This document shows positions 1 through 64,000 of a stretch of 64,000 nucleotides of DNA, one piece after another. Each line of letters opens with the position of its first letter. Within the stretch, counting starts at the first letter, position 1. The stretch lies in contig NZ_AP022598.1 in NCBI RefSeq assembly GCF_010725485.1, positions 5,394,001 to 5,458,000 of the forward strand, given 5' to 3'. The stretch comes from Mycolicibacterium parafortuitum. Its GTDB lineage: Bacteria; Actinomycetota; Actinomycetes; Mycobacteriales; Mycobacteriaceae. The translations under genes and the position numbers were made by a program. The notes below the pieces were generated by a model. That model was not told the origin of the DNA. It ran no database searches and was given only the letters and a program-made list of their open reading frames with translations.

Positions 1-2
1 AC

Positions 3-1067
3 ACCGTCGCCGTCGCCGAACTGGCGCACAGCCTCGGAGTCGACCATGTGACGTTGATCGGCTTCGAGGCCGAAAAGACCGGGGTGGTGCTGGCGGCGCT
101 GAATGTCGGGGACCAACCTGGTTGGGCGATCGGCGAGCGATTCACCCTCGACGACGACAGCGTCTGCGAGCAGGTTCAGCGCACCGGCGCGCCGGCCCGG
201 GTCGAGGACTACAGCACCACCGCGGGGGAGATAACGCTGCGACTGCGCACCCTCGGTGTCTGCGAGGGCGCGGGTGCCCCGCTGATCGTGGACGGCCGGG
301 TGCGCGGCGCACTGGTGGTGGGTTCTCATGTCCGGCAAGGGATTCCCGAAAGCGCCGAAGCGCACATCGGCGATTTCGCCGACCTCGTCTCGACCGCCAT
401 CGCGAACGCCGAGACGCGGGCAGAGCTGACCGCCTCCCGGGCGCGTATCGTCGCCGCCGCCGACGAGGCCCGACGCGGCTTCGAACGCGACCTGCACGAC
501 GGCGCCCAGCAGCGCATCGTGTCGTTGAGTCTGCAGCTGCGGGCCGCCGAAGCCGCGGCCGACGCGGATGAGGATCTGCGCGCCCAGCTCTCCGCCGCGG
601 TCGACGGTCTGGCCGGGCTGCATTCGGATCTGCAGGAGCTCTCGCGCGGTCTGCACCCCGCGGTGTTGTCCCGGGGCGGCCTGAAACCGGCGATGCGCAA
701 TCTCGCGCGCCGCTCGACAGTGCCTGTCGAGTTGGACGTCGCGGTGGAGCAGCGCCTGCCCGAACCGGTCGAGGTCGCCGCGTATTACGTTGTCGCAGAG
801 GCGTTGACCAACGTGGCGAAGCACTCCGACGCCGGGTCGGTCACGGTGCGGGTCGGAGTCGACGACGCCGGCGACCACGGCCGGGTCCTGCACCTGTCGG
901 TGACCGACGACGGCAACGGCGGAGCGTCCGCGGACGGCGGTTCCGGGCTGGTGGGTCTGCGTGACCGGGTCGAGGCGTTGTCGGGGTCGCTGACCGTGAC
1001 CAGCCACCCGGGTGACGGCACCAGCATCCGAGCGACTATTCCGGTCCCCGACGCAGCAGCGACCTAG
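3..1067 (+). CDS. GAF-domain sensor histidine kinase, NarL-type (5' end outside window)
   Basis: The reading frame is open to the left edge, so the N-terminus is missing; 354 residues are visible. The first roughly 130 residues look like a GAF sensory domain. They are followed by a HisKA_3 phosphoacceptor helix with the motif FERDLHDGAQQR (the His is the expected autophosphorylation site). A HATPase domain follows, with an N-box (AEALTNVAKHS) and glycine-rich G-boxes (DDGNGG, GSGLVGLRDR). This is the architecture of NarL/LuxR-partnered kinases, and no membrane segment is visible in the part present. The stop overlaps the convergent stop of the PTS EIIC gene by 3 bases. The cognate response regulator is not in the window. 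The signal sensed is unknown. Confidence 0.9.
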   Translation, partial: TVAVAELAHSLGVDHVTLIGFEAEKTGVVLAALNVGDQPGWAIGERFTLDDDSVCEQVQRTGAPARVEDYSTTAGEITLRLRTLGVCEGAGAPLIVDGRVRGALVVGSHVRQGIPESAEAHIGDFADLVSTAIANAETRAELTASRARIVAAADEARRGFERDLHDGAQQRIVSLSLQLRAAEAAADADEDLRAQLSAAVDGLAGLHSDLQELSRGLHPAVLSRGGLKPAMRNLARRSTVPVELDVAVEQRLPEPVEVAAYYVVAEALTNVAKHSDAGSVTVRVGVDDAGDHGRVLHLSVTDDGNGGASADGGSGLVGLRDRVEALSGSLTVTSHPGDGTSIRATIPVPDAAAT

Positions 1068-2668
1068 CCGGCAGGCGCTCGGCCGCGGCCGCTGTCCTCC
1101 GACGCCGCGACCGGACGCGGGGGTGGCGGGGGCGCGCCGGCCGGCGGCGGGATCTTCGGGTAGCTGCGCCCGGTGACGGTTCCGGTGTCGGCCGCCGACC
1201 CTCCGCCGACGCCCGCCGGCAGTGGACGTCCCGGTGACGGATCCCAGCCGGTGTCCACCAGCCGGCGTTGCACCAGGATCGCCAGCGCGAGCAGGATGAT
1301 GCCGATCATCAACATCGTCACCGTGCCCCATACCGTGCCGAGTTTGGCGGCATTGCCCAGAAGTATTCCGTACCAACCGAAGTCGGCGTCGCCGAAAGTG
1401 GTGTTCTCGGATCCGAAGGATCCCAGGACCCGTACCAGCAGCGCGGGCAGGAAGGTGATCAACAGGCCGTTGACGAAGCCGCCGGCGATGGCGCCGCGGC
1501 GACCGCCCGTGGCATTGCCGTACACCCCCGCCGCGCCGCCGGTGAAGAAGTGCGGCACCAGGCCCGGGAGCACCAGCACCCACCCGAACGCCGGTCCGAG
1601 CCACACCGACAGCACCGCGAGCCCGAGCAGACCGGCGACGAAGCTGGAGACGAACCCGATCAGCACGGCGTTCTGCGCGTAGGGGAAGACGATCGGCGCG
1701 TCCAGCGCGGGCACGGCACCGGGCACCACCCGCTCGGCGATGCCCTGGAAGGCCGGCACCAGCTCGCCGAGGATGGTGCGGACGCCGAACAGGATCACCG
1801 CGACGGCGACACCGAAGCTCAGCCCCTCGGTGACGCCTTTCATCAGATAGTTGCCGACGTCGACAGCCGCACCGGCTCCGGTGTCGTCGGCGAACGCCGC
1901 GAACGCGGTCTCCTGCCCGGCCGTGTTCAGGTAGATCAGCGAGACCACCAGATACATCAGCACCATCGACAGCGCGGTCGCGACCATCGAATCCCTGAGG
2001 AAGCGCAACGTTTCGGGGAGCTTGAGGTCTTCGGTGGAGCGGCTCTTGGAACCCCCGACCAGCCGACCGGTGATACCGGAGGCGATGTATCCCACGGTGC
2101 CGAAGTGGCCGATGGCGATGCTGTCGTCGCCGGTGATCCGTTTGGTCCAGGGCTGTGACAACGCGGGCAGTGACACCATCACCACCCCCAGCAGGAATCC
2201 GCCGAGCAGGATCACCACGGGCGTCTCGAGGCCGGCGGTGGCCAGCACGATGGTCAGCAGGGTGGCCATGAACAATGTGTGATGACCGGTGAGGAACACA
2301 TAGTGCAGCGGGGTGAAGCGGGCCAGCAAAAGGCTCACGGCGAAGCCGAGGATCATCAGCCACGCGACCTGTGCCCCGTACTGTTCCTGCGCGATTCCGA
2401 CGATGGCCTCGTTGGTCGGCACCACCCCTTGCGTGCCCGCGGCGCCCTGGATCATCACGCCGAGGGGATCCAGTGAGGCGACCACCAGGGTGGCGCCGGC
2501 GCTGACCAACAGGAATCCCAGCGTGGCCTTCAGCGCCCCACCGATCACCTGACCGGCGGATTTACGCAGTGCGACCAGACCGACCGCGGTGATGATGCCG
2601 ATCAGATAGGCCGGGACCGCGAGTATCTCGTTGACCAGGAATTCGGCGATGCCGACCAGCCAGTTCAT
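1064..2668 (-). CDS. PTS ascorbate-type transporter subunit EIIC (UlaA/SgaT family)
   Basis: A 534-residue polytopic membrane protein that resembles the UlaA/SgaT EIIC family through its whole hydrophobic core (for example FTPLHYVFLTGHHTLFMAT and GDDSIAIGHFGTVGY). In that family EIIC carries the sugar acid across the membrane while EIIA and EIIB pass on phosphate. After the last membrane segment, about 60 residues form a Pro/Gly-rich cytoplasmic tail (PPPAGAPPPPPRP) that the enterobacterial proteins lack. It lies 7 bases downstream of the EIIA-EIIB gene on the same strand, so the two form one operon. The substrate could be ascorbate or another sugar acid; the ulaD-F catabolic genes are absent from the window. 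Confidence 0.9.
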   Translation of the reverse strand: MNWLVGIAEFLVNEILAVPAYLIGIITAVGLVALRKSAGQVIGGALKATLGFLLVSAGATLVVASLDPLGVMIQGAAGTQGVVPTNEAIVGIAQEQYGAQVAWLMILGFAVSLLLARFTPLHYVFLTGHHTLFMATLLTIVLATAGLETPVVILLGGFLLGVVMVSLPALSQPWTKRITGDDSIAIGHFGTVGYIASGITGRLVGGSKSRSTEDLKLPETLRFLRDSMVATALSMVLMYLVVSLIYLNTAGQETAFAAFADDTGAGAAVDVGNYLMKGVTEGLSFGVAVAVILFGVRTILGELVPAFQGIAERVVPGAVPALDAPIVFPYAQNAVLIGFVSSFVAGLLGLAVLSVWLGPAFGWVLVLPGLVPHFFTGGAAGVYGNATGGRRGAIAGGFVNGLLITFLPALLVRVLGSFGSENTTFGDADFGWYGILLGNAAKLGTVWGTVTMLMIGIILLALAILVQRRLVDTGWDPSPGRPLPAGVGGGSAADTGTVTGRSYPKIPPPAGAPPPPPRPVAASEDSGRGRAPAG

Positions 2669-2675
2669 CGCACTC

Positions 2676-3458
2676 CTAGACGTCGTAGGAATCGCGCAGG
2701 GCGTCGTCCACTTCGGCGGTGGAGGTGAAGTTGTCGATCACCTTGACCGGTACGCCGACGTCGCCGAGCGTCCGCGCGATCTCGCCGGAGGTCAGGATCA
2801 GGTCGGCGCTCTTGGCCTTCCCCTTGGCCGAGATGGTGTCGGTGGCCTCGACGGTGATGAACGGCGCCCATCCCCAGGTCTGCAGCACCTGTTCCAGGGT
2901 GTTCTTCAAGAACAGGCTGGTACCCAGGCCGTTTCCGCACACGGTCAGGATCAGGTTGTTTGTTTTGGCCGGTGTCTGCGCCGCGCCGGCGGGGGTCTGC
3001 GCCACGGTTGACGTCGCGCCGAGCAGGGTCATCACCTCGGCCGGCGTGGTGGCCGCGTCCAGCGCAGCTCGCCGCGCCGGATCGCCGAGCACCTTCGCCA
3101 ACTGTGCCATCGCCGCGGTATGCGCCCCGGCGTCGACCGCGGCCAGCGCGACCACCAACGTCACCGGATCGTTGGTCTTGTGGCCGAATTCGACGGGATC
3201 CGCCAGCCGCACCCAGGACATACCTGTGCGATGAACCGCAGCGGAGGATCGCGCGTGCGCGAATGCGAAGCCCGGCGCCACGACGATGTAGGGCCCGTTG
3301 GATTCGACGTTGGCGATCATCGACTCGGTGTAGGCGGGATCGGCGATACCCGACTGCTCCAGCGGCCGGCCGGCCACCTTGATGGCGTCCTGCCACGTGT
3401 CGGCGGGCGCGTCGAGGACGACGCGCTCTTCGGAGAGCAACTCGGCCAACTCCGCCAT
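2676..3458 (-). CDS. PTS EIIA-EIIB fusion protein
   Basis: Counting from the ATG at 3458 the protein has 260 residues. Residues 1-147 resemble a fructose/mannitol-type EIIA domain with the phosphorylated histidine expected at His68 in FAFAHARS. A linker rich in Ala, Pro and Thr (about 149-166) follows, then an EIIB domain of the lactose/ascorbate fold with the phosphocysteine loop VCGNGLGTS (Cys174). It would pass phosphate from HPr through both domains to the substrate carried by the downstream EIIC. A GGAGG lies 2 bases before this ATG, which is close. The frame is open upstream to 3554, so a GTG start a few codons earlier is possible. The two-domain fusion differs from the separate UlaB and UlaC of E. 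coli. Confidence 0.87.
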   Translation of the reverse strand: MAELAELLSEERVVLDAPADTWQDAIKVAGRPLEQSGIADPAYTESMIANVESNGPYIVVAPGFAFAHARSSAAVHRTGMSWVRLADPVEFGHKTNDPVTLVVALAAVDAGAHTAAMAQLAKVLGDPARRAALDAATTPAEVMTLLGATSTVAQTPAGAAQTPAKTNNLILTVCGNGLGTSLFLKNTLEQVLQTWGWAPFITVEATDTISAKGKAKSADLILTSGEIARTLGDVGVPVKVIDNFTSTAEVDDALRDSYDV

Positions 3459-3619
3459 GACCTCCACAGTAACCACACCGCACGCTGTCCGGCGGCTATT
3501 CAGCGGCCCCGCCCGCCCGCGGGCGGTGGATCCGGGTAAAGGTTTACGCGCCATGGACTTTGGGGATCGGCGCGATGCAGTTTGACGCGGACGGCGAGCC
3601 CGTCGCGGTACGGTCGGGT

Positions 3620-5842
3620 ATGAGCAGGCCCGCCTCCCCCTCAGCCGGACGGCACGCAGTGGAGGTGGCCGCCCCCGAGATGCCGTTGGCGGTCAAGGCG
3701 GGGTTGGGCAGCGGCCAGTCGTTCTGGCGGACCAAGGCGGGGGCCGGATTGCCGGCCGCGACGCTCACCGACGGACCGCACGGTGTGCGGGCGCAAGCAG
3801 ATCCGGCAGACCACGCCGGGTTTGCCGAAAGCGTTCCGGCGACATGTTTTCCACCTGCCGCGGCGATGGCGCAGACCTGGGACAGCGCCCTGGTCGAGCG
3901 GGTGGCAGCCGCGATCGGCGACGAAGCCGGGGCGCTGGGCGTCGACGTCGTGCTCGGTCCGGGCGTCAACATCAAGCGCGATCCCCGCTGCGGCCGCAAC
4001 TTCGAATACTTCTCCGAGGATCCACTGCTGAGCGGCGTCCTGGGTTCCGCCTGGGTGCGGGGGGTGCAGTCGCGCGGCGTCGGCGCCTCGGTCAAGCACT
4101 TCGCGGCCAACAACACCGAGACCGACCGCATGCGTTCGGATTCGCGTGTGGAGCCGCGCGCGCTTCGGGAGATCTATCTCAGGAGCTTCGAGCGGGTCGT
4201 CACCGAGGCGCAGCCGTGGACGGTGATGTGCTCCTACAACAAGATCAACGGCGTCTACGCATCCGAGAACCGGTGGCTGCTCAGCGATGTCCTTCGGGGC
4301 GAATGGGGCTTTGCCGGCGCGGTGATCAGCGACTGGGGCGCGGTCGGCGATCGGGTTGCCGCGGTGCGGGCGGGTCTGGACCTGTCGATGCCGGGCGGCG
4401 ACCCGACCCAGGACGACGATGTCGTCGCGGCCGTGGAGTCCGGGGCACTCGATCCGGCCGATCTCGACGACTCGGCGCGCAGGGTTCTCGAGCTGCTCGC
4501 GCGCGCCGCCGACGCCCAACCGGGTGCCACCGTCGACCTCGACGCCCACCACATACTGGCCCGCGTGGCTGCCTCCCGCGCCGTCACTCTGCTCAAGAAC
4601 GACCTCGGTGTGCTGCCGTTGCGCCGAGACGCGCGGCTGGCCGTCATCGGGACACTGGCCGTGTGTCCGCGCTACCAGGGAGGTGGGAGTTCTCGTGTCA
4701 ACGCGGCGCGACTGGACATCCCGCTCGACGAGATCCGCGCGCGCAGCACCGGCGAGGTCGTCTTCACACCAGGCTACGACGACGATTCACCACTCGACGA
4801 CGCGTTGGTCGCCGCGGCCGTCGCGGACGTCGCGGTGGTGTTCCTCGGTCTTCCCGACGGCGAGGACGCCGAGGGAGCCGACCGCACCCATATCGATCTG
4901 CCCGCGGACCAACTGGACGTGCTGCGCGCCGTCACCGCGGTGCAGCCGCGCACCGTGGCCGTCCTGTTTCACGGCGGAGTGGTGCGCCTGGAAGAGGTGG
5001 ACCGGTTGGCCGCAGCCGTCGTCGACGGTGCGCTGCTGGGCCAGGGAGTCGGCGCCGCCATCGCCGATGTGCTCTTCGGCGTGGTCAACCCGTCGGGTCG
5101 GCTCGCCGAGACGGTCCCGCTGCGGCTCGCAGACGCACCGTCGTTCCTGAACTTTCCCGGCGAGCACTGCCGCGTGCTCTACGGCGAAGGCGTCTTCGTC
5201 GGGTACCGCGGCTACGACGCCCGCGCGGTCGAGGTCACCTACCCCTTCGGACACGGCTTGTCCTACACCACCTTCTGTTACGACGAGGCGCAGGTGCACC
5301 TCGACGGCGACACCGTGGTCGTCGAGGTGATGGTGACCAACACCGGCGCGCGCGACGGCCGCGAGGTGGTCCAGCTCTACGCCGCCAAGCACGGTTCGGT
5401 GATCTCGCGGGCGCCGCGGGAGTTGCGCGGATTCGCCGTGGTCGACATCCCCGCAGGCGGCACGCGCTGCGCGGTCATCCGTGTCGCCCGGCGCGAGTTC
5501 GCCTACTGGGACGACCGCGTGGACGACTGGGTGGTCGAAGGTGGCGCGTACACGTTGAGCGTCGGCGCGTCGAGTCGAGATATCCGCGTTACCACGGTCG
5601 TCCGCCTTGACGGCGACCTGCCCGTCCTCGAGGTCACCGCGATGTCGACGATCGCCGAGGCCCTGGCGCACCCCGACGTCGGGCCCCGGCTGATGACGAT
5701 GCTCCAGCAGTACGCGCCGGCCGGGGTCGAGGACGGTCCGGCCGGCACCGATGCGCTGCGGATGATCGCGTCGATCCCGCTCGGCCGGCTGCGGCTCTTC
5801 GGTGTGAGCCCCGACCTGCTTGCCGACCTGCTGCGGCCCTGA
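3620..5842 (+). CDS. Glycoside hydrolase family 3 beta-glucosidase-like enzyme
   Basis: About 740 residues with the three-part GH3 layout. The N-terminal barrel carries LTDGPHGVR and NFEYFSEDP, and the nucleophile motif VISDWG places the catalytic Asp at about residue 238. A C-terminal alpha/beta domain follows, then a fibronectin-III-like module (VVQLYAAK...RAPRELRGF). It should release terminal beta-linked glucose or a related sugar from oligosaccharides or glycosides. No signal peptide is seen, so it is probably cytosolic. The ATG at 3620 is chosen because upstream starts (TTG 3560, ATG 3575) add only a non-conserved extension. It diverges from the PTS operon across about 160 bases, suggesting linked carbohydrate use. 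The last 50 residues beyond the Fn3-like domain are extra. Confidence 0.9.
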   Translation: MSRPASPSAGRHAVEVAAPEMPLAVKAGLGSGQSFWRTKAGAGLPAATLTDGPHGVRAQADPADHAGFAESVPATCFPPAAAMAQTWDSALVERVAAAIGDEAGALGVDVVLGPGVNIKRDPRCGRNFEYFSEDPLLSGVLGSAWVRGVQSRGVGASVKHFAANNTETDRMRSDSRVEPRALREIYLRSFERVVTEAQPWTVMCSYNKINGVYASENRWLLSDVLRGEWGFAGAVISDWGAVGDRVAAVRAGLDLSMPGGDPTQDDDVVAAVESGALDPADLDDSARRVLELLARAADAQPGATVDLDAHHILARVAASRAVTLLKNDLGVLPLRRDARLAVIGTLAVCPRYQGGGSSRVNAARLDIPLDEIRARSTGEVVFTPGYDDDSPLDDALVAAAVADVAVVFLGLPDGEDAEGADRTHIDLPADQLDVLRAVTAVQPRTVAVLFHGGVVRLEEVDRLAAAVVDGALLGQGVGAAIADVLFGVVNPSGRLAETVPLRLADAPSFLNFPGEHCRVLYGEGVFVGYRGYDARAVEVTYPFGHGLSYTTFCYDEAQVHLDGDTVVVEVMVTNTGARDGREVVQLYAAKHGSVISRAPRELRGFAVVDIPAGGTRCAVIRVARREFAYWDDRVDDWVVEGGAYTLSVGASSRDIRVTTVVRLDGDLPVLEVTAMSTIAEALAHPDVGPRLMTMLQQYAPAGVEDGPAGTDALRMIASIPLGRLRLFGVSPDLLADLLRP

Positions 5843-5850
5843 TCGGTCTG

Positions 5851-6327
5851 TTATCCGGTCGCCACCGGCAGGTCCACCCTCAGCGATGCGTGCTCGTCGA
5901 GGATGTGGCGCAGCGTGGCGTCCATCGGACGCGCGGCGGCGAGGTCACGACCGAACCGGCTGTCCACCACGGCCACCGCCGCGTCGCGCAGCTCGGTCCT
6001 GTCCATCTCGTCGACGAGAGAGTCGAACAGTGCCGGCGGTGTGGCCAGGTAGTACAGCGCCCGGTGCGGGCTGTTGAGCTCCGCCGCGTAGAGGAGTCCC
6101 TGCTGGGTGATGACGAACAGCTCCGCACCGAACCGGGCGTCACCGGCTTCGGACCGGCCCCAGGCCTCGGCGGCGCGGTGACTCTGTTCCAACGGGTCCT
6201 GGACCGCGTCGGTCAGCGAGAAGATCCGCTCGACGTGCCGCCCACCCAGCCACGGGGACAAGTCGATCGGCGGCTGGAAATAGCGTCGGAAGACCTCGCC
6301 GAAGAAGTCGTACAGATGCTCGCTCAT
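5851..6327 (-). CDS. Conserved hypothetical protein
   Basis: A 158-residue soluble, acidic protein with no domain I recognise. The ATG at 6327 has a good ribosome binding site (GAGGAG, 5 bases upstream), which supports it as a real gene. It starts MSEHLYDFFGEVFRRYFQPP and contains no membrane segment or metal-binding cluster. It ends 8 bases from the convergent end of the GH3 gene and lies downstream of nrdF2 on the same strand, with 107 bases between. Its function cannot be inferred from the sequence. Confidence 0.7.
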   Translation of the reverse strand: MSEHLYDFFGEVFRRYFQPPIDLSPWLGGRHVERIFSLTDAVQDPLEQSHRAAEAWGRSEAGDARFGAELFVITQQGLLYAAELNSPHRALYYLATPPALFDSLVDEMDRTELRDAAVAVVDSRFGRDLAAARPMDATLRHILDEHASLRVDLPVATG

Positions 6328-6434
6328 CGCGGCTCCTCAACTCGACATCGCCTTCGAGTGTGCGCCGCGAAACACCGCCACGCCAGAACCGCCGCACAGA
6401 CGTCACAGAACGGCGCCCAGACGGGACGGGACCT

Positions 6435-7421
<987 letters not shown>

Positions 7422-7470
7422 TCACCTGGCTGTTTCTGCTGTCGCCCGGGAAACTCCCGCGGCGAGGTCA

Positions 7471-7518
7471 ACACTACAACTGGTGTGCGACATCCCCGCG
7501 CTATACGAGATGTTGTGT
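7471..7518 (-). promoter_or_regulatory. Tandem NrdR boxes upstream of nrdF2
   Basis: Box 1 at 7471-7486 is ACACTACAACTGGTGT and box 2 at 7503-7518 is ATACGAGATGTTGTGT; their starts are 32 bases apart. Compared with the known NrdR consensus ACACWATATATWGTGT, box 2 matches at about 12 of 16 positions and box 1 has both outer arms. Read on the minus strand, box 1 contains TAGTGT, a TANNNT-type -10 hexamer, so NrdR binding would cover the promoter. The nrdH upstream region carries the same pair with the same spacing. The nrdR gene itself is not in the window. Confidence 0.7.
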
Positions 7519-7540
7519 CTGGCGTGTCGCGGCCGTTTCC

Positions 7541-8287
7541 TCAGGACTCGCGGCGAAAGACCATTCCGCCGTGGTGCAGTTCGTCGTCGGAGACGAACGT
7601 CCCGTCGGCGGTGAACCCGCTGTCGTCCCAGTAGTCGATGCGGGTCCCGCGCACCTCGTAGCGGCCGGTGTAGGCGCCGACACGCCCACCTCTGGCCTCG
7701 TCGTAGCGACCGTCGGGCCGCAACTCCTGGCGGATGTGGCCGTCCGGGGTCACCCACATTCCCACGTACGGGTGTGCCGGGGTCACCCTTTGCAGCAATT
7801 CGTCGAGCGCGACGAAATCCAGATACGCGCTGACCCGGGACACGCGTTCGTCGCGCAGGGTCATCACCCAGACGTACTCGTTGACGTACGGCGCCCCGTC
7901 GCGCGCGGTGGCGACACCCCGCCACCGCGCGACCACGGTGTCACCGTCGGCGACCAGTTCGTGCACCTCGGCGCGGATCGGGCCGTCGAGCCGCGACACG
8001 ATGGGGCCGGCGCCGTCGCGCAGGAATTCGGCCCTGTTGGTGTAGGTCCTGGGCGCCTCGGCGCGCACCACGGTCCACTGCACGTCCTCGGCGAGAATCG
8101 CGTAGAAGCTGTCCTGCCCGCTCACACCGCGGGCGAATGCGTCACGGACCAGTTCGGTGTTTCGCCGTTCCTGCTCGCGTCCCGGTGAGCCGCCGGCGGT
8201 GCCGCTCACCGCGCAGCCCACCATCGTGGCGGCGACCAGTACGGCGACGACGACTGTTGCGGTGCGGCGCAAGGATTTCGGTGTCAT
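7541..8287 (-). CDS. Putative lipoprotein with SnoaL/NTF2-like and Atu4866-like domains
   Basis: A 248-residue protein. The N-terminus is basic (MTPKSLRRT) followed by a hydrophobic stretch and a lipobox-like end VGC, with the lipidated Cys at about residue 25, so it is probably exported and anchored in the membrane. Residues roughly 40-160 resemble a SnoaL/NTF2-like fold (RNTELVRDAFARGVSG...ILAEDVQW). The last 75 residues (YVGMWVTPDGHIRQELRPDG, then YWDDSGFTADG) match what I recall of the Atu4866 family, normally a stand-alone small protein. Its role is unknown. It lies between nrdF2 and the TetR gene, all on the minus strand. Confidence 0.75.
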   Translation of the reverse strand: MTPKSLRRTATVVVAVLVAATMVGCAVSGTAGGSPGREQERRNTELVRDAFARGVSGQDSFYAILAEDVQWTVVRAEAPRTYTNRAEFLRDGAGPIVSRLDGPIRAEVHELVADGDTVVARWRGVATARDGAPYVNEYVWVMTLRDERVSRVSAYLDFVALDELLQRVTPAHPYVGMWVTPDGHIRQELRPDGRYDEARGGRVGAYTGRYEVRGTRIDYWDDSGFTADGTFVSDDELHHGGMVFRRES

Positions 8288-8349
8288 GAACCCGACGCTA
8301 GGAGCGCGCGGCGGCACCTGGCAGGACCCAGCACTCCTAGGACCGGGCG

Positions 8350-9090
8350 TCAGGCGACCTGTTCGCGGCGCTTGACGCCTTCGTGCAGCGGCACGTCCGG
8401 GTCGATCTTGATACCCAGCACCTCGCAGGTGCCGTTGATGGAGCCGACCATGATCGTCGTCAGGTAGTCGATGAACTTCTCCGACGGCAACCGCCGCGGG
8501 CTGTCCTGTTCGGAACCCAGCCACCAGTCGGTGGCCGAGGCGGCGGTGCCGAAGGTGGCGAAGCCGGCCAGCTCGAACGCGGCGTAGTCGAGTTCCATCT
8601 CTTTGAGCTCGTTGTTGAACATGTCGGCGATGGCCAGCGTGATGTCGCGGCCCTCGTTGAGCGCCCGCATCGCCGACTCGCCCTGCTCGGCGAACCGCCC
8701 CTGCATCAGAAACCGCACCACGTTGGGGTGTTCGTCGACCAGCCGCACGTACTGCTGCACCGCGCGGAAGATCACGGTGCGAGCCGGGTCGGTGGCGATG
8801 TCGATCGACGGGAAGATCGCCGCCCACAGCATGTCTCGCATGCGGGTGCCGATGGCCTGGAACAGGTCGGCCTTGTCGGTGAAGTGCCGGTAGATCTTGG
8901 GTTTGGCGGTTCCGGCCTCCTCGGCGATCTCGCGCAGAGACACCTCGGGGCCGAGGCGGTCGATGACCCGGAACGCGGCGTCGACGATCTCGGCGCGCAC
9001 CTTCTTGCGGTGCTCGCGCCAACGCTCACTGCGGGCGTCCACTTTGACACCCGGTTCGCCGCTCGCGCGCGCTCTGGACCCTCGTCGCAC
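8350..9090 (-). CDS. TetR family transcriptional regulator
   Basis: A 246-residue protein with a TetR DNA-binding domain near residues 25-75: EIVDAAFRVIDRLGPEVSLREIAEEAG, then AKPKIYRHFTDKADLF as the recognition helix. The ligand-binding part is all-helical. The GTG start at 9090 gives the same length I recall for M. tuberculosis Rv3050c, which sits between nrdF2 and nrdE there. It is divergent from the geranylgeranyl reductase-like gene, with 153 bases between start codons, so it may control that gene or the lipoprotein downstream. The effector is unknown. Confidence 0.9.
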   Translation of the reverse strand: MRRGSRARASGEPGVKVDARSERWREHRKKVRAEIVDAAFRVIDRLGPEVSLREIAEEAGTAKPKIYRHFTDKADLFQAIGTRMRDMLWAAIFPSIDIATDPARTVIFRAVQQYVRLVDEHPNVVRFLMQGRFAEQGESAMRALNEGRDITLAIADMFNNELKEMELDYAAFELAGFATFGTAASATDWWLGSEQDSPRRLPSEKFIDYLTTIMVGSINGTCEVLGIKIDPDVPLHEGVKRREQVA

Positions 9091-9203
9091 CCGCTCACTG
9101 TACCCGCTGGGGCGGCGCTGACCTGCTCAGACCGCATCGTGGAGGCCGCGCGTGGCCAGAATGTGGGCAAAATCGCTCGGCGCGCGCGTTCAGCGGATTT
9201 GGG

Positions 9204-9209
9204 TACTAT
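9204..9209 (+). promoter_or_regulatory. Possible -10 element of the flavoprotein gene
   Basis: TACTAT fits the actinobacterial TANNNT -10 pattern and lies 34 bases before the ATG at 9244. That would give a short leader carrying the purine-rich ribosome site GAGAGAGA. No clear -35 element was seen. This is a position-based guess. Confidence 0.35.
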
Positions 9210-9243
9210 CTCCTGCGACAGCGCGGCTCAACGAGAGAGATTT

Positions 9244-10425
9244 ATGACGCAGCGATACGACGTGGTCATCGCAGGTGGCGGTCCTTCCGGGTCCGCCGCC
9301 GCATGGCAGGCCGCACAGACCGGCGCCAAAGTGGTGGTGCTGGACAAGGCTCAGTTTCCCCGCGCCAAACCCTGCGGTGACGGTCTGACCGCGCGGGCGG
9401 TCAGCTACCTGCAGAAGATGGGCCTGGCCGACGAGGTCGCCACCTACCACCGGGTCAATCGGGTCACGGTGTTCAGCCCGAGCCGCTGGGAGCTGTCGTT
9501 CCCCAAGCGCCCCGGCATGCCTGACCACGGCCACACGGTCAGCCGTGAACACCTCGACACGACGCTGCTCAAGCACGCCGAATCCGTCGGTGCGGAGATC
9601 CGCCAGGGCGCCGAGGTGGCCGGCCCCGAACTCGACGCCAGCGGCCGTGTCATCGGGGTGGTGCTCAAGAGCGGCGAGAAGGTGTACGGCGACGCGGTGA
9701 TCGCGGCCGACGGCGCTTACTCCCCGATCAAGCGCGCGCTCAAGATCGACTCCGATTACAACGGCTATTCGGCGATCGCGATCCGCTCCGAGATGCCGGC
9801 CAACCGCCCGGACACCGACTCGCTGGACATCTATCTCAAGCTGATCTTCGAGGGCGACCAGCTGCCCGGCTACGGCTGGGTGTTCCCGATGGGCAACGGG
9901 ATCTTCAACATCGGGCTCGGCTACGTCAACAGCTACAAGAACTGGCAGTCGATCAACGCGACGCAGTTCCTCGGCGAATTCCTGCGCTCGCTGCCGAGCG
10001 AGTGGGAGCTGCCGCCCATCGAGGAACTCAAGAAGAACAAGAGCGTGCGCGCGTGGCGGCTGCCGATGGGCTTCACGGCGTGGCCGCCGTGGCGGCCCGG
10101 CGTGCTGTTCACCGGTGACTCGCTGGGCGCGGGCAAGCCGGCCTCGGGTGCGGGCATCTCCAAGGCGCTCGAATCCGGTTTGGCCGCAGGCGAATGCGCG
10201 GTGGCAGCGTTGACCAACGGTGGACCGGACGACTTCACCAACTACGCGCAGCGGATGGAAGCGGCGTGGGGCCGGGAGTACCGGCGGGGTCGGCTCATGC
10301 ACAAGCTGATCGGGCAGCCGAAGCTGGCCGACGCCGGGGTGCGGCTGATCGACAACGCGGCGTTCCGCGATCGGATGCTCAAGGCGCTGTACAAGAAGGC
10401 CCAGGGCCCGCAGCACACGTTCTGA
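9244..10425 (+). CDS. Geranylgeranyl reductase family FAD-dependent oxidoreductase
   Basis: 393 residues. The N-terminus has the dinucleotide-binding motif VVIAGGGPSGSAAAWQAAQTG, then AKPCGDGLTARAV, a signature of the geranylgeranyl reductase family. A second FAD motif, VLFTGDSLGAGKPASGAGI, lies near residue 290. Members saturate isoprenoid double bonds, for example in menaquinone side chains (MenJ) or polyprenyl lipids; this one may be a second paralogue with an unassigned substrate. The ATG at 9244 follows GAGAGAGA. The next gene starts at a GTG only 1 base after its stop, so the pair is co-transcribed. Confidence 0.9.
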   Translation: MTQRYDVVIAGGGPSGSAAAWQAAQTGAKVVVLDKAQFPRAKPCGDGLTARAVSYLQKMGLADEVATYHRVNRVTVFSPSRWELSFPKRPGMPDHGHTVSREHLDTTLLKHAESVGAEIRQGAEVAGPELDASGRVIGVVLKSGEKVYGDAVIAADGAYSPIKRALKIDSDYNGYSAIAIRSEMPANRPDTDSLDIYLKLIFEGDQLPGYGWVFPMGNGIFNIGLGYVNSYKNWQSINATQFLGEFLRSLPSEWELPPIEELKKNKSVRAWRLPMGFTAWPPWRPGVLFTGDSLGAGKPASGAGISKALESGLAAGECAVAALTNGGPDDFTNYAQRMEAAWGREYRRGRLMHKLIGQPKLADAGVRLIDNAAFRDRMLKALYKKAQGPQHTF

Positions 10426-10426
10426 C

Positions 10427-10981
10427 GTGTCCGCCGCCGCGCGCCTTGCCGAACTCGGCGTGGTGCCGATCGAGCCCGGCCTGACCGACGACGAGATCGA
10501 CTGTGTCGAACGCGATTTCGGTGTCGAGTTCGCTGACGATCACCGTGCGTTCCTTCAGGCTGGGCAACCGGTCGGCCCGTCGTGGCCGAATTGGCGTGGC
10601 GAGGGCCGTCGCAGTCTGGCCAAACGACTGCAGCTGCCCGCCGACGGTGTGTTGTTCGCGGTGGAATGGCGGCAGTTCTGGGGTGCGGACTGGGGGCCGC
10701 GTCCGGCGCGGATGAAGGACGCGTTGCGCACCGCGCGGTACCGGCTGGACCGTGTGCCGCAACTGATCCCGGTCCACAGCCACCACTACCTGCCCGCCGG
10801 GCGGGGCTCGTCGGGTCACCCGGTGCTGTCGGTGGTCTCCACCGACGTCGCGGTGCGCGGTGCGGACCTGTCCGACTTCGTCGAGGTCGAGTTCGGCTCC
10901 GGGCAACCCCGCGTCACCGATGCCGTCGCGACCGTGGCGTTCTGGTCGGAGCTCACGCCCCGAACAGCCGGCCCGCCTTGA
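10427..10981 (+). CDS. SMI1/KNR4-like hypothetical protein
   Basis: A 184-residue protein. Its N-terminal third (GLTDDEIDCVERDFGVEFADDHRAFLQAG) resembles the SMI1/KNR4 (SUKH) fold, which occurs in toxin immunity proteins and many housekeeping proteins of unknown role. The start is a GTG one base after the stop of the flavoprotein gene, so translation is probably coupled. No toxin gene is adjacent, which argues against an immunity role here. Its last 29 bases overlap the convergent 49-residue transporter subunit gene. Confidence 0.72.
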   Translation: MSAAARLAELGVVPIEPGLTDDEIDCVERDFGVEFADDHRAFLQAGQPVGPSWPNWRGEGRRSLAKRLQLPADGVLFAVEWRQFWGADWGPRPARMKDALRTARYRLDRVPQLIPVHSHHYLPAGRGSSGHPVLSVVSTDVAVRGADLSDFVEVEFGSGQPRVTDAVATVAFWSELTPRTAGPP

Positions 10982-11102
10982 TCAGCAGCTCGTAGAGGCC
11001 GTAGCCGAAGGGTACGGCGACCCACACCCACGCCAGCACGATGTAGATCTTCGGCACCGTCGGGGTGTACTCGTGCAGTTCGTCGGCGGACTGGTCGGTC
11101 AT
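10953..11102 (-). CDS. MFS transporter small subunit (49 aa)
   Basis: A 49-codon gene, MTDQSADELHEYTPTVPK followed by one membrane helix (IYIVLAWVWVAVPFGYGLYELL) and a short tail KAGRLFGA. The ATG overlaps the TGA of the OFA transporter gene in an ATGA, so the two should be made together. Small single-helix partners of OFA-family transporters are known in other bacteria; here the assignment rests on the coupling and the helix. The gene overlaps the end of the convergent SMI1-like gene. Confidence 0.8.
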   Translation of the reverse strand: MTDQSADELHEYTPTVPKIYIVLAWVWVAVPFGYGLYELLIKAGRLFGA

Positions 11103-12469
11103 CGGACCGCCCCCTCTCTGTCGGTGGCACCCGCCTTGTCGGGTTCATGCCACTTGGCGTCGACCGGCCGGATCAGTTCGTTGGCGACGAACGCGATCAC
11201 CAGCAGCGCGATCATGATCGAGAACGACAGCGTGTAGAGCTCGGGCCCCTCCTTGCCCGCCTCCGCCTGCCGGTCTGCGACGAAGTTGACGATGATCGGA
11301 CCGAGCACCCCGGCCGCCGACCACGCGGTGAGCAGCCTGCCGTGGATCGCGCCGACCTGGAAGGTGCCGAACAGGTCGCGCAGGTAGGCCGGCACCGTCG
11401 CGAAGCCGGCACCGTAGAACGACAGGATCAGGATCGTCGCGATCAGGAAGACGAGCTTGTTGGAGTTCTCCATCAGCGTGATCGTCAGGTACAGCAGCGC
11501 GCCGGCCCCGAGGTAGAGCCGGTAGGCGTTCTTACGGCCGATCTTGTCCGACAGGCTCGACCAGCCGATGCGCCCGAGCATGTTGCCCAGCGACAGCATC
11601 GCGACGTATCCGGCCGCCGCGGCGGCCAGCCCGGCTGCGGCCGTACCGGCGGCCGGGAAGTAGTCCTGGTAGATCGGCGACGCCTTCTCCAGGATGCCGA
11701 TGCCGGCAGTCACGTTGAAGCACAACACGATCCACAGCAGCCAGAACTGCGGGGTCTTGATCGCGTTGCCGGCTGAGACCTGTCCCCCGGTGACGATCGA
11801 GTCGGCCTGCACCGGTGGCGGTGTCCAGTTCGACGGTTTCCAGTCCGGTCGCGGCACCCGGATCAGCAGCCAGCCCAGCGACATGAACACCGCGTAGACG
11901 GCGCCGTGCACCACGAAGGTCTTCGCGATGCCCGCGGTGTCGGTGCCGAACATGTCGAGCATCGCCGTCGACCACGGTGACGCGATCAGCGCGCCACCAC
12001 CGAACCCCATGATGGCCAGGCCGGTTGCCATCCCGGGCCGGTCCGGGAACCACTTGATCAGCGTCGACACCGGCGAGATGTAGCCGATCCCCCAGCCGAT
12101 CCCGCCGAGCAGTCCGTAGCCGAGCAGCACCAGCCAGAACTGGCCGATCAGCAGACCCGCCGAGCCGACCAGCCAGCCCCCGCAGAAGCAGCAGGTCGCG
12201 GCGAACATCGCCGCGCGTGGGCCCGCGCGTTCGACCCAGGTGCCGAACAGCGCCGCCGACAGCCCCAGCACGACGATGCCGACGGTGAACGGCAACGCGC
12301 TCAACGTGCCGGAGATCCCGAGGGATTCCTGCAGCGGGAGCTTGAACACGCTCCACGAATAGGCCGCGCCGACCGACAGGTGGATCGACAACGCGGCCGG
12401 CGGGACCAGCCAACGACTCCATCCAGGCGAGGCGACGATGCGTTCTCTGCTGAAAAACGGCGCGGTCAT
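11099..12469 (-). CDS. OFA family MFS transporter (oxalate/formate antiporter-like)
   Basis: 456 residues with twelve predicted membrane helices and the MFS loop motif DKIGRKNAYR (about residue 300). Early sequences SRWLVPPAALSIHLSVGAAYSWSVFK and GIGWGIGYISPVSTLIKWFPDRPGMATGLAIMGFGGGA are characteristic of the OxlT/OFA family, which exchanges or imports small carboxylates. The substrate here is unknown. The ATG at 12469 is preferred; an in-frame ATG at 12487 is possible and neither has a strong ribosome site. It is the first gene of a two-gene unit with the 49-residue subunit. Confidence 0.9.
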   Translation of the reverse strand: MTAPFFSRERIVASPGWSRWLVPPAALSIHLSVGAAYSWSVFKLPLQESLGISGTLSALPFTVGIVVLGLSAALFGTWVERAGPRAAMFAATCCFCGGWLVGSAGLLIGQFWLVLLGYGLLGGIGWGIGYISPVSTLIKWFPDRPGMATGLAIMGFGGGALIASPWSTAMLDMFGTDTAGIAKTFVVHGAVYAVFMSLGWLLIRVPRPDWKPSNWTPPPVQADSIVTGGQVSAGNAIKTPQFWLLWIVLCFNVTAGIGILEKASPIYQDYFPAAGTAAAGLAAAAAGYVAMLSLGNMLGRIGWSSLSDKIGRKNAYRLYLGAGALLYLTITLMENSNKLVFLIATILILSFYGAGFATVPAYLRDLFGTFQVGAIHGRLLTAWSAAGVLGPIIVNFVADRQAEAGKEGPELYTLSFSIMIALLVIAFVANELIRPVDAKWHEPDKAGATDREGAVR

Positions 12470-12546
12470 GAAACGGGGCATACCCACTTCACCGGCGAGT
12501 GTGACGTGGATCTCCAGATGTCGGGGCCCGGAGCTACCGTGACCGC

Positions 12547-12963
12547 ATGGAGCAGCGCATCAGCCTCATCACCCTCGGCGTCGACGACCTCACCCGGGCC
12601 CGCCGCTTCTACGAGCAGGGCCTGGGCTGGGCGCCCAAGGACGCCCCCGAGGGCGTCGTGTTCTACCAACTCCCCGGTATCGCGCTGGCCCTGTTCGGCC
12701 GTGACGATCTCGCCGAGGACGCCCGCCATCCGGTCGACGGCCGCTTCAGCGGGATCACGATCGCGATCAACCAGCGCACCGAAGCCGACGTCGACGCGGT
12801 GCTGTCCCAGGCCGAGGCGGCGGGCGCGACGATCCTCAAACCCGCCGAGAAGGTGTTCTGGGGCGGCTACTCGGGCTACTTCGCCGACCCCGACGGGCAC
12901 GTCTGGGAGGTGGCACTGAACCCGCAGTGGACGATCAACGACGACGGGACGCTGACCATCTGA
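12547..12963 (+). CDS. VOC family protein (glyoxalase/bleomycin-resistance fold)
   Basis: 138 residues with two beta-alpha-beta-beta-beta repeats typical of the VOC superfamily. The first begins ISLITLGVDDLTRARRFYEQ and the second ends in SGYFADPDGHVWEVALNP. A metal site is plausible from the His in the C-terminal DPDGHVWE motif, with the remaining ligands uncertain. Possible roles include glyoxalase, dioxygenase or binding protein, and nothing nearby settles it. It is divergent from the OFA transporter and convergent with the LysR-like gene, with 3 bases between their stops. Confidence 0.85.
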   Translation: MEQRISLITLGVDDLTRARRFYEQGLGWAPKDAPEGVVFYQLPGIALALFGRDDLAEDARHPVDGRFSGITIAINQRTEADVDAVLSQAEAAGATILKPAEKVFWGGYSGYFADPDGHVWEVALNPQWTINDDGTLTI

Positions 12964-12966
12964 AGG

Positions 12967-13671
12967 TCAGCGGCGCTTGGGACGGCCCGGTTTGCGCGCG
13001 GTCTTGCCCGCGGCGGCGCGGGCGGCCTGTTTGGCGAGCGTTTTCTCCCGCGCGGTGCGTTTCGGCGCGGGCTCGCTCTGGCCGCGCGACGAGCCCGGTT
13101 TGCGGCCGCGGACTATCCCGACGAACTCCTCGACCGGCGGCTGCTGCGGCCCCTCGGGGAAGGCGAGCGCCACGGGGCAGGTGGGCGCATCCACGATCGG
13201 GCGGTAGGTGAGGTCCTTGCGGTGATGCAGCCGCGCCAGGGACTGTGGAACGACCAGCACACCGACCCCTGCTGCGACGAGTTCGATTGCGGCGGCGGTG
13301 TTCTCGGGGCGATGCTCGACGGGGACACCGGGGGCGTCGGGCCAGGCGACAACGTCGTCGGCCGGGATCAGCACGGGCTGACCCTCGAGGTCGGCGGCGC
13401 GGAGCTCATCGGCGGCGCTCAGCAGGTGACCGGTCGGCACCACGGCCACGGTGGTCTCGTCGTAGAGCGGGATGACGGCCAACCCGCTCGTATCGGCGGG
13501 CAGCCGAATCAGCGCGATGTCGACGTCGCCGTCACGCACCGCGGCGGTGGCATCGGCCGCGGCGACAGGGATCAGCGTCAGCTCGGCGTCGCGGTGGCGC
13601 TGCTCCCAGATGCGGGCCCACTTCGCGGGTGTTCCGCCGGGGACGTACCCGAGGGTCAGCGAGGGCGTCAC
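12967..13671 (-). CDS. LysR-type substrate-binding domain protein without DNA-binding HTH
   Basis: 234 residues. The protein begins directly with a LysR effector-binding domain (LTLGYVPGGTPAKWARIWEQ, DVDIALIRLP, TVAVVPTGHLLS). The usual N-terminal winged helix-turn-helix of about 85 residues is missing. The last 50 residues form a strongly basic, Ala/Lys/Arg-rich tail (KRTAREKTLAKQAARAAAG...GRPKRR) that could contact nucleic acid. The GTG start lies only 28 bases from the start of the divergent DUF5997 gene. Both have a TANNNT hexamer 6 bases before the start codon, consistent with leaderless transcripts. Function unknown; a two-component sensor with DUF5997 is one possibility. Confidence 0.8.
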   Translation of the reverse strand: MTPSLTLGYVPGGTPAKWARIWEQRHRDAELTLIPVAAADATAAVRDGDVDIALIRLPADTSGLAVIPLYDETTVAVVPTGHLLSAADELRAADLEGQPVLIPADDVVAWPDAPGVPVEHRPENTAAAIELVAAGVGVLVVPQSLARLHHRKDLTYRPIVDAPTCPVALAFPEGPQQPPVEEFVGIVRGRKPGSSRGQSEPAPKRTAREKTLAKQAARAAAGKTARKPGRPKRR

Positions 13672-13677
13672 GGCCTC

Positions 13678-13693
13678 AGGCTACCGATAAGCT
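13678..13693. promoter_or_regulatory. Back-to-back leaderless promoters in a 28-bp intergenic region
   Basis: On the plus strand TAAGCT (13688-13693) is followed by exactly 6 bases and then the ATG at 13700. On the minus strand TAGCCT (13683-13678) is followed by exactly 6 bases and then the GTG at 13671. Both hexamers fit TANNNT, so both transcripts could begin at the first base of the start codon, as is common in mycobacteria. The two -10 elements are 4 bases apart, so the promoters cannot both be occupied. Confidence 0.6.
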
Positions 13694-13699
13694 CGGGCC

Positions 13700-14086
13700 A
13701 TGAGCAGGCCGAACGCGCAGTCCATGAAACCCGCCACCGCGGCGAAGAAGCTGGACGTGTACCTACCGGCGACGCCTGAGGAATTTCAGCAGAACCCGAT
13801 CACCCGCGCCGAGTTGGCCGCGCTGCAGGCGGACCCGCCGCAGTGGCTCAAGGACCTGCGCAAGAACGGGCCGCATCCGAAAAACCTGGTGGCAGCCAAG
13901 CTCGGCATCTCGATCGCCGCGCTCGGGCGCCACGATGTCGACAACGCGCTCACCACCGAACAGATCGAGCAACTGCTCGAGGAGAAGCCGGAGTGGCTGG
14001 TCGCCGAGCGCGAGAGCTATCAGGATGTGCTGCGCGAGCAGCGCCGCCTCAAAGCGGTCCGGGCCGAGCAGGCGCGCGAAACCTGA
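13700..14086 (+). CDS. DUF5997 family protein
   Basis: 128 residues beginning MSRPNAQSMKPATAAKKLDV. The sequence LPATPEEFQQNPITRAELAALQADPPQWLKDLRKNGPHPK and the following AAKLGISIAALGRHDVDNALT look like the actinobacterial family I recall as DUF5997. Residues about 70-95 (VAAKLGISIAALGRHDVDNALTTEQIEQLL) have the spacing of a small helix-turn-helix, so DNA binding is conceivable but unproven. It diverges from the HTH-less LysR-like gene across 28 bases. If it binds DNA it could be the missing partner of that sensor domain; this is inference. Confidence 0.75.
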   Translation: MSRPNAQSMKPATAAKKLDVYLPATPEEFQQNPITRAELAALQADPPQWLKDLRKNGPHPKNLVAAKLGISIAALGRHDVDNALTTEQIEQLLEEKPEWLVAERESYQDVLREQRRLKAVRAEQARET

Positions 14087-14111
14087 CCAGGGTCGCAGGC
14101 CCATCCCCCAG

Positions 14112-15731
14112 CTAGAGTTGGGCGGGCACCCGGGTTGCGAGCATCGAGGCGTAGCCCGACTCCTCAAGTTCGCGGCAGTAGTGCTGGTACACCTGTCCGC
14201 CGCCCATGTACACCTGGAACTCCTCGCGCTTTCCCGGCACATTCTCGCCGAGGAACCACGCCTTGGCCTTCTTGCCCTCGGTGTACATCACGGTCGCCTT
14301 GCCGGTGCGCTCGGTTTCCTCGGCCCACCATTCCTCGGACTCCGGCGTTGCCTCGAACGCCTGCACGTCGTTCTCCTGCGCCCACTGTAGAGCCCGCTGC
14401 AGCCACTGGGCCCCCAGTTGGATCGGCACCACGAGATTGGAGTACGGAGTCTGCGGTCCGAGTGACATGAAGAAATTCGGGAAACCGTGCACGCTGATAC
14501 CCAGATTGGACCGCAGGCCGTCGCGGGCCCAGCGCTCGCGCAGGCTGATGCCCTCGCGGCCGATGATGTCGATGTTGGTCAATGTGCCTGTCATCGCGTC
14601 GAATCCGGTGGCGAAGATCAGAACGTCGAGTTCGTACTCTGTATCCCCCACCCGTACCCCGGCCGGAGTGATCGCGCCGATCGGCGTTGTCGCAGTGTCG
14701 ACCAACTGCACATGGTCGAGGTTGAAGGCGTCGTAGTACCCGTGCCCGGTCGGGACACGTTTCCCGTTGAACGAATAGGTTTTCGGGCACAGCAGTTCAG
14801 CAGTGTCCGGATCCTTCACGATCTCGCGGATCTTGGACCGGATGAACTCCGACGCCAGTTCGCTGGCCTGGTGGTTGGTCGCCAGATCGGTGAAGCACTC
14901 ATTGGCGAAGTGAAATCCTCCTTCGTTCCACTTGCTTTCGAAGATCACGCGCCGCTGCTCTTCTGACACTTCGAGTGCGCTGTACCGGGCGGGTTCCATG
15001 GCCACTCCGAACGGGTGGGCGGCGGCCTTGGCGTAGATGTCGTCGTAGTTGTCGCGCAACCACTGCATGTCCTCGGGTGTGACGGGGTCGTTGGTGGTTT
15101 CGACGATGAAGTTGGGAGTGCGCTGGAAGACGACGAATTCGGCGACCTGCGGGGCGATCTCGGGGACGATCTGGATACCGGAGGCGCCCAGCCCGATCAG
15201 GCCGACTCGCTTGCCGGCCAGGTCCACACCCTCGCGCGGCCAGTGAGCGGTGTGGTACTTCTGGCCTGCGAAGGAGTCGATGCCCGGGATGTCGGGGTAG
15301 ATCGCCTGGGACAGCACGCCCATCCCGCTGATCAGGTACTTGGCAACCAGCGGTTCACCGTCGTCGGTCTGCACGGTCCAGGTGTTGGTCCCCTCGTCAT
15401 AGCGGGCGGACTGCACTCGGGTGTTGAGCCGGATGTCCCGGCGCAGGTCGAGGTGGTCGGCCACGAAGTTCAGGTAGGCCAGCACCTCGGCCCCTGCCGG
15501 ATAGCGCTGAGTCCACGTCCACTCGTCGCGTACCTCCTTCGAGAACGAGAAGGAGTAGTAGCTGTACTCACTGTCGGTGCGCACGCCGGGATAGCGGTTG
15601 GCCAGCCAGGTGCCTCCCACACCGTCCTGGGCGTCGAGAACGACGGTGTCGAGGCCGATTTCACGGAGATGATGCAGGATCGCCAGACCGGAGAAACCGG
15701 CTCCGATGACGATGGCGTCATGAGTGCTCAT
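14112..15731 (-). CDS. Flavin-containing (Baeyer-Villiger type) monooxygenase
   Basis: 539 residues. The FAD motif IVIGAGFSGLAILHHL is at the N-terminus. The Baeyer-Villiger fingerprint FAGQKYHTAHWP (FxGxxxHxxxW[P/D]) is complete, followed by the NADPH motif GLIGLGASGIQ. The enzyme should insert oxygen next to a ketone to give an ester or lactone, using NADPH and O2. The ATG at 15731 is followed by the FAD motif at the expected distance. It lies 20 bases downstream of the HSL-type esterase gene on the same strand, matching a ketone-to-ester-to-products order. The substrate is not determinable from sequence. Confidence 0.93.
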   Translation of the reverse strand: MSTHDAIVIGAGFSGLAILHHLREIGLDTVVLDAQDGVGGTWLANRYPGVRTDSEYSYYSFSFSKEVRDEWTWTQRYPAGAEVLAYLNFVADHLDLRRDIRLNTRVQSARYDEGTNTWTVQTDDGEPLVAKYLISGMGVLSQAIYPDIPGIDSFAGQKYHTAHWPREGVDLAGKRVGLIGLGASGIQIVPEIAPQVAEFVVFQRTPNFIVETTNDPVTPEDMQWLRDNYDDIYAKAAAHPFGVAMEPARYSALEVSEEQRRVIFESKWNEGGFHFANECFTDLATNHQASELASEFIRSKIREIVKDPDTAELLCPKTYSFNGKRVPTGHGYYDAFNLDHVQLVDTATTPIGAITPAGVRVGDTEYELDVLIFATGFDAMTGTLTNIDIIGREGISLRERWARDGLRSNLGISVHGFPNFFMSLGPQTPYSNLVVPIQLGAQWLQRALQWAQENDVQAFEATPESEEWWAEETERTGKATVMYTEGKKAKAWFLGENVPGKREEFQVYMGGGQVYQHYCRELEESGYASMLATRVPAQL

Positions 15732-15751
15732 GCGGGTGGTCCTTTCTTCGG

Positions 15752-16699
15752 TCAGGCGGACGCGGAAGTCGCGGTGCGGCGGTGGGCGTCGGCGTTGCGG
15801 CGGCCCCGGTACCAGGCGGCCATGGTGGCGATGGCTTCGTCGGCGGCAGGCCACCGTCCGGCTTGCAGCGGAAAGACGTGCTGCTGCCCGGCCGCGACAT
15901 CGAAGGTGACGTCGACGCCGGCCTCAGCCGCCAACGTGTGCAGGCGGGCGGCGTCGGCGTAGAGCGATTCCACGTCGGCCGCAGTGATGTAGAGCGGAGG
16001 GAACCCGGAGAAGTCTGCGTAGAGCGGGTTCACCAGCGGATCACGAGGGCTCGCTCCACCCGACAGATAGCGGTCGATGTTGCCCTGCAGGCCTTCCCGG
16101 GTGATCAGGAAGTCGGTGTCGTTGTTGGTCTCGATGGTTTCGCCGCTGTTCTCCATGTCCAGCCACGGTGAGATGGTCAGCACCAGCCCGGGACCCGCGG
16201 TGCCGCGCCGCCGCATCCGCAGCGCGGTGGCGATCGCGATGTTGGCCCCGGCGCTGTCGCCGACGAAGGCGATGTCCGCCGAGTCGATGCCGGACTCGAC
16301 CAGCGCGTCGAACACGGCGGTGGTGTCGTCCAGTTGGGCAGGGTACGGATGCTCCGGCGCCCGCCGGAAGTCGGCGACGAATCCGGTTGCCCCACAGGCG
16401 CTCGCAACGTGGCCGGCCAGCTTGCGGTGGCTGGCCGACGAACCCAGCGCGAACCCGCCGCCGTGCAGGAACACCAGCACCTGGCCCGGATCGGCAGCCA
16501 AAGGAGTGACCAGGATTCCCGGTACTCCGCCGAATTCGGTCGACTTGTAGGTGACGTCCTCAGGCTCTGCAGTCACCCGTTGCCAGTCTTCGAACACCCA
16601 TCGCATCATGCGCAGCGACATCTCGGGGTTTGCGACGAACTCCTCAGACCACTCGGCGTACGCGATGCCCAGAGGATCCGTCAGGTGAGGCGTGCTCAT
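15752..16699 (-). CDS. Alpha/beta hydrolase, hormone-sensitive lipase (HSL) type
   Basis: 315 residues with the HSL oxyanion motif FLHGGGFALGS and the nucleophile elbow GDSAGANIA (catalytic Ser near residue 140). The acid and His of the triad are expected in YADAARLHTL... and GQQHVFPL. Start ATG 16699 follows a GGAG. It is the promoter-proximal gene of the unit esterase-BVMO. An esterase of this type paired with a BVMO is also seen in the mymA-lipR genes of M. tuberculosis (recalled). Here it would cleave the ester or lactone made by the BVMO. Confidence 0.9.
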   Translation of the reverse strand: MSTPHLTDPLGIAYAEWSEEFVANPEMSLRMMRWVFEDWQRVTAEPEDVTYKSTEFGGVPGILVTPLAADPGQVLVFLHGGGFALGSSASHRKLAGHVASACGATGFVADFRRAPEHPYPAQLDDTTAVFDALVESGIDSADIAFVGDSAGANIAIATALRMRRRGTAGPGLVLTISPWLDMENSGETIETNNDTDFLITREGLQGNIDRYLSGGASPRDPLVNPLYADFSGFPPLYITAADVESLYADAARLHTLAAEAGVDVTFDVAAGQQHVFPLQAGRWPAADEAIATMAAWYRGRRNADAHRRTATSASA

Positions 16700-16782
16700 G
16701 GCTTCTCCTGAATTCTGTTGACCGCGGCTGTGATCCGCCGCACTGCCCCAGTGTGTGAACCGGCCGCCGCCCGTTCTGCGAG

Positions 16783-16811
16783 GTGTCGCAGATTGACACA
16801 CCGCTGTCTCA
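16783..16811. promoter_or_regulatory. Possible operator between esterase and SDR genes
   Basis: An inverted repeat GTGTC-N7-GACAC lies at 16783-16799. Next to it CTGTCTCA (16804-16811) recurs identically at 19458-19465, upstream of the aldehyde dehydrogenase gene. Both would be reasonable sites for the AcoR/MimR-type regulator encoded at 17615-19369, but no consensus for that protein is known to me. Confidence 0.3.
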
Positions 16812-16889
16812 CCGTGACGCAGCGCACGGCAGCGGAGTCGCCCGAAGGTTGTCTGGCAGTGGCTCGACGACACCGACAGGAGAGCATCC

Positions 16890-17621
16890 ATGAACCGTCT
16901 GACCGACAAGGTCGCCCTCGTCACCGGCTCCTGCCGCGGCATCGGCCATGCCATCGCCGAGGCATTCGTCCGGGAGGGGGCCATCACCGTCGCCACCGGC
17001 CGCGCCAAGACCGACGAGTCGTTCGGCCCGCGGTCGCCTGGTATCCACTACCGCCAACTCGACGTCGCACGGGAGGACGACTGGGCGACGGTGATCGCCG
17101 ACGTCGTCGACCGCTTCGGCCGGATCGACGTGCTGGCCAACAACGCCGGCATCATCGCCTACCAGTCACTTCATGAGCTCACCGTCTCCGAGTGGGAGCG
17201 GGTCGTCGCGACCAATCAGACCGGCACCTGGCTGGGCATGCGGGCGGTCATCCCCCACATGGTCGGTCAGCGCAGCGGTTCGATCATCAACGTGTCGTCG
17301 ATCTGGGGCAACGCCGCGGTCGCCGGCGCCCACGCCTACCACGCCACCAAGGGCGCGGTGCGCAACATGTCCAAGAGCGCGGCGATCAGCTATGCCAAGG
17401 ACAACGTCCGGGTCAACTCGGTACACCCCGGTTTCATCAAGACCCCGCTCACCGATGCCCAAGAGGTCGAGATCAACGACTTCGTCGTGTCGCAGACCCC
17501 GATGGGACGCGCGGGTCTGCCGGAGGAGATCGCGAGCGGGGTCGTCTTTCTCGCCTCAGATGAGGCGAGCTTCGTCACCGGCTCCGAACTGGTGATCGAC
17601 GGCGGCTACCTGGCTCAGTGA
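16890..17621 (+). CDS. SDR family oxidoreductase
   Basis: 243 residues of the classical short-chain dehydrogenase type. The cofactor motif is VTGSCRGIGHAIAEA, the NNAG segment is LANNAGI, and the catalytic Ser-Tyr-Lys appears in NVSSIWG and AYHATKGA. The end VTGSELVIDGGYLAQ is typical. It probably oxidises a secondary alcohol to a ketone or the reverse. It is divergent from the esterase-BVMO unit across 190 bases and its end overlaps the convergent regulator gene by 7 bases, placing it inside the same catabolic block. Confidence 0.92.
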   Translation: MNRLTDKVALVTGSCRGIGHAIAEAFVREGAITVATGRAKTDESFGPRSPGIHYRQLDVAREDDWATVIADVVDRFGRIDVLANNAGIIAYQSLHELTVSEWERVVATNQTGTWLGMRAVIPHMVGQRSGSIINVSSIWGNAAVAGAHAYHATKGAVRNMSKSAAISYAKDNVRVNSVHPGFIKTPLTDAQEVEINDFVVSQTPMGRAGLPEEIASGVVFLASDEASFVTGSELVIDGGYLAQ

Positions 17622-19369
17622 GCGCGACCGGACAGGTGGTAGGTCTTCAGCTTCCGGTGAATGGTCGCACGCGAAACACCGAGCAGTTCAGCGGCTTTCG
17701 AGCGGTTGCCACCGGCTTCCTGCAGCGCGCGCCGGATGGCCTCCATCTCGGTGCGTTCGATCATCGACCACGATCGGTGCGCGCGCAGGCCCTGGGGCAG
17801 ATTGTCCGGGCCGACGGCTCCCCGGACACCTTCGGCGATCATCTGGGATACCACGGCACGCAGCTCGGCGAGGTTGCCGGCCCACCCGGCAGCCTCCAGC
17901 GCCCTGCGGGCGTCATCGGACAGGGTCAGCCGCAGCCCAGGCGAACGTTGCGCCACGAACGCGTTCCACAGTGCACCGAGATCGCCGGTGCGTTCCCGCA
18001 GCGGAGGCACCCACACCATCGCCACCCCGAGCCGGACGGCGTACGCTTCGGCCGCCGCAGGGCTGTCGGCGGTCACGGTCAGCGACACCGACGCGGCGCT
18101 GCTGTCGATCAGGGTGCGCAGGGCGTCGAGTGCCCGCGCGTCGAGGTGCTCGACGGCACGGATGACGACTCGCGGGGCGGTGGCCATGGTGCCTGCCAGA
18201 TCCTGGAGCCAGGCCTGCTCGCCGACGATCTGCCGCTGCGCGGTGTGCACAACGGCGACGTCGTCGTGAGCGACGCCCAGTCGGTGCGGGCGGCCCAGTG
18301 CCAGAGACGTTTTCCCGGTGCCTGACTCGCCGGCGATCAGGATCGCGCTCCGTGCGGAAATGTGCCTGCTGACCTGATGCGCGGCATGCAGCCACGCTTT
18401 GGTCTGGCCCACGAGTGAATCGGCTGTCGGCCCGACGCGACGGGCCGACGACACCCTCGGCGCGGGGCGCAGCGCCGCAATCACACCCGCCGAGCCGTCG
18501 AGTACCCGCACGTCGACCGTGGTGGCGCCGACGGAAAGCTCGGCGGTCATCCGGGTGTCGTGACGCAGGCCCGCGCACAGATGCCCGATCAGGTCGACGT
18601 CGGACTGGGTGAGTTCACCGGCACGCCTGCTGCGCATCGTCAGCCCGTCCGGCCCGAAGGCCACCACCGGGCCGTCGTGCCGGTCAGAGGTGTCCAGAAA
18701 CGCCGCGAGCATCGCCCGCGCGCCGGGCTGCGCGACATCGAGCACATGCTGCTGGAGTTGAGCGGCAAGCGAATTCGTCAGCGGCAACAGGAGTCCGCTG
18801 CGTTCGTCGATGCGCGTGGACATGGTCACGGCCGCCAGGAGTTTGCCGGTGATCGGATGCCACACCGGGGCGCCGGTGCACAGGGCGTCCTGGTAGACGT
18901 CGGCGAAGTGTTCGGCGCCCTGGATGAGCACACTCTTACCGGAGGCCAGGGCGGTACCGACGCCGTTGGTGCCGACGACGTCCTCGGCGAGCACTGCTCC
19001 GCGCACCGTGCCCAGCCGGTCGAGTTGATTCATCGCCGCCGAGTCCTGCGACCAGCGCTGCACGATGCGGCCCTGCGCGTCGGCGAGCAACAACCCCATG
19101 CCCGAGCCTGCGAGGTCCTCGGCCGCGCGGGCCATCGGGGCCTGGAACATCTCCAGCAGATGGTTGTCCAACAGTTCTTCGTCGACGCGGGGCACGTCGC
19201 GGACATTGCCTGGCGCGCCGAGTGCACTGGTCGAGCGAAGCCACGATTGCAGCAGCTCCGGCGGTACCGCCTGATCGGCCGAGGTCAGAAGCTGTGCACG
19301 GAGGTCCTGGATCCGCGGTCCGCTGCGTGGTTCCGGCACATCCAACTCCTTGCATCTCGCCACCGGCAT
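17615..19369 (-). CDS. AcoR/MimR-type transcriptional activator (GAF, degenerate AAA+, Fis HTH)
   Basis: About 584 residues. An N-terminal sensory region of the AcoR type (about 60-200, including EDVVGTNGVGTALASG) is followed by an AAA+ domain with the Walker A motif GESGTGKTSLA near residue 350. The C-terminal Fis-type HTH is EAGGNRSKAAELLGVSRATIHRKLK. The GAFTGA loop needed to contact sigma-54 is not visible, and actinobacteria lack sigma-54, so it probably works by another route, as I recall for MimR regulators of alcohol and alkane genes. The ATG at 19369 is chosen; the frame is open to 19423. It is divergent from the aldehyde dehydrogenase operon and is the likely regulator of the block. 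Confidence 0.87.
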   Translation of the reverse strand: MPVARCKELDVPEPRSGPRIQDLRAQLLTSADQAVPPELLQSWLRSTSALGAPGNVRDVPRVDEELLDNHLLEMFQAPMARAAEDLAGSGMGLLLADAQGRIVQRWSQDSAAMNQLDRLGTVRGAVLAEDVVGTNGVGTALASGKSVLIQGAEHFADVYQDALCTGAPVWHPITGKLLAAVTMSTRIDERSGLLLPLTNSLAAQLQQHVLDVAQPGARAMLAAFLDTSDRHDGPVVAFGPDGLTMRSRRAGELTQSDVDLIGHLCAGLRHDTRMTAELSVGATTVDVRVLDGSAGVIAALRPAPRVSSARRVGPTADSLVGQTKAWLHAAHQVSRHISARSAILIAGESGTGKTSLALGRPHRLGVAHDDVAVVHTAQRQIVGEQAWLQDLAGTMATAPRVVIRAVEHLDARALDALRTLIDSSAASVSLTVTADSPAAAEAYAVRLGVAMVWVPPLRERTGDLGALWNAFVAQRSPGLRLTLSDDARRALEAAGWAGNLAELRAVVSQMIAEGVRGAVGPDNLPQGLRAHRSWSMIERTEMEAIRRALQEAGGNRSKAAELLGVSRATIHRKLKTYHLSGRAH

Positions 19370-19516
19370 GGACTCCCGAAAGCGATCTAGGTCACACACC
19401 CTACCGTAATCGGGCCACACCACCGATCGTGCGCCAGTGCGTCACCGGCACCGGGCACTGTCTCAAAAAGATGCACTCTTCTCTGGTCTCGGCGTCTGCG
19501 CCCTAGCGTGCAAACC

Positions 19517-21010
19517 ATGACCACGACCCTTGCCTGCGCCGCCGAGACCACCGTGCACGGCCGACGCGTGCGCACCGGACTGTTCATCGACGGACAGTGG
19601 CGTGATGCCGAAAAGACCTTCGCCGTACTCGATCCGGCGACCGGCGCCGAGGTGGCCCAGGTCTCCGACGGGTCGGCCGCGGACGCCCTCGCCGCGCTCG
19701 ACGCCGCAGACCGCGTCCGGTCCGCGTGGCGGCATGTCGCACCCCGCGACCGCGCCGCACTGTTCACGCGTGCACACCGGTTGCTGCTGTCGCGAGCCGA
19801 CGAGTTCGCCGATGTGATGACCGCAGAGAGCGGCAAACCGCTGACCGAGTCGCGCGCGGAGTTCGCGCTCTCGGCGGAATTCTTCCTCTGGTACACCGAG
19901 CAGATCGCGCATCTGCACGGCACCTACGCCCCGTCGTCGCACGGCGGCTATCGGGTGATCACCACCCATCAGCCGGTCGGCCCGGCGCTTCTGATCACGC
20001 CGTGGAACTTCCCGATGCTGATGATCGCGCGCAAGGCCGGTGCCGCGCTGGCGGCCGGATGTCCCGTGATCGTCAAGAGCGCCAAAGAGACTCCGCTGAC
20101 CTGCGCGCTGTTCGTCGAGACCCTGCAGGAGGCCGGCTTTCCCGACGGCGTCGTCAACCTGGTGCACACCACCGACTCAGCCGCGATGTCGGCGACGCTG
20201 ATGACCGACGACCGGCTCCGCAAGGTCAGCTTCACCGGCTCCACCGGGGTCGGCGCCACCCTGTTGCAACAGGCCGCGCCCGGCATCATCAATGCCTCGA
20301 TGGAACTCGGCGGGGACGGACCGTTCATCGTGCTCGACGACGCCGACGTCGAACTCGCCGCCGCGCAGGCCGTGCTCTGCAAGTTCCGCAACGCCGGGCA
20401 GGCGTGCGTCGCGGCCAACCGGATCATCGTGCACAGAGCCGTCGCGGAGGCGTTCACGGCCCGGTTCGTGGAGCTGACCGAACAGTTGAGGGTCGGAAAC
20501 GGCTTCGACGCGGGCGTCGACGTGGGGCCGATCATCTCCGCGCGTCAACGTGATTCGGTGGTCGAGCTCGTCGAGATCCTGAACCAGGCCGGGGCCGAAC
20601 TGCTGACCGGCGGCTCGGCGCTGCCAGGAGACGGGTACTTCTTCTCCCCCACGGTCTTCCGCGTCAAAGGCCGGCCGGAACAACTGTGCAGCCGCGAATT
20701 GTTCGCACCGGTCGCGACGATCTACGAGGTGGGCTCGACGGCCGAGGCCGTCGAGTTCGCCAACGACACCCGTTACGGGTTGGCGGCGTACGTGTTCACC
20801 AAGGACCTGTCGCGGGCCGTCGCGGTCGGTGAGCGACTGGACTTCGGCATGGTCGGCATCAACCGGGGCATCATGGCCGACCCGGCTGCGGCGTTCGGCG
20901 GCATCAAGGCGTCCGGTCTGGGCCGCGAGGGCGGGCATGACGCCATCTACGACTACCTCGAACCGAAGTATCTCGCGCTCACCGTCGACGAGGAGGAAGG
21001 CCTGTCATGA
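19517..21010 (+). CDS. NAD(P)-dependent aldehyde dehydrogenase (succinate-semialdehyde type)
   Basis: 497 residues. The cofactor segment TPWNFPMLMIARKAG, the general base in MELGGDGPF and the catalytic Cys297 in NAGQACVAANR are present, as in succinate-semialdehyde dehydrogenase relatives. It should oxidise an aldehyde to a carboxylate. The ATG at 19517 is preferred over a GTG three codons earlier. The iron alcohol dehydrogenase starts within its stop (ATGA), so the two steps alcohol to aldehyde to acid are co-translated. In the block it would finish oxidising the alcohol fragment released by the esterase. Confidence 0.92.
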   Translation: MTTTLACAAETTVHGRRVRTGLFIDGQWRDAEKTFAVLDPATGAEVAQVSDGSAADALAALDAADRVRSAWRHVAPRDRAALFTRAHRLLLSRADEFADVMTAESGKPLTESRAEFALSAEFFLWYTEQIAHLHGTYAPSSHGGYRVITTHQPVGPALLITPWNFPMLMIARKAGAALAAGCPVIVKSAKETPLTCALFVETLQEAGFPDGVVNLVHTTDSAAMSATLMTDDRLRKVSFTGSTGVGATLLQQAAPGIINASMELGGDGPFIVLDDADVELAAAQAVLCKFRNAGQACVAANRIIVHRAVAEAFTARFVELTEQLRVGNGFDAGVDVGPIISARQRDSVVELVEILNQAGAELLTGGSALPGDGYFFSPTVFRVKGRPEQLCSRELFAPVATIYEVGSTAEAVEFANDTRYGLAAYVFTKDLSRAVAVGERLDFGMVGINRGIMADPAAAFGGIKASGLGREGGHDAIYDYLEPKYLALTVDEEEGLS

Positions 21011-22278
21011 CCACCGTTCTCCCGGCGCCCGAAGCGGTCCGCAGCATCAACGAGATCGGGATCGGGTTGCTGCGCCAACCCTCGATGGTGCTCTTCGGTC
21101 CCGGTCAGCGTCGTCAGATTCCGCGCGTGGTGGCGGGCGTCGCGCGCCGGGTCCTGATGGTCACCGACGCCCGTATGAGCGCGTCGCCGGAGTTTGCGCA
21201 GATCACCGAAACGCTGGCCGAACAGGGCATCTCGGTGCTCGTCTACGACGGCACCGAACCCGACCTGCCGCGTCGCAACGTGGTCGACATCGCACAGCGG
21301 TTCTCCGATTCCGCCGTCGAGGCGGTCGTCGGCATCGGCGGGGGGTCGTGCATGGACCTGGCCAAGGTGGCCTCGGTGGTGCTCACCCACGGCGGCGATG
21401 TCCGTGACTACTACGGACAGTTCTTGGTGCCCGGCCCGGGAATTCCGGTCGTGACCGTACCCACCACCGGCGGCACAGGTGCCGAAGTCACCTGTATCTC
21501 AGTGATTTTCGATGAGGATCAGGGCATGAAGGTGGGGGTGGCCAGCCCGCATCTGGAGGCGTACGCCGCCATCATCGATCCCGAGTTGACGTTGACCTGC
21601 CCGCCCGGATTGACCGCCGCGTCCGGCGCCGACGCGCTGTCACATCTCATCGAGTCCTTCACCGGGCGCGCCAAGAATCCGGACACCGGACAGTTGGCGA
21701 CCACACTGTACGCCGGTAAGAACGTGCTGGCCGACGTCTATGCCCGCACCGGGCTCGCGCTGTTGAACCGGTCCCTGCCCGCCGTCGCCGCCGACCCGGC
21801 CGATCTGCCGGCCCGCTCCGACACCCTGTTCGGCGCATACTGCGCCGGGATGGCGATCAACACCGCAGGCACCGCAGGGGCGCATGCGATCCAGTCGCCG
21901 ATCGGCGCGCTCACCCACACCCCGCACGGCTTCGGTATCAGCGCCCTACTGCCGTACGTGATGCGTTACAACCTGCCTGCCCGGCTGCCGGAGTTCGCCG
22001 AGATCGGCCGCATCCTCGGCGTGGCCCGCGAGACGGACACCGAGGAGCGCCAGGCGCAGTCGGCGATCTCCCGGATCGAAGACATTCTGCAGACCCTCGG
22101 CGCCCCAATTGATCTCCGCACGCTCGGACTGCAGCCCGGCGACTTCGAGTACGTCGCCAAACAGGCGATGCTGGCCACGCGGCTGACCGCCAACAATCCC
22201 CGGGAACTCACCGTCGACTCGGTGCAGGCGATCCTGCGGCGCGGCTACGACGACGATCGCAGTTGGTGGCAACTGTGA
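21007..22278 (+). CDS. Iron-containing alcohol dehydrogenase
   Basis: 423 residues of the Fe-ADH family. The NAD-binding segment is VVGIGGGSCMDLAK, followed by TVPTTGGTGAEVT. Metal-ligand regions appear at DALSHLIESF and later AGAHAIQSPIGALTHTPHGFG. It should interconvert a primary alcohol or hydroxy acid and its aldehyde. It overlaps the aldehyde dehydrogenase at its start (ATGA) and the 3-hydroxyacyl-CoA dehydrogenase at its end (GTGA), so the three genes form one tightly coupled operon. Substrate unknown. Confidence 0.92.
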   Translation: MTTVLPAPEAVRSINEIGIGLLRQPSMVLFGPGQRRQIPRVVAGVARRVLMVTDARMSASPEFAQITETLAEQGISVLVYDGTEPDLPRRNVVDIAQRFSDSAVEAVVGIGGGSCMDLAKVASVVLTHGGDVRDYYGQFLVPGPGIPVVTVPTTGGTGAEVTCISVIFDEDQGMKVGVASPHLEAYAAIIDPELTLTCPPGLTAASGADALSHLIESFTGRAKNPDTGQLATTLYAGKNVLADVYARTGLALLNRSLPAVAADPADLPARSDTLFGAYCAGMAINTAGTAGAHAIQSPIGALTHTPHGFGISALLPYVMRYNLPARLPEFAEIGRILGVARETDTEERQAQSAISRIEDILQTLGAPIDLRTLGLQPGDFEYVAKQAMLATRLTANNPRELTVDSVQAILRRGYDDDRSWWQL

Positions 22279-23231
22279 CTCATCCACCGGTGACGATTCT
22301 GGGTGCCGGTTCGATCGGGGTCTCCTTCGCGATCCTGTTCGCCACCAACGCGTTCGACGTCACGGTGTACGACCCGGCGCCCGACGCGCTTCCCCGGGCA
22401 GCCGCGGACCTACGAGCGCGGCTGGACCAATTGGCGGCCTGCGGCGTTCTCGACGACGACTGCGGCGCGGTCTGTGCATCTGTCCGCTTCACCACCGATC
22501 TGGCCGCAGCCCTTGCCGATGCCGGGTTCGTCCAGGAATGCGCACCGGAGGACAGGGAACTCAAACGGGACCTACTGCAGCGCGCCGCGGCGCTCACCGG
22601 TGCCGACGTGCCGTTGATCAGTTCCAGTAGCGCGATCGTGCCCAGCGAGATCGCGCACGGCATGACGCCCGACGCGGCAGAGCGCACCCTCGTAGGGCAT
22701 CCCGGCAATCCGCCTTACCTGCTGCCGGTGGTGGAGGTGGTGCCGTCTCCGTCGACACGCGCCGAGATCGTGAGCACCGCGGTCACGACGTACCGGTCGG
22801 CCGGAATGCGCCCGGTTCTGGTGCGCCGCGAGGTCGAGGGCTTCTTGTTCAACCGCCTGCAGGGCGCATTGCTGCGGGAGGCTTACTGCCTGGTCCGCGA
22901 CGGCGTCGCCACGGTCGACGACATCGACGAGGTGGTGCGCAGCGGACTGGGCCTGCGATGGAGTGTCATCGGACCGTTCGAGACGGCGGATCTGAACACC
23001 CGCGGCGGCATCGAATCACACGCGGCGAAGATGGGTCCGGCGTATGAACGCATGGGAGCCGAACGGGGTCAACATGATCCGTGGACTCCAGAGCTGGTCG
23101 CGGAGGTCACCGCGCAACGGCGCATGCTGCTGGATCTCGACGATTGGGACGAACGGGTGCGGTGGCGCGACCGTCGGCTGATCGAAGTACACGCCCGCCT
23201 CGGGGCCGACCGATGCCCGAGCGAGAGCTGA
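22275..23231 (+). CDS. 3-hydroxyacyl-CoA dehydrogenase family protein
   Basis: 318 residues. The N-terminal Rossmann motif is VTILGAGSIGVSFAILFA. The family segments ECAPEDRELKRDLLQ, SSSAIVPSEIA and HPGNPPYLLPVVEVVPSP are present, the last resembling the lambda-crystallin/L-gulonate or carnitine dehydrogenase branch. It should oxidise a 3-hydroxy acid or 3-hydroxyacyl-CoA with NAD. The GTG at 22275 overlaps the upstream TGA and is preferred to TTG 22263. In this operon it may act on the acid produced by the preceding enzymes. It ends 9 bases before a large terminator-like hairpin. Confidence 0.88.
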   Translation: MTHPPVTILGAGSIGVSFAILFATNAFDVTVYDPAPDALPRAAADLRARLDQLAACGVLDDDCGAVCASVRFTTDLAAALADAGFVQECAPEDRELKRDLLQRAAALTGADVPLISSSSAIVPSEIAHGMTPDAAERTLVGHPGNPPYLLPVVEVVPSPSTRAEIVSTAVTTYRSAGMRPVLVRREVEGFLFNRLQGALLREAYCLVRDGVATVDDIDEVVRSGLGLRWSVIGPFETADLNTRGGIESHAAKMGPAYERMGAERGQHDPWTPELVAEVTAQRRMLLDLDDWDERVRWRDRRLIEVHARLGADRCPSES

Positions 23232-23240
23232 CACCGGGGC

Positions 23241-23298
23241 CGAGTGTGGGGGTTGTGCACGCTGAATCATCGATTCGCGTGCACAACCCCCACACTCG
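23241..23298. terminator. Long hairpin between convergent genes (22-bp perfect stem)
   Basis: Positions 23241-23262 and 23277-23298 are exact reverse complements. The interior adds a 5-bp stem (GAATC/GATTC) around a 3-base loop with one bulged T. The hairpin sits between the end of the 3-hydroxyacyl-CoA dehydrogenase (23231) and the end of nrdE (23310), which converge. There is no T-run, so it would act as an intrinsic terminator only in the U-tract-independent form described in mycobacteria, in both directions. Confidence 0.75.
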
Positions 23299-23309
23299 TC
23301 AGTCTGCGC

Positions 23310-25478
23310 TTACAGCATGCAGCTGACGCAGCCCTCGACCTCGGTGCCCTCCAGAGCCATCTGGCGCAGCCGGATGTAGTACAGCGTCTTGATGCCCTTG
23401 CGCCACGCGTAGATCTGCGCCTTGTTCACGTCGCGGGTGGTCGCGGTGTCCTTGAAGAACAGCGTCAGGCTCAGACCCTGATCGACGTGCTGGGTGGCCG
23501 CGGCGTAGGTGTCGATGACCTTCTCGTAGCCGATCTCGTACGCGTCCTGGTAGTACTCCAGGTTCTCGTTGGTCATGTACGGCGCCGGGTAGTAGACGCG
23601 CCCGATCTTGCCTTCCTTGCGGATCTCGACCTTGCTGGCGATCGGGTGGATCGAGCTGGTCGAGTGGTTGATGTAGGAGATCGAGCCCGTCGGCGGCACC
23701 GCCTGCAGGTTCTGGTTGTAGATGCCGTGCTTCTGCACCGACTCCTTCAGCCGCTTCCAGTCCTCCTGGGTCGGGATCCGGATGTCGGCATCGGCGAAGA
23801 GCTGGCGCACCTTGTCGGTCTTGGGCTCCCACACCTGCTCGGTGTACTTGTCGAAGAACTCACCCGAGGCGTACTTCGACTTCTCGAACCCGCCGAACGC
23901 CCTACCGCGTTCGATCGCAATGCGATTCGATGCCCGCAGCGCGTGGTAGAGCACACAGTAGAAGTAGATGTTGGTGAAGTCGACGCCCTCTTCGGAGCCG
24001 TAGAAGATCCGCTCCCGGGCGAGGTAGCCGTGCAGGTTCATCTGGCCGAGGCCGATCGCGTGCGAATCGTTGTTGCCCTGCTCGATGGACGGCACCGACC
24101 AGATGTGGGTCTGATCGCTCACCGCGGTCAGTGCCCGGATCGCGACCTCGATGGTCTGCGCGAAGTCCGGTGAGTCCATCGCCTTGGCGATGTTCAGCGA
24201 GCCGAGGTTGCAGGAGATGTCCTTGCCGACCTTCTTGTAGGACAGGTCCTCGTTGAACTCCGACGGCGTGGAGACCTGCAGGATCTCCGAGCACAGGTTC
24301 GAGTGGGTGATCTTGCCGTGCACCGGGTTGGCCCGGTTCACCGTGTCCTCGTACATGATGTACGGGTAGCCCGACTCGAACTGCAGCTCGGCCAGCGTCT
24401 GGAAGAACTCGCGCGCCTTGATCTTCGTCTTGCGGATCCGGGCGTCGTCGACCATCTCGTAGTACTTCTCGGTGACCGAGATGTCGGCGAACGGCACGCC
24501 GTACACGCGCTCGACGTCGTACGGCGAGAACAGGTACATGTCCTCGTTCTTCTTCGCCAGCTCGAAGGTGATGTCCGGGATGACCACGCCGAGGCTCAGC
24601 GTCTTGATGCGGATCTTCTCGTCGGCGTTCTCACGCTTGGTGTCGAGGAACCGGTAGATGTCGGGATGGTGCGCGTGCAGGTACACCGCACCGGCACCCT
24701 GGCGGGCACCGAGCTGGTTGGCGTAGGAGAACGAGTCCTCCAGCAGCTTCATGATCGGGATGACGCCCGAGCTCTGGTTCTCGATGTTCTTGATCGGCGC
24801 GCCGTGCTCACGAATGTTGGTCAGCAGCAACGCGACTCCGCCACCACGCTTGGACAGCTGCAGCGCCGAGTTGATGGACCGGCCGATGGACTCCATGTTG
24901 TCCTCGATGCGCAGCAGGAAGCAGCTGACCGGCTCGCCGCGCTGCTTCTTGCCCGAGTTGAGGAAGGTCGGGGTGGCCGGCTGGAACCGGCCGTCCATGA
25001 TCTCGTCGACCAGCTGCTCGGCGAGCGTGGTGTCACCGGCGGCCAGCGTCAGCGCGACCATCACGACGCGGTCCTCGAAGCGCTCCAGATAGCGCTTCCC
25101 GTCGAAAGTCTTGAGCGTGTAGGAGGTGTAGTACTTGAACGCGCCGACGAACGTCGGGAACCGGAACTTCTTCGCATAGGCGCGATCCAGCAGTTCCTTG
25201 ACGAAGTTGCGCGAGTACTGGTCGAGCACCTCGCGCTCGTAGTAGTTCTTCTCGATCAGGTAGTCGAGCTTCTCGTCCTGGCTGTGGAAGAAGACCGTGT
25301 TCTGGTTGACGTGCTGCAGGAAGTACTCCCGCGCCGCCTGCACGTCCTTCTCGAACTGAATCTTGCCGTCTGCGTCGTACAGATTCAGCATCGCGTTCAG
25401 GGCGTGGTAATCCATCTCCCCCGGAAGCGCGTGCGCGCCGGAGGTTACAGGTTCTGCAGCTGTGACGGTTGGGGGCAC
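23310..25478 (-). CDS. nrdE: Ribonucleoside-diphosphate reductase class Ib, alpha subunit
   Basis: 722 residues; the catalytic large subunit that reduces nucleoside diphosphates, using the radical generated in NrdF and electrons from NrdH. Landmarks are [11 protein letters not shown] and SCFLL with the active-site Cys, and NLCSEI. The C-terminal redox pair is CVSC in [12 protein letters not shown]. The GTG at 25478 is chosen because it follows GGAAGGA at good spacing; ATG codons further in would drop conserved sequence. It overlaps the end of nrdI by 34 bases. The operon order is nrdH-nrdI-nrdE, with nrdF2 separated by 16 kb. Confidence 0.97.
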
Positions 25479-25891
25479 GACTGGTCCTTCCAGAAATCTT
25501 GTAATCCTGCTCGGACGGCGAAGACGTCGTCCGTTGTTCCCATGAGTTCGAACCTGTAGAGGAACGGGACGCCGCACTTGCGCGACACCACCACCCCCGC
25601 GTAGCCGAACTCGGCGCCGAAGTTGGTGTTGCCCGCGGCGATGACGCCGCGGATCAACGCTCGGTTGTGTTCATCGTTGAGGAAGGCGATCACCTGCTTG
25701 GGGACGTAGCCCCCGCGATCGGGATCGGGACCGTTGGCGTGCCCGCCGCCGTACGTCGGAAGGACGAGCACGTAGGGCTCGTCCACCCGGATCCGGTCCT
25801 TCAGCGGGATCCGGACGGCGGGCAGTTCCAGCTTCTGGACGAATCGGTGCGTGTTCTCCGAGACGCTGGAGAAGTAGACGATATTGCCCAC
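25445..25891 (-). CDS. nrdI: NrdI flavodoxin-like protein for class Ib ribonucleotide reductase
   Basis: 148 residues beginning with the flavin phosphate loop [21 protein letters not shown] contacts are expected around PTYGGG and [14 protein letters not shown]. NrdI supplies the oxidant that builds the manganese-tyrosyl radical in NrdF. The GTG at 25891 follows GGAGGAG by about 6 bases, which decides the start over an in-frame ATG at 25906. Its 3' end overlaps nrdE; nrdH lies 54 bases upstream. Confidence 0.95.
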
Positions 25892-25945
25892 GGTTACTCC
25901 TCCCACGAATCGTTGTTGTTCAGCGGTGACCGGAAGGCCGGCGGC

Positions 25946-26200
25946 CTACGCGGTGGCGGTGACCGCGCCGGCCAGCGCCTTGATGCGGTCGGGACGGAAT
26001 CCCGACCAGTGCTCGGTGCCGACCACGACGACCGGGGCCTGCAGGTAACCGAGCGCCATCACGTAGTCGCGGGCCTCGTCGTCGACGCTGATGTCGACGA
26101 CGTCGTAGGCGACGCCCGCCTTGTCGAGAGCCTTGTAGGTGGCGTTGCACTGCACGCAGGCCGGCTTGGTGTACACGGTGACGGTTGCGGGCTGAGTCAT
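25946..26200 (-). CDS. nrdH: NrdH glutaredoxin-like electron donor
   Basis: 84 residues with the redox motif CVQC in VTVYTKPACVQCNATYKALD and the C-terminal GFRPDRIKAL segment typical of NrdH. It reduces the NrdE C-terminal cysteines and is itself reduced by thioredoxin reductase. The ATG at 26200 has GGAG about 10 bases upstream. It is the first gene of nrdH-nrdI-nrdE. The probable promoter lies about 200 bases upstream at tandem NrdR boxes, so the leader would be unusually long. Confidence 0.96.
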   Translation of the reverse strand: MTQPATVTVYTKPACVQCNATYKALDKAGVAYDVVDISVDDEARDYVMALGYLQAPVVVVGTEHWSGFRPDRIKALAGAVTATA

Positions 26201-26398
26201 CTGCGGTACGGCTCCTAATCGAGAAGACGGGGTGGCTGGCAACTGCTGAGATGGTTCTGGTCGCTATGTATCAGCGCCCCGGAAGGCACCGAAATTCCAG
26301 GCTGTCCGAGCGCGCGGCCGGTGGGTGGTGACACCGACTTCGCCGGAAGTTCTGGTCCCTACAGATCCCTAGATCTTGGGGGTCTGTTGGTGTTCGAA

Positions 26399-26446
26399 AC
26401 ACTACACCTAGTGTCCGACATTCAGAAGAGATACAAGATGTTCTGA
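26399..26446 (-). promoter_or_regulatory. Tandem NrdR boxes upstream of nrdHIE
   Basis: Box 1 at 26399-26414 is ACACTACACCTAGTGT, a perfect inverted repeat of ACACTA/TAGTGT. Box 2 at 26431-26446 is ATACAAGATGTTCTGA, a weaker match. The 32-base start-to-start spacing, the order of strong then weak box, and the CGACAT just beyond box 1 all match the nrdF2 upstream region. On the minus strand TAGTGT (26404-26399) can serve as a -10 hexamer. Confidence 0.72.
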
Positions 26447-26623
26447 ATAACATTTCTGAAATTCCCAGGTCGTAACCGTTTCGCACCTCCTGACACCGGC
26501 GTGTCGCGTTTCACACGGCGTGTCGTCGCCCAGGCCGCCGGCACCGCCTCACGTCTACCAGGGACCACTGACAACACCGCGTCACCGGCGCGCCGCACTC
26601 CCCCGACCCAGCAAACAGAAAAA

Positions 26624-26684
26624 CGCCCCGCCACCGCCGCCAGCAAACCCACCAGTGGGGCTCATCCGGCAGCGCCGCGGGGCG
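26624..26684. terminator. GC-rich inverted repeat downstream of the FMN reductase gene
   Basis: CGCCCCGC at 26624-26631 pairs with GCGGGGCG at 26677-26684. A smaller hairpin (CCCAC-CA-GTGGG) sits in the loop. It lies about 90 bases beyond the stop of the minus-strand FMN reductase gene and upstream of the nrd promoter, so it may insulate the two. The loop is long and there is no clear T-run in that direction apart from a few Ts. Confidence 0.4.
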
Positions 26685-26772
26685 CTTCCTCAGTTTTCAC
26701 AACGGCCACGTCCGTGTCAGCAGGCACACCGGCGGCGGACGGAGCCAAGCCCGGCGGTCCGGGCAATTCGGC

Positions 26773-27324
26773 TCAGCCGATCTCGGCGACCAGCTTGCCG
26801 ATGACGTCACGCAGCCGCGCGGTCACCTCGGCGTTCTCGCGCGGATGCTTGCCGTCCAGCGACGCGCCCGGAATCGACAGCTCCAGACCGTCCACGATCC
26901 GGGGACCGGCGATACCGAGCGTCTTACGCGTCTCGTCGTGGGCCCACACACCGCCGTACTGCCCCAGCGCGACGCCGATCACCGCGGCGGGCTTGTCCTT
27001 CAGCGCGCTGTTTCCGTAGGGCCGCGACAGCCAGTCGATGGCGTTCTTGAGCACTCCCGGGACCGAGCCGTTGTACTCCGGCGTGACGACCAGCGCCGCT
27101 CCGGCGGCCGCGGCGGCCTCCCGCAGCGCGACGACGGGCTCGGGGGCGTCCTCGGTGTCGAGGTCCTCGTTGTAGAACGGCAGGTCCCCGAGGCGGTCGA
27201 ACCGTTCCAAGACGACGCCCTCGGGCGCCACTTCCGCGGCGAGCTCGGCGAGCAGGCGGTTCACCGACGCCGCGCGCAGGCTTCCGACGAGCACAAGGAC
27301 CTTGCTGGTGGCGGTCTCGGACAT
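26773..27324 (-). CDS. NADPH-dependent FMN reductase family protein
   Basis: 183 residues with a flavodoxin-like FMN_red fold. The phosphate loop is VLVGSLRAASVNRLL, followed by GALVVTPEYNGSVPGVLKNAIDWLSRP, the usual flavin and dimer contact segment. It probably uses NAD(P)H to reduce FMN, quinones or azo compounds. In M. tuberculosis I recall the equivalent as Rv3054c, downstream of nrdH. It diverges from a TetR gene across 85 bases that contain a 14-bp palindrome, so that TetR is its likely repressor. Confidence 0.9.
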   Translation of the reverse strand: MSETATSKVLVLVGSLRAASVNRLLAELAAEVAPEGVVLERFDRLGDLPFYNEDLDTEDAPEPVVALREAAAAAGAALVVTPEYNGSVPGVLKNAIDWLSRPYGNSALKDKPAAVIGVALGQYGGVWAHDETRKTLGIAGPRIVDGLELSIPGASLDGKHPRENAEVTARLRDVIGKLVAEIG

Positions 27325-27367
27325 CGTTCTCCTTCACAGTTGTTCCAACGGTGCCGCACTGTCTAAC

Positions 27368-27381
27368 CGGACTATAGTCCG
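27368..27381. promoter_or_regulatory. Palindromic operator overlapping divergent -10 elements
   Basis: CGGACTATAGTCCG is a perfect 14-bp palindrome between the FMN reductase and TetR start codons. It contains TATAGT on both strands, a TANNNT -10 hexamer facing each gene, so one bound repressor dimer would block both promoters. The TetR protein encoded at 27410-28030 is the obvious candidate ligand. Confidence 0.6.
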
Positions 27382-27409
27382 CTCTATTCCGCCGGGTTAA
27401 AGTTGCCTG

Positions 27410-28030
27410 GTGAGCGCAGTCGAGGGACGCAACGAGCTGCCGGTGCTGCCGGTCGCCGATGCCGCCTCGGCACCCGAGCGCGGCGATGCCGCGCGCAACA
27501 GGGCGCTGCTTCTCGACGCGGCACGACGCCTGATCGACGAACACGGCGCGGATTGCGTGACCACCGACGACATCGCGGCCGCGGCGGGCGTCGGCAAGGG
27601 CACGCTGTTCCGTCGGTTCGGCAGCCGCGCCGGTCTGATGGTCGTACTCCTCGACGAGGACGAGAAAGCGTTCCAGGAGGCCGTCCTGTTCGGGCCTCCC
27701 CCGCTCGGCCCGGACGCACCGCCGCTGGAGCGCCTGCTCGCCTACGGCCGGGAGCGGCTCAAGTTCGTCCAGATCCATTACGAGCTGCTGTCCAACGCGG
27801 TCCGCGACCCGCAGATGCGCTACAACGCACCGATGAGCCTGCACCTCCGCCACGTCCGGCTGTTGCTCGAATCGGCGGGCACCACCGGAGATCTCGACGC
27901 CCAGGCGACAGCGCTGACCGCGCTGCTCGACGCCGACCACGTCCATCACCAACTGGCCGATCTTGGTTTGTCCGAGCAGCACATCGGCGACGCGTGGGAG
28001 ACGGTGGCGCGCAAGCTCTGCGGCACATGA
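27410..28030 (+). CDS. TetR family transcriptional regulator
   Basis: 206 residues from a GTG at 27410. The DNA-binding region is RALLLDAARRLIDEHGADCVTTDDIAAAAGVGKGTLFRRFGSRAGLM (about residues 30-75). Its stop overlaps the start of the DNA polymerase gene (ATGA), so this regulator and the polymerase are made from one message. It probably represses itself, the polymerase and the divergent FMN reductase through the palindrome at 27368-27381. Confidence 0.9.
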   Translation: MSAVEGRNELPVLPVADAASAPERGDAARNRALLLDAARRLIDEHGADCVTTDDIAAAAGVGKGTLFRRFGSRAGLMVVLLDEDEKAFQEAVLFGPPPLGPDAPPLERLLAYGRERLKFVQIHYELLSNAVRDPQMRYNAPMSLHLRHVRLLLESAGTTGDLDAQATALTALLDADHVHHQLADLGLSEQHIGDAWETVARKLCGT

Positions 28031-29100
28031 CCGAGTCCGGCGTGGCCCAGGAACGGGACTGGATCCTGCACGTCGACATGGATCAGTTCCTCGCCTCGGT
28101 GGAGCTGCAACGCCGCCCCGACCTGGTCGGTCTGCCCGTCATCGTCGGCGGTGGCGGCGACCCCACCGAAGCCCGCAAGGTGGTCACCTGCGCCTCCTAT
28201 GAGGCCCGCGCCTTCGGGGTGCACGCCGGGATGCCGTTGCGCGCCGCGGCGCGCCGCTGCCCCGACGCGACGTTCCTGCCGTCGGACCCCGAGGCCTACG
28301 ACGCGGCATCCGAGCGGGTGATGGGACTTCTCCGCGACCTCGGACATCCCGTGGAGGTGTGGGGCTGGGACGAGGCGTACGTCGGTGCGCGCGTGGCCGA
28401 TCCGATCGCGCTGGCCCGGCGGATCCAGGACGTGGTCTCCTCCGAGACGGGGATGTCGTGCTCGGTCGGGATCAGCGACAACAAGCAGCGCGCCAAGGTC
28501 GCCACCGGTTTCGGCAAGCCGGCCGGCATCCACATGCTCACCGACGACAACTGGATGGCCACGATGGGCGACCGTCCTGTCGAGGCGCTCTGGGGCGTCG
28601 GCCCCAAGACCGCGAAAAAGCTTGCGACGATGGACATCACCACCGTCGCGGATCTCGCGCGCACCGATCCGGCCGCGCTCACCGCCGCGTTCGGACCGTC
28701 GACCGGACTGTGGATCCTGTTGCTGGCCAAAGGCGGCGGGGACAGCACGGTCAGCGCCGAACCCTGGGTCCCGCGATCCCGCAGCCATGTCGTCACGTTC
28801 ACCCATGATCTGACCGATCGCGCCGAGATGGACGCCGCGGTGACCGACCTCGCCGAGCGGACCCTGGCCGAGGTTGTCGCACAACAACGCACCGTCACCC
28901 ACGTCGCGGTCACCGTACGCACGGCCACGTTCTACACGCGCACCAAGATCCGCAAACTGGGCGAACCGACCACCGACGCCGACCCGGTGATCGCCACCGC
29001 ACTCGACCTGCTCGGGCGGTTCGACCTGGACCGCCCGATCCGGTTGCTTGGGGTCCGGCTGGAGCTCGCGATGCCGGCTCCGGCCGCACCTGCGCGCTGA
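28027..29100 (+). CDS. dinB2: DNA polymerase IV, DinB2 type with a leucine steric gate
   Basis: 357 residues of the Y-family. Catalytic acidic residues are Asp17 and Asp19 in HVDMDQFLASVE and Asp115/Glu116 in WGWDEAYVG; a helix-hairpin-helix segment ALWGVGPKTAKKLATM follows. Position 22, normally Phe or Tyr and acting as the gate against ribonucleotides, is Leu. The same change is known for mycobacterial DinB2, which incorporates rNTPs. The C-terminus (LGVRLELAMPAPAAPAR) lacks an obvious sliding-clamp-binding motif. Translation is coupled to the TetR gene upstream. It would act in translesion or gap-filling synthesis when dNTPs are scarce. Confidence 0.93.
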   Translation: MTESGVAQERDWILHVDMDQFLASVELQRRPDLVGLPVIVGGGGDPTEARKVVTCASYEARAFGVHAGMPLRAAARRCPDATFLPSDPEAYDAASERVMGLLRDLGHPVEVWGWDEAYVGARVADPIALARRIQDVVSSETGMSCSVGISDNKQRAKVATGFGKPAGIHMLTDDNWMATMGDRPVEALWGVGPKTAKKLATMDITTVADLARTDPAALTAAFGPSTGLWILLLAKGGGDSTVSAEPWVPRSRSHVVTFTHDLTDRAEMDAAVTDLAERTLAEVVAQQRTVTHVAVTVRTATFYTRTKIRKLGEPTTDADPVIATALDLLGRFDLDRPIRLLGVRLELAMPAPAAPAR

Positions 29101-29151
29101 CCGCGGGCCGGAACGTCCTCACTCGTCGGGCAGCCAGGTTACGGTGGCCTC

Positions 29152-29865
29152 ATGGCGTGGGTTCCCGGGTTCGACGAGCGACTCGACGCCGCGCTGCACG
29201 ACGAGGCGGCGCGCGCCGGTGAGCCGGTCGACATGTTCGTCGCCAGGGCCGTGGCCGCCCGCATCGCCGTCGAGATGGCCCGCCGCAGCGACCCGGCCCT
29301 CGCCGAGATCCTGGACCGGATCCGGTCGATGGACCTGGCCCCTCCCAAGCCGGGTATGCGCCCCGAGACCGGCGCCGTGATCGCCGACCCCGAACGCCTG
29401 CAGGCGCTCCACGAGACCGGGCTGCTCAACGCCCGCAGCGGCTCGCTCCTGGACCGCGTGGTCGAGATGGCAGTCGGGGCGCTGGCCGTCCCGTCCGCGG
29501 CGGTCTCACTCGTCGATCAGGACACGATGTACGTGCCGAGCGCGATCGGGCTGCCCCACGAGATCGCCGCCCTGCGCCAGATCCCTTTGCAGCGTTCGAT
29601 TTCCAGGCCGATCGTCACCACCGGTGCGGCGGTGATCACCGAGGACGCCCGGACCCATCCGGCGTTGATGAACCATCCGATGGTGCTCGACGGGTACGTG
29701 GTCGGGTTCGCCGCGATGCCGATCACCAACCCCGACGGCCACACCATCGGCGCACTGGCGGTGTGGGACTCCAAACCCAGACCCTGGACCCGCGGCCACC
29801 TTCAGATCCTCGAGGACTTCACCGCGGTCATCTGCGGCCGGATCTTCGACACCTCCACCGACTGA
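29152..29865 (+). CDS. GAF domain protein with N-terminal ribbon-helix-helix-like segment
   Basis: 237 residues. The first 60 (FDERLDAALHDEAARAGEPVDMFVARAVAARIAVEMARR) have the pattern of a ribbon-helix-helix DNA-binding or dimerisation motif. Residues about 85-235 form a GAF-like sensory domain (ALHETGLLNARSGSLLDRVVEMA, ... IGALAVWDSKPRPWT). It may sense a small molecule or redox state and bind DNA; neither is shown. The next gene begins 4 bases after its stop, so the GAF protein and the ATPase are one transcript. Confidence 0.8.
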   Translation: MAWVPGFDERLDAALHDEAARAGEPVDMFVARAVAARIAVEMARRSDPALAEILDRIRSMDLAPPKPGMRPETGAVIADPERLQALHETGLLNARSGSLLDRVVEMAVGALAVPSAAVSLVDQDTMYVPSAIGLPHEIAALRQIPLQRSISRPIVTTGAAVITEDARTHPALMNHPMVLDGYVVGFAAMPITNPDGHTIGALAVWDSKPRPWTRGHLQILEDFTAVICGRIFDTSTD

Positions 29866-29869
29866 CCGC

Positions 29870-31036
29870 ATGCTCGATACCGTCGCCATCCGCGGGTACC
29901 GCTCGCTGCGTGAACTGGTCCTGCCGCTGCGCAGGCTGACCGTCGTCACGGGGGCGAACGGGACCGGAAAGTCGTCGCTGTACCGCGCGCTGCGGCTGCT
30001 CGCCGACTGTGGCCGCGGCGAGGTGATCGCGTCGTTCGCCCGCGAGGGCGGGGTCGCGTCGGCGATGTGGGCGGGACCCGAGAATCTCGGCGGCGCCCGG
30101 CGCACCGGCACGGCGCAGGGCGGCCCGCGGACAAGGTCGGTGTCCATCGAAATGGGTTATGCCTCAGATGATTTCGGCTATCTGATCGATCTCGGCCTGC
30201 CACAGGCCCAGCAGTCGGCGTTCGGCCGGGATCCGGAGGTCAAGCGCGAGCTCGTCTTCGCCGGGCCGGTGGCCCGCCCCACCACGACGCTGGTGCGCCG
30301 GGTGCGCGGGATGGTCGAGGTCGTCGCGGAATCCGGGCACGGCTTCGACGAGCTGGCCCGCAACATGCCTGCTCACCGCAGCGTCCTCGCCGACTGGGCA
30401 GGCGCCGCACCGGAATTGGTGATGGTGCGGGAACGGCTGCGCAACTGGCGTTTCTACGACGGGTTCCGGGCCGACGCGACGGCGCCGGCCCGGCTGCCGC
30501 AGGTGGGCACCAGGACGCCGGTGCTTGCCGACGACGGCGCCGACCTGGCCGCGGCGATCCAGACGATCCTGGAGACCGGCGCCGAGGACCTACCGCGCGC
30601 CGTGGCGGACGCGTTCGACGGCGCCGGCGTCTCGGTGGCCGTCACCGACGGCCTTTTCGATCTGCAGCTGCACCAGCAGGGTATGTTGCGCCCGCTGCGC
30701 AGCGCCGAGATCTCCGACGGCACACTGCGTTTCCTGCTCTGGGCGGCGGCGCTGCTGAGCCCGCAGCCGCCGTCGCTGATGGTGCTCAACGAACCTGAGA
30801 CCTCGTTGCACCCGGACCTGGTCGCGCCGCTGGCCTCGTTGATCGCCGAGGCTGCGACCCGGACCCAGGTCGTCGTGGTGACCCATTCCCCGATCCTGCG
30901 GGAACGTCTCGGCGCGCAGCCACTGGGCTCCGACGCCGACGCGTGGGAGATCGAGCTCTACAAGGACTGGGGTGAGACGAAAGTGGTGGGCCAGGACCTC
31001 TCGACCATGCCGCCGTGGGACTGGGGTCGGCGCTGA
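29870..31036 (+). CDS. AAA family ATPase (RecF/OLD-like, COG4637 type)
   Basis: 388 residues with an ABC-type ATPase fold. Walker A is VTGANGTGKSSLYRAL (residues 25-40), the signature-like EISDGTLRFLLWAAALL, Walker B MVLNEPETSLHP and the switch His in VVVTHSP. The compact middle region lacks a long coiled coil. Relatives include RecF-like and defence-related ATPases, but no nuclease (TOPRIM) domain is visible here. It directly follows the GAF protein and the dinB2 region, so a role in DNA damage or phage response is possible but unproven. Confidence 0.85.
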   Translation: MLDTVAIRGYRSLRELVLPLRRLTVVTGANGTGKSSLYRALRLLADCGRGEVIASFAREGGVASAMWAGPENLGGARRTGTAQGGPRTRSVSIEMGYASDDFGYLIDLGLPQAQQSAFGRDPEVKRELVFAGPVARPTTTLVRRVRGMVEVVAESGHGFDELARNMPAHRSVLADWAGAAPELVMVRERLRNWRFYDGFRADATAPARLPQVGTRTPVLADDGADLAAAIQTILETGAEDLPRAVADAFDGAGVSVAVTDGLFDLQLHQQGMLRPLRSAEISDGTLRFLLWAAALLSPQPPSLMVLNEPETSLHPDLVAPLASLIAEAATRTQVVVVTHSPILRERLGAQPLGSDADAWEIELYKDWGETKVVGQDLSTMPPWDWGRR

Positions 31037-31039
31037 CCC

Positions 31040-31912
31040 TCAGCGCCGCTTGGGTTTCGGCCGCAGGGCACGGCTGAAGATCGGGTTGACCTGCTTCATC
31101 GCGGCCGCGTAGGGCAGCCACATCGTGCGCTTGAACAGGTACAGCGCCCGGATGTCGGGCGAGGTGTAGATCAGGTAGCGGTTCTTGGCCACCCCGGCCA
31201 GGATCTTGTCGGCGGCGACCTCCGGGGACACCGCGTGCCCGGCGAACCGCGACGTCCACTTCTGCACCCGCGGGTCGTCGCGATCGACGCCGGCGATGCG
31301 GACCGTATCGACCAGTGGGGTGCGCACCGCACCGGGCACCACCACCGACACGCCGATCCGGTAGCGCGCGAGGTCGAATCGCAGCACCTCCGACAGCCCC
31401 CGCAGCCCGTACTTGCTGGCGCTGTAGGCGGCGTGCCAGGGCAGCGCCACGATGCCCGCGGCCGAGGACACGTTGACCAGATGACCGCCGCGGCGCGCCT
31501 TCATCATCGGCGGAACGAAGCTCTCGATGACGTGGATCGGGCCCTTGAGATTGATGTCGATCAGCGACATCCAGTCCTGGTGCGACAGCGTGTCCACGGT
31601 CCCCCAGGCCGAGATGCCGGCGATGTTCATCACGATGTCCATCGGCGGGTGCCCGGCATGGATGTGTTCGGCGAACGCGGCCACCGCGTCGTGGTCGGAG
31701 ATGTCGAGCGCGCGGTGTTCGGCCACCACCCCGCCGAGAGCGCGGGCGTCGGCGACAGTCTGTTCCAGCCCGTCGGCGTCACGGTCGGTGAGGTACAGCG
31801 CGGCACCCTGGGCGGCGAGCTTCAGCGCGGTGGCACGCCCGATACCGCTGGCGGCCCCGGTCAGCAGACACCGCTTGCCCGCGAACACGTCAGAACCGTT
31901 GCGCTGCGCCAT
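31040..31912 (-). CDS. SDR family oxidoreductase
   Basis: 290 residues. The cofactor motif is LLTGAASGIGRATALKLA, then NIAGIS and the catalytic NVSSAAG...YSASKYGLRG. The extra C-terminal region (PDIRALYLFKRTMWLPYAAAMKQVNPIFSRALRPKPKRR) is basic and amphipathic, suggesting loose membrane contact. In M. tuberculosis the equivalent position is Rv3057c (recalled). The ATG at 31912 is preferred over an upstream in-frame GTG at 31924. It lies downstream of a TetR gene on the same strand. The substrate is probably a lipid or steroid-like alcohol. Confidence 0.9.
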   Translation of the reverse strand: MAQRNGSDVFAGKRCLLTGAASGIGRATALKLAAQGAALYLTDRDADGLEQTVADARALGGVVAEHRALDISDHDAVAAFAEHIHAGHPPMDIVMNIAGISAWGTVDTLSHQDWMSLIDINLKGPIHVIESFVPPMMKARRGGHLVNVSSAAGIVALPWHAAYSASKYGLRGLSEVLRFDLARYRIGVSVVVPGAVRTPLVDTVRIAGVDRDDPRVQKWTSRFAGHAVSPEVAADKILAGVAKNRYLIYTSPDIRALYLFKRTMWLPYAAAMKQVNPIFSRALRPKPKRR

Positions 31913-31945
31913 GTGACGCGACACTACCGGCGCAGACGGGCCGAT

Positions 31946-32566
31946 CTAGTCGCCGCCCCACAGGCTGCTCTGCCACAGCCGTTCCAGCACCTCCAGCGAG
32001 CGGGCCGGGTCCTGGCCGCGGCCGACGAACGCGCTGTCGAGGGCCAGCGTCGACGACGTCACCGCGATCATCATCCGCACCAGGGCGGGCAGGTCCTCGG
32101 AGATCGGACGGGCGCCGGAGTCCTGCTCGACGAGCCCGACGATCTTGTCGACCACTCCGTCCTGGAAGTCGTCCATGATCTCGCGGATCTGCGCGTCGGT
32201 GTTCCGCGCGAGACTGCAGGCGGCCATGATCGGGTCGTTGGACGCGAACACCGTCTTGGCGTAGCCGACCATGCGCGAGGAGAACTCGGCCGGGGACTCG
32301 GTGGCCTCGCGCGGCGCGAAGTCGTGGGTGAGCTTGTCCAGTTCGGCCATCGCATCGGCGATGATCACCGCCAGCACCGCGTACTTCGAGTCGAAGTAGA
32401 AGTAAAAGCCGGACCTCGCGACACCGGCACGCTCGCTGATCGTGCTCACCGACAGTTCGGCGAACGGGCGCTCGTGCAACAGCTCGCGCACCGCGGCGAC
32501 GATCGCATCCCGCTGCCGGTCGCCTCGACTACGACGGAGGTCGGTGGGGGCGGGTTCGGCCGTCAT
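31946..32566 (-). CDS. TetR family transcriptional regulator (EthR-like)
   Basis: 206 residues. The DNA-binding region is RDAIVAAVRELLHERPFAELSVSTISERAGVARSGFYFYFDSKYAVL; GFYFYFDSK is close to the recognition helix of EthR. The ATG at 32566 is used, with an in-frame start at 32584 also possible. It is divergent from cyp136 and followed by the SDR, a trio kept together in M. tuberculosis (Rv3057c-Rv3059, recalled). A 16-bp inverted repeat in the intergenic region is the likely operator. Confidence 0.9.
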   Translation of the reverse strand: MTAEPAPTDLRRSRGDRQRDAIVAAVRELLHERPFAELSVSTISERAGVARSGFYFYFDSKYAVLAVIIADAMAELDKLTHDFAPREATESPAEFSSRMVGYAKTVFASNDPIMAACSLARNTDAQIREIMDDFQDGVVDKIVGLVEQDSGARPISEDLPALVRMMIAVTSSTLALDSAFVGRGQDPARSLEVLERLWQSSLWGGD

Positions 32567-32604
32567 GGCAGTAAACCTTGGCATTGCGCCACCTCAAGCA
32601 CAAA

Positions 32605-32620
32605 CTTGACATGCGTCAAG
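32605..32620. promoter_or_regulatory. Inverted-repeat operator between TetR and cyp136
   Basis: CTTGACATGCGTCAAG is a 16-bp inverted repeat (CTTGAC/GTCAAG with a 4-base centre). TTGACA inside it could be the -35 element of cyp136, and TTGACG on the other strand the -35 of the TetR gene. Binding here would regulate both directions. Confidence 0.55.
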
Positions 32621-32683
32621 ACTGTGATCAGGATATCGGTTGAGTGACATCTACCACAACCCTTCACCCCCAGGAGTGCTCAG

Positions 32684-34165
32684 ATGCCGACGATCAGCAC
32701 CGCCGATTACTTGCTTGACCAGGCCAAAAGGCGGCTGAAGCCGACACCGGTGACCCTGCCGGGAATGGGAGCGATCGAAAAGCGCCTGCTCAAGCACAAC
32801 TTCGACGAGATCATCCTGGCCGAGCCACCGGCCGGCAGCGGACTCAAGGCGGTCCGGGGCGACAACGGACTGCCGATCATCGCGCACATGATCGAGATGT
32901 TCCGGGGCGGGCCGGACTTCATCCTGCACCAGTACCGCAAGTACGGACCCGTCTACTACTCCGGCTCGCAGGTGCTGCCGGCGGTCGGCGCGCTCGGCCC
33001 CGACGCCACCCAGGCGGTGTTCACCAATCGCAACAAAGACTTCTCCCAGCGCGCCTGGGATCCGGTGATCGGCCCGTTCTTCGAGGGCGGCCTGATGCTG
33101 CGCGACTTCGACGACCACATGTATCACCGCCGGATCATGCAGGAGGCGTTCACCCGCACCCGGCTCACCGGCTACGTCGAGCACATCGACTCGGTGGCCT
33201 CGAAGGTGATCGCCAACGACTGGGTCGCCAACGATCCGCGGTTCCTGTTCCACCCCCGGGTCAAGGAACTGACCCTCGACATCGCGTCGGTGGTCTTCAT
33301 GGGCCACAAGGCCGGCACCGACAAGGAGCTGGTGACCACCGTCAACGAGGCGTTCACCACCACCACCCGGGCCGGCAACGCGATCGTGCGCAAGCCGGTG
33401 CCGCCTCTGACCTGGTGGCGCGGCATCCAGGCCCGCAAGACGCTGGAGGACTACTTCTACGCCCGCATCGCCGAGAAGCGGCGGTCGGAGAGCACCGACA
33501 TGTTCAGCGTGCTGTGCCATGCGCAGGACGAGGACGGCGGCAGCTTCACCGACCAGGACGTCGTGAGCCACATGATCTTCCTGATGATGGCCGCCCACGA
33601 CACGTCGACCTCGACGATGACCACGATGGCCTACCACCTGGCCGCCAACCCGGAGTGGCAGGAGCGCTGCCGCGACGAGTCCGCGCGGATCGGCGACGGC
33701 CCGCTCGACATCGAGGCGCTGGAGAAGCTCGAGACCTACGACCTGGTGATCAACGAGGCGCTGCGGATGATGACCCCGCTGCCGTTCAACTTCCGCCAGG
33801 CCGTGCGCGACACCGACCTGCTGGGCTTCTTCATCCCGGCGGGCACCGCGATCATGACGTGGCCCGCGCTGAACCACCGGCTTCCCGAGCTGTGGACGGA
33901 CCCGGAGAAGTTCGACCCGGATCGCTTCTCCGAGCCGCGCAGCGAGCACAAGAAGCACCGTTACGCGTTCGCACCGTTCGGCGGCGGCGCCCACAAGTGC
34001 ATCGGCATGGTGTTCGGCCAGCTGGAGATCAAGACGGTGATGCACCGCCTGCTGCGTAAGTACCGCCTCGAGCTGCCGCATCCGGGCTACAAGCCGTGGT
34101 ACGACCACGGCGGTATGTCGGTACCGGTCGACGGCATGCCGATCGTGTTGCGCCCGCTGCACTGA
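32684..34165 (+). CDS. cyp136: Cytochrome P450, CYP136 family
   Basis: 493 residues. The heme-binding loop is FAPFGGGAHKCIGMVFG with Cys439 as the thiolate ligand. The oxygen-activation helix is MMAAHDTSTST, and the K-helix ExxR is NEALRM. The longer N-terminal region and the neighbourhood (divergent TetR, then SDR) match CYP136 of M. tuberculosis as I recall it. The natural substrate is unknown; partner ferredoxin and reductase are not adjacent. The start ATG follows CAGGAG. A strong rho-independent terminator follows. Confidence 0.9.
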   Translation: MPTISTADYLLDQAKRRLKPTPVTLPGMGAIEKRLLKHNFDEIILAEPPAGSGLKAVRGDNGLPIIAHMIEMFRGGPDFILHQYRKYGPVYYSGSQVLPAVGALGPDATQAVFTNRNKDFSQRAWDPVIGPFFEGGLMLRDFDDHMYHRRIMQEAFTRTRLTGYVEHIDSVASKVIANDWVANDPRFLFHPRVKELTLDIASVVFMGHKAGTDKELVTTVNEAFTTTTRAGNAIVRKPVPPLTWWRGIQARKTLEDYFYARIAEKRRSESTDMFSVLCHAQDEDGGSFTDQDVVSHMIFLMMAAHDTSTSTMTTMAYHLAANPEWQERCRDESARIGDGPLDIEALEKLETYDLVINEALRMMTPLPFNFRQAVRDTDLLGFFIPAGTAIMTWPALNHRLPELWTDPEKFDPDRFSEPRSEHKKHRYAFAPFGGGAHKCIGMVFGQLEIKTVMHRLLRKYRLELPHPGYKPWYDHGGMSVPVDGMPIVLRPLH

Positions 34166-34173
34166 CGCTTCTC

Positions 34174-34228
34174 ACCGCCGGGATCGTGCTCCAGCACACC
34201 GCTGGCTCGCGGTCCCGGCGGTCTTTTG
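34174..34228 (+). terminator. Rho-independent terminator after cyp136
   Basis: ACCGCCGGGA at 34174-34183 pairs perfectly with TCCCGGCGGT at 34213-34222 and is followed by CTTTTG. A smaller inner hairpin (GTGC/GCAC) lies in the loop. This is the most classical terminator in the window and sits 9 bases after the cyp136 stop. Confidence 0.8.
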
Positions 34229-34241
34229 TTCCGGTGGGTTC

Positions 34242-34742
34242 TTATCCGGCCAGCAACCGGTTCGCGCACGCGATGACGGCGTGCAGCGCCGAGTCGATCG
34301 GATCGTCGGACCAGCCCATCGCCCAGCGGTCGCTGCCGTCGCCGCGGCTGCCCCGGATGAACGTCGCGGTGTGCTCGCCCGCGGGCAGCTGGTGGAACGC
34401 GGTCATCTCCACGCCGATCCCGCGTTCGTAGAGCATCTCGGTCAGCGCCGCCACCGGGCCGCACGCCGACGCGCGGGCGGTGCCGATCCGGTCCCCGAGC
34501 GCCAGCGTGGCCTGATAGGTGCGCGCCTGCGGGCCGAGCTTCGCGGCGGGCCGGTCACCGTCGGTGCAGGCCCACTGCCGCAGCCGCAGCGGACCGGTCG
34601 AGGCCGAATACTCGGCGAGGAACTCGTCGAAGGACTTGCTCTCGGCCGTTGCGCGCAGCGCGCGCGGCATCCGGCCGTCGACGTAGGTGGCGAACGACGA
34701 CACGTTCGTGGACTGGGCGGGAGTGCCGATTGGGGAGTTCAT
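34242..34742 (-). CDS. Stand-alone LeuA allosteric (regulatory) domain protein
   Basis: 166 residues that resemble only the C-terminal leucine-binding dimer domain of 2-isopropylmalate synthase (RLRQWACTDGDRPAAKLGPQ, YQATLALGDRIGTARASACGPVAALTEMLYERGIGVEM). The catalytic TIM barrel is absent. It cannot make isopropylmalate on its own; it could bind leucine and regulate or co-assemble with full-length LeuA, which is not in the window. Its upstream region carries a possible leader peptide and a strong hairpin, suggesting leucine- or valine-dependent control. Confidence 0.8.
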   Translation of the reverse strand: MNSPIGTPAQSTNVSSFATYVDGRMPRALRATAESKSFDEFLAEYSASTGPLRLRQWACTDGDRPAAKLGPQARTYQATLALGDRIGTARASACGPVAALTEMLYERGIGVEMTAFHQLPAGEHTATFIRGSRGDGSDRWAMGWSDDPIDSALHAVIACANRLLAG

Positions 34743-34783
34743 GTGCCGGACCTTCTCGATGGAGAGGAAGTGACCGACGAAAT

Positions 34784-34838
34784 AGCAACCGACCCACAGC
34801 GAGGGGTCGGTCAGGATCAGACCCCGCTGCGGGTTGCT
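34784..34838 (-). promoter_or_regulatory. Structured leader hairpin upstream of the LeuA-domain gene
   Basis: On the minus strand AGCAACC (34838-34832) pairs with GGTTGCT (34790-34784), and CAGCGGGGT (34829-34821) with ACCCCTCGCTG (34807-34797), which has one bulge. The hairpin overlaps the end of a short leader reading frame. Structured leaders upstream of leuA are known in actinobacteria, so this may be an attenuator or translation switch. Confidence 0.55.
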
Positions 34839-34852
34839 ACTACGAGTCGCAT
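34817..34852 (-). CDS. Possible leader peptide MRLVVATRSGV
   Basis: An 11-codon frame starting at ATG 34852 and ending in TGA at 34817, about 75 bases upstream of the LeuA-domain gene. It contains Leu and three Val codons, four of eleven, which fits a branched-chain amino acid leader. The frame runs into the hairpin, so ribosome position on it could change folding. There is no strong ribosome site, and chance occurrence of so short a frame cannot be excluded. Confidence 0.35.
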   Translation of the reverse strand: MRLVVATRSGV

Positions 34853-34959
34853 CGGCACGTGAGCGATGCTAGACCTGCCCGCTCGGGATGCGCAAACACT
34901 TATCCCCGCGCGCCGATGCCCGGCGCGCCGCCCATCGCCGGTGCGGGCAGACTGTCCGG

Positions 34960-35718
34960 GTGTCCTGGTCGCATACGGTGCTGCTGTTCGCGGCCGGAAT
35001 CCTCGGCGGCCTGACCGGAAGCATCGCCGGGCTCGCGTCGGTGGCGACCTATCCGGCGCTGCTGCTCACCGGCCTGCCGCCGGTCACCGCCAACGTCACC
35101 AACACCGCGGCGCTGGTGTTCACCGGGGTCGGCTCGGTGTGGGGGTCGCGACCCGAGCTCAAGGGTCAGGGCCGGCTGCTGCTGCGCACCGTGCCGTTCG
35201 CCGCCGCCGGTGGTGTCGCGGGCGCCGCACTGCTGCTGACCACCCCGGCGGAGGGCTTCGAACGGGCGGTGCCGGTGCTGCTGGGGTTCGCGGCGATGGC
35301 GATCCTGTTGCCGGTGCGGCCGCCTCGGGACGGCTCCGACGGCGGCCCGCGCGTCACCACCCGGGTGTTGCAGGGCGGTGCGGTCCTCGCGATCTGTATC
35401 TACGGCGGGTACTTCGGCGCCGCCGCGGGAGTCCTGCTGCTGGCGTTGTTCCTGCGGATGGGCCACGAGACGCTGGCACACGCCAACGCGATCAAGAATG
35501 TGGTCCTCGGCATCTCCAACGGTGTTGCCGCGCTGGTCTTCGCGGTGCTGGCCCCGGTGCAGTGGACGGCGGCGGTGACGCTCGGTCTGGGTTGCCTGGT
35601 GGGTGGCCGGCTCGGACCGGTGGTGGTACGGCACGCGCCGGACCGGCCGCTGCGGATCGCGATCGGGATCGCCGGCATCGCGCTGGCGGTCAAGCTCGGT
35701 TTCGACGCCTACCGCTGA
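34960..35718 (+). CDS. TauE/SafE family sulfite or organosulfur anion exporter-like protein
   Basis: 252 residues with about seven or eight membrane segments. Family features are GGLTGSIAGLASVATYPALLLTGLPPVTANVTNTAAL near the N-terminus and the repeat-like second half GGYFGAAAGVLLLALFLRMG...HANAIKNVVLG. Members export sulfite, sulfoacetate or similar anions or act as permeases. The GTG at 34960 is chosen because the hydrophobic domain starts right after it; the frame is open to an ATG at 34888. Its stop abuts the convergent phosphotransferase gene. Confidence 0.87.
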   Translation: MSWSHTVLLFAAGILGGLTGSIAGLASVATYPALLLTGLPPVTANVTNTAALVFTGVGSVWGSRPELKGQGRLLLRTVPFAAAGGVAGAALLLTTPAEGFERAVPVLLGFAAMAILLPVRPPRDGSDGGPRVTTRVLQGGAVLAICIYGGYFGAAAGVLLLALFLRMGHETLAHANAIKNVVLGISNGVAALVFAVLAPVQWTAAVTLGLGCLVGGRLGPVVVRHAPDRPLRIAIGIAGIALAVKLGFDAYR

Positions 35719-36771
35719 TCACACGAACGGGTTGTCGCCCTTGGTCACCCGGGTTCCCAACGCCACGAGATTCTCCGCGGACGCGTGCAGCCGCTCCCCC
35801 GCCTCGGCGCTGGCCTGCCCGGCCAGATAGCGCGACCAGGTGCCCTCGATGACGATCCCGAGCTTGAAGCAGGCCATCGCGACGTACCAGTCCAGGTGCT
35901 CGGTGCGGCGGCCGTCGGCGGCGCGGTAGGCCTCGATCAGCTCGGCACGGGTGGCGAGTCCGCCGAGCCCCGCGAGTGCGGATCCGGCGTCGATCGGGTT
36001 CGGGCCGTCGGGCCAGCAGACCAGCATCCATCCGAGGTCGAGCAGCGGGTCGCCGACGGTGCACATCTCCCAGTCGATGAACGCGGCCAGTTCGGGAACC
36101 TCGCGACGCAGCAGCACATTGTTGAGGTGGCAGTCGCCGTGCATGATCCCGGGCTCGTCGTCCGGCGGCCGGTGCGCGTCCAGCCAGTCGGCCAACGCGC
36201 GCACCGACGGGAACGACTCGGGTGCGTAGTTGTCGTGGCGGTAGCTCTCCAGCAGCTTCATGAACTGCGGAACCTGGCGCGCCAGAAACGATCCCGGCCG
36301 TTTGATGGCCGCCAGCGGGCTGCCCTCCCACGGCACCCGGCCGAGCCGCGCCAGGCTGGCGGCGTACGACAGCCCCACCTGGTGGCGCATTCCCGCATCG
36401 CGCACATAGGACTCGGCGGTGTCGGTGCCGGGATTGAACCCGTCGACGGCCTGCATCAGGTAGAACACGACGCCGAGCACGTCGAGGTCCTCGCAGCCGG
36501 CGATCAGTTCGGGGTGGGGCACGTCGGTGCCCTTGAGTGTCTGCAGCACCGCGATCTCGCGGCGCATGGTGTTGTCACTGGTAGGGCGCGGATGTTCGGG
36601 CGGGCGGCGCAGCACCACCGCACGCCCGTCGAGCAGCAGGCGCACGACGATGTTCTGCGAACCGCCGGTCAACGGCTCGACGTCGGTGACCGTGGACCCG
36701 ATCCGTGTCGCCCGCACCCAGGTCTGCAGCGCGTCGATCTCGGCGTCGGTCAGGGGCACGTCGACAGGCAT
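35719..36771 (-). CDS. Phosphotransferase family protein (APH-like, acyl-CoA-dehydrogenase-associated type)
   Basis: 350 residues with a kinase-like fold. A nucleotide-binding GGSQNIVVRL and Lys/Arg segment is near residue 40, the catalytic loop is HGDCHLNNVL, and the metal-binding segment is FIDWEMCTVGDP. Such proteins in actinobacteria resemble the N-terminal part of ACAD10/11, which phosphorylate 4-hydroxyacyl-CoAs, rather than antibiotic kinases. The substrate is not known. It is on the minus strand, downstream of the poxB-like gene, with 88 bases between. Confidence 0.85.
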   Translation of the reverse strand: MPVDVPLTDAEIDALQTWVRATRIGSTVTDVEPLTGGSQNIVVRLLLDGRAVVLRRPPEHPRPTSDNTMRREIAVLQTLKGTDVPHPELIAGCEDLDVLGVVFYLMQAVDGFNPGTDTAESYVRDAGMRHQVGLSYAASLARLGRVPWEGSPLAAIKRPGSFLARQVPQFMKLLESYRHDNYAPESFPSVRALADWLDAHRPPDDEPGIMHGDCHLNNVLLRREVPELAAFIDWEMCTVGDPLLDLGWMLVCWPDGPNPIDAGSALAGLGGLATRAELIEAYRAADGRRTEHLDWYVAMACFKLGIVIEGTWSRYLAGQASAEAGERLHASAENLVALGTRVTKGDNPFV

Positions 36772-36859
36772 GCCGTCATCGTGTCAGGTTCTGACCTCGG
36801 ATGGCCGGAGAACCCAGGGTTGCAACGTCATCCACGAGCCGTCATCCACAGCCGCCGGC

Positions 36860-38596
36860 TCAGTCCAGGATGCGCCGCGCGACGTTGGTGGTCACCAGGT
36901 CGAGCAGTTCGTCCGAACGCCCGGCGAGGATCGTTCTGATCGCGTACAGCGAGAAACCCCTGGCCTGTTCGGCCGTGATCGCCGGCGGGATGGACAGCTC
37001 CTGGCGGGCGGTCACGACGTCCACGACGGCCGGTCCGTCGACGGCGAACGCGTCGGCGAGCGCCGCCTGGAGCTCATCGGGTCGTTCGACCCGGCGCCCG
37101 AAGATCCCCAACGCATGGGCGACGTCGGCGAAGTTCGGGTTGGCCAGGTCGGTGCCGAAGTTGACGATTCCGGCGGCCTTCATCTCGAGCTCGACGAAGT
37201 TCAGCGACGAGTTGTTGAACACCACGATCTTCACCGGCAGCCGATTCTGGACGAGCGTGATCAGCTCCCCGAACAGCATCGTCAGCCCGCCGTCACCGGC
37301 CAGCGCGACGACCTGGCGCCGCGGGTATGCGGTCTGGGCGCCGATCGCGTGGGGCAGCGCGTTGGCCATCGTGCCGTGGTTGAACGACCCGATGAGCCGG
37401 CGCCGCCCGTTCATCGACAGGTAGCGCGCCGCCCACACCACCGGCGACCCGACGTCGACGGTGAACACCGCATCGTCGGCTGCCAGCGTATTGACCAGTC
37501 CCGCAACGTATTCCGGCCGGATCGGGGTGCGGTCGCGATCGTTGACCGCGAGGTCGTCGAGGGTCTTGCGGGTTCTGCGGTAATGCCGCAGCGCGCGATC
37601 CAGATGGGCGCTGTCACTCTTGGGCCGCAGCAGCGGCTGCAACGCGGCCAGGGTGTCGGCGACGGTGCCGACCAGACCGAGGTCGATCGGCGTGCGCCGG
37701 CCCAGGTTTCGTCCGCGGATGTCGACCTGGATGACGTTGGCGTGGTCGGGATAGAACTGCTGATACGGGAAGTCGGTGCCGAGCATCAACAGCGTGTCGG
37801 CCTCTTTGATGGCTTTGTAGCCGGACGCGAAACCGAGCAGCCCGGTCATCCCGACGTCATACGGGTTGTCGTACTCGATGAATTCCTTGCCTCGCAACGC
37901 ATGCACGACAGGCGCCTTCAAGGTGGCGGCGAGCGTGACGAGCGCGTCGTGCGCGCCTTCCACACCCGCACCGCCGAGGACCGTGACCGCGTGCGCATCG
38001 TTGAGGATCGCCGCGGCCGCACGCAGCGATGCGTCGTCGGGGCGGGACTGCGAACGCGTCGCGACGACGGGCTTGGTCTGCCAGGGCGTCGGATCGGCCT
38101 TCGCCGAGAAGATCTCGCCGGGGATCACCACGACGGCGACACCGCGCTCCTCGACGGCGGCGCGCATCGCCATGTGCAGGATGCGCGGCAGCATCTCCGG
38201 GGTGCTGACCAGTTCGACGTAGACGCTGCACTCGCGGAACAGATCCTGCGGGTGCGTCTCCTGGAAGTATCCGGAGCCGATCTCGGTGCGTGGGATGTGC
38301 GCGGCGATCGCCAGCACCGGCACCCGGCTGCGCTGGGCGTCGAACAGCCCGTTGATCAGGTGCAGGTTTCCCGGCCCGCAACTGCCCGCGCACACTGCGA
38401 GCTCTCCGGTCAGCGCGGCATCGGCCGCGGCGGCGAACGCCGCGGTCTCCTCGTGGCGGACGTGTTCCCACGAGATCGCGCCGGAGCGGCGGAGCGCATC
38501 GGTGAACCCGTTGAGACTGTCACCCGGTAGTCCGTAGACCCGCCGCACCCCGCTGGCTCGAAGGGTCGCGATGACGTGGTCTGCGACGGTGGCCAT
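36860..38596 (-). CDS. Thiamine-diphosphate-dependent pyruvate dehydrogenase/oxidase-like enzyme (PoxB type)
   Basis: 578 residues with the three domains of the acetolactate synthase/pyruvate oxidase family. The N-terminal TPP domain has YGLPGDSLNGFTDAL and the activating Glu in HVRHEETAAFAAAADA. The central FAD-binding-like domain follows, and the C-terminal TPP-Mg motif is ALAGDGGLTMLFGELITL...VFNNSS. PoxB makes acetate and CO2 from pyruvate and passes electrons to menaquinone; a related 2-oxoacid decarboxylase is possible. The ATG at 38596 is preferred over one at 38605. No partner subunit is adjacent. Confidence 0.88.
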   Translation of the reverse strand: MATVADHVIATLRASGVRRVYGLPGDSLNGFTDALRRSGAISWEHVRHEETAAFAAAADAALTGELAVCAGSCGPGNLHLINGLFDAQRSRVPVLAIAAHIPRTEIGSGYFQETHPQDLFRECSVYVELVSTPEMLPRILHMAMRAAVEERGVAVVVIPGEIFSAKADPTPWQTKPVVATRSQSRPDDASLRAAAAILNDAHAVTVLGGAGVEGAHDALVTLAATLKAPVVHALRGKEFIEYDNPYDVGMTGLLGFASGYKAIKEADTLLMLGTDFPYQQFYPDHANVIQVDIRGRNLGRRTPIDLGLVGTVADTLAALQPLLRPKSDSAHLDRALRHYRRTRKTLDDLAVNDRDRTPIRPEYVAGLVNTLAADDAVFTVDVGSPVVWAARYLSMNGRRRLIGSFNHGTMANALPHAIGAQTAYPRRQVVALAGDGGLTMLFGELITLVQNRLPVKIVVFNNSSLNFVELEMKAAGIVNFGTDLANPNFADVAHALGIFGRRVERPDELQAALADAFAVDGPAVVDVVTARQELSIPPAITAEQARGFSLYAIRTILAGRSDELLDLVTTNVARRILD

Positions 38597-38613
38597 GCCT
38601 ATCACCGTAATGG

Positions 38614-38664
38614 CGAATCGGGCGCGTCAGGCGACTCTCATCGTCACTTAACGCGCCCGATTCG
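38614..38664. terminator. 14-bp inverted repeat after the SDR gene
   Basis: CGAATCGGGCGCGT at 38614-38627 is perfectly complementary to 38651-38664, with a 23-base loop. It lies between the poxB-like start codon and the stop of the minus-strand SDR gene, so it would terminate SDR transcription before poxB. It has no T-run. Confidence 0.6.
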
Positions 38665-38669
38665 GTGAA

Positions 38670-39440
38670 TCACTTCGGGGCGAAGCGCTGCCCGGCGTCC
38701 AGGCGCAGACACTGCCCGTTGAGCATCGGGTTCTCCACGATCGCGACGGCGAGCTTCGCGTACTCCTCCGGCTTGCCAAGACGCTTCGGGAAAGCCGCAT
38801 CCTTGGTCAGCACACTGACGTATTCGTCGGGAATGCCCTCGGTCAGGCCGGTCGCGAACAGGCTCGGCGCGATCGCGAGTGCGCGGATGCCCAGACTGCC
38901 GAGGTCACGCGCCATGGTCAGGCACATGCCGGCGATGGCGGCCTTGGACGCGGTGTAGGCGACCTGACCGATCTGGCCCTCGAACGCCGCGATCGACGCG
39001 GTGTTGATGATCACGCCACGCTCCTCGGCCTCGTCGTCGACCGGGTCGTTCTTGCTCATCTGCCAAGCGGCCAGCCGACTGATGTTGAAGGTGCCGATCA
39101 GGTTCAGGTCGATGCTCTTGCGGAACGACTCCAGGCTGTGCGGCCCGTCCTTCTTCACCGTGCGCTCGGCGATACCGCCACCCGCGGTGGTGACCGCGAT
39201 GTGCAGGTTGCCGCCCAGCGCCTCGACCGCGCTGCCGAGCACCGACTCGGTGCCGTCGAAATCGGTGATGTCGACCTCGTGGAAGGAGCCACCGATCTGA
39301 TCGGCCACCTCCTTGCCCTTGGACTGCGGACGGTCCAGGATCGCGACACTCGCGCCGCGCTTGGCCAGCGCCTCCGCGGTCGCCCGGCCGAAGCCCGATG
39401 CCCCGCCGACGACGATGGCCTTCTTGCCCTCGATCTCCAT
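38670..39440 (-). CDS. SDR family oxidoreductase, 3-hydroxyacyl-CoA dehydrogenase type 2-like
   Basis: 256 residues. The cofactor motif is AIVVGGASGFGRATAEALAKRG, with Asp of ILDRPQSKG indicating NAD preference. The catalytic segment is NTASIAAFEGQIGQVAYTASKAAIAGM. The end, LNGQCLRLDAGQRFAPK, matches the HSD10/3-hydroxyacyl-CoA dehydrogenase type 2 branch. It probably oxidises 3-hydroxyacyl-CoA or a hydroxysteroid. It diverges from the molybdenum oxidoreductase gene and is followed by an inverted repeat. Confidence 0.92.
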   Translation of the reverse strand: MEIEGKKAIVVGGASGFGRATAEALAKRGASVAILDRPQSKGKEVADQIGGSFHEVDITDFDGTESVLGSAVEALGGNLHIAVTTAGGGIAERTVKKDGPHSLESFRKSIDLNLIGTFNISRLAAWQMSKNDPVDDEAEERGVIINTASIAAFEGQIGQVAYTASKAAIAGMCLTMARDLGSLGIRALAIAPSLFATGLTEGIPDEYVSVLTKDAAFPKRLGKPEEYAKLAVAIVENPMLNGQCLRLDAGQRFAPK

Positions 39441-39556
39441 CTGCCTCCCTTTCCCAACTTTCCAATTAGCGATCGATGTGTAAAGCCCACATGCAACCTA
39501 GCCGATGACATCGTTCGGTAAGGATTTCGGGCTCCGCGCGGCGGTAACTTGGCTCT

Positions 39557-41086
39557 ATGACCCCACTCGGTACCAAGGCCCTGGGTGGCGTCGCCGCCGC
39601 CGCCGTGGCCGTCGGGGTCGCACAACTCGTCGGCGCCGCGTTCGGCCCCGAGGCCGACGTGCGCACCGCCGTCGGATCGGCCGTCATCGACAACACCCCG
39701 GGCCCGGTCAAGGAATGGGCCATCGCGACGTTCGGCACCGCCGACAAGCTCTTCCTGACCGTGATGGTGCTACTGGCGATCGCCGCGATCGCCGCGCTGG
39801 CCGGCATCGCGGAGTCCCGGCGCAGGCCGATCGGCAGCACCATCGTCGTGGTGGCCGGCGGGGTCGGCGCCGCGGCGGTGCTGTCCCGCGCCGGCGCCGG
39901 GCCGGCCGATGTCATCCCGACGGTGATCGGTGCGGCGTGCGGGGTCGCGGCGCTACGGCTGCTGACCTCGCGCCGGCTCGACGGCGAGGCGCCCGAACGC
40001 GGCACCGATCCGGACCGGCGGCGCTCACTGGTGACCCTCGGACTGCTCGGCGCGGGTGTGGCCGGCGGGGTCCTCGGCGTGGTGATCAGCCGGCTGACCT
40101 CCTCGGTGGCCGGCGACCGCGACGCCTACGCGCTGCCCCGCATCGCCGAACCGGCCCCGCCGATCCCGCCGACGGTGCAACCGGACGGGGTGGCGCTGCC
40201 GTCGTTCGTGACGAGCAACGCCGACTTCTACCGCATCGACACCGCGCTGACGGTCCCCCAACTGAGCCGCGCCGACTGGCGGTTGCGTATCCACGGCATG
40301 GTGGACCGCGAGGTCACGCTCACCTATTCCGATCTCGACCGCTTCGAGGTCGTCGAGCAGGCGGTCACGCTGACGTGTGTCTCCAATCCTGTTGGCGGTG
40401 AGTTGATCTCGAATGCGGTGTGGACCGGCTACCGGGTCGCCGACATTCTCGCCGAGGCCGGCGTGCAGACCGACGCCGACATGGTGCTGTCCCGGTCGGT
40501 GGACGGGTGGACGGCGGGAACCCCGGTCGAGGCGCTCACCGCCGGTGATGCGCTGTTGGCGATCGGTATGAACGGCGAGCCGCTCCCGGTCGAGCACGGC
40601 TACCCGGCCCGGCTCGTGGTGCCCGGGTTGTACGGCTACGTCTCGGCGACCAAGTGGGTCACCGGGTTGGAGCTGACCCGCTTCGACCGCGCCGAGGCGT
40701 ACTGGACACGGCTGGGCTGGTCGCCACGCGGCCCGATCAAGACCGAATCGCGGATCGACGTCCCGCGCAGCGGACAGGACGTCGCCGTCGGCCCGGTGAC
40801 GTTCGGCGGCGTCGCGTGGGCCCAGCGCCGCGGGATCCGCGACGTCGAGGTGCAGATCGAGGGCCCGGGCGGGAAGACCGGTTGGCAGCGCGCGACGCTC
40901 GGGCAGAGCTACTCGAACGACACCTGGCGGCTGTGGAGTTTCCCGTGGGAGGCCACCGAGACCGGCATGCACACCATCACCGTGCGCGCCACCGACAACA
41001 GCGGCTACACCCAGACCCCCGACCGCGCCGACCCCGTCCCCGACGGGGCGACCGGCTGGCATTCGGTCACCTTCGCGGTGAGATGA
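39557..41086 (+). CDS. Membrane-anchored molybdopterin-dependent oxidoreductase (sulfite oxidase family)
   Basis: 509 residues. The first 180 contain about four or five membrane helices. The rest is a sulfite-oxidase-type molybdopterin domain with the molybdenum-ligating Cys expected in VTLTCVSNPVGG and the family sequences GYPARLVVPGLYGYVSATKWV and TPDRADP. The C-terminal part is the immunoglobulin-like dimer domain. The catalytic part is probably outside the membrane. The substrate may be sulfite or another oxyanion or sulfoxide; no cytochrome partner is adjacent. A long imperfect hairpin starts right after the stop. Confidence 0.87.
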   Translation: MTPLGTKALGGVAAAAVAVGVAQLVGAAFGPEADVRTAVGSAVIDNTPGPVKEWAIATFGTADKLFLTVMVLLAIAAIAALAGIAESRRRPIGSTIVVVAGGVGAAAVLSRAGAGPADVIPTVIGAACGVAALRLLTSRRLDGEAPERGTDPDRRRSLVTLGLLGAGVAGGVLGVVISRLTSSVAGDRDAYALPRIAEPAPPIPPTVQPDGVALPSFVTSNADFYRIDTALTVPQLSRADWRLRIHGMVDREVTLTYSDLDRFEVVEQAVTLTCVSNPVGGELISNAVWTGYRVADILAEAGVQTDADMVLSRSVDGWTAGTPVEALTAGDALLAIGMNGEPLPVEHGYPARLVVPGLYGYVSATKWVTGLELTRFDRAEAYWTRLGWSPRGPIKTESRIDVPRSGQDVAVGPVTFGGVAWAQRRGIRDVEVQIEGPGGKTGWQRATLGQSYSNDTWRLWSFPWEATETGMHTITVRATDNSGYTQTPDRADPVPDGATGWHSVTFAVR

Positions 41087-41153
41087 CCCGCCGAAACTGC
41101 ATTCCAGCAGGTCTCTACTCGAGTTTTCACTGCCGGAACGCAATTTCGGCGGG
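41087..41153. repeat. Dispersed hairpin repeat, copy 1
   Basis: Two arms (41087-41110 and 41130-41153) form a long stem with a few wobble positions around a 19-base loop containing ACTCGA. It follows the molybdenum enzyme stop directly. The same element, with the same loop core, recurs at 46788-46850. A terminator role is likely, but the recurrence makes it a repeat family. Confidence 0.75.
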
Positions 41154-41204
41154 ATCGACAGGTCGCCGGGTTTGAGAGGTCGCCGGAGTTGAGAGGATTC
41201 TTAC

Positions 41205-42767
41205 GTGTTGCTCGTCGACGTCGCCGACGCCTCCCGGGAGGTGGCGGCCACCTCTGCCCGGTCGGCCAAGATCGCGCGGCTGGCCGACCTGCTGCGCGGC
41301 GCAGGCCCCGAGGACGTCCCGACGGTGGTGTCCTGGCTGTCGGGCGTGCTGACCCAGCGCCAGATCGGGGTCGGCTGGGCGTCGCTACGCACCGTCCCCG
41401 CGCCGGCCGCACAGCCCACCCTGGCAGTCGACGACGTCCAGCGGCGCTTCGACGAGATCAAGGCGACCACCGGCAAAGGGTCACAGGCCCGCCGCGCCGA
41501 GCTGCTCGCCGAACTGTTCTCGGCGGCCACCGACGGCGAACAGACGTTCCTGCGCCGGCTGCTCACCGGCGAGCTGCGCCAGGGCGCTCTGATCGGCGTG
41601 ATGGCCGACGCGGTCGCCAGGGCCACCGAGGTTCCCGTCGCCGCGGTGCGCCGGGCCGCGATGCTCGGCGGCGAACTTCCCGCGGTGGCCGCAGCGGCGC
41701 TGCGCGGCGGCGAGGCGGCGCTGGCGGAGTTCACTCTGCGGGTCGGCACCCCGGTCGGACCGATGCTCGCCCAGACCGCCACCGGCGTGGGTGATGCGCT
41801 CGACCGCCTCGGCGGCACCGCGATGTTCGAGGCCAAGCTCGACGGCGCCCGCGTGCAGATCCACCGGCGCGGCGACGAGGTGTCGGTCTACACCCGCAGC
41901 CTCGACGATGTCACCGCGCGGCTGCCCGAGGTCGTCGACGCGACGCTGGCGCTGCCGGTCACCGACCTGATCGCCGACGCCGAAGCCATCGCGCTGCGCC
42001 CCGACGGCCGTCCGCACCGGTTCCAGATCACCGCGTCCCGGTTCGGCCGCCGCGGCGGCGCGACCGGTCCGGCCACGCACATGCTGTCGGTGTTCTTCTT
42101 CGACGTGTTGCACCTCGACGGTGACGACCTGCTGGATTTGCCGGCCCACCAGCGCATCGCCAGGCTGGAGGCGATCACGCCGGACACCCAGCGGGTGGAC
42201 CGACTCGTCACCTCCGACCCGGCGGCCGCGCAGACGTTCGTGGAGCGCACGCTGGCCGCCGGCCACGAGGGGGTGATGGCGAAATCGCCGGACGCGCCGT
42301 ACGAGGCGGGCCGCCGCGGCGCGGGCTGGCTCAAGATCAAACCGGTGCACACCCTCGACCTGGTGGTGCTGGCCGTGGAGTGGGGGTCGGGCCGGCGCAC
42401 CGGCAAGCTGTCGAACATCCATCTCGGCGCCCGCGACCCCGCGACCGGCGGCTTCGTGATGCTCGGCAAGACGTTCAAGGGGATGACCGACGAGATGCTG
42501 GCCTGGCAGACGCAGCGGTTCCTCGAGCTGGCCGACCCAGCGGCTCAGGCCGCGACATCAGACCGAAGCCCGACCGACCAGTACGTGGTGACGGTGCGCC
42601 CCGAACAGGTCGTCGAGATCGCGTTCGACGGGCTGCAGACCTCGACCCGGTATCCGGGCGGAATGGCGTTGCGCTTCGCGCGGGTGCTGCGCTACCGCGA
42701 CGACAAGAGCGCCGCCGAGGCCGACACCATCGACACGGTCCGCGAGCTCTACACCAGCGCCGACTGA
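41205..42767 (+). CDS. ligB: ATP-dependent DNA ligase LigB
   Basis: 520 residues. The nucleotidyltransferase motif I is [13 protein letters not shown], with Lys211 as the adenylated residue. Other motifs are DAEAIAL (III), [34 protein letters not shown] (IV) and [20 protein letters not shown] (V). The N-terminal 190 residues are the helical DNA-binding domain. An OB-fold domain follows. It seals nicks in DNA with ATP, in addition to the essential NAD ligase LigA encoded elsewhere. The GTG at 41205 follows GAGAGGA. Its position before cstA matches Rv3062-Rv3063 as I recall. Confidence 0.93.
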
Positions 42768-42866
42768 ATCGATCCCCGGATTTCCCACACCCGCCGTTTG
42801 CGCGGTGGAAGTATCGGCTAGAGGCATGTGATTCAGGGCACACAGTCGAGCCGACGAGGGAGAACC

Positions 42867-45173
42867 GTGGCCACACCCACCGCCGCGTCATCGGACCGAA
42901 TCGAAGAGACGGTCGGCGACATCACCTACATCCGCACCGACAAGGATCTGCCGCCGGTCGCGATCGTCGACAGATCACCGATCACCGTCAAACACCGGAT
43001 CATCTTCGGGGTCGTCGCCGTGCTCGGCGCCGTCGCGTGGGCGATCATCGCGTTCTTCCGAGGGGAGACCGTCAACGCGGTGTGGTTCGTGATCGCCGCG
43101 ATCTGCACCTACGTGCTCGGCTTCCGGTTCTACGCCCGGCTGATCGAGATGAAGATCGTCCGGCCTCGCGACGACAACGCCACGCCCGCAGAGGTTTTCG
43201 AGAACGGCACCGATTATCTGCCCACCGATCGCAGGGTGCTCTACGGCCACCACTTCGCCGCGATCGCCGGTGCGGGCCCGCTCGTCGGACCGGTGCTGGC
43301 CACCCAGATGGGCTATCTGCCCGGCGCGATCTGGATCATCATCGGCGCCGTCGTCGCCGGCTGCGTGCAGGACTACCTGGTGCTGGCCATCTCGGTGCGG
43401 CGCCGGGGCCGCTCGCTGGGGCAGATGGCGCGCGACGAACTCGGCGCGGTCGGCGGCATCGCCGCGATCGTCGGCGTGCTGGTGATCATGGTGATCCTGC
43501 TCGCGGTGCTGGCGTTGGTGGTCGTCAACGCACTCGGCGAGAGCCCGTGGGGCGTGTTCTCGATCGCGATGACGATCCCCATCGCGATCTTCATGGGTCT
43601 GTACCTGCGATTCCTGCGGCCCGGCCGGGTGTCGGAGGTGTCGCTGATCGGGGTGGCGCTGCTGCTGCTGGCCGTCGTGGCCGGCGGCTGGGTCGCCGAG
43701 ACCTCCTGGGGCACCGAGTGGTTCACCCTCTCGAAGGTCACGTTGTCGTGGTGCATCATCATCTACGGTCTGGCCGCATCGGTGCTGCCGGTGTGGCTGC
43801 TGTTGGCGCCGCGCGACTATCTGTCGACGTTCATGAAGGTCGGCACGATCGCGCTGCTGGCCGTCGGCATCCTGATTGCCCGCCCGGTGATGGAAGCCCC
43901 CGCGATCTCGCAGTTCGCCACCAGCGGCACCGGGCCGGTGTTCGCCGGCTCGCTGTTCCCGTTCCTGTTCATCACCATCGCCTGCGGCGCGCTGTCGGGG
44001 TTCCACGCGCTGATCTCCTCGGGCACCACCCCGAAGCTGCTGGAGAAGGAAAGCCAGATGCGGCTCATCGGCTACGGCGGCATGCTGACCGAGTCGTTCG
44101 TCGCGATCATGGCGCTGATCACCGCCGCGATCCTGAACCAGCACCTGTACTTCGTGATGAACGCCCCGGCCGCGTCGACGGGCACCACCGCCCAAAGCGC
44201 AGCCGACTACGTCAACGGCCTCGGGCTGTCCGGGGCGCCGATCACCGCGCAGGAGATCGACGACGCCGCCCGCGGTGTCGGCGAGAACTCCATCGTGTCG
44301 CGGACTGGCGGCGCCCCGACACTGGCGTTCGGGATGTCGGAGGTGCTGCACAAGGTCTTCGGCGGTGAAAGCCTCAAGGCGTTCTGGTACCACTTCGCGA
44401 TCATGTTCGAGGCGCTGTTCATCCTCACGACGGTCGACGCCGGCACCCGCGTCGCGCGCTTCATGCTCTCCGACGGCCTGGCCAACCTGGGCGGTCCGCT
44501 CAAGAAGCTGCGCAACCCGAGTTGGCGTGTCGGCGCGTGGATCTGCAGCGTGATCGTCGTCGCGGCGTGGGGGTCGATCCTGCTGATGGGCGTCACCGAT
44601 CCGCTCGGCGGCATCAACACGCTGTTCCCGCTGTTCGGCATCGCCAACCAACTGCTCGCCGCGATCGCGCTGACCGTGGTCACCGTCGTCGTGATCAAAC
44701 GCGGACTGCTGAAATGGGCGTGGATACCCGGGATTCCACTGCTGTGGGACCTCACGGTCACGATGACGGCGTCCTGGCAGAAGATCTTCTCCGGCGATCC
44801 CAAGGTCGGCTACTGGACCCAGCACTTCCAGTACCGCAACGCCCGCGACGCCGGCCAGACCAGCTTCGGCGCGGCCAAGGACGCCGGACAGCTCGACGCG
44901 GTCATCCGCAACACGTTCATCCAGGGCACGCTGTCGATCGTGTTCGCGGTACTGGTGATCATCGTGTTCGCCGCGGGCGTGGTGGTCGCGGTGCGCGTCC
45001 TGCGCGGACAGGGCAGCCCGTTGTCCGAGGACGACCCGGTGCCGTCACGGATCTTCGCGCCGTCGGGGATGTTGATGACCTCAGCCGAGAAGGAGGTGCA
45101 GAAACAATGGGACGCGCGACCGAAAACACCCGCCGGGTCCTCGGCCACATCGGCTGGTACTGGAAATCCCTGA
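42867..45173 (+). CDS. cstA: CstA peptide/pyruvate-type carbon starvation transporter
   Basis: 768 residues with some sixteen to eighteen membrane helices. Family sequences are present: DNATPAEVFENGTDYLPTDRRVLYGHHFAAIAGAGPLVGPVLA, and later GFHALISSGTTPKLL and TTVDAGTRVARFML. CstA proteins import peptides or pyruvate during carbon starvation. The GTG at 42867 follows GGGAG and is preferred over an in-frame start at 42828. Its last 67 bases overlap the YbdD-like gene, the usual partner of cstA. Confidence 0.94.
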   Translation: MATPTAASSDRIEETVGDITYIRTDKDLPPVAIVDRSPITVKHRIIFGVVAVLGAVAWAIIAFFRGETVNAVWFVIAAICTYVLGFRFYARLIEMKIVRPRDDNATPAEVFENGTDYLPTDRRVLYGHHFAAIAGAGPLVGPVLATQMGYLPGAIWIIIGAVVAGCVQDYLVLAISVRRRGRSLGQMARDELGAVGGIAAIVGVLVIMVILLAVLALVVVNALGESPWGVFSIAMTIPIAIFMGLYLRFLRPGRVSEVSLIGVALLLLAVVAGGWVAETSWGTEWFTLSKVTLSWCIIIYGLAASVLPVWLLLAPRDYLSTFMKVGTIALLAVGILIARPVMEAPAISQFATSGTGPVFAGSLFPFLFITIACGALSGFHALISSGTTPKLLEKESQMRLIGYGGMLTESFVAIMALITAAILNQHLYFVMNAPAASTGTTAQSAADYVNGLGLSGAPITAQEIDDAARGVGENSIVSRTGGAPTLAFGMSEVLHKVFGGESLKAFWYHFAIMFEALFILTTVDAGTRVARFMLSDGLANLGGPLKKLRNPSWRVGAWICSVIVVAAWGSILLMGVTDPLGGINTLFPLFGIANQLLAAIALTVVTVVVIKRGLLKWAWIPGIPLLWDLTVTMTASWQKIFSGDPKVGYWTQHFQYRNARDAGQTSFGAAKDAGQLDAVIRNTFIQGTLSIVFAVLVIIVFAAGVVVAVRVLRGQGSPLSEDDPVPSRIFAPSGMLMTSAEKEVQKQWDARPKTPAGSSATSAGTGNP

Positions 45174-45310
45174 TGGGCGACAACCACTATCAGCGCTATC
45201 TGGAACACCACGCCCGGGTGCACGACGGCGGGACCCCGATGACGGAGCGTGAGTACTGGCGGCACCGCCACGCCCAGGCCGATGCCGCGCCGGGGGTTCG
45301 CTGCTGCTGA
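45107..45310 (+). CDS. YbdD/YjiX family small protein
   Basis: 67 residues, beginning MGRATENTRRVLGHIGWYWK and ending PGVRCC. The sequence GDNHYQRYLEHHARVHDGGTPMTEREYW matches E. coli YbdD/YjiX, whose genes lie downstream of cstA-type transporters and are needed for uptake. A very strong ribosome site (AAGGAGG) lies 10 bases upstream, inside the cstA reading frame. The C-terminal Cys-Cys pair may be functional. It is translated in a different frame from the last 67 bases of cstA. Confidence 0.92.
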   Translation: MGRATENTRRVLGHIGWYWKSLMGDNHYQRYLEHHARVHDGGTPMTEREYWRHRHAQADAAPGVRCC

Positions 45311-45403
45311 CCCGACACGCGTACTGAGCACTTCTCCGTGTACAACCGGCGCGACAAGATCGGCGCTGGCATGATGACCCCTGCCGAAAAAGGGGGTTCA
45401 GCC

Positions 45404-46780
45404 GTGAGCAACGCGGTCACAGCGCACGATGTCGTCGACGGGGTTCCGCGCCGACGGATCGTCATCGCGTCGATGGTCGGGACGACGATCGAGTTCTACG
45501 ACTTCTACATCTACGCGACCGCGGCGGTGTCGGTGTTCCCGCACCTGTTCTTCCCGAAGGGCGACTCCACCACCGCGCTGCTGGCCTCGCTGGCGACGTT
45601 CGGCCTCGCGTTCGTGGCGCGCCCGCTGGGCTCGATCCTGTTCGGGCACTTCGGCGATCGCGCGGGCCGCAAGACCACGCTGGTGGCCTCACTGCTGCTG
45701 ATGGGGATCGCGACGTTCGCGATCGGGCTGCTGCCGACGTACTCGCAGGTCGGCATCATCGCCCCCGCACTGCTCGCGCTGATGCGGTTCTGCCAGGGCC
45801 TGGCGCTCGGCGGGGAGTGGAGCGGTGCGGCGCTGCTGGCCACCGAGACCGCCGCCCCGGGCAAGCGCGGCTGGGCCGCGATGTGGCCGCAGCTCGGCGC
45901 ACCGTTCGGGTTCCTGCTGGCCAACGGCCTGTTCATCACGCTGATCCTGATCCTCGGCCACAGCAACGTCAGCCCCGAACTGGACGGCGCGTTCCTCACC
46001 TGGGGCTGGCGGGTGCCGTTCCTGCTGAGCGCGGTGATGGTCATCATCGGCCTGTACGTGCGGCTGCGCATCCTGGAGACCCCGGTGTTCACCCGCGCCG
46101 TCGAGCGCGGCGAGAAGGTCAAAACGCCGCTGGCCGAGGTGTTCCGGACCAGCTGGCGACAGCTGATCATCGGCACGTTCGTGATGCTGGCGACCTACAC
46201 GCTGTTCTACATCGTGACCACGTGGGTGCTGAGCTTCGGCACCGGCAAGAAGCCACCGGAGGGCACCGGGCTCGGGTTCCCGTACGTCGACTTCCTGCAG
46301 ATGCAGTTGATCGCGGTGCTGTTCTTCGCCGCGGCGTTGCCGCTGTCGGGTTATCTGGCCGACCGGGTCGGCAGGCGGCGGCTGCTGTTGTTCGTCACGG
46401 CCGGGATCATGGCCTACGGCGCGCTGTTCGCGCCGATGCTGGGTTCGGCCGACACCTCGTTCGGCACCATGCTGGTGTTCCTGATCATCGGCATGACGCT
46501 GATGGGCTTCACGTTCGCGCCGATGAGCGCGGTGCTCCCCGAGATGTTCCCGACGAATGTGCGCTACACCGGATCCGGCATCGCCTACAACGCGTCGAGC
46601 ATCCTCGGTGCCGCCGTGGCCCCGTTCATCGCGACGTGGCTCGCCACGTCCTACGGCGTCTCGTGGGTCGGCCTGTACCTGTTCATCGCGGCGTCGTTGA
46701 CGTTCGTCGCGATCCTGGTGATGAGGGAGACCAGGGACGCCTCGCTCGACAGCGTGGACCGCGTCGAACTCACTCCGTAG
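45404..46780 (+). CDS. MFS transporter, metabolite:H+ symporter (MHS) family
   Basis: 458 residues with twelve predicted helices. The start of the domain is RIVIASMVGTTIEFYDFYIYATAAV, and the first loop motif is GHFGDRAGRKTTL, both typical of the MHS family (shikimate, proline/betaine, alpha-ketoglutarate type carriers). Helix 5 has CQGLALGGEWSGAALLATE. The substrate is probably a small carboxylate. The GTG at 45404 follows AAAGGGGG at good spacing; earlier in-frame starts at 45338 and 45371 are less likely. It is followed at once by copy 2 of the hairpin repeat. Confidence 0.9.
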   Translation: MSNAVTAHDVVDGVPRRRIVIASMVGTTIEFYDFYIYATAAVSVFPHLFFPKGDSTTALLASLATFGLAFVARPLGSILFGHFGDRAGRKTTLVASLLLMGIATFAIGLLPTYSQVGIIAPALLALMRFCQGLALGGEWSGAALLATETAAPGKRGWAAMWPQLGAPFGFLLANGLFITLILILGHSNVSPELDGAFLTWGWRVPFLLSAVMVIIGLYVRLRILETPVFTRAVERGEKVKTPLAEVFRTSWRQLIIGTFVMLATYTLFYIVTTWVLSFGTGKKPPEGTGLGFPYVDFLQMQLIAVLFFAAALPLSGYLADRVGRRRLLLFVTAGIMAYGALFAPMLGSADTSFGTMLVFLIIGMTLMGFTFAPMSAVLPEMFPTNVRYTGSGIAYNASSILGAAVAPFIATWLATSYGVSWVGLYLFIAASLTFVAILVMRETRDASLDSVDRVELTP

Positions 46781-46787
46781 CCACCCG

Positions 46788-46850
46788 CGCCGAAATTGCG
46801 TTCCAGCAGGCTCTCACTCGAACTTTCGCTGTTGGAATGCAGTTTCGGCG
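46788..46850. repeat. Dispersed hairpin repeat, copy 2
   Basis: Arms 46788-46809 and 46829-46850 form a stem with wobble pairs. The loop has the same ACTCGA core as copy 1 at 41087-41153. The left arm of this copy matches the reverse complement of copy 1's right arm with one mismatch, and vice versa, while the loop matches in the forward direction. It lies between convergent stops (46780 and 46854) and probably terminates both. Confidence 0.75.
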
Positions 46851-46853
46851 AGG

Positions 46854-48092
46854 TCAGCGCGTCAGCTGGTAGCGGATCGGCAGGTGCTTGAGCCCGCCGA
46901 CGAAGATCGTCGCGATGTGCTCGGGCTTTCCGGCCAGCTCGACCGATGTCAGGCGTGGCAGCAGCTCGGAGAAGAAACTGTTGATCTCCATGCGCGCCAG
47001 CGCCGCGCCGAGGCAGAAGTGCACGCCGTAGCCGAACGCGACATGCTTGTTCGGGTCGCGGCCGACGTCGAAGGTGAACGGATCGGCGAAGATCTCCTCG
47101 TCGCGGTTTCCCGACGGGTAGGACAGCAGCACCGACTCCCCCGCCGCGATCGGGACACCGCGAACCTCGGTGTCGCGCTGGGCGGTTCGCATGAACTCCT
47201 TGACCGGGGTGACCCAGCGGATCATCTCCTCGACCGCCAGCGGCAGCAGCTCGGGATTCCGCTGCAGCCGGGCCAGCTGGTCCGGGTTCTCGATCAGTGC
47301 CTGCAGGCCACCGGAGATCGTCGCGCTGGTGGTGTCGTGGCCCGCGGTGGCGACGATCAGGTAGTAGGACACGGTGTCGATGTCGGACAGCGGTTCACCG
47401 TCGATGCGGGCGTTCGCGATCGCCGACGCCAGGTCCTCGGTCGGGTTCGCGCGCCGGGCCGCGGTGAGCTCGTTGAAGTAGGTGAACATGTCGAACAGCG
47501 CGAGCCCGCGCTCCTCCATGGTCGTACCGCGCTGCAATTCGGCATCGTCGCTGCCGAACAGCTCCTGGGTGTAGGTCAGCATCCGCCCGAAGTCGGATTC
47601 CGGGATGCCGAGCAGGGACATGATCACGTACAGCGGGAAGTTCACCGCGACCTCCTGGACGAAGTCGCATTCACCGCCGCGGTCGTACATCTGGTCGACG
47701 AAGGTCTTGGCCAGTTCGTCGACGCGAACCTTCAACGCGCGCATGGCTTTCGGCCGGAACCAGTCGGCGCCGATGGCGCGGACCTTGCGGTGCTGCGGGT
47801 CGTCCATGTGGATCAGCGTGCTGACCCCCATGCTGGCGTGCTGGGCGTCACCCTCGGCGGTGGTCAGCACCGGCCGCGGCGAGTTGGTGAACACCTCGTT
47901 GTCCCGCTCGATCGCCATGATGTCGGCGTGCTTGGTGATCGCCCAGAACGGGTTGTAGCCCTCGACGTCGACCCACGAGACGGGCGCGTTCGCTCGCAGG
48001 TGGGCCATCGCCGCGTGCAGGCGCTTCTCGTCGGCGTAGGCCGTCGGGTCGGCGAAGACCCTGCCGGCCTCGTCGGCAACTCGAACGCTCAT
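46854..48092 (-). CDS. Cytochrome P450
   Basis: 412 residues. The heme loop is VAFGYGVHFCLGAALAR, with Cys360 as ligand. The I-helix motif is ATAGHDTTSATISGG and the K-helix is EEMIRW. The size and IHMDDPQHRKVRAIGADWFRP region fit the bacterial CYP class used for terpenoid, steroid or fatty acid hydroxylation; the family number cannot be assigned here. The ATG overlaps the stop of the upstream LLM oxidoreductase gene (ATGA), so it is the second gene of a two-gene unit driven from the region near 49.14 kb. Confidence 0.92.
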   Translation of the reverse strand: MSVRVADEAGRVFADPTAYADEKRLHAAMAHLRANAPVSWVDVEGYNPFWAITKHADIMAIERDNEVFTNSPRPVLTTAEGDAQHASMGVSTLIHMDDPQHRKVRAIGADWFRPKAMRALKVRVDELAKTFVDQMYDRGGECDFVQEVAVNFPLYVIMSLLGIPESDFGRMLTYTQELFGSDDAELQRGTTMEERGLALFDMFTYFNELTAARRANPTEDLASAIANARIDGEPLSDIDTVSYYLIVATAGHDTTSATISGGLQALIENPDQLARLQRNPELLPLAVEEMIRWVTPVKEFMRTAQRDTEVRGVPIAAGESVLLSYPSGNRDEEIFADPFTFDVGRDPNKHVAFGYGVHFCLGAALARMEINSFFSELLPRLTSVELAGKPEHIATIFVGGLKHLPIRYQLTR

Positions 48093-49126
48093 GACGTCTC
48101 CTCAGCTTGCAGTTCCGAGACGATGCCGACGACCGTCGACTCGTCGATGGACGGCGGAAAACCCACCAGCACACGGTCGATCAGACCGTCGCAGCGGGCG
48201 CGGATCCCGTGCACCACCTCGTCGACGGGTGCCACGACGGCGAACTCGGCGAGCATCGTGTCGTCGATGAGCGTGCCCATCGTGTCCCACTCGCCTTCGC
48301 GCGAGAGTCGGTGCAGTTCGGTCTGCAGCTCCCCCCAGCCGTGCAGTTCCAGCACCCCACGGTAGGCGGGGGTCGACGCGTAGAACGCGATCTGCTTGCG
48401 GGTGGCCACCGCGTTGGCTGCGAGTTCGTCCTCGTCGCGGCCGGTGACCACGAACAACGGGCTGGACACCACCACGTCGCCGCGCACGCGGCCGGCGCGC
48501 GCAATGCCGCGTTCCAGCGTCGGGATCGTCACCTCCCGGACATAGCGCTGCGTCGAGAAGGCATGCGCGAGCAGGCCGTCGGCGACCTCACCGCACATCT
48601 CGGTCATCCGGTCGCCGACCGCGGCGACGAACACCTTGGGGTCGCCGTGGGCGTGCTGCTGCGGCACGAACATCGGGGTCATCAACGTGTGCGTGTAGAA
48701 CTCGCCCTCGAAGTCCAGTCTCGTGCCGTCACGCCAGCACGCCCAGATCGCGTGCAGCGCCTGCACGAACTCGCGCATCCGGGCCACCGGACTGCTCCAC
48801 GGCATGCTGAACCGCTTCTCGACATGCGGCTTGATCTGCGACCCGAGCCCGAGCAGCAGCCGGCCCTGCGAATAGTCCTGCAGGTCCCAGCCGATCTGCG
48901 CGACGGTCATCGGATTGCGCGCGAACGCGACCGCGATGCTGGTGCCCAGTTCGATGCGCTCGGTGTGCTCGGCGGCCAGGGTCAGCGGCAGGAACGGATC
49001 GTGGTTGATCTCGGCCGTCCAGCAGCCGTCGTAGCCGCGCCGTTCCAGGGTTCTCGCGGCGGCGGGAACGTGGGAAAGTTGGCTCACCACGGCAGCGTCC
49101 ACCTTGAGGCCACCTCCCGCACCCAT
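48089..49126 (-). CDS. LLM class F420-dependent oxidoreductase
   Basis: 345 residues with a luciferase-like TIM barrel. Typical segments are RTLERRGYDGCWTAEINHDPFLPLTLAAEHTERIELGTSIAVAFARNPMTVAQIGWDLQDYSQGRLLLGLGSQ, the usual F420 contact region. It probably reduces or oxidises a substrate with coenzyme F420. The ATG at 49126 is used; the frame is open to 49150 but the region between holds the operator repeats. It is translationally coupled to the P450 downstream and divergent from the carboxyltransferase gene. Confidence 0.9.
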   Translation of the reverse strand: MGAGGGLKVDAAVVSQLSHVPAAARTLERRGYDGCWTAEINHDPFLPLTLAAEHTERIELGTSIAVAFARNPMTVAQIGWDLQDYSQGRLLLGLGSQIKPHVEKRFSMPWSSPVARMREFVQALHAIWACWRDGTRLDFEGEFYTHTLMTPMFVPQQHAHGDPKVFVAAVGDRMTEMCGEVADGLLAHAFSTQRYVREVTIPTLERGIARAGRVRGDVVVSSPLFVVTGRDEDELAANAVATRKQIAFYASTPAYRGVLELHGWGELQTELHRLSREGEWDTMGTLIDDTMLAEFAVVAPVDEVVHGIRARCDGLIDRVLVGFPPSIDESTVVGIVSELQAEETS

Positions 49127-49138
49127 GCTGGATGAAGC

Positions 49139-49158
49139 TACAGTAAGCAATTCAGTAA
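49139..49158. promoter_or_regulatory. Operator repeat, promoter region 1 (ACAGTAAG type)
   Basis: TACAGTAA (49139-49146) and TTCAGTAA (49151-49158) form direct repeats 12 bases apart, between the divergent LLM and carboxyltransferase genes. On the minus strand TACTGT (49144-49139) lies 13 bases before the LLM ATG and fits a -10. The reverse complement of the site at 61498-61515 has the same ACAGTAAG-spacer-CAGTA arrangement. Confidence 0.65.
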
Positions 49159-49204
49159 GGTCAACGTTGCGAGCGTCGCGTCGCTACAGAACAGGAGACC
49201 GCGG

Positions 49205-50701
49205 ATGGCCAAGGCCGAGGACTGGGCGCAAACCCTCGACGAGTTGACGCGCCGCCGTGACCGTTCCCGCGCGATGGGTGGCGACGAACGGGTGGCCAAG
49301 CACCACGGCAAGGGCAAGCTCGACGCGCGCGGGCGCATCGAGCATCTCCTCGACAAGGGCTCGTTCCGCGAGTTCGGCACGCTGGTCGGCGGTGACATCG
49401 CCGCCGACGGGATCGTCACCGGTTCGGGCCTGATCGACGGCCGCCCGGTGATGGTCGGCGCCGAGGACTTCACCACGCTCGCGGGCAGCATCGGCCCGGG
49501 CGGCAACGCGAAGCGCTACCGGCTGGCCGAACTCGCGCTGCGCGACCGGATCCCGCTGGTGATGCTGCTCGAAGGCGCCGGGTTCCGGCCCAGCGGTGAG
49601 CATTACGGCCGCACCCCGACCGATCTGCTGGCCCAGGCGCAGTGCTCGGGCAAGGTCCCGACCGTCAGCGGCCTGTTCGGGCCGTCGGCCGGGCACGGCG
49701 CGCTGGTCGCCCCGGTCTGCGACTGGACGATCATGACCAACCAGGGGGCGATCTTCACTGCCGGTCCACCGGTGGTCAAAGAGTCCACCGGCGAGGAGAT
49801 CTCGAAGGAGGACCTCGGCGGCCCGTCGGTCGCGCTGGCCAGCGGCGTGATCCACAACCTCGGCGCCGACGACGCCGCGGTGCTCGACGACATCCGCCGC
49901 TACCTGTCCTACTTCCCGTCCAGTGCGTGGTCGTATCCGGTCCCGGCGCCCGCCGATGAGGCGGCGGGCCGGCGGGCCACCCCGGAACTGCTCGACATCG
50001 TGCCGCGCGGCAACCGTCAGGTCTACGACATCCGCAAGGTGCTCGACGTCGTGTTCGACGACACCGACTGGTTCGAGGTCCAGCCCAAGTTCGGCCCGGC
50101 GATGATCACCGCGCTGGCGCATCTGGGCGGGCACCCCGTCGCGGTGGTGGCCAACCAGCCCAAGGTGCTCGCCGGGTCCATCGATGCCGACGCCGCCGAC
50201 AAGGCCGCGCATTTCATCACGGTCGCCGACGCGTTCCATCTGCCGATCGTGTTCCTCGCCGACAACCCGGGGATGCTGCCCGGCAGCCGCTCCGAGAAGA
50301 CCGGTGTACTACGCAGCGGGGCAAGGATGTTCGCCGCGCAGACGGCCGCGACGACGATCAAGCTGCACGTGACGCTGCGCAAGGCGTACGGCTTCGGGTC
50401 GATGGTGATGTCGCTGCTCGGCTTCGACAACCAGAGCGCGACGTTCGCCTATCCGGGCGCGACGATGGGCGCGATGAGCGCGGCGGCGCTGAGCAAGGCG
50501 TCACACGCGACCGAGGACCTCGAGGCCAAGCTGCGCCAGGCCGAGGTGGACGCATCGTTCCGCTCTGCCGGCCATCTCGGCTTCGACGACCTGATCCACC
50601 CCGAGGAGACCCGCGACGTGCTGATCGACGCGCTGGAGCGGGGGCTCTACAGCCGCCAGGCGGCCGCGCAGCCGGTCGCCCGCACCGTCATCACACCCTG
50701 A
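49205..50701 (+). CDS. Acyl-CoA carboxyltransferase beta subunit (AccD-like)
   Basis: 498 residues with the two crotonase-like halves of biotin-dependent carboxyltransferases. The N half has the pattern ERVAKHHGKGKLDARGRIEHLLDKGSF, and the C half has FITVADAFHLPIVFLADNPGMLPG and KLHVTLRKAYGFGSMVMS. It should transfer CO2 from carboxybiotin to an acyl-CoA. No biotin carboxylase or carrier gene is near, so it must borrow an alpha subunit or have another role. The ATG at 49205 follows AGGAG. It is followed by a 21-bp stem terminator. It belongs to the set of genes flanked by the repeated operator. Confidence 0.88.
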   Translation: MAKAEDWAQTLDELTRRRDRSRAMGGDERVAKHHGKGKLDARGRIEHLLDKGSFREFGTLVGGDIAADGIVTGSGLIDGRPVMVGAEDFTTLAGSIGPGGNAKRYRLAELALRDRIPLVMLLEGAGFRPSGEHYGRTPTDLLAQAQCSGKVPTVSGLFGPSAGHGALVAPVCDWTIMTNQGAIFTAGPPVVKESTGEEISKEDLGGPSVALASGVIHNLGADDAAVLDDIRRYLSYFPSSAWSYPVPAPADEAAGRRATPELLDIVPRGNRQVYDIRKVLDVVFDDTDWFEVQPKFGPAMITALAHLGGHPVAVVANQPKVLAGSIDADAADKAAHFITVADAFHLPIVFLADNPGMLPGSRSEKTGVLRSGARMFAAQTAATTIKLHVTLRKAYGFGSMVMSLLGFDNQSATFAYPGATMGAMSAAALSKASHATEDLEAKLRQAEVDASFRSAGHLGFDDLIHPEETRDVLIDALERGLYSRQAAAQPVARTVITP

Positions 50702-50709
50702 TCTTCGGC

Positions 50710-50758
50710 GAATTCGGCGCGCTTTGCGACGCACAAGGTCGCAAAGCGCGCCGGATTC
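50710..50758. terminator. Bidirectional hairpin between convergent genes
   Basis: 50710-50730 and 50738-50758 are complementary over 21 bp with a single G-T-type mismatch, around the 7-base loop GCACAAG. It lies between the convergent stops of the carboxyltransferase (50701) and the second LLM gene (50757), overlapping the latter by two bases. No T-run is present. Confidence 0.75.
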
Positions 50759-51815
50759 ACGAGGCGGAGGCGCGGTAGGCGGCGACGATCGGTTCCAGTT
50801 CGTCGGGGGTGGCGCCGTGCATGATCACCGCATCGGCACCGTAGTCGAACTCGTTGCGCACCCGGTCGGCGCACTGCTGCGCCGAGCCGGTCGCCGAGGG
50901 CTCCAGCCACTCGTCGGGGATCAACGTCGCGATGTGCTCGATCTGCTCGGCGGTCGCCTTGTGGTCGATGCCGCCGGGCACGGACTGCACCACCGGGTCA
51001 TCGCGGAACCGTTGCAGCACAGCGGGATCCCAGCCGTTGGTGTTGATCAGCAGGTCACCGTAACCTTGCAGGTAGGTGGCCAGCCGGGCGACGGTCTTCT
51101 TCAGCCGCAGCTCCTCGGGCAGGTGATCGCCGACGGTCGCAAAGCACGACCACACCCGCACCGACGCCGGGTCCCGGCCGGCCTTCTCCGCCGCGTCCTT
51201 GACGGTCTTGACGGCGCGCGCCAGCGTCTCCGGAGTGAAGTAGGTGTGCAGGATGACGTCGTCGAACTCGCGGCCGCCGAGCGCCAGCGTCTGCGGACCG
51301 AACGCGACGATCGCGAGCCTGATGTCCTCGCGGAACTCGGGATCGAGGAACAGTATCTGGTATTTGCCGAGCGGGCCGTCGTGGTTGAAGATCATCTCGC
51401 CGTGCCAGAGCTTGCGCATCACCTGCGCGAAGTCCTCCATCTGCGCGGTGGTCACCGCCGGGATCCCGAACGCGTTGTAGATCGCGCCGATCCCCCGGCC
51501 GATGCCGAGGGTGAAGCGTCCGCCCGACAGGCGGTGCATCGTGGTCGCCCAGGAACCGGTGATCAGCGGATGGCGGGTGTTGTGGTTGGTGGCCGCGGTC
51601 GCGATCTGCATCCGGCTGGTGACGGCCAGCGCGGCGCCGGTCAGCGACGACGCCTCCTTGACGTTCCAGCGTTCGGAGATGAAACCGGTGCCGAAGCCGA
51701 GCTCCTCGCCGCGGCGCGCCTCGTCCATCAGCGTGGCGGGCCCTTCCCCCCCGGCCCCGGCCAGCAGGTAGTAACCCAACTCGTCCAGTGTGTTCGTCGC
51801 ATCGCTGCGCGTCAT
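50757..51815 (-). CDS. LLM class F420-dependent oxidoreductase (TIGR03857-like)
   Basis: 352 residues with the luciferase-like barrel: GELGYYLLAG at the start, then EARRGEELGFGTGFISERWNVKEASSLTGAALAVTSRMQIATAATNHNTRHPLITGSWATTMHRLSGGRFTLGIGRG. It is probably F420-dependent; the family name is a recollection and the reaction is unknown. The ATG at 51815 overlaps the NTF2-like stop (ATGA). It is the last gene of the five-gene operon that begins with the BVMO at 55987. Confidence 0.88.
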   Translation of the reverse strand: MTRSDATNTLDELGYYLLAGAGGEGPATLMDEARRGEELGFGTGFISERWNVKEASSLTGAALAVTSRMQIATAATNHNTRHPLITGSWATTMHRLSGGRFTLGIGRGIGAIYNAFGIPAVTTAQMEDFAQVMRKLWHGEMIFNHDGPLGKYQILFLDPEFREDIRLAIVAFGPQTLALGGREFDDVILHTYFTPETLARAVKTVKDAAEKAGRDPASVRVWSCFATVGDHLPEELRLKKTVARLATYLQGYGDLLINTNGWDPAVLQRFRDDPVVQSVPGGIDHKATAEQIEHIATLIPDEWLEPSATGSAQQCADRVRNEFDYGADAVIMHGATPDELEPIVAAYRASAS

Positions 51816-52186
51816 GCCCAGATCCCTTGTTTGTAGCCGCAATTCCAGACCTCGGTGATCCTGCCATCGACGACCCGGAAAATCTCCATGCTGCTGATCG
51901 TGGTCTCCGTGCCGTCCTTGAGCCGCATCGGGGACTGGTACACGATCGCGACATGCTCACCGTCGTCGCCGGCGACCACCAGGTTCAGGTCGAAGCGGAT
52001 GGACTCGAACATCGCCCAGTGGTCGACGACCCGGGCCACCGCCTGCTGGTGGGTCAGCGTCGTGGACTCCCCCACGTCGTGGCGGATCACGGTGTCACCG
52101 AGCAGTTGGTCGGCGAGGGCGAAGTCGCGCTCGTTCCAGACCACCAGGTTGTACTGCTCGACCACCTCGCGGGCGGAGCGGGTCAT
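51812..52186 (-). CDS. SnoaL/NTF2-like protein
   Basis: 124 residues of the cone-shaped NTF2-like fold: AREVVEQYNLVVWNERDFALADQLLGDTVIRHDVGES, then FRVVDGRITEVWNCGYKQGIWA. Members include polyketide cyclases, ketosteroid isomerases and epoxide hydrolases. A catalytic role, for example in isomerisation, is possible but the active-site residues cannot be assigned. The ATG overlaps the APH-like stop and the stop overlaps the LLM start, so it is fully coupled within the operon. Confidence 0.82.
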   Translation of the reverse strand: MTRSAREVVEQYNLVVWNERDFALADQLLGDTVIRHDVGESTTLTHQQAVARVVDHWAMFESIRFDLNLVVAGDDGEHVAIVYQSPMRLKDGTETTISSMEIFRVVDGRITEVWNCGYKQGIWA

Positions 52187-53235
52187 GCGAACACCTCCAT
52201 CGCGTCGATGTCATCGGCGGCGGCGATCGCGCGCGACGTCAGCTCCAGGCACAACGCCCGGGACCGCTCCGGTAGCGCGTCCCACCCGACCAGGGTGATC
52301 ACCGGAAGCACCATCAGGTATGCGACCGCGAAGCGGTAATGCCGCCACGCGTCGTCGAAACGGTAGGGCACGCCGAGCAATCCGAGGTACTCGCGCACCA
52401 GGGCCTCGTCGCGACCGCGGCGCACCCCGGTCGGCAACCCCTGGCTGACGAGATAGGCGATGTCGGCAGCTCCGCTGCCCACCGACGCGAACTGGAAGTC
52501 GACGATCTTGAGCCGGTCGCCGGCGAAGAACATGTTGTCCGCGCGGATGTCGCCGTGCAGCAGCATCGAGTGCTCCACAAGGGCCGCCAGGGCCTGCGGA
52601 GCCAGTTCGGCGAACCGGTCGGCGAACCGCGCGACCCGCCGCGGCACCGACGCGCCCGACTCGTCGCGGTAGATCTGCCAGCCCGGCGCGAACGCGGGCA
52701 CCAGCAGGTCACGCACGATCGGCGTCGCCAGGCTCGGAAAGTGCTGCAGTACAGTGCAGTTGGCCGGGTCGACGGACCAGGTGTGCAGCCCTGCCAGGTG
52801 CCCGACGGCCATCCGCGTCTGCTCGATCGACAGCCCGGCGAGGTGGTCGGCATTGTCCCAATCCCTCAGGTCTTCGAGCAACAGCACGAAGTCGGCCGTG
52901 TCCTCGGCGATCCGCGCGGCGTGGACGTGCGGGGTGTCCAGCGGGGCACGGCCGGCCACCTCACGGTAGAACGCCAGCTCGCGCCGGTATCCGCCGAGCA
53001 GTTCCATGGCCCCGCGCGCCTCGGATTCGGCGGGCAGCTTGGCGATCATCGTCTCGGGCACGCCGTCACCGCTCAGGTGCAGCCGGTACAGCAGCGACGA
53101 GAACCCCGAGTCGGCGGCGATCCGTTCGGCCCGCACCCCTGACACGCAGAGGCCGGCAGGCAGCCAGGGGTCGGCGCGCAGCGCCGCGGTCAGCCAGTCC
53201 GGCGTCAGTTCGTCGACACTGCCGGGCACCGTCAC
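52183..53235 (-). CDS. Phosphotransferase family protein (APH/ecdysteroid kinase-like)
   Basis: 350 residues. The catalytic loop HGDIRADNMFF and the metal segment IVDFQFASVGSGAADIAYLVSQG resemble the ecdysteroid kinase-like/APH superfamily, which phosphorylates small hydroxylated molecules. The N-lobe contains MIAKLPAESEARGAMELLGGYRRELAFYREV. The GTG at 53235 follows GGGAGG and overlaps the upstream hydrolase stop (GTGA). Antibiotic resistance is unlikely given the catabolic context; it may phosphorylate an intermediate. It is the third gene of the BVMO operon. Confidence 0.85.
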   Translation of the reverse strand: MTVPGSVDELTPDWLTAALRADPWLPAGLCVSGVRAERIAADSGFSSLLYRLHLSGDGVPETMIAKLPAESEARGAMELLGGYRRELAFYREVAGRAPLDTPHVHAARIAEDTADFVLLLEDLRDWDNADHLAGLSIEQTRMAVGHLAGLHTWSVDPANCTVLQHFPSLATPIVRDLLVPAFAPGWQIYRDESGASVPRRVARFADRFAELAPQALAALVEHSMLLHGDIRADNMFFAGDRLKIVDFQFASVGSGAADIAYLVSQGLPTGVRRGRDEALVREYLGLLGVPYRFDDAWRHYRFAVAYLMVLPVITLVGWDALPERSRALCLELTSRAIAAADDIDAMEVFA

Positions 53236-54362
53236 CGTCCGCCTCCCGAATCCGTCTGGAGCGCAGCGACTCCGCGGAGGAACTCCGAGGAGGCCGCGTG
53301 CACGCCGGGTGCGACCAGATGCCCGACGTGGCTGCCCTGGTGCCAGTACAGCTGCCCACCCCAACGCTCGTGCAGTGCGAGCGCGGGTCCGCGCATCGCC
53401 ATCTGATCGTGCCAGGCGCCGACGATCAGCCGTCGCGGCGGGGGCGGCGACGGCTCGAGGGACTGGTAGTCGACGGCCGACGACAACCGTGCGACGACGT
53501 CGGAGCTCAGCAGTGCGACGGTGTCGTCGACCGCGGCTCCCCACCGACCGAGATGCGCGGCGATCATCGCGTTCAGCCCGAAGATCGGCGTGTACACCGC
53601 GACCGCGTCGACCGGCTCGAGGTGGGAGACCAGCCCGGCCACCGGGCTTCCCATCGAGACTCCGGCGACGGCGAGCGCGGTGGCCTGCGGACGCAGCCAG
53701 CGCACCAGCGCCCGCACCTCGGAGACCACCCGCAGCATGCCCGCGACGTTGGCCAGCGGATCCATGTTCGGATACTCCGGCCACGCGTTCGCGCGCACCC
53801 CGCACCCGGGCTGCACCGGCAGGGCGACGTTGAAGCCGAGTTCCTGGTGGATCCACCGTGCGCGCGAGACCAGCAGATCGAAGGGCTGCCCCTGACCCGC
53901 ACCATGCACCCACACCAACCACGGTCTGCGTTCGGAGTCGGTGCGGCACACGTGCACGACCGCTGTCGCTTTGCCGCCGAACCCCTCCGCGGCCAGCGTG
54001 TCCGGCAGGTGCGGATCATGGTCGAACGTGAGCTGCTCGTAGTGGTGCCGGCCGAACCTGCGCCGGCGCAGCGACCCGATGTCGACGGGATCGGGTTCGG
54101 CGTTGGCGCCGGCCATACCGAGGGCACTCAGCTCCTCTGCGGCCGCCACGCACGAGGCCACCGAGCGTTCCAGTTTCGGCGGCGGTGCGGTCAACGTCAT
54201 CCCGGTCAGCGCCAGTTCGTCGAGTGCCACCTCGCCGAGTTGCCGGATTCCCGCCATCGACAACGGGTTCCACGAGCCGGAGGCGACAACCGCACCGTGC
54301 GCGCGGGGCAGTATCCCGGCGAGGTCGGCGCCGATCCGCACGAGACGCTCGGAGGTCCTCAC
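53232..54362 (-). CDS. Alpha/beta hydrolase family protein
   Basis: 376 residues. The nucleophile elbow is AGVSMGSPVAG (Ser near residue 240), preceded by LVWVHGAGQGQPFDL, which may supply the oxyanion hole. The catalytic His is probably in HQGSHVGHLV. The first 110 residues form a helical segment not seen in simple hydrolases. It could hydrolyse an ester made by the adjacent BVMO. The GTG at 54362 overlaps the BVMO stop (GTGA), so the two are made together. Confidence 0.82.
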   Translation of the reverse strand: MRTSERLVRIGADLAGILPRAHGAVVASGSWNPLSMAGIRQLGEVALDELALTGMTLTAPPPKLERSVASCVAAAEELSALGMAGANAEPDPVDIGSLRRRRFGRHHYEQLTFDHDPHLPDTLAAEGFGGKATAVVHVCRTDSERRPWLVWVHGAGQGQPFDLLVSRARWIHQELGFNVALPVQPGCGVRANAWPEYPNMDPLANVAGMLRVVSEVRALVRWLRPQATALAVAGVSMGSPVAGLVSHLEPVDAVAVYTPIFGLNAMIAAHLGRWGAAVDDTVALLSSDVVARLSSAVDYQSLEPSPPPPRRLIVGAWHDQMAMRGPALALHERWGGQLYWHQGSHVGHLVAPGVHAASSEFLRGVAALQTDSGGGR

Positions 54363-55987
54363 GCGAGTGTGAACCCCGCGTAGCCCTGCGCGGCGATCTC
54401 CTCGCACTGCCTGCGGTATTCGGGGATACCTGCCGTGTAGCCCATGTACCGGCGCTTCTTACCCGGCACGTTGCCGCCGTTGTACCAGGAGTTGCACGAC
54501 GGATGCACCAGCACGGTGGGTTCTACGATCGCGGCAGCCTGATCCATCCAGTTCTGCTGCGCGTCGGGCTGCGCTTCGATCGTCCGGTGACCGTGCGTGC
54601 GCAGATACGAGATGCACGCGCCGATCCACTCCACGTTCTGCTCCATCGCAGCGACGAAATTCGCTGCTGCCGAGGGGCTTCCGGGACCCTGGATGGTGAA
54701 CAGGTTCGGGAAGCCGGCGACCGCCATCCCGAGATAGCTCAGCGGACCCTCCGTCGCCCAGAAGTCGCCCAGCGACGCGCCACCGCGGCCGCGGACGTCG
54801 ATGCGGCTCAGCGCTCCGGTCATCGCGTCGAAGCCGGTCGCATACACGATCACGTCGAGTTCGTGGACGCCGCTGCCGGTCTTGATGCCGGTGGGCAACA
54901 CCGACACGATCGGGTCGGCGCGCAGGTCGACCAGCGTCACATTGTCGCGGTTGTAGGTCTGGTAGTAGCCCTGGTCGATGATCGGCCGCTTGCACGCGAA
55001 CGGATGGCTCGGGGTCAACGCCTTCGCGGTGGCCGGATCGGTGACGATGCGGGCGACCGCTTCGCCGTAGAGTTCGGCGGCCATCCGGTTGGCCTCGATG
55101 TCGAAGAAGAGATCGCCCCAATCCAGCGCGCCCATGATGCCGCGCTCCTCCACGGCGCGGATCCGGTCCTGTTTCGATGCGGACTTCAGCGGCGGCTTGG
55201 CCAGCATCTCCAGCAGCACCGAGAACGCGCTGAGCCGGGCGGCGCCCACCGGGTGTTCGCGCTGGGCGGCCCGGATCTGCGGGTACTGCGCCTTGAGGTC
55301 GTCGAGTTCACCCGGGGCGAAGGGACGCACCGTCCACGGCAGCGTGTAGGCCGCGGAGCGCTGGAAGACGGTGAGGTGGCCGGCCTCCTCGGCCACCACC
55401 GGGATCAGCTGCACCCCGGTGGATCCGGTGCCGACCACGCCGACACGTCGGCCGCGCAGGTCCACACCGGCCTCGGGCCAGCGGCTGGTGAACAGCGACG
55501 AACCGGCGAAGGTGTCCATGCCCGGGATGGTCGGTTCCAGTGGGACGGAAAGGATGCCGGTGGCCGCGATCAGATACGGCGCAGCATAGGTCTGCCCCGG
55601 CGCAGTGGCGACCACCCATTCGGTGGCGTCCTCGTCAAACCGCATCGCGGTGACGTCGGTGTGGAATGCGATGTCGCGGCGCAGATCGAGCCGGTCGGCG
55701 ACGAAGTTCAGATACGCCTCGATCTCGGGCTGGGTCGGCATGGTCTCCGTCCACACCCACTCCTGCTGGATCTCGTCGGAGAAGCTGTAGGAGTACTCGA
55801 TGCTCTCGATGTCGCACCGCGCGCCCGGATACCGGTTGAACAGCCATGTGCCGCCGACGTTGTGTGCACGCTCGAGCACCCGGACACGCAGGCCGAGTCC
55901 ACGCAGATGGTGCAGCGCGTAGAGACCGGAGAAACCGGCGCCGACGACGATCGTGTCGTAACGCGCAGGGCCTGGTTCGATCGTCAC
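54359..55987 (-). CDS. Flavin-containing monooxygenase (atypical Baeyer-Villiger fingerprint)
   Basis: 542 residues. The FAD motif is TIVVGAGFSGLYALHHL and the NADPH motif is VGVVGTGSTGVQLI. The fingerprint region reads FAGSSLFTSRWP, so the His of FxGxxxHxxxW[P/D] is replaced by Phe. The general sequence is still close to Baeyer-Villiger enzymes (WLFNRYPGARCDIESIEYSYSFS). The activity may therefore be altered or the enzyme may be an N- or S-oxygenase. The ATG at 55987 follows GGAGGA. It is the first gene of a five-gene operon and is divergent from the Rieske gene across 95 bases with an operator palindrome. Confidence 0.9.
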   Translation of the reverse strand: MTIEPGPARYDTIVVGAGFSGLYALHHLRGLGLRVRVLERAHNVGGTWLFNRYPGARCDIESIEYSYSFSDEIQQEWVWTETMPTQPEIEAYLNFVADRLDLRRDIAFHTDVTAMRFDEDATEWVVATAPGQTYAAPYLIAATGILSVPLEPTIPGMDTFAGSSLFTSRWPEAGVDLRGRRVGVVGTGSTGVQLIPVVAEEAGHLTVFQRSAAYTLPWTVRPFAPGELDDLKAQYPQIRAAQREHPVGAARLSAFSVLLEMLAKPPLKSASKQDRIRAVEERGIMGALDWGDLFFDIEANRMAAELYGEAVARIVTDPATAKALTPSHPFACKRPIIDQGYYQTYNRDNVTLVDLRADPIVSVLPTGIKTGSGVHELDVIVYATGFDAMTGALSRIDVRGRGGASLGDFWATEGPLSYLGMAVAGFPNLFTIQGPGSPSAAANFVAAMEQNVEWIGACISYLRTHGHRTIEAQPDAQQNWMDQAAAIVEPTVLVHPSCNSWYNGGNVPGKKRRYMGYTAGIPEYRRQCEEIAAQGYAGFTLA

Positions 55988-56006
55988 TGTTCCTCCGGGC
56001 TCGACA

Positions 56007-56027
56007 TACTGTCGCTGTTACAGTAAC
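56007..56027. promoter_or_regulatory. Operator repeat, promoter region 2 (GTTACAGTAAC palindrome)
   Basis: GTTACAGTAAC at 56017-56027 is an inverted repeat around a single base. An extra half-site TACTGT lies at 56007-56012. The site sits between the BVMO operon and the Rieske/FadD genes. TACAGT (56019-56024) and TACTGT on the other strand fit -10 hexamers facing each gene. Confidence 0.65.
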
Positions 56028-56082
56028 GATGTCCGCAGATGCGTGTGAGTAGATCCGGCCGATCGGTGCGAGGAGTCGCGAC

Positions 56083-57132
56083 ATGAAAGTCCCGTTCACC
56101 TGGAAGGTCACCGGATGGTTCATGATCGGCTGGTCCGCCGAGTACCAGGTCGGCGACGTCAAGGCGCTCCGGTACTTCGGTGAGGATCTGGCCGCCTATC
56201 GCGACGAATCCGGCGAACTGCATGTGCTGGAGGCGCACTGCAAGCACCTCGGCGCCCACATCGGGCACGGCGGCACGGTGGTCGGCGACTGCATCGAGTG
56301 CCCGTTCCACGGCTGGCGCTGGGGCCCGCACGGCCACAACACCTACATCCCGTACCAGCCCGACCGGCCCAACAAGGGTCTGAGACTGCGGTCCTATCCC
56401 GTCCGGGAGCAGTACGGCTGCATCTTCATCTGGTACCAGCCCAACGGTGACCCGCCGCGGTGGGAGATGCCGGACATCTTCTTGAAGTTCCCGCAGTTCG
56501 AGACCGACCCCGCCGCGTACTACCGCCCGTACCCGGAGTTCTCCAGGCGCGCCGACGGCATCCCCGTGCACCCGCAGATCGTCGCCGAGAACGGTCCGGA
56601 CAGTTCACATTTCCGGTATGTGCACAAGGCGACGGTCACCCCGGTGTGTCTGCACTGGGAGCACGTCGACGAGGAGTGGCGGTTCCTGACCGGCTGGCCC
56701 GACGTGCGCAGCGACGATCCGGACACGATGGCGCTGAAGATCCACAGCCACTACAGCGGCCTCGGGTTCGCGATGAGCGTGTTCGAGGGCTCGTCGAACC
56801 ACCGCCTGATCTTCGCGTGCACCCCGGTCGACGACGAGGTGTCGGACATGTTCTATTCGATCTGGTGGCCCAAGGTGGCGGGCGAGACATCCGACGTCCC
56901 CCCGCCGGAGGTCCGCGAGAAGGTCGAGCGGCAGTTCCTCAAGACCGTGTGGGAGGACGTCGACATCTGGGAGCACCAGAAGTACATCGAGAACCCGCCG
57001 CTGGCCAAGATCGACGCGAAACCCTATATGGCGATGCGCAAGTGGGCTCAGCAGTTCTACGAGGTGCCGCCGGTCGGCGATCCCGTGGCCACCCGGGGAG
57101 GATTCCGCTCGGCCGGCTCGCGACACCCATGA
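56083..57132 (+). CDS. Rieske [2Fe-2S] non-heme iron oxygenase, KshA-like
   Basis: 349 residues. The Rieske cluster motif is CKHLGAH...CIECPFHGW (CxH and CxxH). The catalytic mononuclear iron site is in NGPDSSHFRYVHKA. C-terminal sequences (VWEDVDIWEHQKYIENPPL, MRKWAQQFYEV) resemble the oxygenase component of 3-ketosteroid 9-alpha-hydroxylase. It should hydroxylate a bulky, probably ring-containing substrate with electrons from a separate reductase, which is not in the window. The start ATG follows GAGGAG. The FadD gene follows after 60 bases on the same strand. Confidence 0.92.
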   Translation: MKVPFTWKVTGWFMIGWSAEYQVGDVKALRYFGEDLAAYRDESGELHVLEAHCKHLGAHIGHGGTVVGDCIECPFHGWRWGPHGHNTYIPYQPDRPNKGLRLRSYPVREQYGCIFIWYQPNGDPPRWEMPDIFLKFPQFETDPAAYYRPYPEFSRRADGIPVHPQIVAENGPDSSHFRYVHKATVTPVCLHWEHVDEEWRFLTGWPDVRSDDPDTMALKIHSHYSGLGFAMSVFEGSSNHRLIFACTPVDDEVSDMFYSIWWPKVAGETSDVPPPEVREKVERQFLKTVWEDVDIWEHQKYIENPPLAKIDAKPYMAMRKWAQQFYEVPPVGDPVATRGGFRSAGSRHP

Positions 57133-57192
57133 CCATACAACTTTGCGGTATCTGTCTACCTGGTGTGGATGCGGCAGTCTAGAGTCCATCGC

Positions 57193-58845
57193 ATGACCGA
57201 GCCGACTCAGTTCACCGTCCCGGCCGCCGCCGATGCCATCGCCGCAGTGATCGGCGATCGGGAGTTCATCGTCCAGGGATCGCGCCGTTTCACCTACTCG
57301 CAGATCATCGAGCGCTCGAATCGGCTGGCGACGTTCCTGCACGCCCAGGGCCTCGGCTGCCATGTCGAGCGCGGCGCGCTGGCCGGCCATGAGGCCGGGC
57401 AGGACCTGCTCGGCATCTACGCCCACAACGGTCCCGAGTACGTCGAAGGCATGCTGGGCGCCTGGCGGGCCCGCGTCGCGCCGTTCAACGTGAACTACCG
57501 CTACGTCAAGAGCGAGCTGCAGTACCTGTTGTCGGACTCCGGCGCGACCGCGCTGCTCTACCACGCCGCGTTTGCACCCCGGCTGGCCGAGGTGCTGCCC
57601 GACCTTCCCGCGCTGAAGGTGCTGATCCAGATCGCCGACGACTCGGGCAACGAACTGCTGCCCGGCGCAGTCGATTACGAGTCCATCGTGGCCGACGGGC
57701 CCGCCGACCCGCCGCCGGTGCAACCGTCGCCCGACGATCTGTACGTGCTCTACACCGGCGGGACCACCGGAATGCCCAAGGGCGTGCTGTGGCGCCAGCA
57801 CGACATCTTCATGACCTCGTTCGGCGGCCGCAGCCTCTACACCGGTGAGCTCGTCTCGACCCTCGACGACATCGCCACGCGCTGCGCTGACTCCCCCGGC
57901 TCGACGCTGATGGTGCTGCCGCCGCTGATGCACGGCGCCGCCCAGTGGGCGGTCTTCACCGCGATGAACACCGGTCAGACCGTCGTGTTCTCGGCAGTCA
58001 CCGATCATCTGGACGTCGACGACGTCGTCGCCACGATCGAGCGGGAGAAGGTACTGGCCGTCACCGTGGTCGGCGATGCGATGGCCCGGCCGCTGGCCGA
58101 CGCGTTCGAGCGCACCAGCGCCGATCTGTCCTCGCTGGCGGTGGTCGCCAACGGCGGCGCCCAGCTGACCCCGACGGCCAAACAGCGCCTGATCGACGTC
58201 AAGGCGAACCTGATGGTGGTCGACGGCGTCGGCTCGTCGGAGACCGGTGCGCAGATGACGCACATGTCGGCGCCGGGCGCGGTGTCGACCGGGAAGTTCA
58301 CCGCGGGCCCCGACACCTTCGTCGCCGCAGAGGATCTCGGCTCGATCCTGAGCCCCGGTCACGACGGCATCGGCTGGCTCGCGCAGCGCGGGTACGTGCC
58401 GCTCGGCTACAAGGGGGACGCGACGAAGACCGCCGCGACGTTCCCCGTCATCGACGGTGTGCGCTACTCGATCCCGGGTGACCGCGCCCGCCATCTCGCC
58501 GACGGCGCCGTCGAACTGCTGGGCCGCGACTCGGTCACGATCAACTCCGGCGGCGAGAAGATCTTCGCCGAGGAGGTCGAGTCGGCGATCGCATCGCATC
58601 CGGCCGTGGCCGACGTGGTGGTCGCCGGACGGCCCAGCGAGCGCTGGGGCCAGGAGGTGGTCGCCGTCGTCGCGCTGGCCTCCGGCGCGCAGGCGAGCGC
58701 CGACGACCTCATCGAGCACGCCTCGACGGTGATCGCGCGCTACAAGCTGCCGAAAGCGGTGGTGTTCCGGCCGGTCATCGAGCGCAGCCCGGCGGGCAAG
58801 GCCGACTACCGGTGGGCCCGCGAACAGGCGGTCAGCGGTTCCTGA
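57193..58845 (+). CDS. Acyl-CoA synthetase (FadD family, FadD19-like)
   Basis: 550 residues of the AMP-forming acyl-CoA synthetase family. The P-loop-like motif is YVLYTGGTTGMPKGVLWRQ, with the VLWRQ extension seen in steroid-side-chain ligases such as FadD19 (recalled). Other motifs are GSSETGAQMTH and the C-terminal hinge and Lys region LLGRDSVTINSGGEKIFAEEV...ERSPAGKADYRW. It should activate a carboxylic acid to its CoA thioester with ATP. The ATG at 57193 is used. Its last 14 bases overlap the convergent aldehyde dehydrogenase gene. Confidence 0.92.
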   Translation: MTEPTQFTVPAAADAIAAVIGDREFIVQGSRRFTYSQIIERSNRLATFLHAQGLGCHVERGALAGHEAGQDLLGIYAHNGPEYVEGMLGAWRARVAPFNVNYRYVKSELQYLLSDSGATALLYHAAFAPRLAEVLPDLPALKVLIQIADDSGNELLPGAVDYESIVADGPADPPPVQPSPDDLYVLYTGGTTGMPKGVLWRQHDIFMTSFGGRSLYTGELVSTLDDIATRCADSPGSTLMVLPPLMHGAAQWAVFTAMNTGQTVVFSAVTDHLDVDDVVATIEREKVLAVTVVGDAMARPLADAFERTSADLSSLAVVANGGAQLTPTAKQRLIDVKANLMVVDGVGSSETGAQMTHMSAPGAVSTGKFTAGPDTFVAAEDLGSILSPGHDGIGWLAQRGYVPLGYKGDATKTAATFPVIDGVRYSIPGDRARHLADGAVELLGRDSVTINSGGEKIFAEEVESAIASHPAVADVVVAGRPSERWGQEVVAVVALASGAQASADDLIEHASTVIARYKLPKAVVFRPVIERSPAGKADYRWAREQAVSGS

Positions 58846-60295
58846 GCCGTTTATGGGTCCGCCGACGCGCCCTGCGTAGCGCCAGCACGGTGGTCAACCT
58901 CATCGACGGCGTGAACGGCGGCGCGGCCCGCCCGGTGATGGTGAACGGCAGGTCGCTGCCCACCACCGTGCGGTAGTGGCTGAACGCGTCGAATCCCGCC
59001 TTGCCGTGGTAGGCACCCATCCCGCTGCGGCCCACCCCGCCGAACGGGGCCGCCGACGGGATCATCTGCGCGGCGAAGTCGTTGCGCGCGACGCCGCCGC
59101 TGCGGGTGCGGGCGACGAACGACCGGAAATCGGCGGTGTCGGGCCCGAACCAGTAGGCCACCAGCGGGGCGGGCCGCGCGTTGACGTAGTCGACCACCTC
59201 GGCCAGCCGTTCGTAGGTGCGGATCGTCAGCACCGGCCCGAACGTCTCCTCGTCGGCCAGGCGCATGCTGTCGTCCACGTCGCGCACCAGGGTCGGGGCG
59301 ATCTTGCGGGTGTCCCGGTCGGGCAGCGTCTCCCCCGGCGGCGAAACCGTCTCGACCCGTGCGCCTTTGGCGTGCGCGTCCTCGACCAGCCCGACGACAC
59401 GGTCGAAGTTGGCCTCGTTCACCGACGAGCAGTAGTCGTCGTTGGCGACGATGGCCGGGAACATCGCCCGCCAGGCGTCGCGGACGGTGGCGACGAACAG
59501 TTCGGCGTGTTTGGCCGGCACGAACACGTAGTCCGGGCATACGCACACCTGACCGCCGTTGATCATGCGGCCCTGAGCGATTCGCGTCGCAGCGCGGCGG
59601 ATATCGGCGTCGGGAGCGACCACCACCGGGTTCTTGCCGCCGAGTTCCAGGGTCACCGGCACCAGGTTGGTCGCCGCGGCCTGTCCGACCAGCGCACCGA
59701 CCGTCGGCGAACCGGTGAAGAACAGGTGGTCGAACGGAAGCGCCGCGAATGCGGCGCCGACCTGTGCGTCACCGGTCATCACGGTCAGTTCGGCCGGATC
59801 GAAGTACCTCGGCGCGAGTTCGGCCATCAGGGCGGCGGTGCGCGGGGTGACCTCCGACATCTTGATCATCACGCGGTTACCCGCGGCGAACGCCGCCGCG
59901 GCGGGCAGGATCACCAGGTTCAGCGGGAAATTCCAGGGTCCGATGATGCCGACGACCCCCAGCGGGCACGGGTGCACCTCGGCGCGCAGGCCGAGCCGGC
60001 CGGCCGGGCGCATCAGCCTGGCCGGCTTCATCCATTGCCGGACATGGGATCTGGTGTGCTCGATCACCGAGATCATGCCCATGATCTCGGTGAACAGGGT
60101 CGCGGCCCGCGGCCTGGTGCCGAAGTCCTCGGCCATCGCGTCGACGAACGCGTCCGCGTTGTCGAGAACAAGCGCCAGCAGTCGGTCGATGCGGTTGCGC
60201 CGCAACGCCACATCGGGTGGCCCGTCGGCCAGGAACGACGCCCGTTGGCAGTCCAGCAGCTCCGACATCGGTTGCGCGGTCACCGTCTGTGTCAT
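58832..60295 (-). CDS. Aldehyde dehydrogenase, class 3/coniferyl aldehyde type
   Basis: 487 residues. The cofactor segment is GPWNFPLNLVILPAAAAFAAGN, the general-base motif LELGGKNPVVV and the catalytic Cys251 in MINGGQVCVCPDY. The short N-terminus is that of class 3/coniferyl aldehyde dehydrogenases. A basic, partly hydrophobic tail (TTVLALRRARRRTHKRLRNR) may touch the membrane. It should oxidise a hydrophobic aldehyde. The ATG overlaps the DUF2834 stop (ATGA). It is the third gene of the operon starting with the SDR at 61439. Confidence 0.92.
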   Translation of the reverse strand: MTQTVTAQPMSELLDCQRASFLADGPPDVALRRNRIDRLLALVLDNADAFVDAMAEDFGTRPRAATLFTEIMGMISVIEHTRSHVRQWMKPARLMRPAGRLGLRAEVHPCPLGVVGIIGPWNFPLNLVILPAAAAFAAGNRVMIKMSEVTPRTAALMAELAPRYFDPAELTVMTGDAQVGAAFAALPFDHLFFTGSPTVGALVGQAAATNLVPVTLELGGKNPVVVAPDADIRRAATRIAQGRMINGGQVCVCPDYVFVPAKHAELFVATVRDAWRAMFPAIVANDDYCSSVNEANFDRVVGLVEDAHAKGARVETVSPPGETLPDRDTRKIAPTLVRDVDDSMRLADEETFGPVLTIRTYERLAEVVDYVNARPAPLVAYWFGPDTADFRSFVARTRSGGVARNDFAAQMIPSAAPFGGVGRSGMGAYHGKAGFDAFSHYRTVVGSDLPFTITGRAAPPFTPSMRLTTVLALRRARRRTHKRLRNR

Positions 60296-60654
60296 GTCTG
60301 CACCTTGTGCGCCGAACGGTGACGGGCCAGCGCGATCTGCCGGACGATCAGGAAGATCGGGAAGCCCACACTCACGGCGACGACCATACTGATCACGAAA
60401 TACAGCCAGACCCGGGAGATTCCGAGCCGGCGCGCCTCGACCGCCATGAACACGAAGACCGCGGCGCCGGCGAGCACCACGTCGTTGGTCAGTGAGGCAG
60501 CAGCATGGTTGGCGTATCCCGCGCGGATGAAGTCGAGCAGGCTCTCCCCCTGCCCGCTCGTGAGGAACGCGACGTTGTGCCACCACGTCGCGACCAGCGC
60601 GACGACGGCGATCACCGCGTAGACCGCGCACAGAGCCCTGTCGCCTCGGGTCAT
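60292..60654 (-). CDS. DUF2834 family membrane protein
   Basis: 120 residues with about three membrane helices: a first near ALCAVYAVIAVVALVATWW, a middle region SLTNDVVLAGAAVFVFMAVEARRLGI, and a third RVWLYFVISMVVAVSVGFPIFLIVRQI. The order and the Glu-Ala-Arg-Arg motif between helices two and three match DUF2834 as I recall it. The function is unknown. It is coupled at both ends (ATGA) between the SDR and the aldehyde dehydrogenase, so it may help anchor them or handle a hydrophobic substrate. Confidence 0.82.
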   Translation of the reverse strand: MTRGDRALCAVYAVIAVVALVATWWHNVAFLTSGQGESLLDFIRAGYANHAAASLTNDVVLAGAAVFVFMAVEARRLGISRVWLYFVISMVVAVSVGFPIFLIVRQIALARHRSAHKVQT

Positions 60655-61439
60655 ACCTGGACGCTCTCCGGCATCGGATAGACCAGCGCCGCGGTGAAGC
60701 CCGCGTCGACCTGGATGTCCTGACCGTTGATCCACCGCGCCTCCGGTGAGGTCAGGAAGCCGATCGCCGGAGTCATGTCGTCGACGGTGCCGTGCCGCCC
60801 GATGGTCGCGCGCACGCCGTCGAGCATCTCCTTGCCCATCGCCTTCTCGAAGTCACCGAGAATCGGGGTCTCGGTGGGGCCGGGGCTGACGGTGTTGACC
60901 CGCACCCCGTGCTCGCGCCACGCGAGGCCGGACAGGCGCTTGGCGTACAGCACCAAAGCCTGCTTGGAGAAGTAGTAGGCCATCGCGGGCTCCTGCGCGG
61001 CGAGCCAACGCAGCACGGACGCGGCGTCTTTGGCGTCGAGGAGTCCGGCCAGCAGTGCAGTGTTGTTCTCCCAGCCGAGCGCCGCCGTCGACGCGACCGC
61101 CACCATCGCGCCGCCCCGGTTCATCCGCGGCAGCATGCCGTCGAGCATCAACCGGGCGCCCAGGTAGTTCACTGTCAGCACGTCGGCAGCGTCGGCGGTA
61201 CCGGGAATGCCGGCGACATGCGCGAGCACATCCCAGCCGGTGCCGATCTGTGCGAGTGTCGCGTCGATCTGCCCGGTATCGCGCAGATCGCAGACGAGCC
61301 ATTCCGCCACGGGAAGGCTACGGGGCCTGGCGTCGACGGCCAGCACATGATCGCCGCGGGCCTGAAACCACTGCGCCGTCGCGGCGCCGATTCCCGACCC
61401 GGCTCCGACCACCACGACGCGGCGCGCTTCTGCAGACAT
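60651..61439 (-). CDS. SDR family oxidoreductase, coniferyl-alcohol/3-alpha-hydroxysteroid dehydrogenase type
   Basis: 262 residues. The cofactor motif is VVVVGAGSGIGAATAQWFQARG with Asp of AVDARP suggesting NAD. The active-site Ser is in VASTAALG and the Tyr-Lys in YYFSKQAL. The segment RVNTVSPGPTETPILGDFEKAMG and the end WINGQDIQVDAGFTAAL fit the coniferyl-alcohol dehydrogenase/HsdA branch. It should oxidise an alcohol to a ketone or aldehyde for the following aldehyde dehydrogenase. The ATG at 61439 follows AGGAGGG. It is the first gene of its three-gene operon. Confidence 0.92.
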   Translation of the reverse strand: MSAEARRVVVVGAGSGIGAATAQWFQARGDHVLAVDARPRSLPVAEWLVCDLRDTGQIDATLAQIGTGWDVLAHVAGIPGTADAADVLTVNYLGARLMLDGMLPRMNRGGAMVAVASTAALGWENNTALLAGLLDAKDAASVLRWLAAQEPAMAYYFSKQALVLYAKRLSGLAWREHGVRVNTVSPGPTETPILGDFEKAMGKEMLDGVRATIGRHGTVDDMTPAIGFLTSPEARWINGQDIQVDAGFTAALVYPMPESVQV

Positions 61440-61497
61440 CGTTGAGCCCTCCTGCCGATCCGCGGTCACAGCGGCCGCCACAGATTCTAGTGACTTC

Positions 61498-61515
61498 TAC
61501 TGTAGTTCTTACTGT
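61498..61515. promoter_or_regulatory. Operator repeat, promoter region 3a (TACTGT direct repeats)
   Basis: TACTGT occurs at 61498-61503 and 61510-61515, direct repeats 12 bases apart. Read on the minus strand this is ACAGTAAG-N4-ACAGTAG, nearly the same as the site at 49139-49158. TACAGT on the minus strand (61503-61498) fits a -10 hexamer for the SDR gene. Confidence 0.65.
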
Positions 61516-61559
61516 TTTGCCGCCAATAGACTCTTTCCGGCCGGAACGCCGCTGTACAG

Positions 61560-61586
61560 CCGCTACTGTAACCGTTACAGTAGCGG
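61560..61586. promoter_or_regulatory. 27-bp perfect palindrome at the P450 start (promoter region 3b)
   Basis: Arms 61560-61572 and 61574-61586 are perfect reverse complements around one central base; the core is CTGTAAC-C-GTTACAG. TACAGT (61576-61581) is followed by exactly 6 bases and the ATG at 61588, matching a leaderless promoter. A second small palindrome, GCTGTACAGC, lies just upstream (61551-61560). A protein bound here would cover the -10 and the transcription start. Confidence 0.7.
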
Positions 61587-61587
61587 A

Positions 61588-62793
61588 ATGGAGACTCCGG
61601 TTCAGGATGTCGCGGAGGACGAGCCGATCGATCTGCGCGACCCCTATCCGATGTTCGCCCGCCGGCGCGGCGAGGGCGGCGTTTTCCGGGGTTCGGTGAT
61701 GGACTGGTCGAAGACCCCTGACTCACTCAAACCCGAGAACCTCTATGCCGCAGTGTCGTTCGACGCGGTCAACCGGATCTTCCGGGACGGTAAGACGTTC
61801 AACTCGAAGATCTACGACTCCACCATCGGGCTGTTCATCGGGCCGACAATCCTCGCGATGGAGGGCAAACCGCACTGGGAGCACCGCAACCTCGTCTCCG
61901 CGGCGTTCAAGTCGCGGTCGCTGGCGCGCTGGGAACCTGAGATCGTGCGCCCGGTCGTCAACGGCCTGATCGACGAGTTCCTCGACAAGGGTGAAGCGGA
62001 CCTGGTGCGCGACTTCACCTTCGAGTTCCCCACCCGAGTCATCTCCCGGCTGCTCGGGCTGCCGGAGGAGGATCTGCCGTGGTTCCGCCAGCGCGCGGTC
62101 GAGCTGATCAGCTACACGGTCAAGTACGAGCGCGCGTTCGAGGCGTCGGCGACGTTGAAGGACTATTTCCTGACGCAGATCGACAAGCGCCGCTCCGCAC
62201 CGACCGAGGACATCATCGGCGACCTGGTGTCGGCCGAGATCGACGGCGAGCGACTGTCCGACGAGGCCATCTACTCGTTCCTGCGGCTGCTGTTGCCCGC
62301 AGGCCTGGAGACCACCTACCGGTCGTCGGGCAACCTGCTGTACCTGCTGCTGACCCACCGTGACCAGTTCGACGCCGTCTGCGCCGACCACGAATTGATC
62401 GCGCCTGCAATCGAGGAGGGGCTGCGCTACGAGACGCCGCTGACCACCGTGCAGCGGTTCGCGACCGAGGACACCGAGATCGACGGCGTCGAGATCCCGG
62501 CCGGTTCGGTGATCGACGTGTGCATCGGTTCCGCCAACCGGGACGGCACGCGTTGGGAGCGCTCGGAGGAGTTCGACATCTTCCGGAAGCGGCTGCCGCA
62601 CATCTCGTTCGCCGCCGGGGAACACACCTGCATGGGGCTGCACCTGGCCCGGATGGAGACGCGGGTGGCAGTGGAGACGCTGCTGAACCGGCTCACCGAC
62701 ATCGAGTTGCTCGCCGACGGCGATCCGCACATCCACGGTCAGCCCTTCCGGTCCCCGACGACGATCCCGGTGCGCTTCGCCCCCGCGAAATAG
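61588..62793 (+). CDS. Cytochrome P450
   Basis: 401 residues. The heme loop is ISFAAGEHTCMGLHLAR with Cys348 as ligand; it has FAAG in place of the usual FGxG. The I-helix motif is LPAGLETTYRSSGN, with Glu at the acid position, a known variant. The K-helix is EEGLRYETPL. It should hydroxylate a hydrophobic substrate and needs ferredoxin partners not seen nearby. There is no ribosome site; a -10 hexamer 6 bases before the ATG suggests a leaderless message. It is the only gene on the plus side of promoter region 3. Confidence 0.92.
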   Translation: METPVQDVAEDEPIDLRDPYPMFARRRGEGGVFRGSVMDWSKTPDSLKPENLYAAVSFDAVNRIFRDGKTFNSKIYDSTIGLFIGPTILAMEGKPHWEHRNLVSAAFKSRSLARWEPEIVRPVVNGLIDEFLDKGEADLVRDFTFEFPTRVISRLLGLPEEDLPWFRQRAVELISYTVKYERAFEASATLKDYFLTQIDKRRSAPTEDIIGDLVSAEIDGERLSDEAIYSFLRLLLPAGLETTYRSSGNLLYLLLTHRDQFDAVCADHELIAPAIEEGLRYETPLTTVQRFATEDTEIDGVEIPAGSVIDVCIGSANRDGTRWERSEEFDIFRKRLPHISFAAGEHTCMGLHLARMETRVAVETLLNRLTDIELLADGDPHIHGQPFRSPTTIPVRFAPAK

Positions 62794-62848
62794 CATTCCG
62801 GGTTGTGCTCGGGCCCCCGATCGCAACCCGGAATGATATTTCGCGGGG
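62781..62848. terminator. Bidirectional hairpin between P450 and aldehyde dehydrogenase
   Basis: Arms 62781-62807 and 62822-62848 form a 27-bp stem with two mismatched positions around a 14-base loop. The left arm includes the P450 stop codon; the right arm ends 3 bases before the convergent aldehyde dehydrogenase stop. The outer stem (GCGAAAT...GCATTCC) resembles the stems of the dispersed repeats at 41.1 and 46.8 kb. Confidence 0.72.
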
Positions 62849-62850
62849 TC

Positions 62851-64000
62851 TCAGCTCTGCCGTCGCTCGCGGCGCGCGATGGTCTTGGTCTCCAGGTACT
62901 GCGCGAACCCCTCGATACCACACTGACGTCCGATACCGCTGCTCTTGTAGCCGCCGAACGGCGCGTCGGCGCCGTAGAACATGCCGCCGTTCACGCCGAA
63001 CGCGCCGGTGCGGATCCGCCGCGCAATCGCCATGCCACGCTCGGCCGAGCGCGACATCACCGCGCCGGCGAGACCGAACGCGCTGTCATTGGCCAGCCGC
63101 ACCGCGTCGTCGTCATCGTCGAACGGCAGCAGTACCAGCACGGGGCCGAACACCTCCTGCTGTGCGATCGCGGCGCTGTTGTCGACACCGGTGATCACGG
63201 TGGGGGCGACGTAGTGCCCGCCGGCCAGATGCTCCGGCAGCCCGGCCACCTCTCCCCCGCCCGCGACGATCTCGGCACCGTCGCTGCGGGCACCGTCGAT
63301 CGCGGTGAGCACCCGCTCCTTCTGCGCGGCACTGATGAGCGGCCCGACCAGCGTGCCCGGCGTCACCGGATCCCCCACCGGCACAAACTGATACGCGGTG
63401 GCGATCTCGGCGACGGCTTGGTCGTAGAGCGACCGGTGGACCAACATCCTGCTGGTCGCCGCGCACGCCTGGCCGGCGTGCACGCACACCCCGACCGCGG
63501 TGGGCACGATGACGGCGGGGTTCGCGTCGTCGAGCACGATCGCAGCCGACTTCCCGCCGAGCTCGAGGAACATCCGCTTCATCGACTCCGCGCCGTGGCG
63601 CATCAACAACTTCCCGACGGCCGTCGACCCGGTGAACGACACCAAGTCCACCCGCGGGTCGGTTCCGAGCAGGCCGGCGACGTCGTTGGACGGCGTCGTC
63701 ACCACGTTCACCACACCGGCGGGGATGTCGGTCTTCTCGGCGATCAGGCGGCCCAACCGGGTCGCGTTCCACGGTGTGTGCGGGTCGGGCTTGAGGACGA
63801 CGGTGTTGCCGGCCGCCAGCGCAGGCCCGAGCTTGTTGAGGATGACCTCGATCGGGAAGTTGGACGGCGTCACCGCCGCGACCACCCCGACGGCCTCCTT
63901 GACCACTGTGCGGACGTTCCGGTCCCCGAACAACCCGCCGCCGTCGAGGACGCGCTCCCACTCGAAGTCGTCGATCAGCCCCGCCGGATAGCGCAGCGAT
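62851..64000 (-). CDS. Aldehyde dehydrogenase (5' end outside window)
   Basis: The frame is open to the right edge, so the N-terminus is missing; 382 residues are visible, starting within SLRYPAGLIDDFEWERVLDG. The cofactor segment is AAVTPSNFPIEVILNKLGPALAAGNTVVLKP, the general base is in LELGGKSAAIV and the catalytic Cys is in VHAGQACAATSR. It probably oxidises an aldehyde or semialdehyde with NAD(P). It converges with the P450 and is separated by the hairpin terminator. Its promoter lies beyond the window, so it may or may not belong to the operator-linked set. Confidence 0.93.
   Translation of the reverse strand, partial: SLRYPAGLIDDFEWERVLDGGGLFGDRNVRTVVKEAVGVVAAVTPSNFPIEVILNKLGPALAAGNTVVLKPDPHTPWNATRLGRLIAEKTDIPAGVVNVVTTPSNDVAGLLGTDPRVDLVSFTGSTAVGKLLMRHGAESMKRMFLELGGKSAAIVLDDANPAVIVPTAVGVCVHAGQACAATSRMLVHRSLYDQAVAEIATAYQFVPVGDPVTPGTLVGPLISAAQKERVLTAIDGARSDGAEIVAGGGEVAGLPEHLAGGHYVAPTVITGVDNSAAIAQQEVFGPVLVLLPFDDDDDAVRLANDSAFGLAGAVMSRSAERGMAIARRIRTGAFGVNGGMFYGADAPFGGYKSSGIGRQCGIEGFAQYLETKTIARRERRQS

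What the first reader, a model, noticed from the sequence alone, without database searches (positions are those of the whole stretch)
49139..61586. A shared operator links three divergent promoters of a catabolic island
The three divergent intergenic regions at about 49.14, 56.01 and 61.50-61.59 kb all carry the half-site ACAGTA(A)/T(T)ACTGT, and I did not find comparable clusters in the other intergenic regions I read. Two sites (49139-49158 and, on the opposite strand, 61498-61515) are direct repeats 12 bases apart with nearly the same sequence. Two others (56017-56027 and 61560-61586) are palindromes built from the same half-site. The promoters would control at least thirteen genes from 46.8 to 62.8 kb. 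The regulator is not in the window. I know of no described mycobacterial regulon with this motif (KstR and KstR2 sites differ), so this may be a new regulon.
Basis: partly seen in the sequence, partly recalled or inferred. Interest (0 to 1): 0.85.

Follow-up and report, generated by a model that had tools for sequence, protein, structure and literature searches.

The report
New mycobacterial catabolic regulon and operator
A 19-letter DNA switch site repeats in front of the gene groups of a large compound-degrading region in environmental mycobacteria, and a repressor gene lying just outside the window, a relative of the tetracycline repressor, is the likely reader.

Summary
The "direct repeats" and "palindromes" are one 19-bp operator, TACTGTAAnnnTTACAGTA; its half-site TAC[T/A]GTA is nearly its own reverse complement. 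In the 6.04-Mb genome, 6 of 7 places within 2 mismatches of a relaxed form lie in one 32-kb stretch. Of 148 genus genomes, 89 of the 92 with the island P450 carry the exact palindrome, 0 of the 56 without it. The site is also at the same ALDH promoter in another genus. The likely reader is TetR-B, a tetracycline-repressor-type protein encoded 17.5 kb beyond the window: matched in 92 of 92 island genomes, without a close paralog in this genome, and with its own promoter site within 3 mismatches in 30 of 30 loci examined. A paralog with the same recognition helix, TetR-A, sits beside the P450 in 13 of 31 inspected genomes but not here. KstR's motif differs. No binding is shown; the substrate is unknown, probably a cyclic terpenoid- or steroid-like compound. 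A new member of a known kind.

The parts
49139..49157 (.). Operator variant TACAGTAAGCAATTCAGTA between LLM/CYP_A (-) and acyl-CoA carboxyltransferase (+)
   Evidence: PWM 15.3; the same variant, 3 mismatches to consensus, in 16 of 17 genomes where this promoter could be scored; about 30 bp with one variable column in 8 own-clade genomes
56007..56025 (.). Operator TACTGTCGCTGTTACAGTA between BVMO operon (-) and Rieske-FadD (+)
   Evidence: PWM 18.4; <=2 mismatches in 20 of 24 genomes where this promoter could be scored
61498..61516 (.). Operator TACTGTAGTTCTTACTGTT upstream of SDR-ALDH1 (-)
   Evidence: PWM 19.7; an exact palindrome at this place in closest relative G027 (307323-307341, one search list; alignment)
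61564..61582 (.). Perfect operator TACTGTAACCGTTACAGTA overlapping the inferred -10 of CYP_B
   Evidence: PWM 34.8; <=2 mismatches in 31 of 31 genomes
61553..61590 (+). Inferred CYP_B promoter: TGTACA 61553-61558, 17-bp spacer, TACAGT 61576-61581 (-10, inside the operator), ATG 61588-61590
   Evidence: Read from sequence and from blocks conserved in 8 genomes; inference
46854..48092 (-). CYP_A, cytochrome P450 (nearest solved: P450terp)
48089..49150 (-). LLM F420-dependent oxidoreductase, TIGR03617 (MSMEG_2256 family), above cut-off; start codon uncertain
49205..50701 (+). Acyl-CoA carboxyltransferase (ACCT)
50757..51842 (-). LLM F420-dependent oxidoreductase, TIGR03857 (MSMEG_2249 family), above cut-off
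51812..52186 (-). SnoaL-like protein
52183..53250 (-). Ecdysteroid-kinase-like/APH phosphotransferase (N-terminus uncertain)
53232..54407 (-). Alpha/beta-hydrolase-like protein (label from reading the translation; no NCBIfam match)
54359..55987 (-). Baeyer-Villiger monooxygenase (nearest solved: phenylacetone and steroid monooxygenases)
56083..57132 (+). KshA-like Rieske oxygenase
57163..58845 (+). Acyl-CoA synthetase (PRK07798 family, above cut-off)
58832..60631 (-). Aldehyde dehydrogenase ALDH1
60651..61439 (-). SDR dehydrogenase (coniferyl-alcohol dehydrogenase subfamily, just above cut-off)
61588..62793 (+). CYP_B, cytochrome P450; marker gene of the island
62851..64000 (-). Aldehyde dehydrogenase ALDH2; the frame continues past the window to about 64437, where operator 64426-64444 lies between it and a CaiB-type CoA transferase

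Best explanation
The island is one TetR-family regulon. A dimeric repressor, TetR-B (TetR_N plus TetR_C_1 domains; G000:C1:5475477-5476232, 17.5 kb right of the window), binds the 19-bp operator WACTGTAAnnnTTACAGTW and variants of it in five divergent promoters (49.14, 56.01, 61.5, 64.43 and 81.3 kb in window coordinates). At CYP_B the operator fills the spacer and -10, so bound repressor excludes RNA polymerase. A pathway intermediate, plausibly an acyl-CoA, binds the C-terminal domain, releases the repressor and induces about sixteen catabolic genes and the repressor itself. SHOWN: the sites, their conservation, their co-occurrence with island and TetR-B, and a conserved site in TetR-B's own promoter. 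INFERRED: that TetR-B is the protein bound, repression rather than activation, operon limits, the ligand, and a cyclic terpenoid- or steroid-like substrate.
For: Island clustering: 6 of 7 own-genome places within 32 kb (relaxed pattern written after seeing the sites). Co-occurrence: exact site in 89 of 92 genomes with the CYP_B ortholog, 0 of 56 without; reversed-pattern control hit 1 of 148 genomes. Operators with <=2 mismatches at CYP_B 31 of 31, ALDH2 26 of 26, BVMO 20 of 24, thiolase 13 of 17. The site accompanies island-type genes in other neighbourhoods: CYP_C-like P450 in G020, G123, G049; thiolase in G094. Other genus (g9): exact site at the same ALDH2/CaiB promoter in G290 and G378. 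For TetR-B: matched in 92 of 92 CYP_B genomes; in a 401-genome family sample 41 of 41 site-bearing genomes have a homolog and 0 of 329 without one have the site (outside the genus 4 of 26 against 0 of 323, p=2.5e-5); its promoter region has TACTATAGGACTTACAGTA or a near form, <=2 mm in 24 and <=3 mm in 30 of the 30 best-matching loci, reversed control 0; G290 and G378 homologs have TACTGTACCGTTTACCGTA upstream; the next match in this genome is 25% identical; helix GVTSIYWYFR is identical in the 21 A, B and other-genus sequences printed. Model and sequence match tetracycline repressors.
Against: No binding or expression data. 21 genus genomes have TetR-B without CYP_B and show no exact palindrome, and 22 of 26 non-genus genomes with a homolog lack it. 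Of the six other-genus homologs looked at (55-66% identical), two (G452, G510) have no site within 3 mismatches in the fetched 1.5-kb flanks. TetR-B's own site is a constant asymmetric variant, not the consensus, and so is the 49139 site; these may belong to a different specificity class. 3 of 92 island genomes (G038, G139, G141) lack an exact site (G139 and G141 have 1-2-mismatch sites; G038 not inspected). Two of the 92 TetR-B matches are doubtful (G132 covers residues 3-154 only; G147 is 58% identical with a stop inside). No site was found at the own-genome thiolase promoter or near CYP_C. The AlphaFold model is only moderate (pLDDT 76.9).
Confidence: 0.75

Rival explanations
1. The palindromes belong to TetR-A, a paralog encoded directly downstream of CYP_B in many species; in this lineage, which lacks TetR-A, they are read by an unidentified unlinked regulator or are decaying relics, and TetR-B controls only its own variant-type sites.
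For: TetR-A is the gene directly after CYP_B, behind its operator, in 13 of 31 inspected genomes. The 25 TetR-A genomes's truncated list average 3.4 exact sites, the eight own-clade genomes have 0-3. TetR-B and carboxyltransferase sites form a distinct asymmetric class.
Against: Sites with <=2 mismatches are kept at CYP_B in 18 of 18 inspected genomes without TetR-A (no TetR-A there even at E<=1 apart from one 24-bit chance match), and G004 and G013, which lack it, have four exact sites each. In the own clade the flanks have turned over around the sites. The g9 homologs fall on the TetR-B side of a midpoint-rooted tree, yet two of those genomes have the exact ALDH2/CaiB operator. The recognition helix is the same.
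Confidence: 0.15
2. A known steroid regulator (KstR or KstR2) reads the sites.
For: Catabolic genes resemble steroid genes; KstR half-sites such as ACTAGAAC and ACTGTAAC are similar; the KstR motif also overlaps a -10 region (passages of PMC1995591).
Against: The KstR core is TnnAACnnGTTnnA with a 2-bp centre; at 61564 AAC and GTT are 1 bp apart, and the invariant part here is ACTGTAAnnnTTACAGT. Exact sites are absent from all 56 genomes without CYP_B, whereas KstR is described as highly conserved in mycobacteria (abstract start).
Confidence: 0.03
3. The motif is only -10 promoter sequence (TANNNT) in AT-rich intergenic DNA, with chance symmetry.
For: TACAGT is the plausible -10 at CYP_B and overlaps other promoters.
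Against: Both arms at fixed spacing are conserved at CYP_B in 31 of 31 genomes and are rare elsewhere; simulated 6 Mb never reaches the scores.
Confidence: 0.02

Closest known systems
KstR regulon of mycobacteria (TetR family; PMC1995591, passages read)
   Same: TetR-type regulator, palindromes in divergent promoters and overlapping a -10, many lipid or steroid catabolic genes, autoregulation
   Different: Operator half-site and spacing (TAGAACnnGTTCTA); broadly conserved regulon, whereas this one tracks an island found in 92 of 148 genus genomes
Tetracycline repressor TetR(B)/(D) and tetO
   Same: Best sequence and fold matches of TetR-B; TetR_C_1 domain; tetO is also an odd-centred 19-bp palindrome (recalled, not from a call)
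   Different: 19-27% identity in the 50 fold matches listed; different operator bases (recalled); neighbours of TetR-B are enoyl-CoA hydratase and thiolase genes
The 30 mycobacterial TetR motifs of Balhana et al. 2015, BkaR among them (PMC4482099; passages read)
   Same: Conserved palindromes in divergent intergenic regions of TetR genes
   Different: Genes are listed by M. tuberculosis number and the logos are images not held here, so their motifs could not be compared

Membership tests
TetR-family regulon | Regulator with TetR_N helix-turn-helix and a TetR-type C-terminal domain | tested here: met
   PF00440 51.3 bits, PF02909 45.1 bits, both above cut-off; fold match to TetR
TetR-family regulon | Short palindromic operator in target promoters, overlapping promoter elements | tested here: met
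   the promoter elements themselves are read from sequence, not mapped
TetR-family regulon | Autoregulation: operator in the regulator's own divergent promoter | tested here: met
   Sequence only: variant site within 3 mismatches in 30 of 30 loci; other genus, 4 of 6 homologs
TetR-family regulon | Direct binding and ligand-induced release | not testable with these tools
   Needs EMSA and ligand assays
KstR regulon | Operator core TnnAACnnGTTnnA with 2-bp centre | tested here: not met
   Weight matrix has AA-nnn-TT with an odd centre against the KstR core seen
KstR2 regulon | KstR2 operator (recalled as containing CAAGnnCTTG) | tested here: not met
   No such element in the 19-bp matrix; the KstR2 motif itself is recalled only

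The most novel reading that the evidence does not exclude
Two anciently diverged TetR paralogs with an identical recognition helix share one operator code across a catabolic island of roughly 35 kb. The local paralog (TetR-A, beside the P450) comes and goes between species, and where it is missing, as here, its operators are retained under the distal paralog TetR-B: a natural regulatory hand-over within a regulon of unknown, probably alicyclic terpenoid- or steroid-like, substrate.
Probability: 0.45. Interest if true: 0.62.

Novelty: new member of a known kind. Interest (0 to 1): 0.52.

Why it matters
It assigns an operator, a gene set and a candidate repressor to a large, widespread mycobacterial island rich in P450s, F420-type oxidoreductases and a Baeyer-Villiger enzyme. 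The searches made here found no description of this motif. The operator tells which scattered genes belong to the pathway and gives a ready screen for its substrate. The paired paralogs offer a testable case of repressor replacement with operators retained.

Tried and rejected

Collection scan for the exact 18-base palindrome: 30 loci, 3 mycobacterial. The other 27, by title mostly Bacteroidota and Clostridia- or Bacillus-type organisms, were not inspected and are taken as chance.

Off-island place 1035654: 3 mismatches to the consensus; no island gene matched in the 3-kb locus; taken as chance. A seventh weak PWM hit, 78582 (score 8.6), lies within the simulated range and is not claimed.

Literature: motif and gene searches listed no paper recognisable as describing this operator; most hits were unrelated, and the lists were cut (20 of 200, 10 of 18 shown). 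PMC1995591 and PMC4482099 were read as passages only; all others only as listings with abstract starts. Subscription papers and motif images are not covered.

Enzyme substrate: PDB and family searches give classes but no substrate; CYP_B has no PDB relative at E<=1e-60.

Counts: one search was made from tables that I transcribed (148 genomes); the cut between ortholog (>=73% identity) and paralog (<=57%) was mine. One search dropped five genomes with only weak TetR matches (G050, G055, G088, G092, G146; E 1e-42 to 1e-63). One search used the 30 best-matching TetR-B loci, not all 113 genomes. One search used 31 genomes whose loci I had fetched, of 92; promoters off the fetched stretch are not counted (n = 24, 26, 17, 17), so the own-genome ALDH2 site, whose gene crosses two loci, is not in its 26. 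Search spans were 200-700 bp upstream; in G034 one site serves both ALDH2 and thiolase and is counted for both; G013's exact BVMO-side site lies about 1 kb off, beyond an inserted gene, and counts as a miss. The weight matrix counted some genomes twice through overlapping loci. One search's match list is truncated, so TetR-A was not scored in all 92 genomes. The relaxed pattern was written after seeing the own-genome sites; the matrix, from relatives outside the own clade, was not. The site of G452 was not inspected.
Full report
OBSERVATION. The three divergent intergenic regions carry the sites. Re-reading them shows one element. A 19-bp operator, TACTGTAAnnnTTACAGTA, fits all of them: perfect at 61564-61582, two mismatches at 56007-56025, three mismatches at 61498-61516 and at 49139-49157 (sequences).

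CHANCE. None of 100 shuffles of the window has the palindrome even with three mismatches. In the whole 6.04-Mb chromosome the relaxed pattern TACTNTANNNNTTACAGTA with up to two mismatches finds seven places, six of them between 5443139 and 5475316 (window coordinates 49139 to 81316), one elsewhere; the reversed control pattern gives three strand hits. That pattern was written after seeing the sites. A matrix made from relatives outside the own clade scores the same six at 15.3-34.8, against a best of 9.6 in 6 Mb of simulated sequence.

TWO MORE PROMOTERS. The region right of the window adds a divergent promoter at 64426-64444 between ALDH2 (minus) and a CaiB-type CoA transferase (plus), and one at 81298-81316 between an enoyl-CoA hydratase (minus) and a TetR gene (plus). 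ALDH2 is a single frame from 62851 to about 64437; it only looks truncated because the window ends.

CONSERVATION. Of 148 genus genomes, 92 have a CYP_B ortholog at 73% identity or more. 89 of these have the exact pattern WACTGTAANNNTTACAGTW; none of the 56 others does. The exceptions are G038, G139 and G141; G139 and G141 have sites with one or two mismatches, G038 was not inspected. In 31 inspected genomes the site with at most two mismatches is present at CYP_B in 31 of 31, ALDH2 26 of 26, BVMO 20 of 24 and thiolase 13 of 17 (n is the number of genomes in which that promoter lay on a fetched stretch). At the carboxyltransferase it is a constant three-mismatch variant, TACAGTAAGCRATTCAGTA, in 16 of 17. 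In eight own-clade genomes the operators stand out from turned-over flanks at the CYP_B and BVMO promoters; at the carboxyltransferase promoter a longer stretch is conserved. Island-type genes found in other neighbourhoods also have the site: a CYP_C-like P450 in G020, G123 and G049, the thiolase in G094. In another genus (g9) two genomes, G290 and G378, have the exact site between ALDH2 (76% identity) and a CaiB-type gene (39-40%). A third g9 genome, G510, has an exact site before an enoyl-CoA hydratase gene in a different gene set; the site of G452 (g23) was not inspected.

REGULATOR. The TetR gene at 5475477-5476232 (TetR-B; its start codon is uncertain) has TetR_N and TetR_C_1 domains. Its best-scoring solved relatives in sequence and fold are tetracycline repressors and engineered derivatives (AlphaFold model of moderate confidence, pLDDT 76.9). 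It is matched in 92 of 92 CYP_B genomes and in 21 others; two of the 92 matches are doubtful (G132 partial, G147 58% with a stop). In a 401-genome family sample all 41 site-bearing genomes have a homolog and none of the 329 without a homolog has the site; outside the genus this is 4 of 26 against 0 of 323. The region upstream of its helix carries a site with at most two mismatches in 24 of 30 loci and at most three in 30 of 30, mostly TACTATAGGACTTACAGTA, with no reversed-control hit. In G290 and G378 the homolog near the ALDH2 site has TACTGTACCGTTTACCGTA upstream, a second homolog a three-mismatch site; the G452 and G510 homologs have none within three mismatches. This genome has no other close relative of TetR-B; the next match is 25% identical.

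PARALOG. In 13 of 31 inspected genomes a second gene, TetR-A, lies directly downstream of CYP_B and so behind its operator; it is absent there from the eight own-clade genomes and from ten others, 18 in all (no convincing match even at E<=1 in those loci). The tree puts the 13 TetR-A on one branch (support 100/100) and the other-genus proteins on the TetR-B side (midpoint root, for drawing only). The helix GVTSIYWYFR is identical in the 21 sequences printed there. Operators are kept at CYP_B in 18 of 18 genomes lacking TetR-A, and G004 and G013 among them have four exact sites each, so TetR-A cannot be their only reader. The simplest reading is that the TetR-B type is the ancestral reader and TetR-A shares its code. 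Against it, TetR-B's own site and the carboxyltransferase site form an asymmetric class of their own, so differing affinities or partners remain possible.

MECHANISM (inferred). At CYP_B a TGTACA / 17 bp / TACAGT promoter can be read, with the -10 inside the right arm and the A of the ATG seven bases after it, suggesting a leaderless transcript and repression by exclusion. Release by a pathway metabolite is assumed by analogy with TetR proteins.

PATHWAY. Classes found: P450s (CYP_A nearest P450terp; CYP_B without a close solved relative), Baeyer-Villiger enzyme nearest phenylacetone and steroid monooxygenases, KshA-like Rieske oxygenase, two F420-type LLM families, acyl-CoA synthetase, carboxyltransferase, SDR, aldehyde dehydrogenases; beyond the window CoA transferase, molybdopterin oxidoreductase, thiolases, an amidohydrolase and a DHDPS-type aldolase. 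Hydratase and acyl-CoA dehydrogenase labels there are from reading translations. This fits an alicyclic, terpenoid- or steroid-like substrate but proves none.

KNOWN WORK. KstR's motif and autoregulation were checked in passages of PMC1995591; half-site and spacing differ. PMC4482099 lists TetR motifs of mycobacteria but its logos are not readable here (passages). Searches for the motif and the gene set listed no recognisable report. The finding is therefore an apparently undescribed TetR-type regulon, a new member of a known kind.

Noticed in passing
   Followed up: partly
L064:14582 (window coordinate 78582): A weak seventh operator-like site (TACTGTACACCTATCGGTA, score 8.6) in front of an enoyl-CoA hydratase-like gene in the extended island; within the range of simulated sequence.
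   Followed up: no
L011:5482-5500: In a Mycobacterium metagenome-assembled genome the exact operator stands before a BVMO fragment at the contig end; the rest of the contig holds, from reading translations, CoA-transferase-, HMG-CoA-lyase- and IclR-like genes, so this BVMO sits in another neighbourhood.
   Followed up: no
L115:8629-8650 (G000:C1:3613629): A lone half-site GTTACAGTA with a TTACAG repeat stands beside a different TetR gene, divergent to an FAD-linked-oxidase-like gene; possibly that regulator's own operator.
   Followed up: partly
L176:1109 and L177:2603: In genus g9 a second TetR-B-like paralog also has an operator-like site (TACTGTTGCCCATACAGTA, 3 mismatches) upstream, next to a distant P450.
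   Followed up: no
L181:4462-4480 (G510): An exact operator in genus g9 precedes an enoyl-CoA hydratase gene, followed by an LLM-family gene, a different gene set from the island.
   Followed up: no
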